Source of the DNA: Loxodes magnus
Taxonomy: Eukaryota > Ciliophora > Karyorelictea > Loxodida > Loxodidae
Direction of reading: 5' to 3'
NCBI GenBank assembly: GCA_946699065.1
Contig: CAMPDV010001457.1
Span: 44,347 to 108,346 of the forward strand
DNA: 64,000 nucleotides
This document shows positions 1-64,000 of the stretch, in pieces (position 1 is the stretch's first letter; each line of letters starts with the position of its first letter). The notes under the pieces are model-generated. The model saw only the letters and a list, made by a program, of their open reading frames with translations, was not told where the DNA came from and ran no database searches. Made by a program: the position numbers and the translations under genes.

Positions 1-1290
1 CAAGACTTTAATTCGAATCCTAGAAAGTCTATTCTCGGATAGCTATTACATAGAATAGCAAGATGATACTTGATCAAGCCTGTTGTAGATAAAAAGATTA
101 ACACTATCTCATAGTTGTATATTAGAGGAAAGCTTAAAATACTTATAATTTGCATCTTCACAGCAACTTAGCTTAAATTATAACCATATCAAAGACTTCT
201 CCTTTATCACCCCTAAAAATACTGGTATTTATCATAATTAAATAGAGTATATTTCTTGAAATGCTGATTAATTGGAGTTATCAGAAATTGTTTGTTCTGA
301 AACTAGTTAAAAATCTAAATGGACTGGAGAGATAGGCTTGTTGATAGTGCTTGATTTTTATTGTAATTAAATAGATTTTAAAAAGGAAATTAATAGTTAC
401 TTGTATAGCTTACAATTCTTGAAAAAATAGGCTTGAAATAAAACTACTTTAACCGTAAGTAATATTCAAATTTAGATTAGTTACTAACTCTAAGAATAGT
501 AAGCCAATTAAAAATAATTAACTTTAGAAAACTATAAATAGCATAATAAAAAGCAGAACATTAAAGCACTAGTTAAATGTCAACAGAAAGAATATTACGA
601 AAAAATATGGAAAGTTAAAAAGTTTATATTTTATTTAAGTAAATGAATGCAGCAGATGAAGTTAGCAGGATAAATGGTTTTGATCTTTTAGGTAAGTGAA
701 GCGAAAAAAAATTGATTAAAACAACTTTTTTGAGGAATCTTAAATAGCTTAGAATTTCTTTTCTAATAGCTTTTAAAATGTTAATAACTTATAAAGCAGA
801 ATTACAGGATTAATTTCAGAGATGTACTGGGTTCTTCATAATTCCCTAAAGAATGGCTAAGATCCATTTAATCTATGAAATATTTCTTATCTCCTAACAT
901 TTCTAAGAATAAAAATACATTAGAAACTAAAAGCACTGTAAAGAATTTTTTTATATAGCAACTTAAATTTAGAAAAAGCATTTAAAAGGCAAGAGTTACC
1001 AGCTGTCTCTTCACAGAAGAGTTTCAAAAAAAATGAGTTACCTCCTTATTCGACATCAGGTTGCGATTTAAATTATACAACAGAAGTACTTTCAGAACAG
1101 AGAATTTGAGAGTTCAAGGTATTTTTTCCAATCATGAAAGCTAACAAAAGAAATTAAGCAAATATGCCAAAAATTAGTGAGACTAAAGAGTTAGAAGTGA
1201 GAGAAATAAGTTATGCTATCCTTAGAAAAATAACTAAATAAATACCTTTAAAGTGAACCTAAAATTAATGGATCAAGAGGATTAAACTTG
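1..1290 (+). pseudogene. LRR-type protein, copy A (5' end outside window)
   Basis: With TAA/TAG = Gln and TGA = Trp the plus strand reads as a leucine-rich protein. A segment near 75-180 has LRR-like spacing (RLTLSHSCILEESLKYLQ, then LSLNYNHIKDF), followed by a Gln-rich, coiled-coil-like stretch. The same protein is encoded on the minus strand at about 50190-48670, and the two copies keep the same words in the same order. The beginning lies before base 1. I could not follow one uninterrupted frame to a convincing end, so I call it decayed. LRR proteins of this kind usually bind other proteins; no specific role can be assigned. The LRR reading rests on a short region and is moderate; the duplication itself is much surer. 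Confidence 0.45.
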
Positions 1291-1910
1291 TAAATTTAAT
1301 ATTATAGAGGTAATAATTGCAGTAAATTATAAGAAAATTCCGAGGAAAATCAAAAACCCACTTTCAATCTCTAAATCTAATAAATATACATTAAAAAAGA
1401 AATTTCATATCAAATAAGAAAATTAAAAAAATAGGTTTTAAATTAGTTTTATATAGTAGATTAATTATAAATTTATTATTTTATTATATTATTAAACAAA
1501 TTCTTGACTGTGTAGATGGTAGAAACATAAATCTTCAAATATACCTACTAAATTTTTAGAGCAATTATAATTGGTAAGATAACTTATATAATTAATATTC
1601 TACATCCTATTTCTATTAAAAGGATTTAATAAAAAGAATGGAATAAAAGAGAAGATTCATTATTGAATTATTATATAGCCTATATAACTATGACTTTCCT
1701 TGTATTTAAGCATGATAGATAAATCCTATACTTTTATCATTTTAATAATAAAAATTTAACTAAAATGTTTATAGATAAAAGTGGTTCTAGAATCTTCTAT
1801 TTTTTATTAATTAAAAAGATTAACTTCTTAGAAAAATCTCTAACTTGGTAAAGGGGGAAAATGCTTAAGTATATATAAAGGAAGGATAAGCAAATATTAT
1901 TGAGTATGGG

Positions 1911-2561
1911 ATGAAAAAAGTTTATTGCTAGAATTGTAAGAAGCATACTTTGGCTAATTTTGCTGATATTAGAAAAATTTGAGTTAATTGTAGATTTCCT
2001 AGGAAGCCTTAAGAAACCTAATAGAGTATTTAGAAATAATAAAATAAAAAATCCTAAAATCCTGGAGTTCTAAAAGTTAATTAATTTGGCTATAAAAAGT
2101 TTTAATGCCATCTTTGTTAGTACGAAAGTTTAATCAACTCAGCTGATATTAAGAAAGTCTTTCCTTAGAGTGGTTCTGAATTTTAAGAAGTGATTATGTC
2201 AAGCGAATTCCCTCCTCGATAATTTCACATAAAAGAAAAACCTAACTCAGCACATTGAAACCAATATAATAACACTAAAGAACAAGACCAGCATGACTAA
2301 AGTTTTAAACAACTGATGGATACTGGAAAACTTAAGTAATAATGGAAGTGGAACCTTTTCCTTCTTCTTTAGTGATAGAAGAAATTTTATTTCCAAAATA
2401 TATTTGGAAAGATCCATGTTTTGTAGATTTCAGCTAATTTACAAGCAGTTAAAATAGATTGCTCGATCTTTTATTACATTCCTTTCCTCCAGCATGATTT
2501 AATTTTAAGTAAGAATGTTCCAATTTCTTTAATAACTTTGAGGATATACTTTAAATGATGA
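1911..2561 (+). CDS. Unrecognised ORF with Cys pairs, ending in TGA TGA
   Basis: ATG at 1911 opens 215 codons if TAA/TAG = Gln and single TGA = Trp, closing at two consecutive TGA codons (2556-2561). The first 75 residues carry two similar units: YCQNCKKHTLANFADIRKI, then CHLCQYESLINSADIKKVF. Each has a C-x2-C pair followed by a conserved A-D-I-[RK]-K-[IV] stretch, which suggests a duplicated small zinc-binding fold. A later Cys in the first unit (after VN) could complete a site. The C-terminal two thirds is Gln-rich and unrecognised. No family is named. The tandem TGA end matches that of the NACHT gene at 35637, which supports a real gene, but expression and true length are unproven. It follows LRR copy A on the same strand. 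Confidence 0.35.
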
Positions 2562-3525
2562 TGTACTAAGAGAGTAAAACAGACATGGATTACCTCCAGG
2601 TTTCATAGTAAAGTTTTGACAAACTAAAGAAATACTAAGCTTTTGAACTAAGAGAAAAAGGGCAATGTTCAGTATGTTAATAATAAATAATATAATACGA
2701 AGTTTTTATATAACCTTGCATGCAGTCTTTCCATAATGAATGTCAAATGCCTTTTATATTTAAAAAATAAAAATATGAAATAAATTCTACCCTTAATTAT
2801 ACTAAAGCTACCTATTATTTTTAATCATTCTACTTTTACTATAACTATCAAATTTGCTAGCACAAATTACTATTTAATACTAGCTAAAATTTTCTATATT
2901 ATTAGATAAACATCAAACAAAGTTGATATTATCTATTTTCAACTATCATTATTATTTCATTTATTATCCCTAAAAATTCTTATTTCTGACTTTAATCAAA
3001 AGCTAACCAATAAATTTACTTCTAACAAAAATAAAGCAAATCTCATACATGTTCATTTTAAATGTTCTTATCTTTGCATTTTGTCTCTAAAATCTAAAGT
3101 CTAACCGCATTAATATTTGAAGCTTGCAAATAGAGTTAGCATATGAAAATAAAATAGCTTTATTAGTAGAAGAATGTAGATAAAGGTAAAACTTTAAAGC
3201 AAATATATCCTTTTACTAATTGCTAGATGATGGTATTAGATTCTATAATAGCTATAATTGGTTAAAGCTTTTAAGCAATTAACTATTATTAACTTATACA
3301 ACTTATTAGTGCTTCAATAGCAGTCTACATAAGAATAGAATAGTAGTAATTGATAGTTAAATGTATTTAAATTTAGATAATAATAGCTAAAGGTGTAATT
3401 TAGACTAGTATAACTTGTATCTCCTTAGAAATAACTAATTTTCTTAAGCTAATGCTTAGAATATTAAACATAAATAGCTTTATTTCATTTTCTTTCATTC
3501 CATTCCATTTTTTAATTTTAATCAA
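2562..3525. other. A+T-rich intergenic stretch
   Basis: Low-complexity A+T-rich sequence. I see no domain, tRNA, repeat end or convincing frame in it. Confidence 0.5.
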
Positions 3526-4326
3526 CATGGATTCATCTATCACCTGCAAACTATGCATATGTCATCTCGACTATCAAATAAGAATTCCCATTACTTTTCC
3601 TTATGGCATAAGTTATGCTAAGTCTGTGTTCTTCAATAATACTAAAAAGAGAGCTCTAGTCTATGTCCAAAAATGTAGTGCAAAATAGTATCTTTCATTG
3701 ACCAAAAGGCTTATTAAAAAGCAAAAATACTAACTTCGTGTTGAAAAAGCTTCACATGAGATAACTTTATAGCAAAAACCAAAAAAGATGAAAGTTTAGA
3801 TTTGAACTTAAAGCGGGATAAAAATAAAGATAATAGTAGAGGAAGGAGAATCAATTGAATAACTGAAATAAAAAATAGAAAGACTAGAAACAATTTATTC
3901 TGATTTATATGATATTTACAGAATGTAAATTTAATTAGATAGATAACAAAGTTTAAAGAAAATGGAGGAATAAGAAGAAATTTAGTTGGGACTAGTGTTT
4001 AAGAAATGTAACAAATATTAATTTTAGGAAGTAAGAAAATAAGTTTAATTTCAGAAGGTAAAAAATAAAGATAGAATGTAATTTATAAAAAATTAGTTTT
4101 TGGGACAATAAGAAAATAATGAGGTAAATTAAAAATATTAGTAAGAGATGTAAAAAAAATATATATTAAGCTTGCAATAAAGATCTAATAAAGCGTAGAT
4201 AGATAGAAGACAGAAGAACAAGAGTTAGCATTGAGGAAAATGAGGAAGATATGTAACTAATAAGAGAAGAATTTCTAATACCTGAAGGTTTGCTTGAAGA
4301 AACGGACATATGTTGAGATATGTAAA
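3526..4326 (+). pseudogene. RING-like/coiled-coil (TRIM-type) gene remnant
   Basis: The frame from ATG 3526 begins with a RING-like pattern, CKLCICHLDYQ followed by FPYGISYAKSV. This resembles the RING core C-x2-C ... P-C-G-H-S-[YF]-C-x2-C with several metal ligands replaced. It continues through Lys-rich sequence into a long Gln/Glu/Lys coiled coil (for example SIEQLKQKIERLETIYSDLY, near 3835-3895). The frame stays open with the recoded stops to about 4320, where it runs into the conserved hairpin at 4327. RING plus coiled coil suggests a TRIM-like ubiquitin ligase, and kelch remnants elsewhere in the window (28960-29978, 59570-60045) could be the other half of such a family. The lost ligands suggest decay. 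Identification is tentative. Confidence 0.35.
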
Positions 4327-4364
4327 GAGCTGAGCACCAACGAGATGCTACGCGCTCTATAATC
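4327..4364 (+). repeat. Conserved hairpin terminus, copy 1
   Basis: A short GC-rich word (GAGCTGAGCACC, then GATGCTACGCGCTCTATAATC) that can fold with GAGC paired to GCTC. It is followed by an ATTT-rich tail. Close relatives end at 9263, 10501 (minus), 23252 and 62413 (minus). It is probably the 3' terminus shared by several retroposons. The 5' limit of the element here is not visible. Confidence 0.55.
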
Positions 4365-5026
4365 AAATTTATTTATTTCTTATTTATATCTTTAGATTAA
4401 CTATTGGAATTTATTAATTTCTTTTGCTTCTTATTTATGTAAAGAAGCTGTGAGATTGTTCTATGTCTTATTTAGGTTATTGTAGAATAGCTTTCTTCTA
4501 GAATCTTTTTGATTAATATAGCAACTTATGATTTAATTTTCGTTTTGTTAAAATATCTACTTTTATACTAAATAGAAAAAGTAAGGATATATGTCGTGAA
4601 GCTTATTTTCTTTCTATTTATTCAAAAAAGATAAACAAATCTCTCAGTTACTTCCTGTCTTTTATGGACAATAAATAGAAGGCATCAGAAAATGTAGTCA
4701 AAACAATATCTCAAAAGATAATAAGATTTATACGAAACTAATTATCCGATAAACAACAATAGCAGATATATTGGCTAGGAGTATTTGGATATGGTTCATT
4801 AAAGTAAATGAAAATGACTTTTATTGCAATTAATGTGCTTATTAGTCTTAGTCACTGTTAGCTTAGTTGATGGTAATTAATAAAATAGTAATATAGATAG
4901 TAGTTTATTATATGTTTAGATAGTAAGTATCTAATAATAATAGATGGATTAATTAGCTATAATAGATATCCTATTTAATCTTTTATATTCTAGCTATTCT
5001 AATTTATACTTTTAATATATTATAAA
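4365..5026. other. A+T-rich, no gene recognised
   Basis: It starts with the ATTT-type tail of the hairpin element. The remainder shows no supported feature up to the start of the NACHT paralogue at 5027. Confidence 0.45.
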
Positions 5027-7745
5027 ATGGCTAAATATTGCAAGTCAAATTGCTTTATTTTCAGTTAAGTTCTGAGAAAATTTCATGGCTCTCAGTCTTA
5101 AATCTAACTAAATGAATTTCTATAATCTCATGATGCTTTAATCTGTGTAGACTAACAACTTTAAACGGATGTGAATTTTAAGGATTAAAAGATACTCAAA
5201 AGGTTGAGGGCTAAACTTCTAGTAGATTTATGCTAAAATCAAATTTTAATTAATTTATGGATTATTAAGCTTTACCAACACTAATGGACGAATATATCCA
5301 TGGACAAACAGCATAAATCTCTTTACGTTACTATTAAGGTAATTAAAATTACAGCTTTATTCAAAAATACCCTAATCTGAAAAACGCGGAAATACTAGAT
5401 GTTAAATAATTTTAGATAAACGAAACAAATTATCTGAAAGAAAGCTTATAAATGACTTTTTGTTAAGAAGATATGCTGATCAAGCGAAATTAAAGCCTTA
5501 AATTTTAGAAAAGTATTAAATTGAAGGGAGGGGAATGTGGAAGTTCTAAGATAAATGATGCTTCTAAATCTCAAAAACCAAAAAATTAAACCTAACTAAA
5601 AGCTTAGTAAGCTCCAAACTAGGTAAGCAGTAAAATCGTTGATTAAGGATAAAGAGTTTTATTAAATGAGGAGTAAAAGATTTATCAAGAAGGATTATTT
5701 CTGTTAAAAGAAGGTTTAAGCTAGTAAAAGATGGAATTAGTTCTACAAGGAATCTAAACCATTCAAAAAAATAAATTGACCAAAATAAATGATCCTTTGG
5801 TACTTATAAATCAATTTATAGAAGTAGTCTCTCATAGATATACTGAAGGTTGGTCTTAGCTCTTGAAAGAGTAGTTTGTAAGAAATCTTCCTGAGTTGTT
5901 GGATATGTTGCTTTAGAAGAACGAGTAAAACTCTTCTAAAAATGAGGAAAATAAGAAAAATAATGATTTCTTCATAAGTGCAGAAACAAAAAATGATCTT
6001 ATGCTTAGAATAAATGCTTGCTTGAAGTTAGTAAAAAAAGAGAGAATAGGAGGTCCAGAATTAGATTTTAACTTAAGATACAGTTAAATGATATTGGAAA
6101 ACATTCCAGACAACAAAGAAAATGATTATTTCGGTATATTCTGCAAAATTCTAAAGTTTGCCCAATGAGCATTAGCTTTGTCGTTTGGAGTAGGAGCTAT
6201 AGATACTGAGGCGATCTCCATAATAAAGGATTTAATTGTATGGGGAACTAATTAAATAAATAAAAACATTAAACTTAAAAAAATAGTTAGGATAAAACTA
6301 TTAGATGCTTTACATATGATTTAGTAATATAATAATCGTAAGTAACGTTCGAACAATTTAAAGGCATCATATTGAAAGAAAAACTGGATTTAAGATTTAG
6401 GGCGTGTTATCTTCTGATTCTTATTATAAGAAATCCTTAAGCAACTCAAGAAGTAAAAGAGTATTCATGCAAACTTCTAGAGCAATTATGTAAGGATAAA
6501 GATTGGTAGATTCGATACTTTGCTTTGAAATCTTTATTAGAACTAAGTAATGACAAGAATTAATTAGCTAATACTTACTAAGAGAGAATATTTAAATAAA
6601 AGAATGAAAGTTTAAACTAAAATATTAGGGAGCATTAGACAGTAATAGAAATTCTAAAGAATTCAGACCATGTTAGTTAGTTTACCTAAACTATGGAAGA
6701 GAATTGGCTGGCTTTAAAAGGTATAGACAGTAAAATATATTAAAACATGATAAACTATTTGAAGAATGAGATTCAAGAGAAGTAAGAGTATTATGTAAGT
6801 TTGATATATGCTCCTAGTCCTAGTTCCTTGATTTAAAATGATTTTTTAATTGAAATTTAGAAATTTTTAGACAGTGAAAATAAGACAGGATTACTACTTC
6901 TGGGAGATTCTGGTTCAGGAAAATCCTTATTTATGAAAACTTTAGCTTTAAAGTATCTGGAGTAGAAGCACGAATGATTACCGATATACATATATCTACT
7001 AACAGTAAAATAATATGAAGACAAATTAATAGAATCTGCTTTATAGAACTATTCGATAGAAAAGAATGAAAGTTTGATGTTTAGGAAAATGCTGCTTCTA
7101 TTAGATGCCTATGATGAATTAGGAAACTATATAAATATAATATGTAATAATTTAATAAACCTTAAATATCCTTAAGCTAAGTATATAGTCACTTGTAGAA
7201 TTAATTATGCGTTAACTGATAAGAATTATAAAGATTATTTTGCTCATTTTAAAAATGAAAGAGCTTAAGCACAAGAGTTGGAAGAATTATATATAAAGCC
7301 TTTTGATAAAAGTTAGATAGAGTAATATATAAAGCTAGTTATAGGAAAACAGATTCAAAATACAAATTAATAGGAAAAGTAAGAAGAAAATATTGAAAAG
7401 GTTAAAGAGTAAATGAGTATCATCTAAAGTGTTCCAGGTTTAATGGAAATTTTAAATAATCCTTTTTATGTTATTTATATGTATGAGTGAATAGGAAATA
7501 ATGAAGTATTTGAGGAGTGGAGTGGACAAAAAAGTGTTACTTCTCTTAAGTTAACGAGTGACAATAAGTATCTCATAACAGGAAGCAGTGATGAAACAAT
7601 AAAAATATGGGAGACAACTAAGGATCCATTAGGTTATTTTTTTAAGAGGATGATAGGCAGACATGGTTTAAAAGTATTTGAATGTGATTTTGAGGGAGTG
7701 ACTATGGAGTAGAGGAATGTGAGACAAGTACCTTTCATTGGGTTG
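5027..7745 (+). pseudogene. HEAT-NACHT-WD40 paralogue 1 (decayed)
   Basis: A relative of the intact gene at 35637-41291. It starts at ATG 5027 with an N-terminal region shared with paralogue 3 (44690-45584). It then has HEAT-like sequence (DKDWQIRYFALKSLLELS, near 6495-6550), a NACHT domain with P-loop GDSGSGKS (near 6903-6926) and Walker B LLLLDAYDELG (near 7094), and the downstream NACHT words CRINYAL and VPGLMEILNNPFYVIY. After the NACHT, only one WD40 repeat remains (GSSDETIKIWE, near 7580). It is followed by the same C-terminal words as the intact gene (FEGVTMEQRNVR), so the pentapeptide region and 17 repeats are missing. The frame changes several times, for example near 5200 and 6350, so this is a pseudogene. 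Its TGG at 6504-6506 faces TGA in the intact gene, and its in-frame TGA at 6166-6168 is shared with it. Confidence 0.85.
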
Positions 7746-8660
7746 AGACTTAAATAAATTAAAGAAATAATTATAATTATAATTAAGATAAATAAAGTAT
7801 TAAGTATTTAAATTTATTATCTTATTTTAAGTTTCATTAATCAAGTTGGATATGATTATTGTGCTTTATTTAGTTAAGTAAATTATATTAAAATTTTAGC
7901 TATAAGAGAGTTGATAAGAGGGTTAATAATGTAGTTTAAGAAGGATGGGTATAAAGGAAAGGTTATAGAATGTTGTGTTTTTTAAGGTAATCAAGATTTG
8001 TTTGAGAGTTGAATTTGGTGAGAATTAAAAGGTGAGAAAGTGAATATTTGAAAGAGAAACGTTAATATTGAATAAAGACTCTGTAACTAACAAATAGGAG
8101 AGTGAGAATATAAATTAAATAGCTAGTGAGAGAGTATAGTGAAGATTATTGCTATATATGAAGGAAATAGTGTTTTGAACGGATAGAGAAAAAATGTTTA
8201 AATAGAGTCGTGAACAAGAAAAATTTATGATAAAAGTTTAGTGATAGAAAATTTTGAAATTGTAGTTTTAAACTGTTAAAAAATAAAAAGTAAGTAGGAG
8301 TAAATAAGGAATTTAGAAAAAGGGGAAAAAGGAAAAAATAATAATAAATTTTTGCTAGGAAAAAAGGGAAGGAATTTGGAAAAGGGATAAAAACATTTTT
8401 TATAGAAATCAAAAGAAGTCTGCTTGAAGAAAAATTTTTTGATTGGGATAAACGAAGAAAAAAGTTATGAAATTAAAATTTAAAAATATACTATTAACTA
8501 TATAAATATTTTTTATTTTGAGATAAAGACTTAGCAAATTTTTACGTGAAAGTGATAACATTTAAAAGAAAAAAGTATTAAAATATGTAAAAAAGACAAA
8601 AAATTATTTTTTTGCTCTTCGTTTATTACGACAGAGAGTACTATGCTATGATAGAATTAT
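7746..8660. other. A+T-rich, no gene recognised
   Basis: Homology to the NACHT gene stops near 7745. The rest is Lys/Glu/Asn-rich in translation and low in complexity. A hydrophobic minus-strand frame at 8152-8412 is compositional and not supported. Confidence 0.45.
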
Positions 8661-8689
8661 TTTAATTAACCCTTGAAAAATTTAAGTAT

Positions 8690-8850
8690 ACTTGCTTATA
8701 GGCTAAGGATAATCTGGAAGATGAAATTTAGAAATTTTTAGATAATAAAGCTAAAGTGGATTATTACTTCTTGGAAATTCTTGTTATTAATAGGCTAAAT
8801 ATATAATAATGTGTAGAGTTAATTATCCTTTAAAAGAATAATATTATAAT
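8690..8850 (+). pseudogene. NACHT paralogue fragment 5
   Basis: The plus strand encodes LEDEIQKFLDNKAK followed by a degraded P-loop region, then jumps directly to CRVNYPLKEQYYN. In the intact gene these segments (EEEVQKFLDNQQK and CRINYAL) lie on either side of the Walker A and B motifs. The fragment therefore has an internal deletion of the NACHT core. The inverted-repeat element begins immediately after it at 8857. Confidence 0.6.
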
Positions 8851-8856
8851 ATATAA

Positions 8857-9263
8857 AAAATGGATATCGGCCGCGTCAGAAAAACTAGTAAGTAATCTGG
8901 TGCAGTGTATACTGCATAAAGAGTAACCTTCCACTAGATGCCATCACGGGGAAGGGTGGATAAGCTCAGAAGAGACATGCCTAACTTACCCCGAGAGTTC
9001 TCTCTACCAGTATGAAAGTTTGACTAACGGGTTTTCTAATTACCGACTTAATAACTAATTCTTATTTGGACCTTATTCAAGAAGACTGAAGAATTTGACT
9101 CAAGATTTAAGAATAATTTTTAATAAGAAGATTTCTCATTTGGAGGTGACATGATTCATTGGACTTCTAGAATTTTAACAAGAAACATGAGAACATTTTC
9201 TTAATATTAAATATTAATATTGAAAGAGCTGCGCGCCAATGAGGTGCTACGCGCTCTATAATA
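8857..9263 (+). repeat. Inverted 407-bp repeat, left arm
   Basis: A GC-richer block running from AAAATGGATATCGG to the hairpin word ending GCGCTCTATAAT. It recurs in reverse complement at 10501-10907 with the same length and only scattered differences. No protein frame is convincing. The inner end carries the conserved hairpin (9226-9263) followed by an ATTT-rich tail, as expected for a retroposon 3' end, so each arm may be one SINE-like copy. The outer end lies directly against NACHT fragment 5. Confidence 0.8.
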
Positions 9264-10500
9264 ATTTTTATTTATTTAATTATTTATAAAGAATATTTAG
9301 CACAATTAGAATGGAATCTATAATATGCTAGTTGTAAGACTTTTATAAGAAAATTTGATGTAATGGAAATAGAAAATTGACAATTTAGAAATATATTAGT
9401 TGAGTAGAGTCAATAATAAAGTACAAAATGAGTTTAAAATTAAGTAGAATATAAATAAATATAAGAGATTAGGCCTTAATATAGAAAATAACAGGTCTTT
9501 TAGAAAATATGAATAATCCTTTTTTTTAATTTGTTTGAAGAATAAGATATAATAGATTATTTAATTTTATATCTCTATATAATATTTCATTAAATACCTT
9601 TAGAACTTTTATTTTACAACTTAAACTGAAAAAATTACGGAAAAAAGAATTATTGCAAGAAAATGCACTTTAAACGACAATTAGAGCGACCTGACATAAG
9701 AGCAAGCTCTTGGAATATAAGTAAAGCATATTTAAAAAATTATTTTCGACTAACTAAGACTGTCATTAAACTGGAAAAGAGTTGAAATAACTCCATAATT
9801 CATCGTATTTTATGCTGAATATTTAATCACGTATCGTTTAAGTTTAATGAGAGTGTGTGCAAATAGCAAAAAAGCATTGGAAAATGAATAAAAAAATTAA
9901 CCTCTGAAATGAAGATAAGTCTGAATTTAGAAAATCAAAATTATGAGAATTTTAGAGAATAGAGAAATCTGATATACCAAAATTTTTATTTTTTAGCAAA
10001 GAGCATTAACTGCTGTTTTACGACATGGTTGAAATAACCAGATGAAAAGCTTGTTAATCTTATCATTAAGTTTTGCTTATTTTTGTAAGTTTATTAATCA
10101 TTATTAAAAATTGTCTTGAAGTAAATTTAAGTTTTCATTTCTATTTCTACGTTTAAGATTTTATCCTAATTTTAAAAATCCAATTTACCTAAAATATAAT
10201 CTCATTTACTTAATATAAATTTTTTGCTCTGCTTATAAAAACCTTAATTTTTATTAAAAAAATAACTTTTTATTCTTAAATATACTAGTATCTAATATAT
10301 CATTTTTATTTATAAGTAGTTGATACTAGCTTTCAATCATAATAAATTAAATAATAATATGTTAATTTATAATAATTTTATATAAATAATTTGTTTTCTT
10401 CTATTTAAATATTTACTTATTATTAAAAGGCCTTATTTTTATTAAACTAATAAGCTTTTAATTTTATAAAATAAATAAAATAATTAAATAAATAAATATT
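9264..10500. other. Spacer between the inverted arms
   Basis: 1,237 bp of A+T-rich sequence. Both edges are ATTT-rich tails following the hairpins of the two arms. The middle contains no frame or domain that I recognise. Confidence 0.5.
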
Positions 10501-10907
10501 ATTATAGAGCGCGTAGCACCTCATTGGCGCGCAGCTCTTTCAATATTAATATTTAATATTAAGAAAAATGTTCTCATGTTTCTTGTTAAAATTCTAGAAG
10601 TCCAATGAATCATGTCAGCTCCAAATGGGGAATCTTCTTATTAAAAATTATTCTTAAATTTTAGGTCAAATTCTTCAGTCTTCTTGAATAAGGTCCAAAT
10701 AAGAATTAGTTATTAAGTCGGTAATTAGAAAGCCCGTTAGTCAAACTTTCATTCTGCTAGAGAGAACTCTCGGGGTAAGTTAGGCATGTCTCTTCTGAGC
10801 TTACCCACCCTTCCCTGTGGTGGCATCTAGTGGAAGATTACTCTTTATGCAGTATACATTGCACCAGATTACTTACTAGTTTTTCTGACGCAACCGATAT
10901 CCATTTT
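10501..10907 (-). repeat. Inverted 407-bp repeat, right arm
   Basis: Reverse complement of the left arm, over the same 407-bp length. The inner hairpin is at 10501-10538 and the outer end, CCGATATCCATTTT, is at 10907. The flanks outside both arms are A+T-rich and similar (AATATATAA words), so a target-site duplication is possible but cannot be separated from composition. Confidence 0.8.
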
Positions 10908-11005
10908 ATAATAAAATATATAATAAAAATAATTATTTAAAGAACTTATAATACTTACTCTTATTTTTTATTTAAGTTTAAAATTATTATTTAAAGAAAC
11001 AAAAT

Positions 11006-11077
11006 GGAGAACTTGGATATCGATCCCAATGCCTCTCGCATGCTAAGCGAGCGCTCTACCATTTGACCTAGGTCCCC
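11006..11077 (-). tRNA. tRNA-Ala (AGC)
   Basis: The minus strand folds as a 72-nt cloverleaf. The anticodon arm is CTCGC-TTAGCAT-GCGAG with anticodon AGC. The T arm TTGGG-ATCGATA-TCCAA has one departure from the usual TTC loop. The acceptor stem GGGGACC pairs with GTTCTCC with one mismatch and one G-U pair. The D arm starts GGTC, where GCTC is usual, before AAATGGTAGAGC. The deviations leave open whether it is functional or slightly decayed. Confidence 0.85.
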
Positions 11078-11529
11078 TTATTTATTATATATTAAAATAA
11101 TTTTAATATAGACTATTTTAAATTTATCTTACTATCTTAAGCCTAATACTTTGGTATAGAAATTAAATTATATAATCCAAAAATGAATAAAATAAGAATA
11201 TTTATAAGTCTATCTTTCATAAATAAAGGTATTATTAGATATACTTTATAAAGTAAACGAACTACAATCTTATGTTTATCTAATTAATATGTTATCTAAT
11301 AATATACTATATTTTAATTCATTTTACTACATTCAAATATTATTATTCAGCTACTTTTTACTTATTTTAAGCATCTTCTATCAAATTTTCAGAAAAGCAA
11401 ACAAAATAAAATTTTACTATTTTTCACTGAAAGTCCTAAAGATGCGTTTTATAACCTAAATTTGATCATAAAAGGATAAAAAATATAAAATTATCTGTTG
11501 TTTTATCTATAAATAAAGTTAAATGTTTA

Positions 11530-12028
11530 AAAATATTACATTCTATATGATTAGTAGAAGAATTTATAAGAGAAAATAATTATAATATTTTTCAATTAGC
11601 AATACTCGGTAAATCAAGATTTTCCTCCAATCTTAATATAAGATTATAGCACTTATGTAGATATGCGAGAATGGATAATAGCAAAGATTGGATAATGCGA
11701 CATTAGAAGATTAGAATCATATTACCTAAATTATATCAATTAATTTCCAAAAAAATTAGAATAAATTGATCTGCAAATTAAAACTTTTCATAGAATATTG
11801 CTTAAAAGGAAATAAGAATTATTCGCAATGGAAGAAGACGAATGATAAGAAAGTTCTGAGATTAAGGGTAAAGAAGTGAAAGAACAAGGAAAAAAAGAAA
11901 ATGATGAAAATGAGAAGGAAAAGAAGAACATGAAAGAACAAGTCGAACAAGTAGAAGATTAGAAGTAATAATTTGATGATCAAGATGATCTAACTGAAGA
12001 AGAAGATGAAGATTAAATGTCGGATTGA
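11530..12028 (+). CDS. Unrecognised ORF with acidic Glu/Asp/Lys-rich tail
   Basis: One frame is open from about 11530 to TGA at 12026-12028. The first ATG in this frame that I trust is 11663, giving 121 residues. The N-terminal part looks like a folded domain (FPPILIQDYSTYVDMREWI, then RLESYYLNYINQFPKKLEQI and FHRILLKRKQEL). It is followed by an acidic, charged tail (EKEKKNMKEQVEQVED, EEEDEDQ). One in-frame TGA is read as Trp. Sequence before ATG 11663 (from FPPIL) looks equally protein-like, so the true start may be upstream or there may be a short intron. I cannot name a family. It lies between tRNA-Ala and a retroposon ORF1. Confidence 0.35.
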
Positions 12029-12613
12029 AAAATTTTTAAATAGCGCTAAAAATTTTTAATTGAAGGAAATAATTTCAACAATGAAAAGATGTCACTAGAA
12101 CTTTTTTATTTAAATTTAAATAGTAAAGGAAAGGTAAAGAAAAGAATAGGTAATTGGTTAATGATATTAGTTTTAATAGAATGATTAAAAAAAGGTTTAA
12201 ATATAGAATGAAAAAAGTAATTAAAGATTTAAGTATTATAATAAAAATTTAGATTTAATAATAAATAACTAGAATCTAAACTTAGTTGTTTATGATTTAG
12301 AAATTAAATAATTAATATGAAAGATTAATAGTTTTAATTTATAATAGTTAATAATTTATAAAGTTTAACTTATAGTGAAAATAATCTCAGGAAAAAAGAT
12401 AAGACTTAAGTTATGCTTTTCTAAATAATTCAAATAAAATAAAAATTATTTAAATTAAGATATTTTAGAATCGTAGCTGCCTCTTAAACTCATTTTAATA
12501 ATTAGTCCGAGTTCAACTCTTGATGAGGTTATTTATTTTAATAAAGAGTATTTGGTGAAAGAGATTTTTTTGGAAAAAGCAAGAGTGTAAATAACTATTA
12601 TTATATATATAAT

Positions 12614-13340
12614 AAAATGGTACCTTAGAAATAATAGACCTCTATTAGCGAATATTTTAAAAAATAAGAATAGTAACCTAATTTAATTGACTAATCATCT
12701 TAATAAGACTAAGAACAATAATCTTAGGTATCCTTTGCATAATCAGAGCAGTAAAGAATATCAAATATATAATACGAGCTAAAACAGCAAGATTAAAAGT
12801 AGAAAAATTAGAAAAAATGTTAGATGATTTGATTTAATAACTATATCTAAAATTTACAACCATACAATAAACCCTTGATAAGCTTTAAAAGTCAATAGTA
12901 GCTAAATTTGACAAATAATTCGATGAAATTTCTCAATTATTTTAATTCTAATTCTATATATTCTAATATGAAATTAAAGAACTTTAAGTAAAGCAAGAAT
13001 AATAATATCTAGCAGTTTAAAAATCTCAAGATTAGTAATAAAGCATTCTAATGGAAATCGAACCTGAATTATAATAAGAGACAAATAAGATAGATTATTA
13101 TCGTAGAAAGATCAGGTTTTATTTATGTCAGAAAAACAACTGCTGAAGATAGTGCTGGAAGAGAAATGAAATTGAAAGAATGAATAAGAAATAAATATTA
13201 TATGAACTTTTCTGCATTTGACCAACGAGAACCGGATAAATATATAGAAAAAAATTTTACAATTCAAGACTTCAAGAATAAAATAACAAGTAAAATAGAA
13301 ACTAGAAGAACAAACGGTTTTTCTGTGGGAGATTAGGATG
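12614..13340 (+). mobile_element. LINE-type ORF1 protein remnant (copy a)
   Basis: ATG 12614 starts a Gln-rich N terminus with QTSISEYF, which fits a PCNA-interacting (PIP) box. After one frame change near 12825 it continues as a coiled coil (IQQTLDKLQKSIVAKFDKQF) and then a degenerate zinc knuckle (LCQKNNCWRWC). A tail follows that resembles the other ORF1 copies (WPTRTGQIYRKK here, WITENGVYRQK in copy d). It would act as the nucleic-acid-binding ORF1 protein of a non-LTR element. It is followed by a strong hairpin at about 13336-13368 (GGATGGC paired with GCCATCC). The frame change makes it a decayed copy. Confidence 0.5.
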
Positions 13341-13440
13341 GCTGACTAGCAAAGTCCTATGCCATCCTTTTGTTTGGGAGAGAACGGAATCAAGTTAGTT
13401 GTGAAGTTCTCTTCTAAGACTATAAACTTAATTTTACCCT
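13336..13440 (+). other. Structured 3' region after ORF1 copy a
   Basis: GC-richer than its surroundings. It holds the inverted pair GGATGGC/GCCATCC and a second pair, GAGAAC/GTTCTC. Comparable stem-loops follow ORF1 in copies b, c and d, where they precede the 3' tail. Confidence 0.45.
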
Positions 13441-13477
13441 TTTTTTACCTTTATGAATTTTAAATGCTAATATATAA

Positions 13478-13512
13478 GGCTAGCGCAGTCGGTAGCTCGC
13501 CTGTCTCATAAT
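13478..13512 (+). pseudogene. 5' half of tRNA-Met (CAT)
   Basis: TAGCGCAGTCGGTAG followed by CCTGTCTCATAAT matches the D arm and anticodon loop of an elongator tRNA-Met. The similarity stops just 3' of the anticodon, where the LINE 3' end begins on the opposite strand. The 3' half of the tRNA was not found at the other end of the LINE. Confidence 0.6.
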
Positions 13513-16500
13513 TTCCTATTTTCTGTGTTTGTTGTATCTTAGATAATTGGGTGAGTCCATAATAAATGATTTCAGTCATTAACTTCTATATATGAAGCTT
13601 GTCATAATACTCTTCATGCAGTTTATTACTTCCACGTTTTTGTGGAATTTTATAGCTTCGTTTGTTATTTATTTGATTTTTTTTCCATTTCATTCTTCCA
13701 AAACTATAATTTATTCATTTAATTGCAGCTTATTTAGTACTCTTTACGAGTAAACTTCAAATAGGAATTTTCTTTTTAGCAGATACATTCAACCATCTTC
13801 TGTTAATTCTGAAAACTAACATCCGTAATCAGAAATAGAATTTAATTTTAGTAAACTATAATTCGCACTCTAGTATTTCGCTTTGTATACAAAAAGGTCC
13901 ATCTATTGTAATTCTAAGGGATCTATTTTAAATTATTTCCAGCTTCTCTAATATGTTCTTATCTATAATTTCGTCTTTGAATGGTATACATTCACTTCCA
14001 TATCCGAAATTAACAAAAGTTTTTAGTATAATTTGCGCATTAAATGATATAATAATTTTTTATATTGTGTTTTTATTAAGAATTCATCCTTATGTCTTTT
14101 ATCATTCAATAATCCTAGACTCCAGATATTTTTAGTATGATACTACTCTTATATTAAGTAACCTAGATATTTAAATGTATTTGCTATTATATTTCTATAC
14201 TCTTAAATTTTTTGTAGTTTAGAGCTTCATACCATTTCCATTTTATATTAATCTTTTTTTGTCAGCTATTGATAAGTTGAAACTTTCAGATCATGTTTCT
14301 AATACTTCATTCAGTTCTTGTAATTAGTCTAGTTAAATTATGTATGCTATGTCATCAGTATACGCTAGTGCACCACAATATCTTTGCATTATGCAAAATT
14401 CTGTTTTAGTTCTATTGCTACTCCAACATGATTTTCTTTTATTTTATTTAGAAGTATATTTATTATAATATTGAGTAAACATGTGCAACCTTATTTGAAT
14501 CTTTTTCTGTTATAAATTTGTCCGAAAAGAGATCGATTATTCTCAATTTAATGTCTTCTTCTCTGTATATTTCAGCAAGAAGTTCTATTAATTATTCTGA
14601 TATTCTTATTTCATTCAAGCTTTGTCATATATCTTCCATATAACTAATTCAAAAGCTTTCTTTGAATCAATAAAAATTAAAACTGCTTGCGTATTGTTTT
14701 TATAAAGATTCTTCTAGTTAGTTTTGAGTTTGAAAAATATGTTGAGAGTAAGATTTATTTGGTTTAAAGCATATTATAATTCATCGTCAAATCTAATTAG
14801 ATATTATTTTAATTATTTGAATATCCATAGATCTATAGTCTTTAGGAAATGATTAATATGGGAAATAGGTCCATAGTTCATCGGATCCACCTTTTTTGTC
14901 CCTTTTATGAATAAGTATAATATATGATTCTTTTGCTCTTTTAGGAATATTTCGTGATTCTAATATTTCTTTTATTAGCAGATTTTTCACCATTATTAAT
15001 TTTTTCCTCCAGAATTTATAATGTCTGCCTATATTTTATCTGATCCTGCTGCTCTTCATCGCGATATATTTTCGATGCATCATTCTATATCTACTATTTT
15101 GATTTCTATTGATTGATTGTTTCTAAATTGACTTGGTAGATTGTTATTTCCATACCTATAGAAATTTTCTCAACTTATCTTGAAGAGTTGGTTTTCTTCT
15201 TTATTTATTAGTGTTCACGATAGCATTTACCCTTTTATATAATAATACCCTTTCTTCCAACGTTTAGGTTCTCTTTGTTGATTTCATCTAGGAGAATATT
15301 AAATTGATTTCTACAGTTTTTTTATATTTTGTCAATATTTGAGTCTATTTTACTGTCTTATTTTGATCTCTCTCATTATATCTGGTTTGCCTTATCTTGT
15401 TAATCGTTTTACTTTTTATGCATGGTTTTTAAAATTATTTTCTTAATTGTTTCGCCTCATTAGAGCAACTTTATAGAAGTAATATGTCCACATATTAGAT
15501 CTGCTTCTTATTGAATTTATTCTTATCATTTTTCATAGAATTTTTCACAACTTTGATGAGAGAATTTGCTTATGTCCATATCTTCAAATCATTTTCATAA
15601 TTTTTCTTATACCAATTTTTTTTGAAATCTTTAAAACCGTTTTTTTCTTTACATAATCTATATTTTTTTACTATTTAAAATAAAAATCTGCCGGATTAAT
15701 GATCTCCTTATGTCCTGTGTTGATAGAATTTAATTTCGATTATACTGGGTGTAATGAACTGGTTTTTAGATAGTAATCAATCTTGAATCTGCCTCTCCTT
15801 TATATCGTAATATATTTGGATCGTAAGCTGGATCTTTTCATGTCAGATTAAACTCTTGCCTTAAATTTGATAGGTATTGTTCCGTTACATTTATTTTATT
15901 TGGTAAAAATTATGGCATATGAACATTAAAATCCCCATAATTAATATTTAGAGCCCAAAGTCTTTAGCTGTGTGCACAAAATATTTTACACCATCATAGA
16001 AAATACCAAACTCTGTTGATCTAAGGCGGATGCATAGACATTAATTATCATTAGTCTATTATATAGACTTATACTAATTATTCTGCCAACCTAATATATT
16101 TCTGCTTAGTAAAGTCCATCATTTCTATTTTCTTTACCCTATTTATTCCTTAATTTATCTCTAATGTAAAAGCCCACTTCTTTACTATGATTTGCACCTA
16201 ATTTTATACTTGCTCTGAATCCGTAAAGGTATGGTATATCTTCGATTTGAGTTACATAATCTCTTTTAAGGACATAATGTCTATCATTTTTTCTTCCATG
16301 AATTTAATTAACTATATTTTTTTCTTTGTCTTTTTATATTAGATGTTCCTATATTTATTTTCTCTTATACTATTTACGACTGGTTAACCCCTATATTTTT
16401 GTATGTCGTGCTATTTTGTACTTAATTTAACTCTGCATTTTCTGTTTATGCTGTCGTATGTTTTTGTGTTGTTGATTAAAACTCTTATTATAAATCACTT

Positions 16501-17930
16501 TATTTTTTTGTCCATAATTAAGATTTTAAATCATAACCTTCCGGATTTTAGTGCTTTTTTTAATTCAGATTTTTGTAAATTATTTATTTGCTCTTTACTG
16601 TCTTTATAATTTATTATTAGTTTATAAAATTCAATGTTGATTTTGGGTTCAGCTCTATTTCTTTTTTGATTTTAATATATGAAATTTTTTTAGCTTGTGT
16701 TTTATATTCTTAATTTTTATAGTTGTATGATATTTTTCTTAGCATTTTTGAAATCCTATTGTATTTGCTTTACTTTTAGATAATAAATGCTCTTTTGATT
16801 ATGAAAATTCCCATTTTTATCAATATTTATATTATTATTTTATCAATCAATAAAGAATTTACTCGAATTATGATTTTTGTATTGTTCTTCCTTTTCATTT
16901 GATATATTTTCTTCTTCTGTCTTATTCATATGAATATTGCTTCTTAATTAAACCTACATCAGAGTACTCTATACATTTCTGTATTTTTTATAATTACTAG
17001 TTTCGGTTATTCTCTTCTGCATTGATAGATACTGTGCCCAGTTGCTTAACAATTCTCGCGTTTTCATATAGATGGATATTTCAGTTTAACTGTCTTATCT
17101 AAAATCTTTATAAAGTGTGGATTCTTTTATATGTACTCTTATTACTCTAATTGCAGATACACCTAATTTTACTATTTAATCAAGTTGTATTTTCATAATT
17201 ATTGATGATAATTTGGTTTATTTTACCAAATTAAAATAGTTTTTACTCTATTTATGTAGTGGTTAGGTCAATATCTAGGATATAATGAACTGGATAATTT
17301 TTTAATTAAAATATTCTTTAATGTTTCTTTACTCAGTGGGTATTACCAACGTTTTGTACTTCCATAGCTTTTTATCCAAATTTTTCATGCGTTTCTGCGT
17401 CTTTGAACGCTATCAAAATTATTCCTGTTTATAAGACTTAGATTCTTGCAATATTCCGATCATAGATTTATTTAAGATGTTTTAAAAATTCTTATAATGC
17501 ATGTCTTGCTAAATATTTTATTTTTTAATATTTTATTTACCGTATTTTGCTATAGGTAGGAGTTAAAATACACAATTCCGACTCACTTGAAATAGTTCTA
17601 CTACACTTTTTCGTGTACTGTTTATACTCCTACTATTTGCTTGTTCCTCTACATAGATTATTTCTTCATATTCATTTTGGGTTTATTTTCTTATGTCATT
17701 AGTTTTATTCTGTATTATTTTCCCCTTTTTAGTTATTTGCCTGCGGTTATTGTTCCATTCCACCTAATAAATTACTGCTTCATTTCCGTAGCCTTAATTT
17801 CTTTGGAGATTTTGAGTCAGCTGGTAATTCAAAATGTTATATGGAAGAAAGAAAGAGACTCTTTCATGTTTTTGTTCATTGATTTAAATCTTCTACCAGT
17901 TTATTAGGCATTCAGTGGTGTAAGATGATT
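13513..17930 (-). mobile_element. APE-type LINE with ORF1 and endonuclease-RT, decayed
   Basis: Read on the minus strand. A Gln/Asn/Lys-rich ORF1-like region (about 17900-16400) is followed by an endonuclease with IINVYASALDQQ near 16050-16010 and GDFNVHMP near 15930. Next comes a reverse transcriptase with AAGSDKIQADII near 15050 and the active-site word LAYTDDIAYI near 14360. After that, ETWSESFNLSIADKKR (near 14310-14260) shows TGA at the Trp expected in this part of LINE RTs. The two endonuclease motifs are in different frames, so the copy has at least one frameshift. The 3' end abuts half a tRNA-Met at 13512. The 5' limit is estimated from where coding character ends. Plus-strand ORFs in this interval are antisense shadows. 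Confidence 0.75.
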
Positions 17931-20900
17931 TTCTGGATTTTGAGAGCTATTTTAAAAATGTACATTAATTGTAACTTTTTATAATTATAAATTGATAATA
18001 AAGGATATTTTAATTAATAATAGAAAATAAAGCATAAACAAACTATATTAATAAAATAAATAATTAATCCATAAATCTAAAAACTATTATCATAATATTT
18101 TCTATTACTTTAAACTATTAAAACATAAAATTATAATATCTATCTAGATATCACAATATTTATATATAAAATATTAACTTATATAAACTAAAAAAATAAT
18201 AAAAAAAGCTAAATAAAAAATTTAACTATAGAGATGATTAAGCTAACAATATATCTAATTTTAAGAAATGATAGATTAAATATAGTCATAAATTGATAAA
18301 TATATATTCAAAATTATATTTCTTATATTATAATTAGATATAAAATATTTTATTCACCTTCATTTAATGTATAATTAACAAAATTTAAAAATCTATATAA
18401 AATAGTTTAAAAAATATAAATATAATAATAAAAATTAAATAAAAAAGCACATAAAATTATATTTATTTCAAAAAATATATTATATAACTAGTTTAAGCAA
18501 ATAAAAGATTTACTTCTAAATTTTTGAATTAAAGGCAATAAAAAAATATTAGAAAATAATAAATAAAAAACTATTATAAATTTAAGTAAAACACTTAATA
18601 AAATAACTAAATTAAATATATAAATAAATAAAACTACATTAAAATTAAAAAAATATATAAAACAACATTAAAAATTGTAAATTATGTTTAAAAATAATAA
18701 AATTAAAATATGAGCATTTTAAATTAATTACAAAAATATCAAATAAGCTTTAAAATTTTAACAATAATAAATTTCATAAAATATTATTTAAAATGTAAAA
18801 AATTTAAAATTATTAAAAATATTTAATACATAATCTAATAAAAATTAAACATATCATACCTAATTTACAGAAGATTAACAAAGTAAAATAAACTGATTAA
18901 TATATTATATTAAATAAGATAAAATTAAATAAAATTTATCTTTATTAAATACAATTTTATAGTCTTAATCAGCAAAAATTATTTAGAAATTTGTTAATTT
19001 CAGTATAATTAAAAAAAATATTTAAAATATGAATATAAAAAATTCACATTTTAATTAAAGTAAAAATTTAAATTTAAACAAAAAATAAACCTAAAAAACA
19101 TAGTTTAATTATAAAATAATTTATTTGATAAATTTGATATTTTAATTAAACAATTAAAATAGAATAAAATTTTAGACTATTATTTAAAAATAAAGGTAAA
19201 TCAAAAAATCAAAATCAAAATAAGTTAAAAGAAATTTTAATTTGTTGTTAATAGAATATATTAGAATATTAAAATAGATAAAAATAGAAACTAAAATAAT
19301 AGATTTTCCAATTAAAATAATAGCTCTTAGCATGATGTGGTCAACATCCTTTATCTTCTTCATATGTAGAATTATGAATTAGCAAAGCTATTAATATTCT
19401 TTTAAACGAACTTAAAATTCATTAAATTCTATGGAATTTTTAAAGTTTGAAAATTCAATGCTATGATAGAAATTAGTTTAAAACCGTCCTTGCAGTAAAT
19501 TTAAGGAAGAATTTTATAAAAATAATATATCATAAAGGAAATTTAAAATTCCAGAAACTCTAAGACATATCAAGCCTAATAACTCAACAACTCAATGTAT
19601 ATAAAACCATAACCTTTAATATAAGAGATTTCCTATCAGAGTATTGGTATAATGAAACTACAAGCGGCCAGAGCATAAAGTTCTAAAAAAGATGTAAGCA
19701 TATGTAAAGTTAACTAGTATTTAATTAAAATAATTATTATTTAAAAATATTAGATAAGATAAATTAATACATCCATTAATTAAATTTGTCTTATATGATA
19801 TTTTATCTTCGAGTAAATTAATTTAAAGTTAAATATTTAGTGAAACCTATTATTAGAGCTAACATTTTACACTTCTAGACTGTTAAATAAGCTTAGTTTA
19901 TAAAATTATTCATATACATCATTATCTCTATTCAGCTTCAAGTTACTTTATTTCAGCATTTTCTATCTTCAAATTTATTTCTTTTCTTTAAAATGCTTTA
20001 TATTGATTGTTTCTTAAATATAGGTTTTAAAAGTTCTGTTTATGTCAATATATTTACTGCTAAAAATATTATAATTTTTATCAGCTTTATTAAAAAAGAT
20101 ATATATTTTTCGTTTAGTCGTGAGAGATATTATATCCAGGTCTTTTTTGGAGGATTGGAAGGAAAAGTTGCTAGATTAGTGCTTTTTCTGTTATTTTTCT
20201 CATTTTTAGTATTAATGAGAAGGCTGATCTAGTAAAAGCTAATACTTTATCTAAAGTAGCAATGGATTCTATTTTCTCTCTCCTGTTAATAGAAGGCGGT
20301 TAAAAATCTTCCTTAACTTATAAATTTTTTTATATATAAAAATTAATAAATAATATCAAAAAAATACAAGAATATAAAGTTTAATTGTCTAAGTGAAAAT
20401 CAAAATCTAAATACAAATAAATATAGTTTTTTTATTTAAAAAATTGAATAAAATAGACATATAAATTAGGAATAATAAAACAAAAAAATATGCAAATATT
20501 TAATTAAAATTTTTGTTCCAATTAACAAGAAATTTATAATTTACAAGTATTTTTAAATTATATAAAAACTATAAAAAATATGAAATAGAAAATTGTTATA
20601 AAAATAACTAAATTTAAAACTAAAGAAAAAAGATTAAAAAATGTTTAATTTTAAATATAATCATGTAACATAAAATTAAATAAACTAAAGTATTAATTAT
20701 ATTAAAGATATCTAAAATTTTATAAAAATGTTGTTCAAATTGCATCTTAAAAAACTTAAATAAAAAAGATAGAGTATAAAAGTCATATTAAATATAGTAT
20801 AAAAAAAATTAATAAAAATTATAAATAAGGCAAAATAATTTAAGTTATATTACATTATAAGTACTAGAAACCATTTTTCAAGTCATAAAACATTTTAATT

Positions 20901-21534
20901 TATCAACTTTATTTTTTATTTAATTTTAATATTTTCTATCTTTAAATAAGTTGTAGTTTTATTAAATCACTTTTATGTTTTTATATTTCTTAACGGAATA
21001 TATAAAAATCAAAAAGGCATTTCAATAAAATATCTCCTTTATAATAAATTTTAATATTTTTATATTTAAAAGGAAAAGATAAGAAATATTTTTTAGAAAC
21101 ATATAATGCTAATACAGAATAATCCTTTAATTTTTAATTTTTGATGAAAAATAACCTGAAAGCATTTTTATTTAAATCATAGACTTTACTAAAATTTTTA
21201 ATTTTATTAACATTATTTAGTAATAAAAATATAAATAATTAAAAAATAAAGCTTTAATTAATTTAATACCTTTCTAATATTAAGAAAATCTGGCAATCCT
21301 TAAATTTTATCAATAAAGATTTTTAAAATAAATAAAAGTATAAATTTAATTTTATATTTTAACTTAATTAATTATAATGTAAAACTTTACTTTATATATT
21401 ATTAATTTTTATATTTCTCTTAATGTAAAGATATCTCTTATTGTTTTGATTAACTATTAGTTATCCTAACTGAAGTGTTATATTTTCTAATTTAACTAAG
21501 TTAAACATTTAAGTTAAATGAATTATTGATAATT
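17931..21534. other. Very A+T-rich region without recognised genes
   Basis: 18000-19300 is extremely A+T-rich low-complexity sequence. 19320-19720 and 19990-20300 are somewhat more complex, but their translations show no family I recognise. No tRNA, repeat or element end was identified before the SINE-like insertion. Confidence 0.5.
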
Positions 21535-21548
21535 AATTTCTCTAAAAT

Positions 21549-21867
21549 TATAATAATTGAAAAGATGGTGGGAGCTGAGAATGAACTTCGTGACAACACT
21601 TTCTGGTTTTATGACTAGGAACAAGTTCCTTTCCTGTCGCTGAGAAAGTACATGGTCAGAGTCATTTTCTGAAGGGAACACTGTCTTTGAGATTATCCGC
21701 TCTTGGTAGGGACTTGAAGCCTGGCTGCTCATAGCGATGGAGCTCCCTAGCAGCTGTGCCTGGAGCACAACAGGATATCCCCGTTATTCCATAAAAAGAG
21801 AGCGTCGGGTCGTGCAATCGGAAAGGAGTTTCCGGTCCAAAAACTTTTTTAGTTGAAATTAATAATA
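21549..21867 (-). mobile_element. SINE-like GC-rich element, copy 1
   Basis: A 319-bp block, clearly GC-richer than its flanks, bounded by a perfect 14-bp direct repeat AATTTCTCTAAAAT at 21535-21548 and 21868-21881. The same element recurs in opposite orientation at 60057-60371. Strand is chosen so that GGCTTCAAGTCCCT, a possible pol III B box, reads forward and the run TTTT near the other end could terminate; this orientation is tentative. The frame that crosses it (21523-21768) ignores the element borders and is not taken as a gene. Confidence 0.7.
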
Positions 21868-21881
21868 AATTTCTCTAAAAT

Positions 21882-22500
21882 ATTAAAAATAATTAAAAAG
21901 TGTATTTCTTAAATATTTTGCTTATATTAATTTATTAATTAAATTTGAAAATTAAGAAATATACTCCCTAAATTTTTCTCTCTTTTAAAGAATTTCACTA
22001 AATATTATGTAATTTGATATTTAGAAAAAAATTTGTGTTTATACTTCCAAAATGGCAATATAAAAAGTTTTAACTAACTGAAAATTAAAAAATCCTTAAA
22101 GGGATAAAATAAATTAATATTAGAAGTGACTTTTTTATCATATATTTGCTTATCATATTAATAATATGAAACTAAATAGGCTAATGTTTTAAAATTAAAT
22201 AAGTATATTAATAAATTTATATTCTAAAATAAAAAATAATTAAATATAATAATAAGAGTTTTATATACAATTATAGCTAAAAGTAATCTTACATACATCA
22301 TTTTTACTAAACATTATTAAACAAAATTAAAGGTATATTCTTAAATAATTTTATAATTATAATAATATTGTTATACGTTTTAGTTATAATTAGATAATTA
22401 TTAATCTTTATTATTAAATAATTAAAATACTTAATACTAGTATTTTACTATTTCTATTACTAGTTTTTATTTTTTATTTTAAACATCAAATATTTAATTT
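21882..22500. other. A+T-rich, nothing recognised
   Basis: Low-complexity sequence between the SINE-like insertion and the coding-like stretch at 22500. Confidence 0.45.
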
Positions 22501-23215
22501 TATCTAATTTTTTGCTTTAGATGCTAAAAATTTATTAAAAGGATTAAAGAAAAATATCTAAATAATAATATAGAAGATTAAAAATTAAATAAAATTAAAG
22601 GGATCATACACAAAAGTTTTATCGTAGCTTCATAAAATTAGAGATAACCGACATCCTAGAATCTCTAGGACTAATAAAAAGTCAGTAAGAAAAAGCACAT
22701 TCAAAATTCATATCTCAGAGATATAAACATCTTCTAAAAAAATGTTAGAGTTAGAAATGTTAATTTTAAAAGTTAGAATAGAAAGAGAATGATGTGAACA
22801 ATAAGTTGATACAGCTTTTAAAACAATTTTTCAATTATTACTTTTAATAAAATCTGTCTTAAAAAATTAAATAATTGATGAAAGTGAAATAAAAGCTACA
22901 TAATCAATTTCTATTAAAAAAGAAAATATTAGAAACTAGAACTGGAATAATTAGCTTAAAATAAGTTAAATAAATAAAATATTTAAGATAAATTAAAAAC
23001 TAATTATTTAAAAAATACTTGATAAGAAGAATCCACTGCAACAAGAGGTTTCTGATGTAAATCTCTTAAAGACGGCAGAAAATCAATTCCATAGTTTAAG
23101 AAAATATGTACCTGTAATCATAAATGCATCTATGGTTTGGTAGGTTTGAATTGCAAATCCGCATAGCTTTTAGAGGCTCAAGATTTTAGAGATATTGGGA
23201 ATAAAAACTTTTAAT
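22500..23215 (+). pseudogene. Coding-like remnant upstream of hairpin terminus
   Basis: The plus strand has long open stretches with recoded stops and a Lys/Gln/Ile-rich protein character, for example RKSTFKIHISEIQTSSKKM and DKKNPLQQEVSDVNLLKT. No family was recognised and more than one frame alternates. It ends directly at the conserved hairpin terminus at 23216, so it may be the body of a retroposon that uses this terminus. Confidence 0.25.
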
Positions 23216-23252
23216 GAAGCTGCGCCAGCAAGGCGCTACGCACTCTTTAATC
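23216..23252 (+). repeat. Conserved hairpin terminus, copy 4
   Basis: GAAGCTGCGCCAGCAAGG followed by CGCTACGCACTCTTTAATC matches the inner ends of the 407-bp arms with a few changes. An A+T-rich tail follows. Confidence 0.5.
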
Positions 23253-25269
23253 TAATTTTTTTAGTAAATAATACAGCAAAAAATAAAAGTTTTAGATGTA
23301 ATTAATTAAAATTTTAGTTAATCTACTTAGGGTATTTCATGTGCTTTTTAGTCTATATTAACTATTTTATAAATAAAAATGAAAAATAAGTTTAACTTTA
23401 ATTAATTTTAAATATTAAACTATAGTTTTAAGCTAAAAATGATTAAAAGTTTCTAAATAAAGTGTTGAATATAGGATATAAGATTTAAAATTGTATAATA
23501 ATTAGTCTATAAAAATGATAATTAAATAATTTAACTTTTCCAAACTATTTTAGTTGCTTATATAATATTTATATTTGCTTCAATCAAATATAAAGGTTTT
23601 TCTTATTTGTCATTTATAAAATTTAACTTATTTTTTAACTTTTGAAGCTAAAATTTATCACTAATTTCCTTCCTAGACCAAGTTTTGCCTTTTCTTAGAT
23701 CTATATGCTCAAGAACTTGCTTATAACAGTTCGTTTGAAATTGAAGATTGAGGAATTTTCCATTTTGTAGGTGTGTAAATTGAAAGGTACATTAATCTAA
23801 AGAAAATAAAAATAGCAAGGATATATTTATTAAAGCAAACAGGTTAATTGATTTTAGCTTATGATATAAATGAGTATATCACTTAAAGTACATGCTTAAT
23901 AGCTTAAAAATGATTTTTATATAAAGACTATATCTTATGGCATTTTATTTCTCTATATCATATTAATACTTTATTTCTTTATGCTAGTTGGTATTGGTAA
24001 AATAATAGAGGCTAAACTATATTTGCAACATTTTTGAAATATAAAATCTAAAATTAATATCATTTGAAGTATAAAGCTAGAGCTATAAAACAAAGATTAG
24101 AAGTATATAGTAAGTGAGATGATGATGTAATCATGTATTTATAAGAAAAGTATTGCTAGATATTCCTAGATTGAGCAATTTAAGGAAATTACCCAAAATT
24201 AAAAAGTTAAATAGGCTAGAAATAGTTTTAATATTGATATTTAGATAAGCTAAATTAAGAGAGCTATTTATCATTTAGTTCCCTATTTATAATTTTATTC
24301 TGGTTCTAGAGTTTAATTAAAAAAGTTAAGGATGGGAACAAGAATGCCTGAACTGTTTATTTAAGAAGTGATAAGCTAATAATTAAACTACAGATCTCAT
24401 AATGTTTTACTCAAAGCTGGGTAATTTGACATGAAATGTAATGTAGGTTTTACAGTGGTTTCTTTAAAAATACTGAATAAATCTTATATAAATATGAAAA
24501 TGAGTCTTATATAATAAATAGAAAGATTAAGATTAAGAGTGATTTATTTAAAAATAGTCTTTCTATATAAAGTTTAGGTACTATAAATAGAAAATAAGCT
24601 AAGCAATATTTTTAGAAATAAAGAAATTGCTTATAAACTCTATCAATAATTATGGATTTATGTTATCATAGCTTCAGTTAATTGATAGCCTTTTTAATCC
24701 AACTGTAGTTCGATTTAGAAATTAAAAGCTTGGAAATTCAGATATTCTATATGTATAATCAAACTTATTTTTAGATAGAGAAGATTAAAGCACATTTAGA
24801 AGGTAATTATCAAAGTTTATAGTGAAAATCTATTCGATAGGCAATCAAGTCTAAATTAGTTAAATAAAAGGCTAATTTATTCTTCTTTAACCTGCTTTAT
24901 CTTAATCCATTGATTTAGTAGAAAATTAAAATTAAATAGCTTTCAAATTTAAGTTTACATAGTAAAATTTAGTTATTATATATTTTTGGTTAATCTAAGT
25001 CTTTTTAAATAAAACCTTATAGATTTCTAAGAAGTAAATATGTAAAATTCAAATATAATTGAGCATTTCTATCTTCATAATGTAAACCTCTTTTATTTTA
25101 AACTTTTTAAGCCTTTCCAAAATTAATTATTCTTTTTTACTGAAACTAAATAGACTCATAAGTTGCAAATCTATCTAAATTCTCCTATTCTATATAACAT
25201 AACATAATTTATAAAAGTGACTTCACCTTTATTTGGTTTGCCACTAATTAGTTTATGAGTTTTAAGATG
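23253..25269. other. A+T-rich, no recognised gene
   Basis: No domain, tRNA or element end was identified. Parts near 23640-23800 and 24600-24900 are less simple in composition but give no recognisable protein. Confidence 0.45.
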
Positions 25270-25720
25270 TAAATGAATCGTTCAAGTCTTCTTCAGAGCT
25301 TGCTTCTTCTATTGCATATCGTGTTGTACAGATTTAACCTTTCTTGATCCTAGGAATTTTTCTTCAATCTCAATTAGGTCCCAACATCTTCCTCGTCCTT
25401 CTTTTTAGAGCATTTACTATATCCAATAGTAATTAATCTCCACCGTATAATTTTTCTTGTAAAATCTTCCTTCTGGAGAACAGTATAATTTTGTCATATT
25501 ATTTCATATCTTTCAATTATTAGATTCTTGTTTCTTCTGAAAATACCAGAATCTTCTAAAGATTTATCCAACCTTTTATCAATAAAAACATCTTGCTTTA
25601 CAATATTTCGAGTTATGTCCTATTTTTAAGCATTTTTAGCATTTTTGGAATTTTAAAAAATTGACAATTTTTTTCCGATCCGAAAAAGAATTTAAATTTT
25701 GTTCTTCTATTACCATAGGA
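25270..25720 (-). pseudogene. CCHC zinc-knuckle protein frame
   Basis: The minus strand encodes CQKCLKIGHNSKYC, a canonical C-x2-C-x4-H-x4-C knuckle (near 25640-25600). KARCFYWQKVGQIF follows and resembles a damaged second knuckle. A basic region (KKNYTVEINYYW, GRGRCWDLIEIEEKFLG) follows. A protein of this build is usually an ORF1 or Gag-like nucleic-acid-binding protein of a retroelement; the family cannot be set from this fragment. The start is not visible. Confidence 0.4.
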
Positions 25721-26941
25721 TAACTATTAAGATTAGAATTGTATGGTTTATTAATTTCTACTATTTTTTGCTCCGTTTTTTATAATAAACATTTCTCTAT
25801 TTACTTTTTTATAAAAGATTATTGCTTATTTTTTATATAACACTCTAGTAAAAATTTACCTGATTTCTAAACAAAATTAAGAGATTGAAGTATAAAAAAT
25901 AATTTATTATATATAATTAAACTGGAGGGATTTAAAATATACAATTAGAGGGTTAGCTTAATAAGTTAAATCAATTATGAATTAATTATCAACTCCAAAT
26001 TTCTATATTATCAGTATATAAATCAGCATTAGAGAAAAATATCTATCAATTTCATAAAATGTTTCAGTTTAAAATTTTGTTCTATTTAAATCCAAAATCA
26101 TTAAAATGCTTAAAAACCTTTTTTCTGTTTTCTTTTGTCTCGATAAAATTATTAAACTTTCTATTTTCCTTAATTCTTAAGCTAATGTTTTGTTTATTTT
26201 CATATGACTTTAACTCCACATTAAATTAAAATTGCTTAAGCTTATATTTCTTAATTTCTAAAAAGATCGTTACTTTGATTAGCAGCATCTTACTTCTAAT
26301 AACAATTTAGCTTATATCAGTTTAAAAATAATTATTAATTAGATGCTAGAATCTGTTAATATTGTAACTATTTCATTTATATCTAAATAATCATACTTTA
26401 AGAACATCAAAGTTAGAATATCTCTATGTTACTCTACCCTTTCGCTCTAGAACTAGTATAGCCAGTCAAGTCATACTACTCTAGCAGAAGTGGTTAGTAT
26501 TAAAATAGAATCTGTTGGAAATTAATGAAAAACTAGAGAGCCCACTGGAAGATTTTTGAACTAAAACGGAGCAAAGAAAAAAAGGCCAGAATAAAAAGCA
26601 AAAACAAAAGCTGTATTATCAGAATAAGTTATTCTACGTACTTGGTCTTAGGATTTATAGAAAATACTCAAACTTTGAGATGTATGAAAACTAACGATTT
26701 TACACGTTTATCTTCAGAATTAGCTAAAAATTAGTCTTAAAGCGATATATATTCTTGAAATCTATCGCATTTGCAGGTAAACAGTAACAAAATCCGTTGA
26801 TAGAAGTATAGACATAAAAGTATTTTACCGAAAACTTTTGCTTCGAATAAAAATTTAATTCAGAGAAATTCATATTCAGATAGAAATTGAGTTTGATAAT
26901 AATTAAGCTTTTTCATTTAATCAGATAAGAATAATAAATAC
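25721..26941. other. A+T-rich, no recognised gene
   Basis: There is a short, more complex stretch at 26430-26700 with Lys/Glu-rich frames. No family was recognised. Confidence 0.45.
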
Positions 26942-26956
26942 AATAAAGTTGTAATT

Positions 26957-27939
26957 ATATAAAATAAATAAAATGGTTGAAGGTTTCAAGAAAGGCTTCT
27001 ATATCACCTCTTCCTAAGCCAGAAAGGAAGGGAGGAAGCAGGAAACCACTTCTTGGATGTCGTCTTCTTCACAACATTAACCTTTTTCTTAATTTTAGCA
27101 ACCTTAACCACCTGGAATTTAACAAGAAGAACAGAAGAAGGCTCAGAAAAGCAAGCATACTGAAACACCGACTTCACTAGAGAAGCCTAGAAAGCAGGCA
27201 AAGTCTGCTTTACACCAGGAGGTGTCGGAATTTAATCCTTCTTGCCAGATGAACATGGAACAGCTCATCCAAGTTGTACTAAGCCTCCAGGAAGAGGTCA
27301 AGAGACTAAAGAAGGACAACGACAGGCTAATGGAGAATCTGAACAAGCAAGAGGAAATCGAATCAAGACTTATGTCCTAAGAAAGGGAATTAAGTGCATT
27401 TTGGAATATATCACAGAGTCAGAACTGCTAATCCTAAAATTAGAAATAGAAACAGACGGAGCTGGGTAACAAACTTGGAGAAATAGAAGAGAAGCTGCAA
27501 CAGTAAATGAAACTTAATGAGCAAAGAGGCGATCCAATGCTGATAGAGGTAATTGACATGAAGAAGAAGGCTAAGCCAATCAAAGTAGTTAAAAAGTGCT
27601 ATTATTGTAATTCAGAGAAACACCTATGAAGAAGATGTGAGTAATTCCTAAACTTTAAGAACCAGTATTGGAGAAAATAGAGGAAGTAGCAAGCGTAGCA
27701 AAAGAAAATGAGACAACAATAACATAGGAAAATTAGAGAGAGACTATTCATGAACTAGCTTGGAAATATTTATAGGAAGAAACCTTTGCTGAACTGAAGA
27801 CATAGTTAGAGACAACAAGAACAAATGGGTGGGAGAGAAGTAGAGACCTATAAGCCTTTTTTTAATCCCGGAGCAATCTGGGATCGGCATGAAGAGGTGA
27901 AAATCCTCGAAAATTGTCAAACTTAATTATTTTAATAAT
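26957..27939 (+). mobile_element. ORF1-only retroposon, copy b (apparently intact)
   Basis: A 983-bp insertion bounded by the 15-bp direct repeat AATAAAGTTGTAATT at 26942-26956 and 27940-27954. It holds one long ORF and no reverse transcriptase. Two short stem-loops follow the knuckle region: ATCCCGG/CTGGGAT near 27866-27885, and GAGG-TGAAAAT-CCTC near 27893-27907. A short TAA-rich tail comes next. The flanking duplication and tail indicate target-primed insertion using an enzyme supplied by another element. Confidence 0.8.
26973..27935 (+). CDS. Retroposon ORF1 protein with coiled coil and CCHC knuckle
   Basis: From ATG 26973 the frame stays open to the tail if TAA/TAG = Gln and TGA = Trp. 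The N-terminal third is Ser/Gln/Pro-rich and basic. A coiled coil follows at about residues 100-145 (SLQEEVKRLKKDNDRLMENL), then a second helix (LGEIEEKLQQQMKL). The knuckle CYYCNSEKHLWRRC starts near residue 210 with C-x2-C-x4-H-x4-C spacing, and its W is a TGA codon. A Gln/Arg-rich tail follows. This layout (coiled coil for trimer or dimer formation, then an RNA-binding knuckle) is that of LINE ORF1 proteins. Codon use is visibly GC-richer than in copies c and d. A TGA at about 27798 may be the real stop, or the frame may read on to 27935; the code makes this ambiguous. Confidence 0.65.
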
Positions 27940-27956
27940 AATAAAGTTGTAATTTT

Positions 27957-28797
27957 AATAATAATAATAATAGTAAACTAAAAGTAATTAAAGTTTAGCA
28001 TTCCCTGGATTTTCAACCAGGTTTTTGCTACCATTTTTTTAGCGTGGATGGATACCACGCCATTTTTTTATGTGGATGGAACCACAGAGGATCTTCTGTC
28101 TTTTATGTGAATAGTTTTCTCTTGTAAATCCCTGTTTAGGTTATTCAGAGTCTGCTGAGTATGCTTAACGTTCTTTATTGTTCTTTTATCTAAATTTATC
28201 TTCACTAATCGCAATTTTGTAATAAGTGTCACTTTGATTTGCAATAATAGCATTGTTTGCCTTGTTTTTTCTTGAATCTCTTCAGAAATACTTTTTTTTC
28301 AAGTTAATCGATTCTTTTGATTAAATCTATATTAATCTTTTAGTCATTCTATTTTTCTTAAACGTTTGCTTATGTAGAAACATTTTCGATAATCATATTT
28401 TGTTCTTGCTTAAAATTCGATTGAGATTATTCATATAGTTACTATTCCGTGACTAGATTATTCTAAATCAATTATCGTCTAATTATTAGAAGCTCGTTAT
28501 TTTAATCTTCGATAGTATTCATTAGTTCTCTTATTTTTTCCCCTTGGTTGTAAATTGTTTCCTAATAATTTTGTATTATTGTTTTCATTTGGTCAAGCTA
28601 TATTTATATTTCGGATTATTTTTATACCTTTACTGGATTCGATTCTATTGTTCCGATTATGATTTTTCCTTCAGAGGAGGAACTTGATTTATCTTCTTCT
28701 TGTTGTTGTCTCTGCATTTGTTTCGCAGCTTTCCTTTTTGCGTTCTTAATTTGGTTTTTGGAAAGGCGAATAGATTATTCCATTTTAGATACTTTTT
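27957..28797 (-). mobile_element. ORF1-only retroposon, copy c
   Basis: An 841-bp minus-strand insertion bounded by the 15-bp repeat TAAAGTTGTAATTTT (27942-27956 and 28798-28812). It is inserted beside the 3' target repeat of copy b, so the same target word occurs three times. ORF1 begins MEQSIRLSKNQIKNAK, with a coiled coil and the knuckle CYYCKSKWHLLQNC (W = TGA), then RLWITQTGIY with W = TGA where copy d has TGG. The 3' region carries GCGTGG/CCACGC and CCTGG-TTGAAAAT-CCAGG stem-loops and a (TAA)n-type tail. Confidence 0.8.
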
Positions 28798-28959
28798 TAA
28801 AGTTGTAATTTTTTAAATCATTTGTTTGACTAACTAAATTTTAATTGATTCTCACTTTTTTGTATCTATATTATATATTTAAACTGTTTGAATCTATTAT
28901 TTAAATTTTTTTTTTGCAGTTAAAACACAAACATCAACTTAACTTATTTTAACTAGTTT

Positions 28960-29978
28960 TCTAGTTGATATAATTCATTCAGAATAAAAATTTAAATATT
29001 TCCAGTTCCTTCATTAAAAATATAAACTTACTTTTAAACTAAAAATGTATAGGATTATTCGTTTACGTAAATCTTATTTATAGTGTTTTTCAAGTTTCTT
29101 TTTCGATATTATATGCAATGATTGCTGCAAGAGCAAGACGAGAAAAACTGAGTGAAATTAGATTCAAGACTCAAATTAATAGAAGAAAACCTGTAGAAGC
29201 TTCATAAGAAACTCCAATGGAAATAGGGAAACAAGAAAAGACATTTCCTAGAGCAAGAAAAAGAGACTACATTTGCAACAACACTTGACATTTATGACGG
29301 AAATATCCCCAATAAAAAAAAATAAGAATATATATTTGGAGAAATGTTAACTAATAAAAACTAAAGTAAAGAGCGACAGAATTCTTCCCATCGGGAAATG
29401 GGAAAATCTGGAAAAAAAATTCTCAATTCAGATTATATAAAAGAGAGAAATCAAGGAAAAAGGGCAATGCAAAGACAGAACAAGCAGAAACGGAGATTTT
29501 ATACATTCAAAACTTCAATTTAGCCGAAAGGCGAACAGTTATTTTAATGATTAATGTTTATATGCAATGATTGCATTTTAAAAATCTTTAAATAATCCTC
29601 CAAATACATATATTTAATTTTATATTACCTAACCACTTGCTCCTTCTGTTTCATTTGGTAAGTCACAAAATCTCTTTAATTTATGTATTTTTGCATTAAA
29701 AGTTTCACGCTCAGATAAATAATCTAATCATTTACCTCCTATTATAAAAATAAATTACAGTTATTTATGAAAATAAATACAGGATTCATATCTTATTAAT
29801 TGAGTTACAAGTTCTATAACGTTATTTTCGCTTATATATTCAATCTATAATCTCTTTAATTCCTATTATATCCACCAACTGCAATGAACTCCTTATTAGA
29901 ATACTGAATAGATCTATAATATTTATCTAAATTTGTTGTTTAAACTTTAAAAGATGTGAACTTCTGGGTTACTTTCAT
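28960..29978 (-). pseudogene. Kelch-repeat gene, split by a retroposon
   Basis: The minus strand from ATG 29978 reads as kelch repeats: NKEFIAVGGYNRNQRDY, then FIIGGKWLDYLSERETFNAK ending in FCDLPNETEGASG, then IYVFGGLFKDFQNAI. After the retroposon at 29126-29558 it resumes with AIIAYNIEKETWKTLQIR. The GG doublets, the following D/Y residues and the W of ETWKTL (a TGA codon) fit the kelch blade pattern. A frame change between the first and second blades (near 29840) and the insertion make it a pseudogene. Kelch propellers bind protein partners, and here they may have belonged to a RING/coiled-coil/kelch protein. The 5' part before 29978 is unclear. Confidence 0.65.
29126..29558 (+). mobile_element. 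5'-truncated ORF1 retroposon (copy h) inside kelch gene
   Basis: A 433-bp insertion with a perfect 16-bp target duplication TATATGCAATGATTGC at 29110-29125 and 29559-29574. The frame entering from the target ATG encodes a basic protein ending in the knuckle-like ICNNTWHLWRKYP (W = TGA, last Cys replaced). It continues with Lys-rich sequence that resembles the C-terminal third of ORF1. Near its 3' end is GCC-GAAA-GGC, a small stem with a GNRA loop, then an A+T-rich tail. Truncation at the 5' end is typical of target-primed reverse transcription. Confidence 0.75.
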
Positions 29979-30504
29979 TAGTAATAAATACAATTGATAA
30001 AATCCACTTAGATCTTAAATCCATTATATTAATTATAAGCTAAATTGTAAGAAAAATTTAATTAATAAAGGGTTTTTTAGTTTAAAAATTAGGGATTTTT
30101 TATATTTAAAATCAGTCTTCTTTGCTGGCTTTTAAAAATACATAGTTACTATAATAGAATCTTTAATAGGATTATATTAAACTAATTTAAAAACTATGCA
30201 ATATAAAAATAATACATTAGAATCTTTAAATAAGCTCCTTTCTACAGATTTTATAATCAAACCAATAAAAAATATGAAGAATAATAATTTGCTATAAACT
30301 TAAGAGATTGAAAGCACAAAGATAAATAAGCGATCAGTTTAGATGGAACACGTCTAAATGTATAACAGATTAATTAAAATTGTTATTAATGACAAAAAAT
30401 GTATTTAATGGAATAGTCATATTTAATGTGACTTTTAAGCAATAAAATAGATTAAATTTAATGAAGTTTCGACAATCATTATTTTCATACTTTAAGTCAA
30501 AGTC

Positions 30505-31345
30505 CCTAAAAAAAATGGAATAATAGGTCCGTCTTTCAAAAAACTAAATAAGGAAAGCAAGAAAGCAAGCGACGAAAGAGGAACTAAAAAAATAAAAACA
30601 ATAATAAGAATCTAGCTCTTCACCTGAAGGAAAAATAATGATAGGTCCAGCTGAGTCAGTTAATCCACAAATTTAGAGTAACGACTTTCTTCAAGATTAA
30701 ATTGAAAAATTGAAAGCAATGATCACTAAATAAGATGAAATGATATTCAATTACGGAGATCGAATTCGAGAACTTATGGATTGCATCGAAGATTAAAACA
30801 AAGAATTAAAAATATTGAGAAGCTAGCTAATAAAAAGTAGTTTAGTTACAGAATAGTAATTATGAGAAATGTCATAATCAAATTTTAAATAATTTCAATG
30901 TATGATTATAGAAGAAACTCCAACCCAATTTTAGAATACATAATAAAATAAACCTAGTTAAGAATAGGCAAGTACGGATTTAACTAAAAGAATTGAACAA
31001 CTGGAAAATAAAATATTTAAAAAGAAGAACACTGAAAAATAAATAAAAAATTGTTGGTATTGCTACTCACGGAATCACTTACTAAGACACTGCAAAGAAT
31101 GAAAGAATTTACAGATAAGAGAAGAGCAGAAAACATGAAGAGCTTTAAATAAACTATGGATTACTGAAAATGGAGTTTACAGACAAAAACTTTTAATACG
31201 CAACAAAGAAAATTAGCAGTGGTAACCATCCACTTACAAAAAAGGTCGGGGAAGACTTACCACGTAAAAAAATTGGTCTGTTGGTGCCTGGTTGAAAGCC
31301 CAGGGATAGCAAACTTTTATTTAACACTAAGTTCATTTATTATTA
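30505..31345 (+). mobile_element. ORF1-only retroposon, copy d (apparently intact)
   Basis: An 841-bp insertion with the 13-bp duplication TTAAGTCAAAGTC at 30492-30504 and 31346-31358. It starts a few bases before the ATG and ends in a TTATTATTA tail. Its 3' region has GTGGTAA paired with TTACCAC (about 31218-31263) and the terminal stem CCTGG-TTGAAAGC-CCAGG. This is the same layout as copy c and the same length. Confidence 0.85.
30515..31270 (+). CDS. Retroposon ORF1 protein, CCHC type, intact frame
   Basis: ATG 30515 begins MEQQVRLSKNQIRKARKQ, and the frame stays open past the knuckle. A basic N terminus is followed by a Ser/Pro linker, coiled coils (DQIEKLKAMITKQDEMIF, then IEDQNKELKILRSQL), and a second helix just before the knuckle CWYCYSRNHLLRHC (near residue 185). 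A tail with RALNKLWITENGVYRQK follows. Three TGA codons are read as Trp (in QLWEMSQ, CKEWKN and QKTWRAL). No TGA follows these in the frame before the element's end, so where translation stops is unclear; I end the CDS near the TTACCAC stem. Role: RNA-binding chaperone of a non-LTR retroposon. No reverse transcriptase is encoded in the element. Confidence 0.7.
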
Positions 31346-31602
31346 TTAAGTCAAAGTCTCTAGGCTTATAAAGATAATGTAACTTTTCTAAATTAAGTAA
31401 TAGCTTCTGATTAAGCATTTTATTCATTTAAATTTGGATTTTATTTCTAGTATTTTTTAAATAGTTCAGTTTAACTTTATACTTATGTTGCTTTTAAGCT
31501 GTTTTAACATTAGAAGAAATGAAAGTATGTAGTGATATGGTACTAGCTAAAAAGTAGAAATTATAATATTAATATTTAAAGAAGTGATTCAATAATAAAT
31601 AA

Positions 31603-31663
31603 ACCAGTTTAGATCAGTCAGTAGAGCGCCAGCCTTTTAAGCTGGTGGCCAAGGGTTCAAGCA
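31603..31663 (+). pseudogene. Truncated tRNA-Lys (TTT)
   Basis: TTTAGATCAGTCAGTAGAGC forms a D arm, then CCAGC-CTTTTAA-GCTGG forms an anticodon arm with TTT. The T arm starts (AAGGGTTCAAGC), but its 3' strand and the acceptor 3' strand are missing and replaced by A+T-rich sequence. It is not expected to be functional. Confidence 0.7.
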
Positions 31664-32499
31664 GTTAATTAAAGTAGTAATTAATGAGCAAGAAGAAGCT
31701 AAGTATTTAAAGAAAATTTATTGAGTATGTTAGTAAATAGGAAGTACTTAACTCAAACTAATTTATACAAATTATGCTGAAATATATATTATTCAAAAAT
31801 TATTATAAAAAAATACTGAAAGATTAAAAAGATAGCTCTATAATTAGTATATTAAATTTATTATTTCTAAATTAAGCAGATATGCCTTATAAAATTTAAC
31901 ATTTTTGATAGCAGTTGCTCTTGCTTTATTACTGACTAAGAAAAAAGCAGAATACTTCAAATGAAAAACTTTAATTTCTAGATTCACTATTCTTTAGATC
32001 TTTTATTTAGGTTAATCCTTCTTTTACATAAAAAGTAAAAAATTTACAAGCTGTAGAGCAGGAATCCTTTATTCTTATAATTTTATAAAGCAGAAAAACT
32101 TTTTCCATCTCTATTTAAAATTTCTAAACTATTACTAAACCTTTATCTATATTTCTATATCAGAAATTTAATTTAGTTTTAGTTTTGATTTTTCCCATTT
32201 TATTAATTCATAATTTTATAAAAAGATTAGTAGAGAAATACTTTATCAAATAAATATAGAACTTATTTAAATTCTAAAGAATAAGGATAAAAGATGAAGT
32301 TAAGAGATTATTCTAAAATAGTATAGAGTAATTATATAATTTTAATATAAAATATATATTAAAAGTTAACTATAACTTAATACAAACTATTAATACGCTT
32401 CCTATTTCTATCTTTTATCTCCTATATTTTAACTATTAGGCTCGCTTACAAATTATAATGACTTTAGATTATTCATTACCAAAAAACCTATTTTTATCA
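31664..32499. other. A+T-rich, no recognised gene
   Basis: No supported feature between the truncated tRNA and the NACHT paralogue 4 fragment. Confidence 0.45.
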
Positions 32500-33860
32500 T
32501 GAGTCACTATATTTTTTTCTTCTAAGGATAATTCTAAATCAATGATATTTTAGACTTCACAGTAATCTCTTATCGAAGTGTGGGTAAATTAAATTCTATT
32601 TTTGTAGCTTTACTCTTCTATCTATATCAAACATCCTATATCATTTTATTTTTATTGAATTACTCTCTTCACTTTTAATTTCATTCTTCAAAATTTCTAG
32701 CAGGCACTGATATATTCTATAGTATATGGATGCTTTTACCTTATTTGAAAGCGCTGTTTATTGCCTTATATTATCCCAATTCATCATGCGCGTCAGATAA
32801 TAATAATAATAATAATAGTAAACAAAAGTAATAAAAGTTTAACCTCCTCTAGATTTTCAACCAGGTTTTTGCTACCAATTTTTTAGCGTGGGTAGAAAGA
32901 CTGAGAATCTTCTGTTTTTTATGCAAATAATTTTTTCTTGTATACCTTTGTTTGAATAATTCAGAGTCTGCTGAACATGCTTAACGTTCTTCTTTGTTCT
33001 TTTATCTAAATTTACCTTTATTGATCGCAATTTTGTAATAAGTGCCACTTTGATTTGCAATAATAGCATTATTTAATTTGTCTTTTCTTTAATCTATTCA
33101 GAAATAATTTTTTCAAATTAGCTAATTCTTTTGAGTAAGTTTATATTAATCTTTTCGTCATTCTATTTATGGACTTTTGCTTATGTAAAAACTTTTTCAA
33201 TTATCATATTTTGTTCTTGCTTAAAATTCGATTGAGATTATTCATATAGTTACTATTTCGTGACTAAATTATTCTAAATCAATTGTCGTCTAATTATAAG
33301 TAGCTCATTATTTTGATCTTTGCTAGTATTCATTAGTTCTCTTAGTTTTTCCCCTTGATTGCAAATTGTTTCCTAATAATTATGTATTATTGTTTTCATT
33401 TATTCAAGTTATATTTGTAATTATGATTAATTTTACACCTTTATTAGATTTGTCTCTATTGTTCTGACTATGACTTTTCCTTCAGATGAGGAACTTTATT
33501 TATCTTCTTTCTTTTGTTGTCTCGCGTTTGTTTCGCTGCTTTCCTTTTGCGTTTTTAATTAGGTTTTTGGAAAGGCGAATAGAATATACAATTTTTTTTA
33601 TACACATCAAATAAAAACAATATTTTATAACCTTAAAATTTTATTTCTCTTAAATTGTACTATTTTAAAAAGCAAATTCTTTTAATTTATTTTCAAATGC
33701 TTTAATGGTTGGAAGATATACTAATATATATAAATATTCATTATTATACTCTAGATTCTTTAAAGTTAGAACTTCTAAAAACAAATTTTTCCAGAACCAG
33801 AATCTCAAAAATTAATAATCCTGTTTACCTATCATTATCTAAAAATTTGAAAACTTCAAC
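32500..33860 (-). pseudogene. NACHT paralogue 4, split by an ORF1 retroposon
   Basis: Minus-strand homology to the intact NACHT gene occurs on both sides of the retroposon at 32797-33598. The upstream part (33860-33600) corresponds to the segment from VQKFLDN through the P-loop region, where the loop is degraded, to KILFLFD. The downstream part (32796-32500) resumes at DAHDELGQYKAI, that is inside Walker B. It then appears to skip to the sequence that matches 38516-38650 of the intact gene (TCTTTTATCTATATCAAACA is shared word for word). So it is broken both by insertion and by internal deletion. Confidence 0.65.
32797..33598 (-). mobile_element. ORF1-only retroposon, copy e, in NACHT paralogue 4
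   Basis: About 800 bp and close to copy c throughout. It shares the words CTTTTATCTAAATTTA and CAACCAGGTTTTTGCTACCA (the terminal stem-loop region) and the (TAATAA)n tail next to 32797. The 5' end reads IRLSKNPN-like sequence near 33580. The knuckle region and RLW codon (TGA) are present. The target repeats are imperfect: ATGCGCGTCAG at 32786-32796 and the related TATACACATCA at 33599-33609, which differ mostly by C/T and G/A changes. Confidence 0.7.
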
Positions 33861-34410
33861 TGAAGATCGTCCTTAACCATAAGCTTGGATTTAGAGAACA
33901 TTATAAACTTAAGAAATATTCTTATTTCTTTATATATAATCTTTTTTATTTTTTATCATATTTTAATAGATACTTTTTTTACATTTTAAAGCAAGTCAGT
34001 TCTATTCTATTGTTTAAGTAAATTAAAAAGCAAGCTCTAGATAAGTTAAAATTCAAGTTTATATAAAGTCTTAATTTCCAAATGACATAATATTTTAGAA
34101 TTATAATAATCCATCTTCGATATATTACCATGCTAGATCATAAGCAAGAATATCTAAGATATTTAACATTAAAATTGTTTTTTTATGGATTTTTTCATTT
34201 ATCTATCCATGACTCCTTATAAAGAAATTCTTTAAGATGGAGATAACATTAGTATCCATAATTCCAACTAAAAAATACAAAGAAAACAACTTTCTGACAA
34301 TCTAAATAAAATTACAGAACCATCAAAATAGTGATTTAATATATTATTTGGACAATATTAAATTTAAAAATTAGATTTTTTATCTTAAAGTGTTAAACAA
34401 ACTTTTAAAA
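33861..34410. other. A+T-rich, no recognised gene
   Basis: It may contain further decayed NACHT paralogue 4 sequence, but I could not align it by eye with confidence. Confidence 0.35.
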
Positions 34411-35032
34411 TTTTATTCCGTCCCAAAAAATTTTGTTCCGTCCCAAAAAATTTTGTTCTGTTCCAAAAAAAATTGTTCCGTCCCAAAAAAAATTGTTCCG
34501 TTCCAAAAAATTTTGTTCCGTCCCAAAAAACTCATGTAGTGTAAAACGCTGAGCAAAAAAACAAAAATAAATTTTTCACGTTTTTTGCATTTTTTTCTAC
34601 TTTTTTATCTCTTCAATTTTACAATTTTTAACTTTTTCCAGAAAAAAACATACTTTACTATATTACAGCTTTTGATTTTTTTTCTTCGCTTTTTCACTCC
34701 GCTTTTCATTTCAAAGCATTATTTTACTCAATCATACTTTTTTGACCTATATTGAAAAAAAAAACTTTTTAAAACTCATTTCTTTTTTAACCCAAAAAAT
34801 TTTGTTCCGTCACAAAAATATTTATTCCAAAAAAATTCGTTCGAAAAAATTTATTCCGTCCCAAAAAAAATTATTCCGTCACAAAAAAATTTAGTCCGTC
34901 ACTAAAAAATTTATTCCGTCACTAAAATATTTGTTCCAAAAAAATTCGTTCAAAAAATTTATTCCGTCACAAATTATTTTAGTCCGTCACAAAAAATCTC
35001 CTATAGTGCTAAACGCTGAGCAAAAAAACAAA
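34411..35032. repeat. Two minisatellite blocks with a shared anchor
   Basis: Block 1 (about 34415-34534) has six units near 20 bp of the form TTTTGTTCCGTCCCAAAAAA. Block 2 (about 34788-35004) has more diverged units with the core TTCCGTCAC or GTCCGTCAC. Each block is followed by the same single-copy anchor, TAGTG[TC]AAAACGCTGAGC or TAGTGCTAAACGCTGAGC, and a run AAAAAAACAAA. The whole arrangement is therefore a duplicated unit. It lies about 0.6 kb beyond the 3' end of the intact NACHT gene. Confidence 0.8.
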
Positions 35033-35095
35033 TTCTTTATTTTCACTTCTTTTACACACTATTACATACCAATTTCAAAAAAAACTGCACACTCA

Positions 35096-35150
35096 TAACC
35101 TAACATACCCTACATAACCTACATACCCTACATAACCTACATACCCACAC
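35096..35150. repeat. Short CCTACATA tandem repeat
   Basis: About three copies of an 18-bp unit, CCTACATACCCTACATAA. It is telomere-like only in containing CCCTA; the period and sequence do not fit a ciliate telomere. Confidence 0.7.
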
Positions 35151-35636
35151 TTAAATATCTTCTTCCAAATTCCTCTTAAACCTCCACTTTCTCTCAACCT
35201 AAACACGTAACTCTTCAATAAAAAAAAATACTCACCACACTCACACACTTTTTTTTCAATCCATTTTAAATTCTAAAATTAATATATAGTAATTCACTAA
35301 TGATTACTTAATACTTTCTTACTCACACTTTCTCTAATTTTAATATTTCTCTTTTTGAATTCAAATAATACACTAATTCATTCCTTTTAATAACCTCAAA
35401 CACTAAATGTTTTCACTTTTAATTTGTTATTTTTCACACACCCTTTCTAAAATACTTTTAACTACTCTCTTTATTTCCAACCTCTTATAGACACTCACTT
35501 AACTTTTTAAAACACTTATTATCTAACACTATACATACCACTTGTCTTATTAAATACTTTTAATCAAAAAAACATATAACTTATAATTTACTTATCTTAA
35601 TTCAATTACTATTATTTGTAAAAATTTATTCAAGTC

Positions 35637-38600
35637 TCATCACAATGAAATATCTTCGTCTTCTATTAGACTCTCATTTCTCTCCTCCGATGAAAACTAT
35701 TCGTCTTCACTTTGATTCTCACTCATCTCCTTCAATGAAAGATACCTGTCTTGCACTAGTCTCACATTCATCTACTCCATTGCCACTCCCTCAAAGTCAC
35801 ATTGGTGCACCACCAATCCACTCCTTCCCATCATCCTCTTTAACACATAATCACGATAATTCTTTGCTAACTCCCATATCTTTATTGTGCTATCACTACT
35901 TCCAGATATTAAATACTTAGATTCACTTGATAATACCAGAGAAGAAACCCAATTAGTATGACCCTCTAATGTTCTTATAAGCTCATATGTTTACATGTCC
36001 CATATCCTTATTGTTTTATCATAACTTCCAGATATTAAATACTTAGAGTCACTTGATAATATCAGAGAAGTAACATCAGAAGTATGACCCTTTAATGTTC
36101 TTATAACCTTGTATGTTTACATGTCCCATATCCTTATTGTTTTATCATCACTTCCTGATATTAAATACTTAGAGTCACTTGATAATATCAGAGATTCAAC
36201 AAAATCAGTATGACCCTCTAATGTTCTTATAAGCTCATATGTTTACATGTCCCATATCCTTATTGTTTCACTTCCAGATATTAAATACTTAGAGTCACTT
36301 GATAATACCAGAGAATCAACACGATCAGTATGACCCTTTAATGTTCTTATAAGCTCATATGTTTAAATGTCCCATATCCTTATTGTTGTATCATAACTTC
36401 CAGATATTAAATACTTAGAGTCACTTGATAATACCAGAGAATAAACATAATAAGTATGACCCTCTAATGTTCTTATAAGCTCATATGTCTACATGTCCCA
36501 TATCCTTATTGTTTTATCATCACTCCCCGATATTAAATACTTAGAGTCACTTGATAATACCAGAGAATTAACAGATTCAGTATGACCCTCTAATGTTCTT
36601 ATAAGCTCATATGTTTACATGTCCCATATCTTTATTGTTGCATCATAACTTCCAGATATTAAATACTTAGAGTCACTTGATAATACCAGAGAATAAACAA
36701 CAGAAGTATGTCTTTATAGAGGCTTAGTAAGATTATCTACCTACATATCCCATATCCTTATTGTTTTATCAACACTTCCCGATATTAAATACTTAGAGTT
36801 ACTTGATAATACCAGAGATTCAACAGAAGAAGTATGACCCTCTAATGTTCTTATAAGCTCATATGTTTACATGTCCCATATCCTTATTGTTTCACTTCCA
36901 GATATTAAATACTTAGAGTCACTTGATAATACCAGAGTTTTAACAGTATCAGTATGACCCTTTAATGTTCTTATAAGCTCATATGTTTACATGTCCCATA
37001 TCCTTATTGTTTAGTAACTTCCAGATATTAAATACTTAGAGTCACTTGATAATACCAAAGAATTAACACCAGAAGTATGACCCTTTAATGTTCTTATAAG
37101 CTCATATGTCTACATGTCCCATATCCTTATTGTTTTATCACGACTTCCAGATATTAAATACTTAGAGTCACTTGATAATACCAGAGAATTAACACCAGAA
37201 GTATGTCCATCTAATGTTCTTATAAGCTCATATGTTTACATGTCCCATATCCTTATTGTTCTATCACCACTTCCAGATATTAAATACTTAGAGTCACTTG
37301 ATAATACCAGAGAAGTAACACCATCAGTATGACCCTTTAATGTTCTTATAAGCTCATATGTTTACATGTCCCATATCCTTATTGTTTCACTTCCAGATAT
37401 TAAATACTTAGAGTCACTTGATAATACCAGAGTTTTAACAGTATCAGTATGACCCTTTAATGTTCTTATAAGCTCATATGTTTACATGTCCCATATCCTT
37501 ATTGTTTTATCATAACTTCCAGATATTAAATACTTAGAGTCACTTGATAATACCAAAGAATTAACACCAGAAGTATGACCCTTTAATGTTCTTATAAGCT
37601 CATATGTCTACATGTCCCATATCCTTATTGTTTTATCACGACTTCCAGATATTAAATACTTAGAGTCACTTGATAATACCAGAGAATTAACACCAGAAGT
37701 ATGTCCATCTAATGTTCTTATAAGCTCATATGTTTACATGTCCCATATCCTTATTGTTCTATCACCACTTCCAGATATTAAATACTTAGAGTCACTTGAT
37801 AATACCAGAGAAGTAACACCATCAGTATGACCCTTTAATGTTCTTATAAGCTCATATGTTTACATGTCCCATATCACTATTGTTTCATCATCACTCCCAG
37901 ATATTAAATACTTAGAGTCACTTGATAATACCAGAGAATTAACATCAGAAGTATGACCCTTTAATGTTCTTATAAGCTCATATGTTTACATGTCCCATAT
38001 CCTTATTGTTCTATCATCACTTCCAGATATTAAATACTTAGAGTCACTTGATAATACCAGAGAATTAACACAATCAGTATGTCCAGCTATGGTTGGCATT
38101 TAACCAAAATTAACCTAACTCATATTTGCACCATTGAATTTACAATTCCTCAACCAAGCTCCTCTAAAATTCACCCTTGATAAATTAGCACCACTCATAT
38201 CACAACCATCAAACACCGAATCACTCAAATCCGCCCCAGGTACTTAGATATTCTGAAGATCATTCATCTGCGAAAACTGATAATCCATCCAATTCAATAT
38301 TGTTATACAGTTAGCACCCACCGTTTATAAAGATTTATTGGATCTTGTCCACTTCACTATCTCCAATAAATTTTATTAAAACTAAACCGAACTATCAATC
38401 TCCCTTATAAACTACTAGATCTCCTTATTGTCCACTATCGAATATCTGTTTATTTCGTGAGCTTCTATTGAATTTATGCTATTTTGCAAATTTAAGACTA
38501 AATTTACTATATTCCTTGACACATAGTAATCCCTTATCGAAGCATGAATAAACTCAAACCTCTTTTAACCATTTTCCTCTTTTATCTATATCAAACATCC

Positions 38601-41291
38601 TATGTGGTTGGATTTATCAGTTATTTTCTTTATTCATTCTATATTTGTTTTTTCAAAGCCTTCCCAGGTTACCTAACCAGTTAATAATTACCATGATGCT
38701 TATATTTATATACCTTCAAAGATTTTTGGCTTTATCTCAATTTCTTAAGCTTCCTTTTGTTATTCTTATAATTTTCCTTTCGTTCTTTCATTTCATTGAT
38801 CTATAAAAATCTGATATATTTATGCCTTAGTTATTTACTTAAAATTTCCACATTTTAAATGCTTTATTATTACTTCCTCCCTTAAACAGATATTTATTAA
38901 AAAGGGGTTTTCTAATATTTCGATTAAACCAGGAATACCTTTAATAAAACCCATTACTTCTTCAATGGATTTCCATTTCGTAGGTTACTCTCTTTATGTT
39001 TAACTTTAAGTTTAGCTTTACTCTTAGCTTTGATTCTTCAATACTAGTTAAGCATAATTTTCTATTTACTAACTATTAAAAGGCTTAATGAATAATTCCT
39101 ATAACTCTTGCGTTTAAGCTTCTTCATTTTTGTAAGGTGAAAAATATTTTTAATAATCTTAAGCTTTTAAAGCATAGTTTATTCTACAAGTAATTATATA
39201 TTTTGCCTAAGGAAATTTCTACTTAAGTTTACTTGCTCCTATTATTGCTATATACTTTCCTATTTCATCATATGCGTCAAATAGGAATAAAATTTTTCTA
39301 AATATTAGTCTTTCATTAGTCTCAACGTTGTAATCTTTTAAAACGTTTTGCAAGAAATTATTATCGAATGTTTAAATTATTGGAAGATAAACATATACTA
39401 GCAAATATTCATGTTTTCTTGTTAAATAGTCCAAAGCTAACTTTTTCATAAATAAAGTCTTGCCTCCTCCTGAATTTCCCAGAAGCAACAAGCCTGTTTT
39501 CTGTTAATTATCCAAGAACTTTTACACTTCTTCCTCTAGGTCTTTCTACTCTTCAGAACTTGCACTAGGTGCACAGAGTAAACTTACATAGTATTCTAGT
39601 TTTTCTTAAATTTCCCCTTTTAAGGTATCTATCATTTATTCATAAATTTTGCTGTTAAGACCCTTAAGTGCAAGCCAATTTTGATCGATTGTTTAGTTAA
39701 AATTAGATAAATTTTCAGGTTTAGTTAATAATTCTATAATTACTTATTTTTCCTTAGTGTTTTATTTTATGTTATTTGTTTTTTTTATCACGATACTTTC
39801 CTTGGCTGCAATAGCTTCACTTATGTTATCGTTACTCAACTCTATTAGAGTTTTTAAAGCATAGTACCGTACTCTTCAGTCTTTATCATCACATAGCTAT
39901 TATAAGAAATCACATGAACTTTATTTTAGTTATGTACTGGTCTTAAAATTTTTAACTATGCTTTTAAGCAAAAAGCAAGCTCTAAATCTAATTTCGTTAG
40001 CTTCACCTTAAACAATTGCTTGGAAATCTGTGAAATCTTAAGGAAGATTTGTTTGATTTAAATTTAAGGATAGTGCTTCCAGATAACGAATTTTTAAATT
40101 TTTATTTTTGTGAATTATTTCGTAGAATTTATCTTTTCCTTTCATTAAAACGTTTTTAATAATAGTCATCGCTTCAGTATCTATAGCACCTACTCCAAAC
40201 GATAAGGCGACTATTCATTAAGCTACTTTTATAATTTTAAAAAAGATATCGAAGTAGTCCTTCTCTTCTATACTTGGTAAGTTCTCTAGAATCATTAGAC
40301 TACGTTCAAGAGCAAATTCTAGTTCTGGTCCTCCTAAAGCTTCCCTTTTTACCAAAATTAAACTTGCTTTAATTTTATTAATAAGGTTACCTTAAGTCTA
40401 ACTATCAATAACTGTCTTTTATTACTCATTCTTTTACAGTAGAATGTCCAATAACTCAGGTAAATATCTCACTATTTGCTCTTTTAAAAGCTAAGACCAA
40501 CCTTTGGCTATTTCATTAGATATGATATCAATAAATTAAATGCATAGTTCAAAAGGTTTATTAATATTTGAGAAGTTATTATCTTTGAATACTTAGAAAC
40601 CTTCCAGTATTTTTTCCATACTTTTCTCATTTAAGCCCTCTTACATAAGATTTAGTCCTTCTTAATAAATCTTTTACTCTTTAGTTGATATTATTTGATC
40701 AATTACTTCAGTTTATTAAGTTTTTTATTTTTCGTCAATTACTTCTTAACCTTTTACTTCTAGAGTGGGTTTAATTTTATTTTAATTGGATCTACAACAG
40801 CCTCCTCCTTTTAAACCCATGCTTAAATAGATCCCTTACTTTGCTTGTTCATAGTTTATTCTAGTTGCTTTCTTTGCAGGCTGAGATTATTTAAATAGAT
40901 ATAGTTTGTCGAATTTATTTGCAAGACCTTTAATATCATTTTAAAGTTTATTTTCCTTGAGAGAATAACTTTCAACCTCTTATTAATACAACAAGGAGAG
41001 ATTTTCCTAGAGTGTTTCATAACTCACCTTTAAGATGATTGGTTTATTTTCCTCATTGTTACACTCTTAGAGAACAGAGAAGCAATTTGAAATAGCTGAA
41101 TGTTGATTCTCAATTTTTCCGAGTGAAATTATTGCATTTTGCTCTTTTTGAGATAAAGAGTTTGTCTTGAAGGTTATAATCGCTCCAGGCACTCTAAGAT
41201 AGAAGCCTGCTTGAGACTAAAAGCTTGAACAGCTTCATAACTTAAGTTAACCGAAAATTTCGTATTTTGGTTTGAAACTCTCAGTTGACAT
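35637..41291 (-). CDS. HEAT-NACHT-pentapeptide-WD40 receptor (STAND family)
   Basis: ATG at 41291-41289 and two consecutive TGA codons at 35642-35637 are in the same frame. With TAA/TAG = Gln and TGA = Trp this gives 1,883 residues; I checked the frame at many points but did not translate every codon. An N-terminal region of unknown fold comes first (shared with paralogues 1 and 3). HEAT-like repeats follow (DDKDWRVRYYALKTLIEL, W472). The NACHT ATPase has P-loop GNSGGGKT (605-612), Walker B LFLFDAYDE (668-676), CRINYAL and IPGLIEILENPFLI. Next are pentapeptide repeats (about 1010-1065: GADLSDSVFDGC, MSGANLSRVNF), 18 WD40 repeats (about 1066-1800), and an acidic tail (QSEDEQFSSEERNESL). TGA encodes W19, W359, W472 and W833. 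STAND NTPases of this layout switch on ligand binding by the repeats and oligomerise through NACHT; role in defence or self-recognition is inferred. An alternative is a short intron near codon 18, but the open frame makes it unnecessary. Confidence 0.9.
35880..38090 (-). repeat. Array of 18 near-identical WD40 repeats
   Basis: Eighteen units of 120-126 bp, each reading GHTxxVxSLVLSSDSKYL then ISGSxDxTIRIWDMQTYEL and RTLKG/RTLEG/RTLDG. Most bases are identical, including third positions. Differences concentrate at the two residues after GHT, the residue after V and the residue before D in ISGSxD. Three units (at about 36274, 36893 and 37388) lack two codons in ISGS-ETIR. One unit near 36650-36760 has a different linker (QVDNLTKPLQRH). 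The last unit (near 35911) diverges after TIKIWE into the C-terminal tail. Confidence 0.92.
36890..37883 (-). repeat. Four-repeat block duplicated in tandem (about 498 bp)
   Basis: The block of four WD40 repeats beginning with the ETIR unit occurs twice with an offset of 495-498 bp. The 219 bp at 37114-37332 and 37612-37830 appear identical. One repeat differs by a short indel (TTTAGTAACTTCC at 37010, TTTTATCATAACTTCC at 37503). This is a very recent unequal exchange within the gene. Confidence 0.9.
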
Positions 41292-44200
41292 TTTATTTTA
41301 TTTCGTCAACCTTAATGAAGAAAAATGGCGAATAAGAATTTAAAAGAGTTAAAAGGAAAAAAGTTAAATTAGAGATTTGAAATTTCTATCTTAATGCTTG
41401 ATTAATCTTTCAATCGGCTATTCGTTTCGTCTTTCTATCGTTTCTATACCTCGACATTCTATCTCTAGTTCTTGTATTAATAGACAGAGATTAAGCATGC
41501 TTAGTCTTTTTTCTTTACCATTTTTAAATAACCTACAACCAAGCCAGTCTAAAATGACTGTAGCTCATCATAGCTTAATTTTAAGTAGGCATAATATAGA
41601 ATATTGATCCTAGCTTTTAATACCTCTGATGTCATTAAGAATATTAAGCTTTAAACTATATGCCTATTTTATTAGCATCTAGACACCTTTCTTCGACTAA
41701 GGCTATTTTAATTTTACTCTGAGGATCCTTTCTCAATTAGCACTCTTCGCTCACTTAATTTGACTAAATCTTTTCACTAAACCTTAATATTAGTACTTCT
41801 TTCTTTTAAGTCTTTCTTAAATTGCAGCTAAGGTGTAATATAGGCTACTCAAAATTAGGCTGATAAGAGAGGGGATTTGAAATAAGAGAATTAAGAAGAT
41901 AATATAGGTTTTTTAGGTGCAAGAGACTATAATATAGGACTTTATTTAAGAACAGCTAGAATCAATATTAGACATAATTAGTAACTTAAAAATGGATACC
42001 TTTAACTAAAGGATATATAACCTGGTTAACAAAGTTTAGTCATCTAATTAAGTCTCTATTTAGCTTTTATCAAATATATTATAAATTTAAGTATCCTAGA
42101 ATTACAGGAGTTGAGTAACTATATAATATCAGAGTTTTTTAAAGTAGGAATTTCTAGCTGATTATGGAGAAGAAAGATAAGAAATCTGAAAGAGATTTCA
42201 AGTAAATTAAAAGAAGTGAGTGAGATTCGATAGGCTTAAGAGAAATAAAGATATGAAGTTCACTAGAATCTAAGTCATTTTATCAAATAATAAATAACTA
42301 GAGAAGAAATTAATAAAGGATCTTAATCAAGAACATAAGTTATACCTAGCTACCAAAATATTCTTGTCGTTTCTCTTTATTATCAGTTCTTTTATAATCA
42401 GAAACAAGTAGAGAAGATTTTCTATAATAATTAAAAGTGGAATAGAAATGCTAGTCAGCAATATTATAGGATAGAGATATGTATTTTATTGAGTGAATTT
42501 GTTAACTTAAAGCGTATAAATTAAGACATTCACAAGAAGCTTAAGAAATAAATCTCATCTCATTTTAATTAAGCGTGAACTGATTGATCATACTTTAAGA
42601 TTCTCTAAGGCTTTAGAGTATCAGAAGACACAATTCCTAAATTATTAAATAAGATCCATTCAACTAAATTAAAGCTTAGAGATAAATTCATACAAGAGAA
42701 GAGTTAGTTGAATAAGATTTCATCTAAGGGGAAACAGGATAAAAAGGGCAGAGCTAGTAAGACATTAGCAAAATATTTAAAGAGTAGCTAAACTAAGCAA
42801 GAAATATATTATAAGCCAACTTTAGAAATATCGGTTTCTTTTATTTGTTCTCAATACTTAAAGAACTAAAACTTCGAAATTAGAGAATCCAACAAAAATT
42901 TAAAAGCTTGAGTTCTACGAAATTTCAATCTAGTAAAAACAAATATTCTTGGAAAAATAAATTTAAAATAAAAGCCATGATACAAGCATATCGACTTGCA
43001 GTTTTACTTAGAATGGAATATAAAGAAAAGATTCTAAGAAATCAGAATTTAGTATAAGTATATTCAAAGCTCAAAAAAGAAGATTTTAACAACTTTTAAC
43101 CATTTTGAATGAAGAAACTATCTGATTAGAGAGAAAAACATATAAATCAAATAAAAGCTTTCAAGGAAAGCATTACTACTGTAGTAGTGTTATATTAAAC
43201 TTATATTTGAATTGTATTTAAAGCTTATAAATTTTAATAATCTGATATAATTATATAAAGCAATGAATATTCAGACTCTATTTTAACAATATATTTATAG
43301 TTAGTAGAATACGAGATAATCTAATTAGATCTATTTAGATGATAGTATGAGTAATTAATTAGATTCTATAAATCTTAAAAATTAATTTCTAAAATAAACA
43401 TAATAGCCTTATTCACTATATCCTTACATTATCACATGGTCCACTCATATCTAGTCTATATGCTTTGCTTTATTAAACTTCATCTTACACTCATATCACG
43501 CTATTATTCAGTGCTAAGTGAAAAAATCCAAATTTAATCTCATTATTTAAGTGAATAATCTAAATTTTTCCTTTCTGTAAGAGAAAGCAGATACATTCCT
43601 ACCTTTATTAATGTTTCTACAAGCTATTAATAGAATTTTTTCATCTCCATTTAATAAACTCCTGAAATTCGCTTTCCCCTTAGTTAGATTTACTTACTTC
43701 TTTGATTTATCCTTAGAACCTTAAAACTTTGTCTCGAAACTAGTGGTTATTATATCTTATTTAATTTGAGGGTAGAAATAAAAATTCTGTTACTTGTAAA
43801 GAAACTTTAACTTGATGATTGAAACAAAAGCTTAAATCAAAATAAGACAAAATATTGGAAAGAATCCCATCCAAGGAAGATTGAAAATTATAAATTTGTT
43901 TAGTTTCAAAACCCCTGATAAGAAAACAGAGCTAGCTGTCTTCTAGCACTCACTACAGATATATAAAATAAAAGGAAATAATCAAATGGTTGAAGCATTT
44001 TAGCTATGTTAAGTGATTCAGCTTAAATAGATTAATGATAATTTAAAAGCTAAGAGGTTTTATCAGGTCTTAAATCTAAAGAGTAAGGAAGAAAACTGAT
44101 ATTGATGGATCTTGTTGTTGCTATAAAGAAATAAACTGGGATTAATTTTTGTTTCGATGTAAGAAATTTGAAGGCTAGCTGAATTAATTAAAAAAGGGTA

Positions 44201-44689
44201 GATTTAGCTTCATTTTGCAAAATCGGAGGTATACTTAAGTATAGGTGAGCGTCAGCAGGTTTTAGAGCACAAATTATTTTTTGATTAACTTATAAATAAC
44301 TAAAAGCGTAGAAAATTTAGATTAATCATTAATTAAGAATTTTTTTGATTTATGGCTTATTATAAATCAAGATGAATCGCTCTATCCATTTTTTATTTAT
44401 TTTAAATAGTTAAAATGATCTTTGACATAAAAGAAAGAGTCAAATAGCTTTATATATAAGATAGATTTAGTAAGCTAAGTCTGCAAAAGACTGAAGAGTA
44501 AACAAAGATTTAGTAGCTAAATTATGAGATGGTAAAATAAATAAGCCTAGTATATTCTAGCAACTTTGGAGCATAAAAAGGATAATCGAGGAAAAATAAT
44601 CTAGCATAATAATGGAGAAATAGGCTTTATCAGGTGAAAAAATATAAATGAGATAGCTTAGTTCGCTTATTAAGAGAAATGAAAAATTT
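41292..44689. other. No recognised gene
   Basis: The sequence upstream of the NACHT gene start is A+T-rich. A short hydrophobic frame at 41398-41607 is unconvincing. 42150-42900 and 43900-44250 have protein-like stretches with recoded stops (for example LIDHTLRFSKALEYQKTQF near 42570) that I cannot assign. Confidence 0.4.
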
Positions 44690-45584
44690 TACTCATTCTT
44701 ATAAATCAAAAAATCCAATAACTCAGGAGGATTTTGTACAAGCTATTCCTTTAAAAGCTAAGACCAGCCTTAATCATATTAATAAGATACTATTTCTTCA
44801 AATTGATTTATGAGCATAAAAGAACTTTTAGTTTGGTTAACTTATTTTCTGAATGGATTAAATTCTTTTTAAAGCTAATTCCATCTTTTAATTGCTTAAA
44901 CCTTCTTTTAAGATTTATAATCCTTCTTGATAAATCTTTTGCTCCTCAGTTAATAAAACTGGTTATTGAGGCTAAGTAGCATTTGCATTGCTTCCTTAAT
45001 TTGGGGTTAATTAAGCTCACTAAGAAGTTTAATCTTTTTTTATTAATATTTATTAATATTTTTGTACTTCGCACATCAACAGCTTCTTCTCTTCATTTTC
45101 ATACTTTTTTAAAATTCAAAGTTTTAGTTTCGCTTAATCAGCATAGCTCCTTAATAAGAAGTCATCTATAAGCTTTGTTTCAGATAATTGTTTCGCTTAT
45201 CTAAAACTCTTTAGCATCTAGTATTTCTGCGTTTCTCAGATAAGGATATTTTTGAATCAAGCGTTAACTTTCATTATCTTAATAGTAATGTAAAGCGGTT
45301 TCATCTGTTTATCCATGAATACACTCCTCCATTAGTAAAGGTAAATAATTTTACTCTTTAAGCCCATTAAAACTCGATTTGAGTATAAATCTACTTTATC
45401 CCTCAATCTTTTTGAGTATCTTTTAATCCTTAAAATTCGCGTCCATTTAAAATTGCTAGGCTAATCAGATTATAACATCATGAGATTTCAGAAATCCATA
45501 TAATTAGCTTTAAGACTGAAAACCATGACAGTTTCCAAGAACTTAACTGAAAACAAAGCAATATGAATTGCAATATTGAGCCAT
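44690..45584 (-). pseudogene. NACHT paralogue 3, N-terminal part only
   Basis: It starts MAQYCNSYCFVFSQVLG at ATG 45584 and runs through NFKDQKILKKIEG, LLMEECIHGQTDETALHYY and KYPYLRNAEILDAKEF. It then reads EEQKIYQEGL and GWSQLLKEQLVQNPPELLDFL, all with counterparts in paralogue 1 and most in the intact gene. Homology ends near 44690, before the HEAT and NACHT domains. At least one frame change occurs near 45170. Paralogues 1 and 3 are closer to each other at the N terminus than to the intact gene. Confidence 0.75.
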
Positions 45585-46997
45585 TTTATAATATTTTAAA
45601 AGTAGAAATTAGAATATCTAAGAATATAAAAGATTAAATAAAATGTCTATTATAACTAAATACTCTTTCTATTCATATTAGACACTCGTTATCTAAACCT
45701 ATAATAGACTACTAGATATACTACTATTTTATTTATTACTATCAACTAAGTTAACAGCAACTCATTTAAGATTAATTAGCTCTTTAAATACAACAAAAGT
45801 AATTTTAATTCACGCTGATGAACCATATCTAAATACTCCTAGTCAATATATATTTTTTTTCGTTTATTGTATAATTAGTTTGGTATAAGATACAATTAGA
45901 CTTTGAGATATTGCTTTGAATACCTTTATTTATACCTTCTGTTATTGTCCATGAAGACTAGAAATAGCTAAGAGAATTACTTATCGTTTTTGCATAAAAA
46001 AGAAAGAAAATAAGCTTGGCGATATGTAGCCTTACTTTTTATATTTGGTGTAAGAGTAGATATTTCAGCAAAACGAAAATTAAGTTATAAGCTATTAAAT
46101 TAATCAAAGAGATTATAAGATTCATGCAGAACTTAAATAAGATATAGAACAAATCTCACTAACTTCTTTATATAAAGAAGAAGGAAAAGAAGAACAAATA
46201 AATAAATAAGCTGTATTAATTAATTTAAATATAAACTAATTAAAAAATAAGAAACTAAGGATTATTAGTCCTTAGATAAGCTACTACTAGTAAATCTTTA
46301 ATTGCAAGTTTATAAGCAAATCTAGTAAAACAATAATAAATAAATTGATATAAGTAAATAAAGAATATTCAGATATCTCTTAAATTACTTCCAAGTAATT
46401 CTTATTTCAGATTTAAGTTAATTAATTAAAAGCTTTAGTTCCTTATTATTTTTTCATCTAAACTAGCATAAAAAGTTAATTATTTATAATACCTAGAAAA
46501 AATTATTGAGCAATAATAATCGAGACTAATATATACTTAAGGAATAAAAAATAAATTTAATGAAAAATTTAAAAATCTAAGAAATAAATCAAGTATGAGA
46601 CAGAGAAACAAAGACGTGAACATTTTTAAGCTATCTATCTTTCTTATAATTGTGCAAGATTTGGTGAAGTTATTCTCATTTCGGAATTACTAAAAAGATA
46701 AAAAGAAACAAAAAAGTCCTAATTAGACCTAAGATAACTTGGGTTTCTAAACTATTCATCAAAATTGAACATATAAGGATTTTATTAAACTCTAAGATTT
46801 AAAGAAAAATAGCTAGTTAAAGAAGGATACAAAGTATAATTATTAAAAACATCGATAATATGAGTAACTACGAAAATCTAACTTTTCATAATTAAATTCC
46901 AAGAATTCAGCAAAAATTTTTAAGACACATAAGGATTAGTTTCATCTTAAGGATTTTTTAGGAATTAAAGAAATAACAGAGTTTTAATATTTTTAAA
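45585..46997. other. A+T-rich, no recognised gene
   Basis: No supported feature was found upstream of paralogue 3 and before the ORF at 46998. Confidence 0.4.
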
Positions 46998-47417
46998 ATG
47001 GGTAAATTAAAAAATAAATCTAAAGAAGCTAAGGATAACTCTATAACACAAGTAAGGAGAATCTGAACAATCTCAAATTTGTACTAAAGTAGATACTCAA
47101 TTAAATAAACGCTAAAGTATACTGATGCTAACAACTTAGATATAGAATAAAAGGTAAAATATATAAATAAAATTGATCCTGAAATTTTGAGAAAGCAGTT
47201 ACAAGCTAAACTGCATGTACAAGTTGAAAATATTAAATATATAATAAATAGAAAAACTTCAAAATGTAATTTAAAGTAAGCATAAATTATATTTGACCTG
47301 AAAAGTCTTTATATGAACTTAATTTAGAAAGAGATTCCTTATTCCTCTAGAAGAGTTAAGAGATTAGTTGGACGAAACCAATATTCTAAATAAATATTTA
47401 TAGCAATATGTTAATGA
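46998..47417 (+). CDS. Unrecognised basic ORF
   Basis: ATG 46998 opens 139 codons to TGA 47415-47417 with TAA/TAG = Gln and one internal TGA as Trp. It is Lys/Ile/Gln-rich (KYINKIDPEILRKQLQAKL, then FDLKSLYMNLIQKEIPYSSR). The composition is less simple than the flanks, but no family is recognised. It could be a host gene, a pseudogene or part of a retroposon. Confidence that it is translated is low. Confidence 0.25.
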
Positions 47418-48669
47418 TAGAATATAAAAATAACTTAAATAAAAATTGAACAGGATCATAATATGGAAAAAAAGGAGTAAGAAAGAAATTGGTCTTTTAA
47501 TTGAAATCCATGTTGAATACATATCAAACTTCCATTATAAGTTTTACTGAAGCTCCTAGGAAATTTTTTCTTCTATTGTGGATATGACTTGGTGTACTTA
47601 AGTTCTTAAATGTTTTATATTAATTTTAAAGTTTATTCTTAATTAAATATCTTCTTATGCATTTCTTTTCTTGAATGTTTCAAGCTTTTATCATTTTTAA
47701 GCTTCTTTTATTGGATATCTAATATAAATTTTCCCTTAAATTTCGAAAACCTAGTAAAATGCGTGCTCCAGATAGTGGTTATTTTTAACGTTCTAAAAAT
47801 GTAAGTAATTATAGATATATTTCTGTAGTATTTTTAGTCAGATTAATTCAAATTCTCCCACATATTGCTATAGAACTGAGTAATCTTTCTTGCATTTATT
47901 TTCTTTTTGCTTGAAAAGGTATCTTAATTTGCTTATCTTAATAAATTGCTTTTTAAGTTTTTTCTTAATAATATTGGCTTTCATTGAATTTTCTTTCTAG
48001 TCCTTTTTAATTCAGCCAATATGTTTTTGATATAATTTCTAGATACCGAAATATTTATAAAATCTTTTAGTCTCAATTTTTTTGGGTTATATCTGTTATA
48101 GGAAGAAGGATAATTTTACATTTAGACTTTTTTATTTTAAAATAATTCCTTAAGCCAAACCTTACCTGTTTATCTCTTTCATATTATCATTAATTTTAAT
48201 TATATATTAATCTAAGATAACTAAGCTTAGGTTATAAAATAGATTAATTAAGCCCCTAAGCTTTTATAATAATTTGGTTAAGTTTAAATCTATTTTTATT
48301 CTATTATTATAAATGGCTTTTTAAAGCGTGGGCTGTCTTTTTTATTTACCTATAAACAAGAGCTTAAAAAATCTCTAAATTTAACTGTAAATATTAGTTT
48401 TGCCATTGAGAAATTCTTGAAATAGCTTTGTATTTTTTCCTTTAACCTATTATGTTTTCTCTATTTTTTATTACAGCCTTGCTTACTATTCCACATATTG
48501 CTTATATCTTAAGAATCTTAACCTTTTTATCTACTTTATTGTTTTGCTTTAATTAGTATCTTTAAGTTGATTAGGAGTTAGAAAGTGGTAAAGGTTGAGG
48601 AGAGATATTGATTTTTTCTCGAATTGCTCTAATAACTTACTGTAGTTTTAATCTCTATGGTATAACCCT

Positions 48670-50640
48670 TGTAATTTTAATCCTCTTGGTTCGTAGGTTT
48701 TAAATTTACTTTAAAAGTAATAATTTAATTAATTTTCCAAGGATAGCAAAACTTATTTTTCTCACCTCTAGCTCTTTTACCTCACCAATTTTTGGTATAT
48801 TTGCTCAATTTTTTGTTTAGCTTTCGTGATTGGTAAAACTACCTTGAAATCTTAAATTTCTCTGCTCCTAAAATAATTCTGTCAAATAATTCGAAATCAT
48901 CACCTGATGAAGGATAAAGCAGCAACTCAATTTTTAAGCCCTTTTGTAAAGAATCTGTTAACAGTTGCCTTTTTAATAATTTGTATAAACTTAAGTCATT
49001 TTGAAGAAAAAAATTCTTTATCTCAGACTTTTAATTAATAAGCTTCTTCTACTTTGTATGTAAATAATACTTAGAATTACTATCTAAGATTAAGGCTTAA
49101 ATTTATCTATTTATATTTATTTCTTAAGAGCGTTTTTGTAATCATCAAATAGATTTACCTTTATTTCACTAGGTACTTCTTCATAATTAAGAGCTGCTTT
49201 TTGTTTTAATCTCAAATTAGATTATTTCTGTTTCTCAGCTATTATAATGATAAAGCTTTTTCATATACAGAGCTTTTAGTTTCTAATGTAATTTCATTAT
49301 AAGAAGTTTTATGAGATCTGAAGAATTTCATAGTTCAAATGGAACTTTGTCAACCTAAAGGGAATTATGAAGAGCGCCGCACTTCTCTGAAATTAATCCT
49401 GTAATTCTGCTTTACGAGCTATTAGCATTTTAAAAGCTACTAGTAGGCAAATTTTTAGACATTTTGAGCTTCTCAAACGAGTTTACTTATTAGTTCTTAT
49501 TTCGCTTTACTCTCCTCAGAGATAAAGAAACTATTCATCCTGTTAACCTCAACTGTTATAATTAATTTACTTAAATTCAATCTAAGGTTGTTATACTATC
49601 ATGCTATTTTATAATTATCTCTTTGTAGATAATCCTTAAGTTAGTGCTTTAATGCTCTATTTTATTCTACTACTCATAATTTTCTAGGTGCTCTTAACTG
49701 GCTTACTAACTCTAGAGTTAGTAACTACTCTAAATTTGGAAATTACTTATGATTGAAGAGTTTTATTTCAAGCCTATTTTTTCAAAACTAGTCAAGCTTT
49801 GAAAATGATTATTAGTTTCCTTTTAAAAATTTATTTCATTACACAAAGATTCAAGTACTATCAACTAAGCCTACTCTCCAGTCCATTTAGGCTTTCCAAC
49901 TAGCTTTGGAACACCCAATTTCTGATAACTCCAAGCGAGCATCATTTCAAGAAATATGCTTGATTTAATTATGAAAAATATAGTAATATGGGTTACTTGG
50001 AGATGATCAGAGAAATCTTAGATGTGATTATGAATTAAGTTAAGATTCAGTAAAGATGTAAACTATAAGTATCTGAAATTCTTCTCCGACATGCTACTAT
50101 GAGATAGTATTAATGTCGTTATCTACTATAGGTATGATAAAGTATCATCCAAATCAAGTATCATCCAATAGCTATCCGAAACTGTATTTACTAGAATCGT
50201 GGTTTTACCTATTTGATTATCTAATTAAAGAATTTTACATTTACAGATAGTTCCGTCAGGTTTATAATATTTTCCTAGAACTCCAGATGGATCAATTTTT
50301 ATTCTACGACACAACTCTAAGGCTTAAAGTCTTAAACTGTTGAAGCTAAATCAGTTAATTTCATTTATAGACAAAATTCTGAACTTGTTAGACTTGGCAG
50401 CAATTGGGATATGTTCTAATTACACTCTTGAGGGATAGTAACTCACTTAAAGTGGGTTAAATTTACTGAAATTATAAAAAATCTATCTAGTCAATGCTAA
50501 GAAGTTTTTAATCAAGATATAACTCTTACAACTTTAGGCATTATTTTGCGCCTCCTAAGATATCAGTACTCTTTACCTAATATCTAGCTTAATAAGTAGT
50601 TAGTAATTGCACTAATTTGAGGGAAAAAAGACAATTTTGT
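48670..50640 (-). pseudogene. LRR-type protein, copy B
   Basis: Inverted counterpart of 1-1290. Its minus strand reads IKIDPSGVLGKYYKPDGT, then NTVSDSYWMILDLDDTLSYL, then the LRR-like ITTLILSHSSMSEKNFRYLQ and LLNLNLIHNHIQDF. A conserved coiled-coil-like part follows. It extends further upstream than copy A, which is cut by the window edge; the upstream part (LTRQIFYNFSKFNPLQV) may hold more LRR units. I did not find a clean start or stop. Shared words with copy A continue to about 48670 (the segment GAACC/CCAAGAGGATTAAA). The role is unknown beyond probable protein binding. Confidence 0.45.
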
Positions 50641-51280
50641 TTGAAGTAAAAGAATCTCTATAATTTAGAAATTTCAACAGTAACATGAGGGATTTTGCTA
50701 CTCTCTAGTCCTCTTTGGCTCCTAAGAAGTGAATGAGTAGCCTGCAAATATATATTAGGTAGATTTAGAATTAAATACTTCTAAGGAAATTGTTGACATT
50801 TTAAAATCTACTATTTGAGTATAAAATAAAAAAGTTGATGTTTAGCCTAAGTTGTAAAGGAAATAAATAAAATGAGTAAGATAGTAATTGATTGCTAGTA
50901 CGTATCTCCAGCTTTAGAGATATAAAAATTAGAGGAAAGATGATATTATTATAGGCTGTCTCAGTTAGCTTTTATAGAAATGAAAATAAATTCTGTTTGA
51001 TTATATTAATTCATTGTATGTCTCTGGTTATTAAACTTAAAGTATGAGTCTTTTAATTTTAATTTTTAGCTCATTTTTATAAATTGATAGATGAGAATAC
51101 TAAAGAGGTATGCATAATTCTTTGAATAAGATACTTACATATCCTCTTTTTATTTCTCATCATTTAAGTTTTTTCTACGTCTAATATTGCTTTTTCTCAC
51201 TAAATGCATTAGAATATTTCTCTATAGACAACTTTAATTAAATAAAGATTATTCAGATTAAATTAAACTGCTACAGAAAT
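50641..51280. other. No recognised gene
   Basis: A+T-rich sequence between LRR copy B and the kinase pseudogene; nothing supported. Confidence 0.4.
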
Positions 51281-51945
51281 CAAAGAGGGTTGCATCGGGT
51301 ACGGAATAAAAATAGGAAACAGATCATTCGGAGATATTTATTTGAAGAAAAATATGCTTAAGAACTAGCTATGAAACTAGATAAAATAAACACTAGATTC
51401 ATTTAATTTTATTCGAATTTAAGACAACAAAGAAACTATTAGAAAGCAGTAAATCTATTTAAAACTCTTAAGTTAAATTGCCAAAACTGCATCGGTAAAG
51501 AGTAGAGTAAACTTTTATTTCCTGTTGCTTATTTGCTAGTGCCAAATTTTTAAGAGCTTTTATAACTTCTGCAATCGAAGATTCTCTTAAAGACTGTTTT
51601 GATTTTTACTGATAAAATGCCTATTTTTCCCATAAAAAATAAAAAGAGATCCATATATCAATGAAAATTGCTTTATTCGTAGATATATTAAGCCAGATAA
51701 TTTCTCAATATACATGGAAAAACGCTTATCTAAATTACGTAACTGACTTTGAACCTGCTAAAATGTACAGATAAAAAGGATTTTATTAATATATTCCTTA
51801 TAGAGAATACAAAATTTGACTGGAGCAGCGAGATATAAAACCAATGTTCATTTGGGATTGATTAATCAAGAAAATTTAGTTTAGAAAATTTAGGATAGTT
51901 TTTATATACTTTCTTAGGAGTATGTTGCCTGGTCCAGGATTGTAA
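51281..51945 (+). pseudogene. Casein kinase 1-type protein kinase pseudogene
   Basis: The plus strand carries CK1 landmarks in order but in different frames. There is a glycine-rich loop IKIGNRSFGDIYL (near 51308-51346), where CK1 has IGSGSFGxIY. It is followed by FYNFCNRRFS and LKTVLIFTDKM (near 51560-51620), which match the CK1 segment NFCxRxFSLKTVLxLADQM. Further on are IPYREYK (near 51795) and sequence like the CK1 GTARY-xxxHLG region, then FIYFLRSMLPGPGL (CK1: YFLRGSLPWQGL). The catalytic HRD region near 51650-51700 is not recognisable as intact. At least three frame changes are needed, so it is a decayed copy. No promoter or start was identified. Confidence 0.7.
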
Positions 51946-54900
51946 TACTAAGAAAAAGAAGCACTAATTTATTTAAAGTTAAAAGAATTTATTAATTTAA
52001 CATTTTAACTCAAAAACAAAATTTTAGGTTATATATTTTATATAAACTAGGATAATTTAAAAAATAAAGCTAAGGATAATAATTTCTTATTTTTGTTTAT
52101 TCTTCGTAATTATATTTCCTCTAAGCAAAAGTTACCTAATTCTATGGCTTTCCTGCTTAATAGTATTTTTTTATCTTTAAATGGTTAATATAAAAGATAA
52201 CTAAATAGTAGATATAAAGAACTAAATTTGTTTATTCTTTTGGAAAAAAGCAACTTCTATATATATTTCTTAAATAAACACTTTGCAAAATAACTTTTTT
52301 GGTATCCCTTTATTTTAAAACTAAACTAGCTATTTTTCATTTTTAATCCAAAGAAAATTTAGTTTTATAAAATAAGATTCAAACTTAAAAAAATGATTTA
52401 TCTTCTAAAAAAGGAATAATTATTATATAAGCATAGCTTTAATTAATTGAATAGCTTAATAAAGTATTAGTCTATTATTATATCTTTATCTAATAAATTA
52501 TTTTATTCTTTTTAGTTAAAGAATTCATTCTATGCAATTATTACTAAGCAATTTAGTTTAATTCTTTAGTTCTTAAATAAATAGATTATAGAAGCTTTAT
52601 TATTTCTTTGAATCAAATAACTAATAAAAATTAAATTTAGAGTTTAATTAATAAAGCATATCAAATAACCTTAGCTTAGATAAGTACATCCATTTAGCTA
52701 ATATTAACCTAATTACTTCTGCTATATAACTAAAATTCTTAAATTATAGCCTTATTTCATATTTCATGCTTACATATCAAAATACCTAATAGTTTAAACC
52801 ATAGGATAATTAGAATCCCTAATTTTATTAGATTAAAGGTATTAATAAAGTAAATACAAAAATAAAATCTTTTAATGCATTTTCATTCTTTTATTACCTT
52901 CTAGCTTTTTAGGTTTAAATTTAACTGAAAAACCTATTTTTATATCGAGTTTTAATCTTCTTGACAGACTCGGATACCTTTTTACTTAAAAGCTCGCTAT
53001 ATTTTAGTGGATTTAAAAAAAAGGAAATAGTTTAAAAATAATTAAGTTTACTAAGAAAAATGATTAACTAAGGGAATAAAAGCAATCATTGTCTAGAGAA
53101 GAACTTTCAAAGTTTAGATTACAATTACTAAAGCAAACTACTTTCCATACAAATGCTTATATTTAAGTTTAAATTATTATTTACTTTTTATATTCCTTAA
53201 CCAAATAAGATATAAGTATAAATATACCTAATTACTATCTAAAGTGGCATCATTAACATTACTATCATTTAATATTTAAGAAGATTTACACTTAGATTTG
53301 ATTGCTATTATTTAGAGTAAAATTTGATTTTCATAAATTAAGCTTATTTAATATGATGAAAGGCAACTTACAAGAGAAATAATTTTATTATTATTAATTT
53401 AATTTAAGTCTTATATCAAGATTAAGATAGCTAACTTCAAATAAAAAAACTATTTTTTATTTAAAACTAAATGGAACTAAAGATTTCCTTATATAGAATA
53501 AGATAAAGAAGCTAGTTAAAATTAATAGCAAATTACAATATTTGATTTTAGTTTAGTAATTATATCAATAAATTAGGTTAAAAAGATATTAGCCTAATTG
53601 TATTATTTTATGATTAAGTTAATTTCAAATCCTTATTAGTCATCCAGTTACTGCTTACTCTTTATAATATTATGTTTATTTTTATTTATCTAAAAGGCTT
53701 TTAATTCTTCTTACAGTGCAAAGGTAGAATAAATCAGACAGAATATTAGGTTTTAACACTATAAATTTACCTACAATATCTCAATGAGTAACTTATGCTA
53801 CCATAGCAGATCTTTGAATAATTATTAATACAAAACACTTAGAAAAACTTTAGGCTGATATTTTAGAGTTGCAATTTTAGTATATCTAGGAGATACAGAT
53901 AAAGTAGGCTTGCAAAAATATCCTAATTTAGTTTAAAAAAATATAGTAAGTTATATATTTATCTACTATAATCTATGCTTAATTGTCTTTTCATGTGTTA
54001 TGGCTTTTTTATCACAGAAGGAACTCTTTTTTGGTTACCTTGTCTCTTTATCAGATACTTTTTCTACTATCTCTTTTTTTGATATATTTTTATCTTTAAA
54101 AAGGACTTAATGTCCTAATATTATTTAGAGATCTACAAGGGTAAAAACAAATTGTAAGTGTCATAAATTAATCATTCATCTTAAGATGGTAAGCAATTTG
54201 ATGAGTGCTAAAATGAGAAAAAGAGTGATTTAATTAACTTGCATGCATCAGAAAACTAAAAACAATAATATGGATAATTATCATATCATGAACGATGAGT
54301 GAATAAAGGGAAAAGCAGACAGGGAGACAAATTTTTTATCCCATAAAAATAAAAAGGAATCCCGGATAATTTGGAGCCATATTAATTCTGTGCAAAGAAC
54401 AAGAAGAAACAGGTACTCCTTTATACTCAAAGTTCCTCCCAAAAATCTACATTTTAAAAAGGAAGCTGAGAACCTTTAACTTTGAAGAAAGAAAATATTA
54501 AAATTATTGTAGTTTAAATCTTGAAATATAGAAGATTATAATGAAATAATCTCTTATTCATTGAAAAGTAGACATTAGTAAAATGAAATCTATGCTTGAA
54601 CACATTTATTTGATTACTCTTATTTCTATAAATCTTTTAATTTAAAATCCTTTAAATTTGTTTAGGTATCTTAAAGTAGCTAGAAAGGTAAGTAGTTTAA
54701 GAACTTAAGAAACCTATAATAAGAGTTAGCCTAACAAAAGAAAAGCAATGTTTAAAATAATAATTTTTTGATTTATCCCAAACCATCTTTAAGTCTAATT
54801 TAAATTATTCTTTAAGAAAATAACAAGATAGAAACTAGATACCAGAGATTATATTTTTATAATACTGTTTTATTCCAAATCCAAAGATTTTACTCTAAAC

Positions 54901-57900
54901 ACTTTGTGTGTTATTTTAAGAGATTAGTTAAATCTTTGCAGCGATGCTGAAGTTAAATTACTCTTTTAATTTTAAATAAGAACTCTTATTTTTAATCTGC
55001 TTCTTATCTTTTAGTTTATTAATCTGTCAACTAGAACTGTACGTTTTTATTTTAAGTAAAAGTTCCTTTGTTCTTGTTCAAATGCTACCTCAAACTTTTT
55101 TGCTAAAAGTTGCTTAAAATAAATGTTTCTTGCATTTTAATAAGTTAATTTACAATAATTTATTAAGGCCTTAAATTATTATAAAGATAAAATTAAAAAA
55201 ATTAAATATATCTCAAGAAGACTTTTAGATCTAAACTTATAAGAGCCAGCTAAAAGCCTAAGCAAGAAAGATGGAAAATAAGATGATAATTGAAGAAAAG
55301 AAATGTAAGATGCTTTGATTTACTGCTTAATTAAACCAAAAATTAGTAAGAATATCAATATTACTAAGTTAGTAAAGGAACTTTAGTGAATGGACTAAAA
55401 GAATTGTTGTCTGAAAGAAATGAAATAGAAGGACTAGCTCTCATAGATAATTACAAGTAATTATATTTAATCTTTTATCATGCAAAATCTTTTAAATTTG
55501 TAGGGGAAACTGTAATTTTGATTTTATAAAAGAGAAAAGGGATTTATATAATTATCGTGAAGATTTAACTAGAAGTATAAAGCAAATGTTGGAATGTCTG
55601 AAAAATATCCCAGTGAATACCAAATAATTGAAAGATATAAAACAGAGAATTATAAAATAAGGCTTTTTATAAGCTGTAATTGATTCAAACCAAATAATAA
55701 AGAAATTATTATGAAAAGAGATATTAGAAAAGGATGATTCTAGATTTATAAAAATCAGAGCGAAGATAAGTATCAAATAAAGCAGAAAATAAGGAAATTT
55801 AAAAATTAAAAATGATAGCCGAAATCATATGCACCATAAGCTCAAAATATAATAATTAAATGAAGTCGAAATATATAAATAACCTTGAGTTTATACTCAT
55901 TTTTTGCATAAATGAAATTAGAGAAGCTCAAAAATTTATATCTACTCTTTAGTTATACCTTAAATACCTTATTCGTAATTAATACTAAATCCGCACTTTC
56001 AAATATCTTATTTATTAGAAACATCATAAAATAGTATATTGCATCAAATATTAATGGATTTGTCAGCTACCAAATCTCACAGAGATAAAGCTTCAACATA
56101 CCTCAAAAATGCCTCTAGCTTCATCTTTTATTCTTGGGTTAAAGCCTGAAAATTTAGCTTTATACTTAGTTATTCAAGTTATTTCCAACTTTAATCTCTT
56201 AATTAAATATATTAACAATGATATAATAAAAACTTTAATGAGGTAAAGGAATATAAAGAATGTCTTAAAGAGATAGCCATAACAAACTAAATACCACGTA
56301 ATTCATATGCTACTAAAACTCCTTTAAGAGTTTTAAAAAAAATTGGCTTAAATTATAGAACGTACTGCAAAATTAAGAGTTTAATCATGTATGAAGCCTA
56401 GGCTTTGGAAGGCTTAAATAGGAAATGTGAGAACTATTTCTTTAAGATTTATGCAGATAAAAGAAAGAGCTATTAAATTGTCTAGAAGCAAAATTTTTTG
56501 TATCGGGCTAGTAAGTAGAAATCGAAATACTGAGTTATTCTTGATGAGTATGCTCGGAAGCAGAGTTAAAATGCCTTATTAAGATAATGGTGAACTTATA
56601 TATCTACTTAAGAAACTGAATCTAGATAAGCATTCATTATCTAATAATATTGCTAGATATAGGATTAGCCTATTGAATTCATAGAGACTAAGACTAGATA
56701 AATTGTCTTTGGAATATTAAGAGATTTTTAAAAAGAAAATATAGTAGAATAAAATAGTAAAACTGATGAGTGAGGACCATGAGACCTACCAAAACTATTA
56801 GTACGAGTAGATGAGTTAATAGGTTGATTTTTTAGTCTAAATTAGCTTTCATACAGAAATAAGGCTCTAAATCTGAAAAAATTAATTTTAAAGCCTAGTG
56901 TAAGAATATTAATAATAAGATCTGTCCTAACATTTTTAAAAGATATTTCTGTTTTATCAATTTGTCTCTTATTCACTTTAATTTACCTAAAATATTAATT
57001 ATAATAGCTAAGCTTTTTCTTTAAAATAGCTTTCTTAATATTAGTTTTTCTGTTCTAATCTGTATCTAAAACCTAATAAAATCTAAATTATAATATTTTA
57101 TCTTATTAATTGTATAAAACTATCAATCAACAAAATATAAGAACATTAAATTTAACTAGCTTTTGCCTTATCTTTATTTGTTTTTCCTTAATAATCACAA
57201 AATATTTTAAATATCTAGTGGTAAATTCTTTTTGAATATAATACTCAATTACTTAAAGATCTTTGACTGTTTCTCTAAATAATTTCGTTATAGCAATACT
57301 CTGAATCGTTTATATATATTCATTTTTTATAAATCAATGACTCTTATATTTCACTTTTATTAATCATACACTAAATTTGGCAAGCATTTCTTCCATTTAA
57401 TCTTATATTTGAACTATCTATTATCTGCTTAAGGATTTTTAGTAACTTATTTTTATTTTAGCTTTCTGACACTCTAAAAATTCACTATTTCAAAGTTCTT
57501 CAAAATGAATAATTTTTATTAATTTTATCTTTATATAATTTTATTTAAAAAGAAGCTATTATTTAACCTTCTGTTATCTTTTCGAAAAACTAAAAAAGCT
57601 TTTATTTATTTTTATAATTTTAGTCCTAAAAATATAACTTTTTAATAGTTATTTAGTATCATTTATCTATTTCTTAAAAATTACCTTATATTCTAAAATA
57701 AATTAAATATTTCTATTAGCTGAAGCATATTCTTTATTTTTATTATTTTGTATGCTATTTTATTATTTATCTTCTCTATTTTATTAATGCAAAAGTTTCT
57801 CTTCATTACTGAACGTTCATTCCTTATCTAATAAAGTTTAATCTCTTTGTAAAAGTTTCAAATTGCTTTGAATTTTTTTCCAAAATTTTTGCTTAAAAAT

Positions 57901-58122
57901 AATTTGCTAAATAATATTGATAATTATAAATTAAATTTACACAAATAAAAAGCAATAAATAGGTTAAGATAGTAGTTAGTAGTAAAGTGTAAGTGACTTA
58001 ATTAAGAGAGTTAATAATAAATAGATTTAACTAGATATAATATGTAAATAATAGGCAGATTCTCTCATTAAGTAATTAGGTACTTATTTATTTATAAACT
58101 TCTTAAGTTATTAATTCTAAGA
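51946..58122. other. A+T-rich region without recognised genes
   Basis: There are short coding-like patches: 54190-54490 (GC-richer, with CKEQEETGTPLYSKF) and 56240-56830 (for example NLDKHSLSNNIARYRISLL, near 56615-56675). No domain is assignable, and the hydrophobic minus-strand frame at 55552-55776 is compositional. The remainder is low-complexity A+T. Confidence 0.45.
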
Positions 58123-58194
58123 TCCGAGGTAGTATAGTGGCTAGTATTTCTGCCTGTCACGCAGACGACCCGGGTTCAATCCCCGGCCTCGGAG
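58123..58194 (+). tRNA. tRNA-Asp (GTC)
   Basis: A complete cloverleaf. Acceptor TCCGAGG pairs with CCTCGGA plus discriminator G. The D arm contains AGTATAGTGGCTAGTAT, the anticodon arm TCTGC-CTGTCAC-GCAGA has anticodon GTC, and the T arm is CCGGG-TTCAATC-CCCGG. The internal B box GGGTTCAATCC is intact. It looks functional. Confidence 0.97.
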
Positions 58195-58201
58195 TTTTTT
58201 T
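58195..58201 (+). terminator. Pol III terminator of tRNA-Asp
   Basis: A run of seven T directly after the discriminator base, the usual RNA polymerase III stop signal. Confidence 0.85.
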
Positions 58202-59569
58202 CTATACAGTTTAAAGTTAATTATACTTTTTGTATTTACTCAATTTATTAGGGACATTATACTGGGCATATTAGGAAAGATAAGAGACTAAAATAGAATA
58301 AAAATAAGTAAGAAGCATAGGAATAGTAAAGGGATAAATGAAATTAGTAAAATAATGAAAGCAATTGAAAGCTTATAAATGATAAGAGGGAACTGAGAAA
58401 ATAGAAAAGCGTTAATAAAGAAACTTAAAAGCAAAATAGATTTATAAAATGCATCAAATATTTAAAAATAACAAATGACTTTATATGTATATACCAAAAA
58501 GTATTATTTAAGTTATTAATCCTTCTAAGAAAATAATAAAACTAACATTATTTAGATTTATTTCAAAAAGGAATTTAACATTAGAGATGTAAAAGTTTAT
58601 TTTAGGCTTAAAAAAAATTTAAAAAATAGTAAAGGCTTAAATTAATTTATAATTCAAGCTATTTTATAAATTATATATGCTTAAATACTAATTACTTTTA
58701 AATTACATTCATAAAAATCTAGAAGAGCAACTTAGAATTCATATATAATCTTTTATAAGAGATTTTATTAATTAATTTAAATCTAATTTTAAAGTAAAGA
58801 ATTAAGAAAACAGTGCTAAAGTAATTAATTTATGAATTTTTATTTCGCTTTTTAACTATTACAAATATTTATAATTAGCATTGATAGAGAAGGGAAACTA
58901 TCTCATAATATCTTAATTTTACATTCTAATTTTATAATCAGTTTTAAAAAAATAAGTTTTCTGATTATTCTCTTATTATATTTAGGAAGAAAAACTAAAT
59001 GAATTGATTATCTCCTTAAATTTAGGATAATTCTTTAAAGAGTCTGGCTTATATATAGAGCTAAAAATAGATCCATTAATTTGAAGATATATAAGGAATA
59101 GAATACTAAAATTTTGAAAAATTAAGGAGATTAAATTTTATTTATTTGGCTAAAGTAAGAATCTAGAGCTTGAATCTCTCTTCAAAATTAGCTTCTATGC
59201 TTAGATTACTCTTAAATCTACATTATTTTATTACAAGCTTATATTTAAAAATCATAAATCTGAAAGAATACAAGATGAAAACTCTTTCCGAACATTATTC
59301 TAGGACAAGCATTTACAAAGCTAAATTCTAGGATTAAACCTTTAACTTTCTAGTAAAAAAGTTTGAAAATATTAATTTCTAGAAATTCCATTTAAGGATA
59401 TTCTTTATATTCAGATCTCTTTTCGTAAAATTTAAAAAATTTAATTTTATCCTTGATTTCAAATAAATTACTTAATCAAAAAATCTTAATAAAGACAATA
59501 TTTACACTGAAGATTTAAATAACTCTTATAGATATATAGGCCTTAAAGTTAGCAACATATTTTAGGGGA
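58202..59569. other. A+T-rich, no recognised gene
   Basis: No supported feature between tRNA-Asp and the kelch-like remnant. Confidence 0.45.
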
Positions 59570-60045
59570 TAAGTATATTTTGTTTAATTATGACTAAATT
59601 CTTTCCTCAAGTTTCTCACTAAAATCTACTAGCTTTTACTCAAATAAAAAGCCTTGAGTTGACCTCTCATTGTTAAATTAATACACGAAATTATAGTTTG
59701 AAACTGGCTAAGCAAAGGTTCAGAGTACTCTATATTCATAGAACTTTTGTCCACAGACTTTATTTTTCTAAAGTTTATAAAATTGAGTATCCAGAAAACT
59801 TCTGATTCCATAGATGAGAAACGAATTATTACTATAAATGAAAATACACTGAAGCTGAACTTTTTTTATTTATCTTGCTATAAGTTAATCAAATATTCTT
59901 ATTTGCATCATAAACTCTTATAGTATCAAAGTTTTACTTCACTGTATAGTTAAATCCCTCCTAATACATAGATTCAAAATTTAACTTAATTACTTCCAAT
60001 TTACTCATAAGAGTTTCAAACTATTATATGCTAGTAAATAATTCA
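59570..60045 (-). pseudogene. Kelch-like/coiled-coil remnant
   Basis: On the minus strand a coiled-coil-like part (FETLMSKLEVIKLNFESMY) is followed by NFDTIRVYDANKNIW, which resembles a kelch strand (x-V-Y-D-x-x-x-N-x-W). After a frame change it reads SFLIYGIRSFLDTQF. The W of DANKNIW is a TGA codon. The layout is like that of the kelch gene at 28960-29978, but the GG doublets are lost, so the assignment is tentative. The SINE-like element at 60057 interrupts the sequence just upstream. Confidence 0.35.
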
Positions 60046-60056
60046 GAACTCTTATT

Positions 60057-60371
60057 TAATTAATTAATTTCAACTTAAAGGGTTTTGGACTGCAACTTCT
60101 TGCAGTTTAACGACCCCAACACTCCTTTCATGGGATAACGGGGATATCCTGTTGCTTTTCGAAAAGCAGCTGCCAGGGAGCTCCATCGCTATGGGCAGCC
60201 AGGCTTCAAGCCCCTACCAGGAGTGGATAATCAAAAGGAAGGCGTTCCCTTGCAAAGGTTGACTTTGACCAGGGACTTTCTCAGCGACAGGAAAGAACTT
60301 GTTCCTAGCCATAAAAACCAGAAAGTATGATTCATAAGGTCAATCTCAGCTCCCACCATCTTTTTAATTAT
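60057..60371 (+). mobile_element. SINE-like GC-rich element, copy 2
   Basis: A 315-bp block related to 21549-21867 in reverse orientation, bounded by the direct repeat AACTCTTATT at 60047-60056 and 60372-60381. Shared words include GGATAACGGGGATATCCTGT and GGGAGCTCCATCGCTATG, then CAGCCAGGCTTCAAG. Divergence between the copies is substantial (I estimate about one base in five). No protein is evident. The putative B box GGCTTCAAGCCCCT and a TTTTT run near the end fit a pol III transcript, but no A box was confirmed. Confidence 0.7.
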
Positions 60372-60598
60372 AACTCTTATTGAATACTTTACATTAAGAT
60401 ATGCCGTTGAAATCTAATTATTTATATAAAAAATGGCCTTAAAAAATAGCAATCTCCAAAACTAGACTAATAGAATACATAAAGAATTATAAATTGATCT
60501 ATAAAATCTACAAAACGAAAAGCTTAAACTCTAAACAGGTAATCTAAGAATTTTCAAGCAAAATATGTGTTCTAATTTAGCAAATTGATAAAAAAAAT
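60372..60598. other. A+T-rich flank
   Basis: Target repeat of the SINE-like copy, then sequence leading into ORF1 copy f. Nothing else is supported. Confidence 0.4.
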
Positions 60599-61330
60599 GG
60601 AGTCTTAAAATCTTGTTCCCGGCTTTTTCTTGAGCAGAGAAGAGAAAAAAAGCTCTAGAGGAAAAAATAGGCATAAAAAAAAGTATCAAGAGTCTTCTTC
60701 TCCTCACTTACAAAACTAATAAAGAACTTAATAACTATAATAAACACCTCCTTAAAGTAATAAAAAGAAAGGAATCTAATATAATAACAGGAAAAGAACT
60801 TCCATCAAAGATAATTAAAAATGAAATCAATATTTAACAGTTAGCATTTGAAATATCCAATCTCTAGGAAGAGATTAAAGTGCTTAAGTAGGAAAATTAA
60901 GAACTAAAAAAACTTATTCTCGCTTGGATAAGATAACTTAGAGAATAGAATTATTAACTAAGAAAGGGAACTCCAAGCATATTGTACATTTATACTGAAC
61001 ATAGATAAGAAACAGCAAGGCTTGGAAATATCGTATAAAAACAAGAGTTGGAGTTTATTAAGCAAAAGAATATTAGCACTACATAACTAATTAGACAAAT
61101 TAGATGGAGATAGAATAAAAAGAGGTTATAAATCGAAAACCAATCAGATAAGTAAGGAAGAAATGCTACTACTGTAAGAGTAAGTGACATTTGTACAAGA
61201 ATTGCTAAAAATTTTAGAATTTCAAGAAAAAATTTTTGGCGTAAAGAATAAGAAAAATACTAGAGGCTCTATTGTAACTAGCATGGAGATATTTACAGAA
61301 GAAAATGATGTGAAGTAACCTTTTGAAATA
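60599..61330 (+). mobile_element. ORF1 retroposon remnant, copy f
   Basis: ATG 60599 begins MESQNLVPGFFLSREEKKSS, similar in character to copy b. After frame changes there is a coiled coil (EISNLQEEIKVLKQENQELK) and then the knuckle CYYCKSKWHLYKNC (near 61162-61203), with TGA for W at the same position as in copy c. LALWRYLQKK-like sequence follows, as in copy b. At least two frame changes mark it as decayed. I did not find its target-site duplication. Confidence 0.6.
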
Positions 61331-61479
61331 ATAAAAACAAGAAATCAAAGAAACTGAGAAGACCTTAGTGAAGATAATTTCATTAGAAAGTCAAGAATGA
61401 TGAGAAGTGTTGCTGATAAAACAACTTATTTTAAACGGTGTCCAGATTGGCACTGTTGAACATTTTAATTTCATTATCA

Positions 61480-62040
61480 TTTAGCAAATTGATTAACAGA
61501 AACAGGAAAAATAGATTAAAATAAGATATCGTAAGTAGATCTTCTGATCGGCAAATATACTCATTAATCCAGCAGACTGAAGAATTGCAAAGAATAAAAT
61601 TATGAAAAGAAACAGGAAATGCAAAATAGATGAACTATGATCCCATGGATGTAGAGACAGAGAGAGAAGAAATAAATTAAGCATTAATTTATATTCATAA
61701 AGAAGATCAATAATAAGGTACTAAATACTACAAGAAGCAAGGTGAAAAGGTAAGAAACTGTTAGAAATTTTAGGAAAAAAAGCAGAAGAACAAAGAACGA
61801 AAGACATGAAATAAACTTTTAAGAATATACAGCACAAAAAAAAGAAAAATTATATAGGATAAAAGAACAATAAATCATTCAAGCAATATCTCAAATACTA
61901 ATGGAAGCAAGAGAACGGAACAAAAAACAATACGGATTTGAAGTAGGAAAGTTGATGAAGGTAAGTCTCAGTGGAAGCAAAGAAAAGCAATAAATAATAA
62001 CAGTTAACTCTGAAGAAGATTTTTGATTAAAAAAAAATTT
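61480..62040 (+). mobile_element. ORF1 retroposon remnant, copy g (C-terminal part)
   Basis: From about 61630 the frame reads MDVETEREEINQALIYIHKE and then YYKKQGEKVRNCQKF, which looks like a zinc knuckle with lost Cys and His. A Lys/Gln-rich tail follows. It sits directly behind copy f in the same orientation, so it may be a second insertion or part of a longer element. No end repeats were identified. Confidence 0.35.
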
Positions 62041-62412
62041 ATACAAACTCTAATTTTGTGATTAACCAAATAAAAGTGTAGTCACTTTAATAAATTATGT
62101 TATGTTATAAATAGTATTAATTAGTTAAATTCTAAAAATTTAATTACCAAGTTATTAAGCCAGATTATTTGCTCTGTCTAAAAAGGACGATATTTAAAGA
62201 TAAAATACTCTTTTTATATGGATATCATAATTAAGAAGTTATCAAGCTTTATTAGATTAAAAAATAATCTTAAAAACGTTATCTACACAGATTTTAGAAA
62301 TTAAAAAAATAATAGGCAAAGGTAAAATATAAAAATCTTAGCAGAAATAACTTAAATCATGTTTAAGTAAGCTAACCATCTAATAAGCCAAAAATATTAG
62401 TAAAAAAATTTT
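62041..62412. other. A+T-rich, nothing recognised
   Basis: Probably includes the tail of the minus-strand hairpin element that ends at 62413. Confidence 0.4.
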
Positions 62413-62450
62413 GATCATAGATCGCGTAGCATCACACTGGCGAGTAGTTC
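62413..62450 (-). repeat. Conserved hairpin terminus, copy 5
   Basis: The minus strand reads GAACTACTCGCCAGTGTGAT followed by GCTACGCGATCTATGATC, a diverged version of the terminus at 9226-9263. The upstream part on the minus strand (62451-62710) is GC-richer than average and may be the body of the element, but it is not clearly alignable with the 407-bp arms. Confidence 0.4.
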
Positions 62451-62910
62451 TTTAAAAAATGTTTTATTAGTTATTATGAAAGTCATTCGGAAACTTACCT
62501 ATGTGCTAGCATTTCCTTATATCAGCTTTAACTCTATAGGGTTATGGACGTAATATATGCCTAAGAAACCTTAGAATCTGAGCTTCTTTCAACTTGCTAT
62601 TAATTTAAATCTCAAGGTTTGAGTTCTCTCTTGATTCCTGCCAAGATTCTTGCTTTTCGCTTTTTCGCATAACAGGTACTTCCTGGTACCAAAATTTTTC
62701 TTCGCTCATAGTTGGAGGATTGCTCCCCCTATTTAAATTAAAATGAATAAAATTAAGTTTATTCTTAACTAGTAATAGCAATTTATTTAAAATTGAGGAA
62801 CTAATGTCTTTGATAAGCTTTAAAAACTTAAATTAACATATTTTTAACTTATCAAACATAAAAATAAATGGAATCTATAAAATTAAATCTTTTTATCCTC
62901 TTTTTTACTG

Positions 62911-64000
62911 GGATAGATATTAAGGATATCGTAACTAAACTAGCAAGCAATAAAGCTAAAGGTAGCGATGTACTAAAAGCTGAATTTTTTAATTAGGAGA
63001 TCATGAATTATATCAAATAGTTGCAAATTTTGCTAATAATGTGCTAAGAATTCTTAATGTTCTAGATGCAATGAAAAAATAAACATTCTTCCTATCTTCA
63101 AAAAGGAAAGTAAAAGCAATTGACAGAAATTGGCGTCCTATTACTTTATTAAATTGCTTAGTTAGAATGTACGGCAAAATTAATAGCTTAATACTTTTGC
63201 AATTGTAGATATGAGTGTAATATCTGCATTAAGCTTAGTTTAAATTTCTTCGTAAACTCTCGATCACTTAATAAATTTGAAATATCTAATAGATTATTGA
63301 CTTACATCAAAGATTATCACGGAAAAGACAACTAAGAGCCACACTATTAGGTGTAGAGAAAATGTTGATAGCATTTCCAGAAAATTACTTTTTAATCATC
63401 TTAGAAGATTTAGACTACCTTTGGATTTAATTCTCGCAATAGAATAATTCTATAAAAGCATTATTGCTAATTTTATTATTAGAGATCTTTTGCAAGATAT
63501 TTAAATTTAGAAACGGAGCTTTGTAAGGAAGATGTCATAATCCTACAATTGCTTGCGAAATGACATTTTTGTAAGATTCTTAGAAGAAAACTAAAAAAAT
63601 ATGGATTTAAGATTTGTTCGAAAACTTTTGTTACAAGAGGTTTTGAAGATAATTTAATAATATTTTTAGATTCTTAAAAAACATAAAAACTACTCAAAAC
63701 TACAGCAACAGATTTTACTAGAGTTAAACTTAACATTAATGTAGCTAAATGTGAAGCGATAGAATTTTCGAAGAAATAAGGAGATTATAATAACGTGGAC
63801 TTAAATATTAACGGTATTTCAATAGTGTAAAAAGATTAAATCACTTACCTAGGCAATAAATTAAAAAATTAAAAAAATTATAAAATTCATTGTGCAGCAG
63901 AGATTTGTGAGTATAGAAAATCAATTTTTAAAGCCATTGCAGTTCTTTCAAAATATGATATAGCGTCCCAATTAGCTTTAAAAATTTTAAAAATGTTATT
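62911..64000 (+). mobile_element. LINE reverse transcriptase, decayed and cut by window end
   Basis: RT landmarks appear in order on the plus strand. DIVTKLASNKAKGSDVLKAE (near 62920-62980) is the segment before the fingers. NWRPITLLNCLVRMYGKI (near 63130-63185) corresponds to the N-[YW]-R-P-I motif. FEDNLII near 63645 stands where the Y-x-D-D box belongs. The palm end follows (VAKCEAIEFSKKQ, then DQITYLGNKL, near 63735-63870). These lie in different frames, so it has at least two frameshifts. Its sequence differs from the LINE at 13513-17930, so it is a second LINE family. The end lies beyond base 64000. Confidence 0.75.

Follow-up and report, generated by a model that had tools for sequence, protein, structure and literature searches.

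The open frame of copy A and its genetic code

Copy A lies on the minus strand at positions 35637..41291 of the window (the whole 64-kb stretch of DNA analysed), where translation under NCBI code 27 gave one frame of 1,885 codons running from ATG 41291 to a tandem TGA (35637..35642, minus strand) that was taken as the stop, that is, about 1,883 aa plus the tandem TGA. The single frame that the first-pass annotation had drawn from 41291 to 35637 was borne out by this translation and by homology to the paralogous copy B, and the stop-codon recoding that it had claimed proved to be of the karyorelict type, with in-frame TAA and TAG read as Gln. The codon counts were 76 TAA, 22 TAG, 19 CAA, 6 CAG, 27 TGG and 7 TGA, five of the TGA codons being internal (aa 19, 359, 472, 833 and 886) and two terminal. 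Judged from sequence only, this usage agrees with the karyorelict nuclear code (table 27), in which TAA and TAG specify Gln and TGA specifies Trp or stop by context. Standard-code gene finders applied to genomes of this type would miss such a frame, which contains 98 TAA/TAG codons and five internal TGAs.

Because a code that lacks a dedicated stop makes an open frame weak evidence by itself, other tests were applied to copy A. In-frame TGA was observed 5 times against 28.7 expected from the background of the window, and all five fall in the first 1,067 codons preceding the WD40 array, where 16.3 were expected (Poisson P 0.001). Over the same stretch, the other two frames of that strand contain 19 and 46 TGAs, and 14, 15 and 9 occur in the three antisense frames. 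TGA depletion was not confined to copy A, as 3,279 of the 121,600 equal-length stretches in the window held at most five TGAs, with starts near 38-41 kb (minus strand, copy A), 33-37 kb (plus strand, antisense of copy A), 9-11 kb (minus strand) and 18 kb (plus strand). As far as the alignment reaches, homology to copy B is stronger proof of the frame than either openness or TGA depletion: across the aligned region of 612 codons, 25 of the 45 TAA/TAG codons of copy A lay opposite Gln in copy B, and residue W472, encoded by TGA in copy A, is encoded by TGG in copy B.

Codon-position GC periodicity was absent from the first 100 codons, and upstream of ATG 41291 the frame stays open with another in-frame ATG present, so the start codon is only putative. 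At the 3′-end, in-frame TAA last occurred at aa 1767 and TGA, apart from the terminal pair, at aa 886, and GC in the 50-100 bases downstream of the tandem TGA was 16-17%. These values appear to fit the Loxodes magnus stop rules as given in the available part of the source, namely depletion of UGA and UAA over the ~20 codons preceding the stop and a 3′-UTR GC of 18.6% (PMC11441545).

Domain order of copy A and its broken relatives

The N-terminal region (aa 1-156, 40824..41291; all features of copy A are on the minus strand) had no Pfam match at cut-off, and a known effector domain sought there by Pfam scan was not found. The following segment (aa 157-560, 39612..40823) was aligned to copy B at aa 157-402 and from aa 420 onward, and carries a single HEAT repeat (aa 461-486, 39834-39911) that scored 25.1 bits when aa 1-560 was scanned alone and 23.1 bits within aa 1-1070 against a cut-off of 23.5; HEAT_2 fell under its cut-off in copy A, and the HEAT domain claimed at first pass was reduced to one repeat just at threshold, weaker than claimed. 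The NACHT/STAND NTPase (aa 602-748, 39048..39488) retains the Walker A motif or P-loop GNSGGGKT (aa 605-612, 39456..39479), the Walker B motif KILFLFDAYDE with its acidic residues (aa 666-676, 39264..39296) and a sensor-like Arg (ITCR), and the copy B counterparts are likewise present (GDSGSGKS, LLLDAYDE facing FLFDAYDE, and VTCR). The claimed NACHT stood as to its motifs, but its profile score of 25.9 bits (E 1e-5, aa 558-1030; 24.3 bits in aa 1-1070) was slightly under the Pfam cut-off of 26.7, as was that of copy B (26.3 bits). By hhalign, with a probability of 90.6 and an E-value of 1.3e-6, the NTPase matched a Nostoc protein (WP_159402688.1) whose NACHT passes the Pfam cut-off. In a PDB search with aa 501-1070, the NTPase gave no chain at a meaningful E-value; the chains returned were pentapeptide ones and weak G-protein ones, with no STAND protein by name. 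Two AlphaFold2 models had mean pLDDT values of 50.2 and 35.1, too low for use, the latter being the one that bears on a winged helix following the NTPase fold.

Downstream of the NTPase, the segment FEFIHASIRDYY (aa 912-923, 38523..38558), picked out by eye and matched by IQFTHTSIRDYC in copy C, is what we take to be the winged-helix-end motif of NACHT proteins. Pentapeptide repeats come next (best stretch aa 1019-1054, 38130..38237; 55.9 bits against a cut-off of 20.2), followed by a WD40 array of 18 stretches of near-identical DNA (aa 1068-1816, 35844..38090) and a C-terminal tail (aa 1817-1883, 35643..35843), the first part of which is kept in copy B (CDFEGVxMEQxNVRxV). The P-loop, Walker B, pentapeptide segment and 18 WD40 repeats named at first pass were all recovered.

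This intact gene is accompanied in the 64 kb by three broken relatives. Copy B (5371..7766, plus strand), a paralogue with 50% aa identity to copy A in the aligned blocks, shows a frame change near 6318-6348 and is shortened: the counterpart of aa 800-1768 of copy A was not found in it, and one WD40 repeat and the tail come next. Comparison of the HEAT-NACHT part between the two copies gave pN 0.30 and pS 0.74, values by which this part is judged to be constrained relative to copy B. Copy C (32478..34340, minus strand), a decayed relative directly downstream of copy A, retains HEAT, NACHT and winged-helix pieces, whereas a WD40 piece was sought in it and not found; its Walker B coding stretch is split by a mobile-element-like insertion (32801..33595, minus strand) with a CCHC (zinc-knuckle) gag-like sequence and a TTA/ATT run at the end, the motif, run and breakpoints being assigned by eye, and a second copy of this insertion is located at 27956-28786. 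Copy D (44680..45245, minus strand) is a truncated 5′ piece of a relative lying within a 1.5-kb duplication common with copy B (44681-46191 / 4419-5936, 79% identity). These three relatives were absent from the earlier sequence-only reading. Six-frame translation of the 3.3 kb upstream of copy A, and likewise ten ORF-like segments from other parts of the window, yielded no Pfam family at its cut-off.

Variation within the WD40 array

Mean aa identity over pairs of the 18 repeats was 0.81 and mean nucleotide identity 0.89; the lowest aa pair was 0.55, or 0.74 among the 16 repeats left without repeats 11 and 18. The most variable of the 42 repeat positions were codons 7, 9, 25 and 27 (entropy 2.97, 2.48, 2.38 and 2.37), then, less so, 2 and 6 (1.83 and 1.74; next 0.91), and the set {7, 9, 25, 27} ranked first among 111,930 four-position sets, remaining top when the duplicated repeats 7-10 were left out. 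Between these positions, codon 8 is Val in 18/18 repeats, and Asp occupies codon 26 in 14 of the 15 repeats having it. Fifteen distinct residue combinations at the four positions were counted among the 18 repeats.

The codon events at 7, 9, 25 and 27 comprised 26 nonsynonymous and 0 synonymous changes, compared with 43 and 16 at the remaining repeat positions (Fisher P 0.0019; binomial against neutral expectation P 0.0038), the test resting on 26 events from a single allele with repeats that duplicate and recombine, on a neutral expectation that treats all base changes alike in an AT-rich genome, and on P values uncorrected for the several position sets tried. Adding position 6 changed the counts to 30 and 0, and adding both 2 and 6 to 34 and 1, while dropping two or four divergent repeats raised P to 0.011 and 0.020, respectively. 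The third base showed little or no variation at codons 7 (17/18), 25 (14/14) and 27 (17/18), and somewhat more at codon 9 (14 T, 4 A), whereas the first two bases of all four codons vary widely. A recent four-repeat duplication was also found, with repeats 3-6 (37341..37838, minus strand) and 7-10 (36846..37340, minus strand) as its two members: repeats 7-8 equal repeats 3-4 across 252 nt, repeat 10 equals repeat 6, and repeat 9 differs from repeat 5 solely in the hypervariable b-c turn, where five bases face two.

Proposed function and comparison with known systems

Copy A is probably (at roughly 0.55) a fast-evolving intracellular STAND receptor of the NACHT-WD40 kind, built and working like the fungal HNWD/HET-E proteins. 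The 18 repeats would assemble into two or more beta-propellers whose top face, formed by repeat positions 7, 9, 25 and 27, may bind a protein ligand; binding would free an autoinhibited NACHT NTPase for nucleotide exchange and oligomerisation, and signal relay to an output would fall to the HEAT-containing N-terminal half. Repeat duplication, loss and homogenisation would shape the array, with selection favouring amino acid replacements at the contact codons 7, 9, 25 and 27, and birth and death would drive the turnover of the gene family. Such a receptor may serve in recognising foreign or non-self molecules and thereby have an immune role; hot-spot diversity is, however, common among highly repetitive WD40 proteins according to the part of PMC5587647 available, so the pattern of copy A need not mean immunity. 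More tentatively, and at somewhat less than even odds, copy A may represent a ciliate birth-and-death NACHT-WD40 family that diversifies by a repeat process like that of fungal allorecognition, at the same four contact positions, for use against symbionts or parasites or in conjugation. If true, this would imply a deeply shared or a convergent NACHT-WD40 mechanism and a protist with a rapidly evolving repertoire for recognition. Most documented cases of variable NLR-type recognition come from animals, plants, fungi and bacteria. An HNWD-type signature in a ciliate gene would make a diversifying intracellular recognition repertoire in a free-living single cell testable, and would also allow one to ask if specificity has repeatedly been built on the top face of WD40 proteins.

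A STAND signalling scaffold, such as a switch in development, stress or trafficking, would involve no foreign or non-self recognition, and its repeat variation would reflect specialisation for several endogenous partners. WD40 top faces serve generally as protein-interaction platforms (PMC1805685), hot-spot diversity is general in highly repetitive WD40 proteins in the portion of PMC5587647 at hand, and the lack of Pfam families in the 3.3 kb upstream and the ten segments leaves no visible immune gene context; yet the near-identical repeat DNA, replacement-only contact codons, broken relatives and insertion resemble fast-turnover receptor families more, and we consider a scaffold rather unlikely. 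Neutral drift of unconstrained loop residues in a recently duplicated tandem array, with no diversifying selection, would suit an array made partly young by the almost identical repeats 3-6 and 7-10 and an uncorrected binomial P that goes from 0.0038 with 18 repeats to 0.02 minus four divergent ones. Propeller loops also tolerate change. This explanation appears distinctly doubtful, given that none of the 26 events at codons 7, 9, 25 and 27 is synonymous against 16 synonymous ones elsewhere in the repeat, and given third bases near-fixed at 7, 25 and 27 beside widely varying first two bases, and a more even variation in a Nostoc array.

There is a small chance that assembly artefact accounts in part for the repeat number and block duplication, as 126-bp near-identical repeats are difficult to assemble and, in the part of PMC12222747 available, the Podospora array defeats Illumina assemblies; repeats 5 and 9 nevertheless set the two blocks apart in the b-c turn, and the 15 four-position combinations across 18 repeats likewise argue against an artefact. 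That copy A is itself a pseudogene or mis-read, with internal TGAs as real stops, is highly improbable: although copies B, C and D are all broken, TGA 19 lies in a region with no detected relative and decayed copy C has Val opposite W886, TGA 472 falls within the HEAT motif and has TGG as its copy B counterpart, TGA 359 is common to A and B inside a conserved stretch, in-frame TGA is depleted, and pN/pS against copy B is low.

Animal-type NLRs are defined by a C-terminal LRR and an N-terminal death-fold or PYD domain; this class was rejected for copy A, whose C-terminal repeats are WD40 and whose matches for aa 1-1070 and 1-560 included no death-fold family. For prokaryotic anti-phage STAND systems, no PADLOC family was matched by aa 1-1070 at E up to 1. 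The WD-40 repeat protein of PDB 2ymu leads the 5 listed matches to the array, with an E-value of 1.8e-106 over query residues 2-369, and corresponds to the WD40 part of copy A only. The Nostoc sp. ATCC 53789 plasmid protein WP_159402688.1 has the same order of NACHT (36.1 bits), pentapeptide (27.3 bits) and WD40 (11 stretches), each family above its Pfam cut-off, and a short similar stretch ahead of the pentapeptide; unlike copy A, it is bacterial, gave no HEAT family when its first 596 residues were scanned, and carries repeats that are less alike, with variation more even and not concentrated at 7, 9, 25 and 27. The first-pass view that HEAT plus pentapeptide is unusual holds only partly, given that this protein shares the NACHT-pentapeptide-WD40 order. 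With the highly repetitive WD40 proteins of Hu et al., copy A shares diverse hot-spot sites inside conserved repeats, and its internal identity of 0.881 exceeds their threshold, which asks for 0.7 or more in six or more of eight contiguous repeats; as described in the available part of that source, the set has 305 members (50.16% bacterial, 35.74% fungal) and is a structural class, not a functional family (PMC5587647).

The HNWD proteins (HET-D, HET-E and HET-R) of Podospora are fungal, have an incompatibility reaction, carry a HET domain and usually have 11 conserved repeats plus three cryptic ones, whereas copy A comes from a ciliate, is known from the sequence of one allele, has a HEAT-containing N-terminal half instead, a pentapeptide segment ahead of the array and 18 conserved repeats. 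Membership of the HNWD family was rejected, as Pfam scans of aa 1-1070 and of aa 1-560 gave no HET family even at E-values as high as 10. Both share a NACHT followed by a WD40 array of high internal conservation, above the 80% characteristic of HNWD (PMC1805685 and the parts available of PMC2873952 and PMC12222747), as well as repeat duplication and broken family members (PMC2873952 and PMC12222747, same parts). In Podospora, positive selection acts on codons 7, 9, 25 and 27 and purifying selection on 8 and 26, and on the top face the d-a loop contains 7 and 9 and the b-c turn 25 and 27 (PMC1805685); in copy A, the same four positions are diversified within a single allele around a conserved 8 and 26 as in HNWD (PMC1805685). 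The analogy to fungal heterokaryon-incompatibility NACHT-WD40 proteins proposed at first pass is upheld, and is stronger than first claimed because the same four repeat positions are hypervariable in both.

Reading frame and genetic code of copy A

Read with NCBI table 27, copy A, the gene under study, is open as a single frame over 1,885 codons, from 41291 to 35637 on the minus strand, with two TGA codons at its end. The frame carries 76 TAA, 22 TAG, 19 CAA, 6 CAG and seven TGA codons, and five of the seven TGA are internal, at residues 19, 359, 472, 833 and 886. Any frame stays open under a code that lacks a dedicated stop, and other tests were therefore applied. In-frame TGA numbered 5 against 28.7 expected from the window background, and 5 against 16.3 over the first 1,067 codons. 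Over that part, TGA counts are 19 and 46 in the other two same-strand frames and 14, 15 and 9 in the three antisense ones. TGA-poor stretches are not confined to copy A, as 3,279 of 121,600 window stretches of equal length hold ≤5, with starts near copy A, its antisense, at 9-11 kb (minus strand) and at 18 kb (plus strand). On the plus strand, a 945-residue open frame at 35300-38137 runs antisense to the WD40 array; it was set aside as a by-product.

The frame was also compared with copy B, a paralogue at 5371-7766 on the plus strand. Their codon alignment comprised 664 pairs, of which 612 were kept in two blocks and 52 dropped, and amino-acid identity over the 612 pairs was 50%. Within these blocks, 25 of the 45 TAA/TAG codons of copy A lie opposite Gln in copy B, 12 opposite Lys or Glu and 8 opposite other residues; the 25 glutamines of copy B are encoded by 12 TAA, 7 TAG and 6 CAA, respectively. 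Residue 472, in a HEAT-type motif, is TGA in copy A and TGG in copy B, residue 359 is TGA in both, and one more TGA of copy B is opposite Tyr in copy A. W833 and W886 are without counterpart in copy B, and a Val of the decayed copy C is opposite W886. Towards the 3′ end, the last in-frame TAA is at residue 1767 and the last internal TGA at 886, and GC immediately past the stop is 16-17%; this end fits the stop-context rules published for Loxodes magnus (PMC11441545). Judged from sequence, the genetic code is karyorelict-like. The first-pass annotation had described one frame from 41291 to a TGA TGA end, and the table 27 frame, the TGA depletion and the copy B alignment bear it out.

Residues 158-167 (40791-40820, minus strand) read MGLKGGGCCR and resemble a lipidation-type start. 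Copy B reads IKLKGGECGS at that place and so gives no support to an internal start.

Domain composition and relatives outside the window

Pfam searches returned 18 WD40 stretches in copy A and scored its pentapeptide segment at 55.9 bits against a cut-off of 20.2, so that the 18 WD40 repeats and the pentapeptide repeats of the first-pass annotation were right. Its NACHT call stood in part: the Pfam score of 25.9 bits (24.3 for a longer piece) is under the cut-off of 26.7, but the P-loop and Walker B are intact (GNSGGGKT and FLFDAYDE, both kept in copy B), and a profile comparison aligned the NTPase with a NACHT protein of Nostoc over 155 columns at 26% identity (probability 90.6, E 1.3e-6). 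The putative NTPase assignment is supported by these motifs and this comparison. The HEAT call depended on the piece searched, with one repeat at 25.1 bits for residues 1-560 alone but 23.1 for residues 1-1070 (cut-off 23.5). Copy B scored 26.3 for NACHT, 18.9 for HEAT and 28.3 for a single WD40 (WD40 cut-off 27). Residues 1-156 of copy A matched no family at its cut-off, and an NCBIfam search with residues 1-1070 gave 16 families, all far under cut-off and nearly all pentapeptide-repeat families. Among the five solved-structure matches listed for the WD40 array, PDB 2ymu ranked first (E 1.8e-106). Neither AlphaFold2 model was usable: mean pLDDT was 50.2 for the array, run on its sequence alone, and 35.1 for the NACHT region, run on an alignment of two rows.

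Back-translated patterns of the A/B NACHT alignment and of residues 881-1068 yielded 179 and 32 stretches in genome contigs, respectively, and patterns of the A/B alignment yielded 296 in viral contigs, none of them confirmed. No match to the NACHT stretch was obtained by tblastn against plasmids, and no PADLOC family matched residues 1-1070 at E up to 1. With NACHT, pentapeptide and WD40 together as the query, tblastn returned 294 plasmid records, none with one place spanning 80% of it; architecture was checked in two of these, from Nostoc and Acaryochloris. The Nostoc protein carries NACHT (36.1 bits), pentapeptide (27.3) and WD40 matches, and therefore the NACHT-pentapeptide-WD40 order has bacterial precedent. 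The Acaryochloris protein bears the annotation NACHT domain-containing, and the matches listed for it (25 of 54) include WD40 families and an inactive nuclease associated with NACHT. A HEAT-containing front half joined to NACHT-pentapeptide-WD40 was not seen in the two plasmid proteins opened. The earlier view that HEAT plus pentapeptide is unusual is thus narrowed: the NACHT-pentapeptide-WD40 part is known in Nostoc, whereas the HEAT front half was not seen there.

The WD40 array and its variable positions

The 18 repeats span residues 1068-1816; fourteen are of 42 residues, three of 40 and one of 41, and the shorter ones lack residues in the b-c turn; the length given to the last repeat of the array depends on register. 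Mean nucleotide identity between repeats is 0.889, rising to 0.936 without the six most variable codons and to 0.969 when repeats 11 and 18 are also removed. Internal identity, as Hu et al. define it, is 0.881, which exceeds the 0.7 threshold of that paper (PMC5587647). Repeats 3-4 are identical to repeats 7-8 over 252 bases and repeat 6 to repeat 10. Repeats 5 and 9 match for 74 bases up to a site in the b-c turn, at which five bases face two, and for another 47 bases beyond it.

The register was started at L-x-G-H, following fungal repeats. Ranking by entropy placed positions 7, 9, 25 and 27 at the top, then 2 and 6, with the next at 0.91; the ranking was unchanged without repeats 7-10, and positions 7, 9, 25 and 27 were the best among 111,930 sets of four. 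For the repeats of HNWD proteins, the NACHT-WD40 allorecognition receptors of Podospora, PMC1805685 reports positive selection on codons 7, 9, 25 and 27 and conservation of 8 and 26, and places the selected codons on the top face, within the d-a loop and the b-c turn. Position 8 of copy A is Val in 18 of 18 repeats; position 26 is present in 15 repeats and is Asp in 14 of them, the exception being repeat 9, where gap placement is arbitrary; because these two positions are conserved, the register match to HNWD stands by landmarks too.

By minimum-path counting, the changes at the four codons number 26 nonsynonymous and 0 synonymous, and those elsewhere in the repeat 43 and 16, respectively (Fisher P 0.0019; binomial P 0.0038 against a neutral expectation that assumes equal base changes; several position sets were tried and P is uncorrected). 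The counts became 30 and 0 with position 6 added, and 34 and 1 with 2 and 6 added; the binomial P was 0.011 without repeats 11 and 18, and 0.020 without 1, 11, 12 and 18. Two cyanobacterial WD40 arrays served as controls for this focus: variation was spread more evenly in that of Nostoc (13 segments), and that of Acaryochloris (12 segments, one spurious and one off by a residue) was too diverged for a good control. The first two bases of the codon take most of the changes, and for this reason an adenine-specific diversity-generating retroelement was considered as their source. The third base at position 27 is A in 17 of 18 repeats, and because adenine mutagenesis would not spare that A, this origin was rejected, on the codon table only.

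Broken relatives, surroundings and comparison with known receptors

BLAST and profile searches in six frames found one intact and three broken family members in the window. Copy B has a frame change near 6318-6348 and the order NACHT piece, one WD40 repeat, tail; no counterpart of residues 800-1768 of copy A was matched in it. A short intron at the frame change was not favoured, as the alignment continues without much extra length. Copy C (34340-32478), directly downstream of copy A on the same strand, appears by eye to be split where it codes for Walker B; the intervening sequence has a CCHC motif and a terminal TTA/ATT run, and another copy of it lies at 27956-28786. Gag-like sequences with a CCHC zinc-knuckle pattern are dispersed over 27956-28786 and 32801-33595 (minus strand) and 27099-27920 and 30539-31174 (plus strand). 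Two of these finish in a TTA/ATT run, and a target-site-like duplication of 12 bases, 8 of 12 alike by eye, flanks the one inside copy C. Copy D (45245-44680) is a truncated 5′ fragment within a 1.5-kb duplication shared with copy B at 79% identity. Between copies A and B, pN is 0.30 and pS 0.74, with synonymous sites close to saturation, and the HEAT-NACHT part is thus under constraint.

Pfam scans gave no family at its cut-off in the 3.3 kb upstream of copy A (41300-44600, six frames), in ten ORF-like segments of the window (for 60634-62020, only the frame used by its first portion), or in 12500-18400 (minus strand) and 59000-62900 (plus strand), in three frames each. A reverse-transcriptase-like stretch with a TDD motif, seen by eye at 13496-15283 (minus strand), is therefore rated as at most a putative decayed element. 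On the 3′ side of copy A lie two blocks of tandem arrays of about 20 bases of the AAAATTTTGTTCCGTCCCAA type (34407-34996), which are alike, flank included, and a telomere-like 18-base tandem repeat, CATAACCTACATACCCTA (35094-35146), about 500 bases past the stop. The window also holds two segments of about 448 bases in inverted orientation that are 95% identical (8842-9285 and 10478-10925), a diverged inverted duplication in two pieces at about 76% identity (62-1353 and 48608-50149), and genes for tRNA-Ala (AGC; 11006-11077, minus strand) and tRNA-Asp (GTC; 58123-58194, plus strand).

Of the readings of copy A, the best supported is a STAND switch that would sense through its variable WD40 array. 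Part order, motifs, repeat homogeneity, focused replacement change and family decay are directly seen. By analogy with the fungal and general STAND literature, a ligand would bind the top face of the propeller, nucleotide would drive opening and oligomerisation, the N-terminal half would pass the signal, and the role would be recognition. The receptor interpretation of the first-pass annotation is plausible, short of proof. No paper on ciliate NACHT-WD40 proteins was found in literature represented mostly by abstract openings, with subscription papers and preprints largely outside it, and the terms 'NACHT' and 'WD40' are absent from the main text of PMC11441545.

Repeat loss inactivates het-d and het-e (PMC1805685); copy B, with its one repeat, resembles such inactive genes, although its missing portion is larger. 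Copy A would work like an HNWD receptor but is not placed in that family, since Pfam showed no HET domain in residues 1-1070. The clear interest of the comparison is that the hypervariable positions of HNWD recur in a protist gene.
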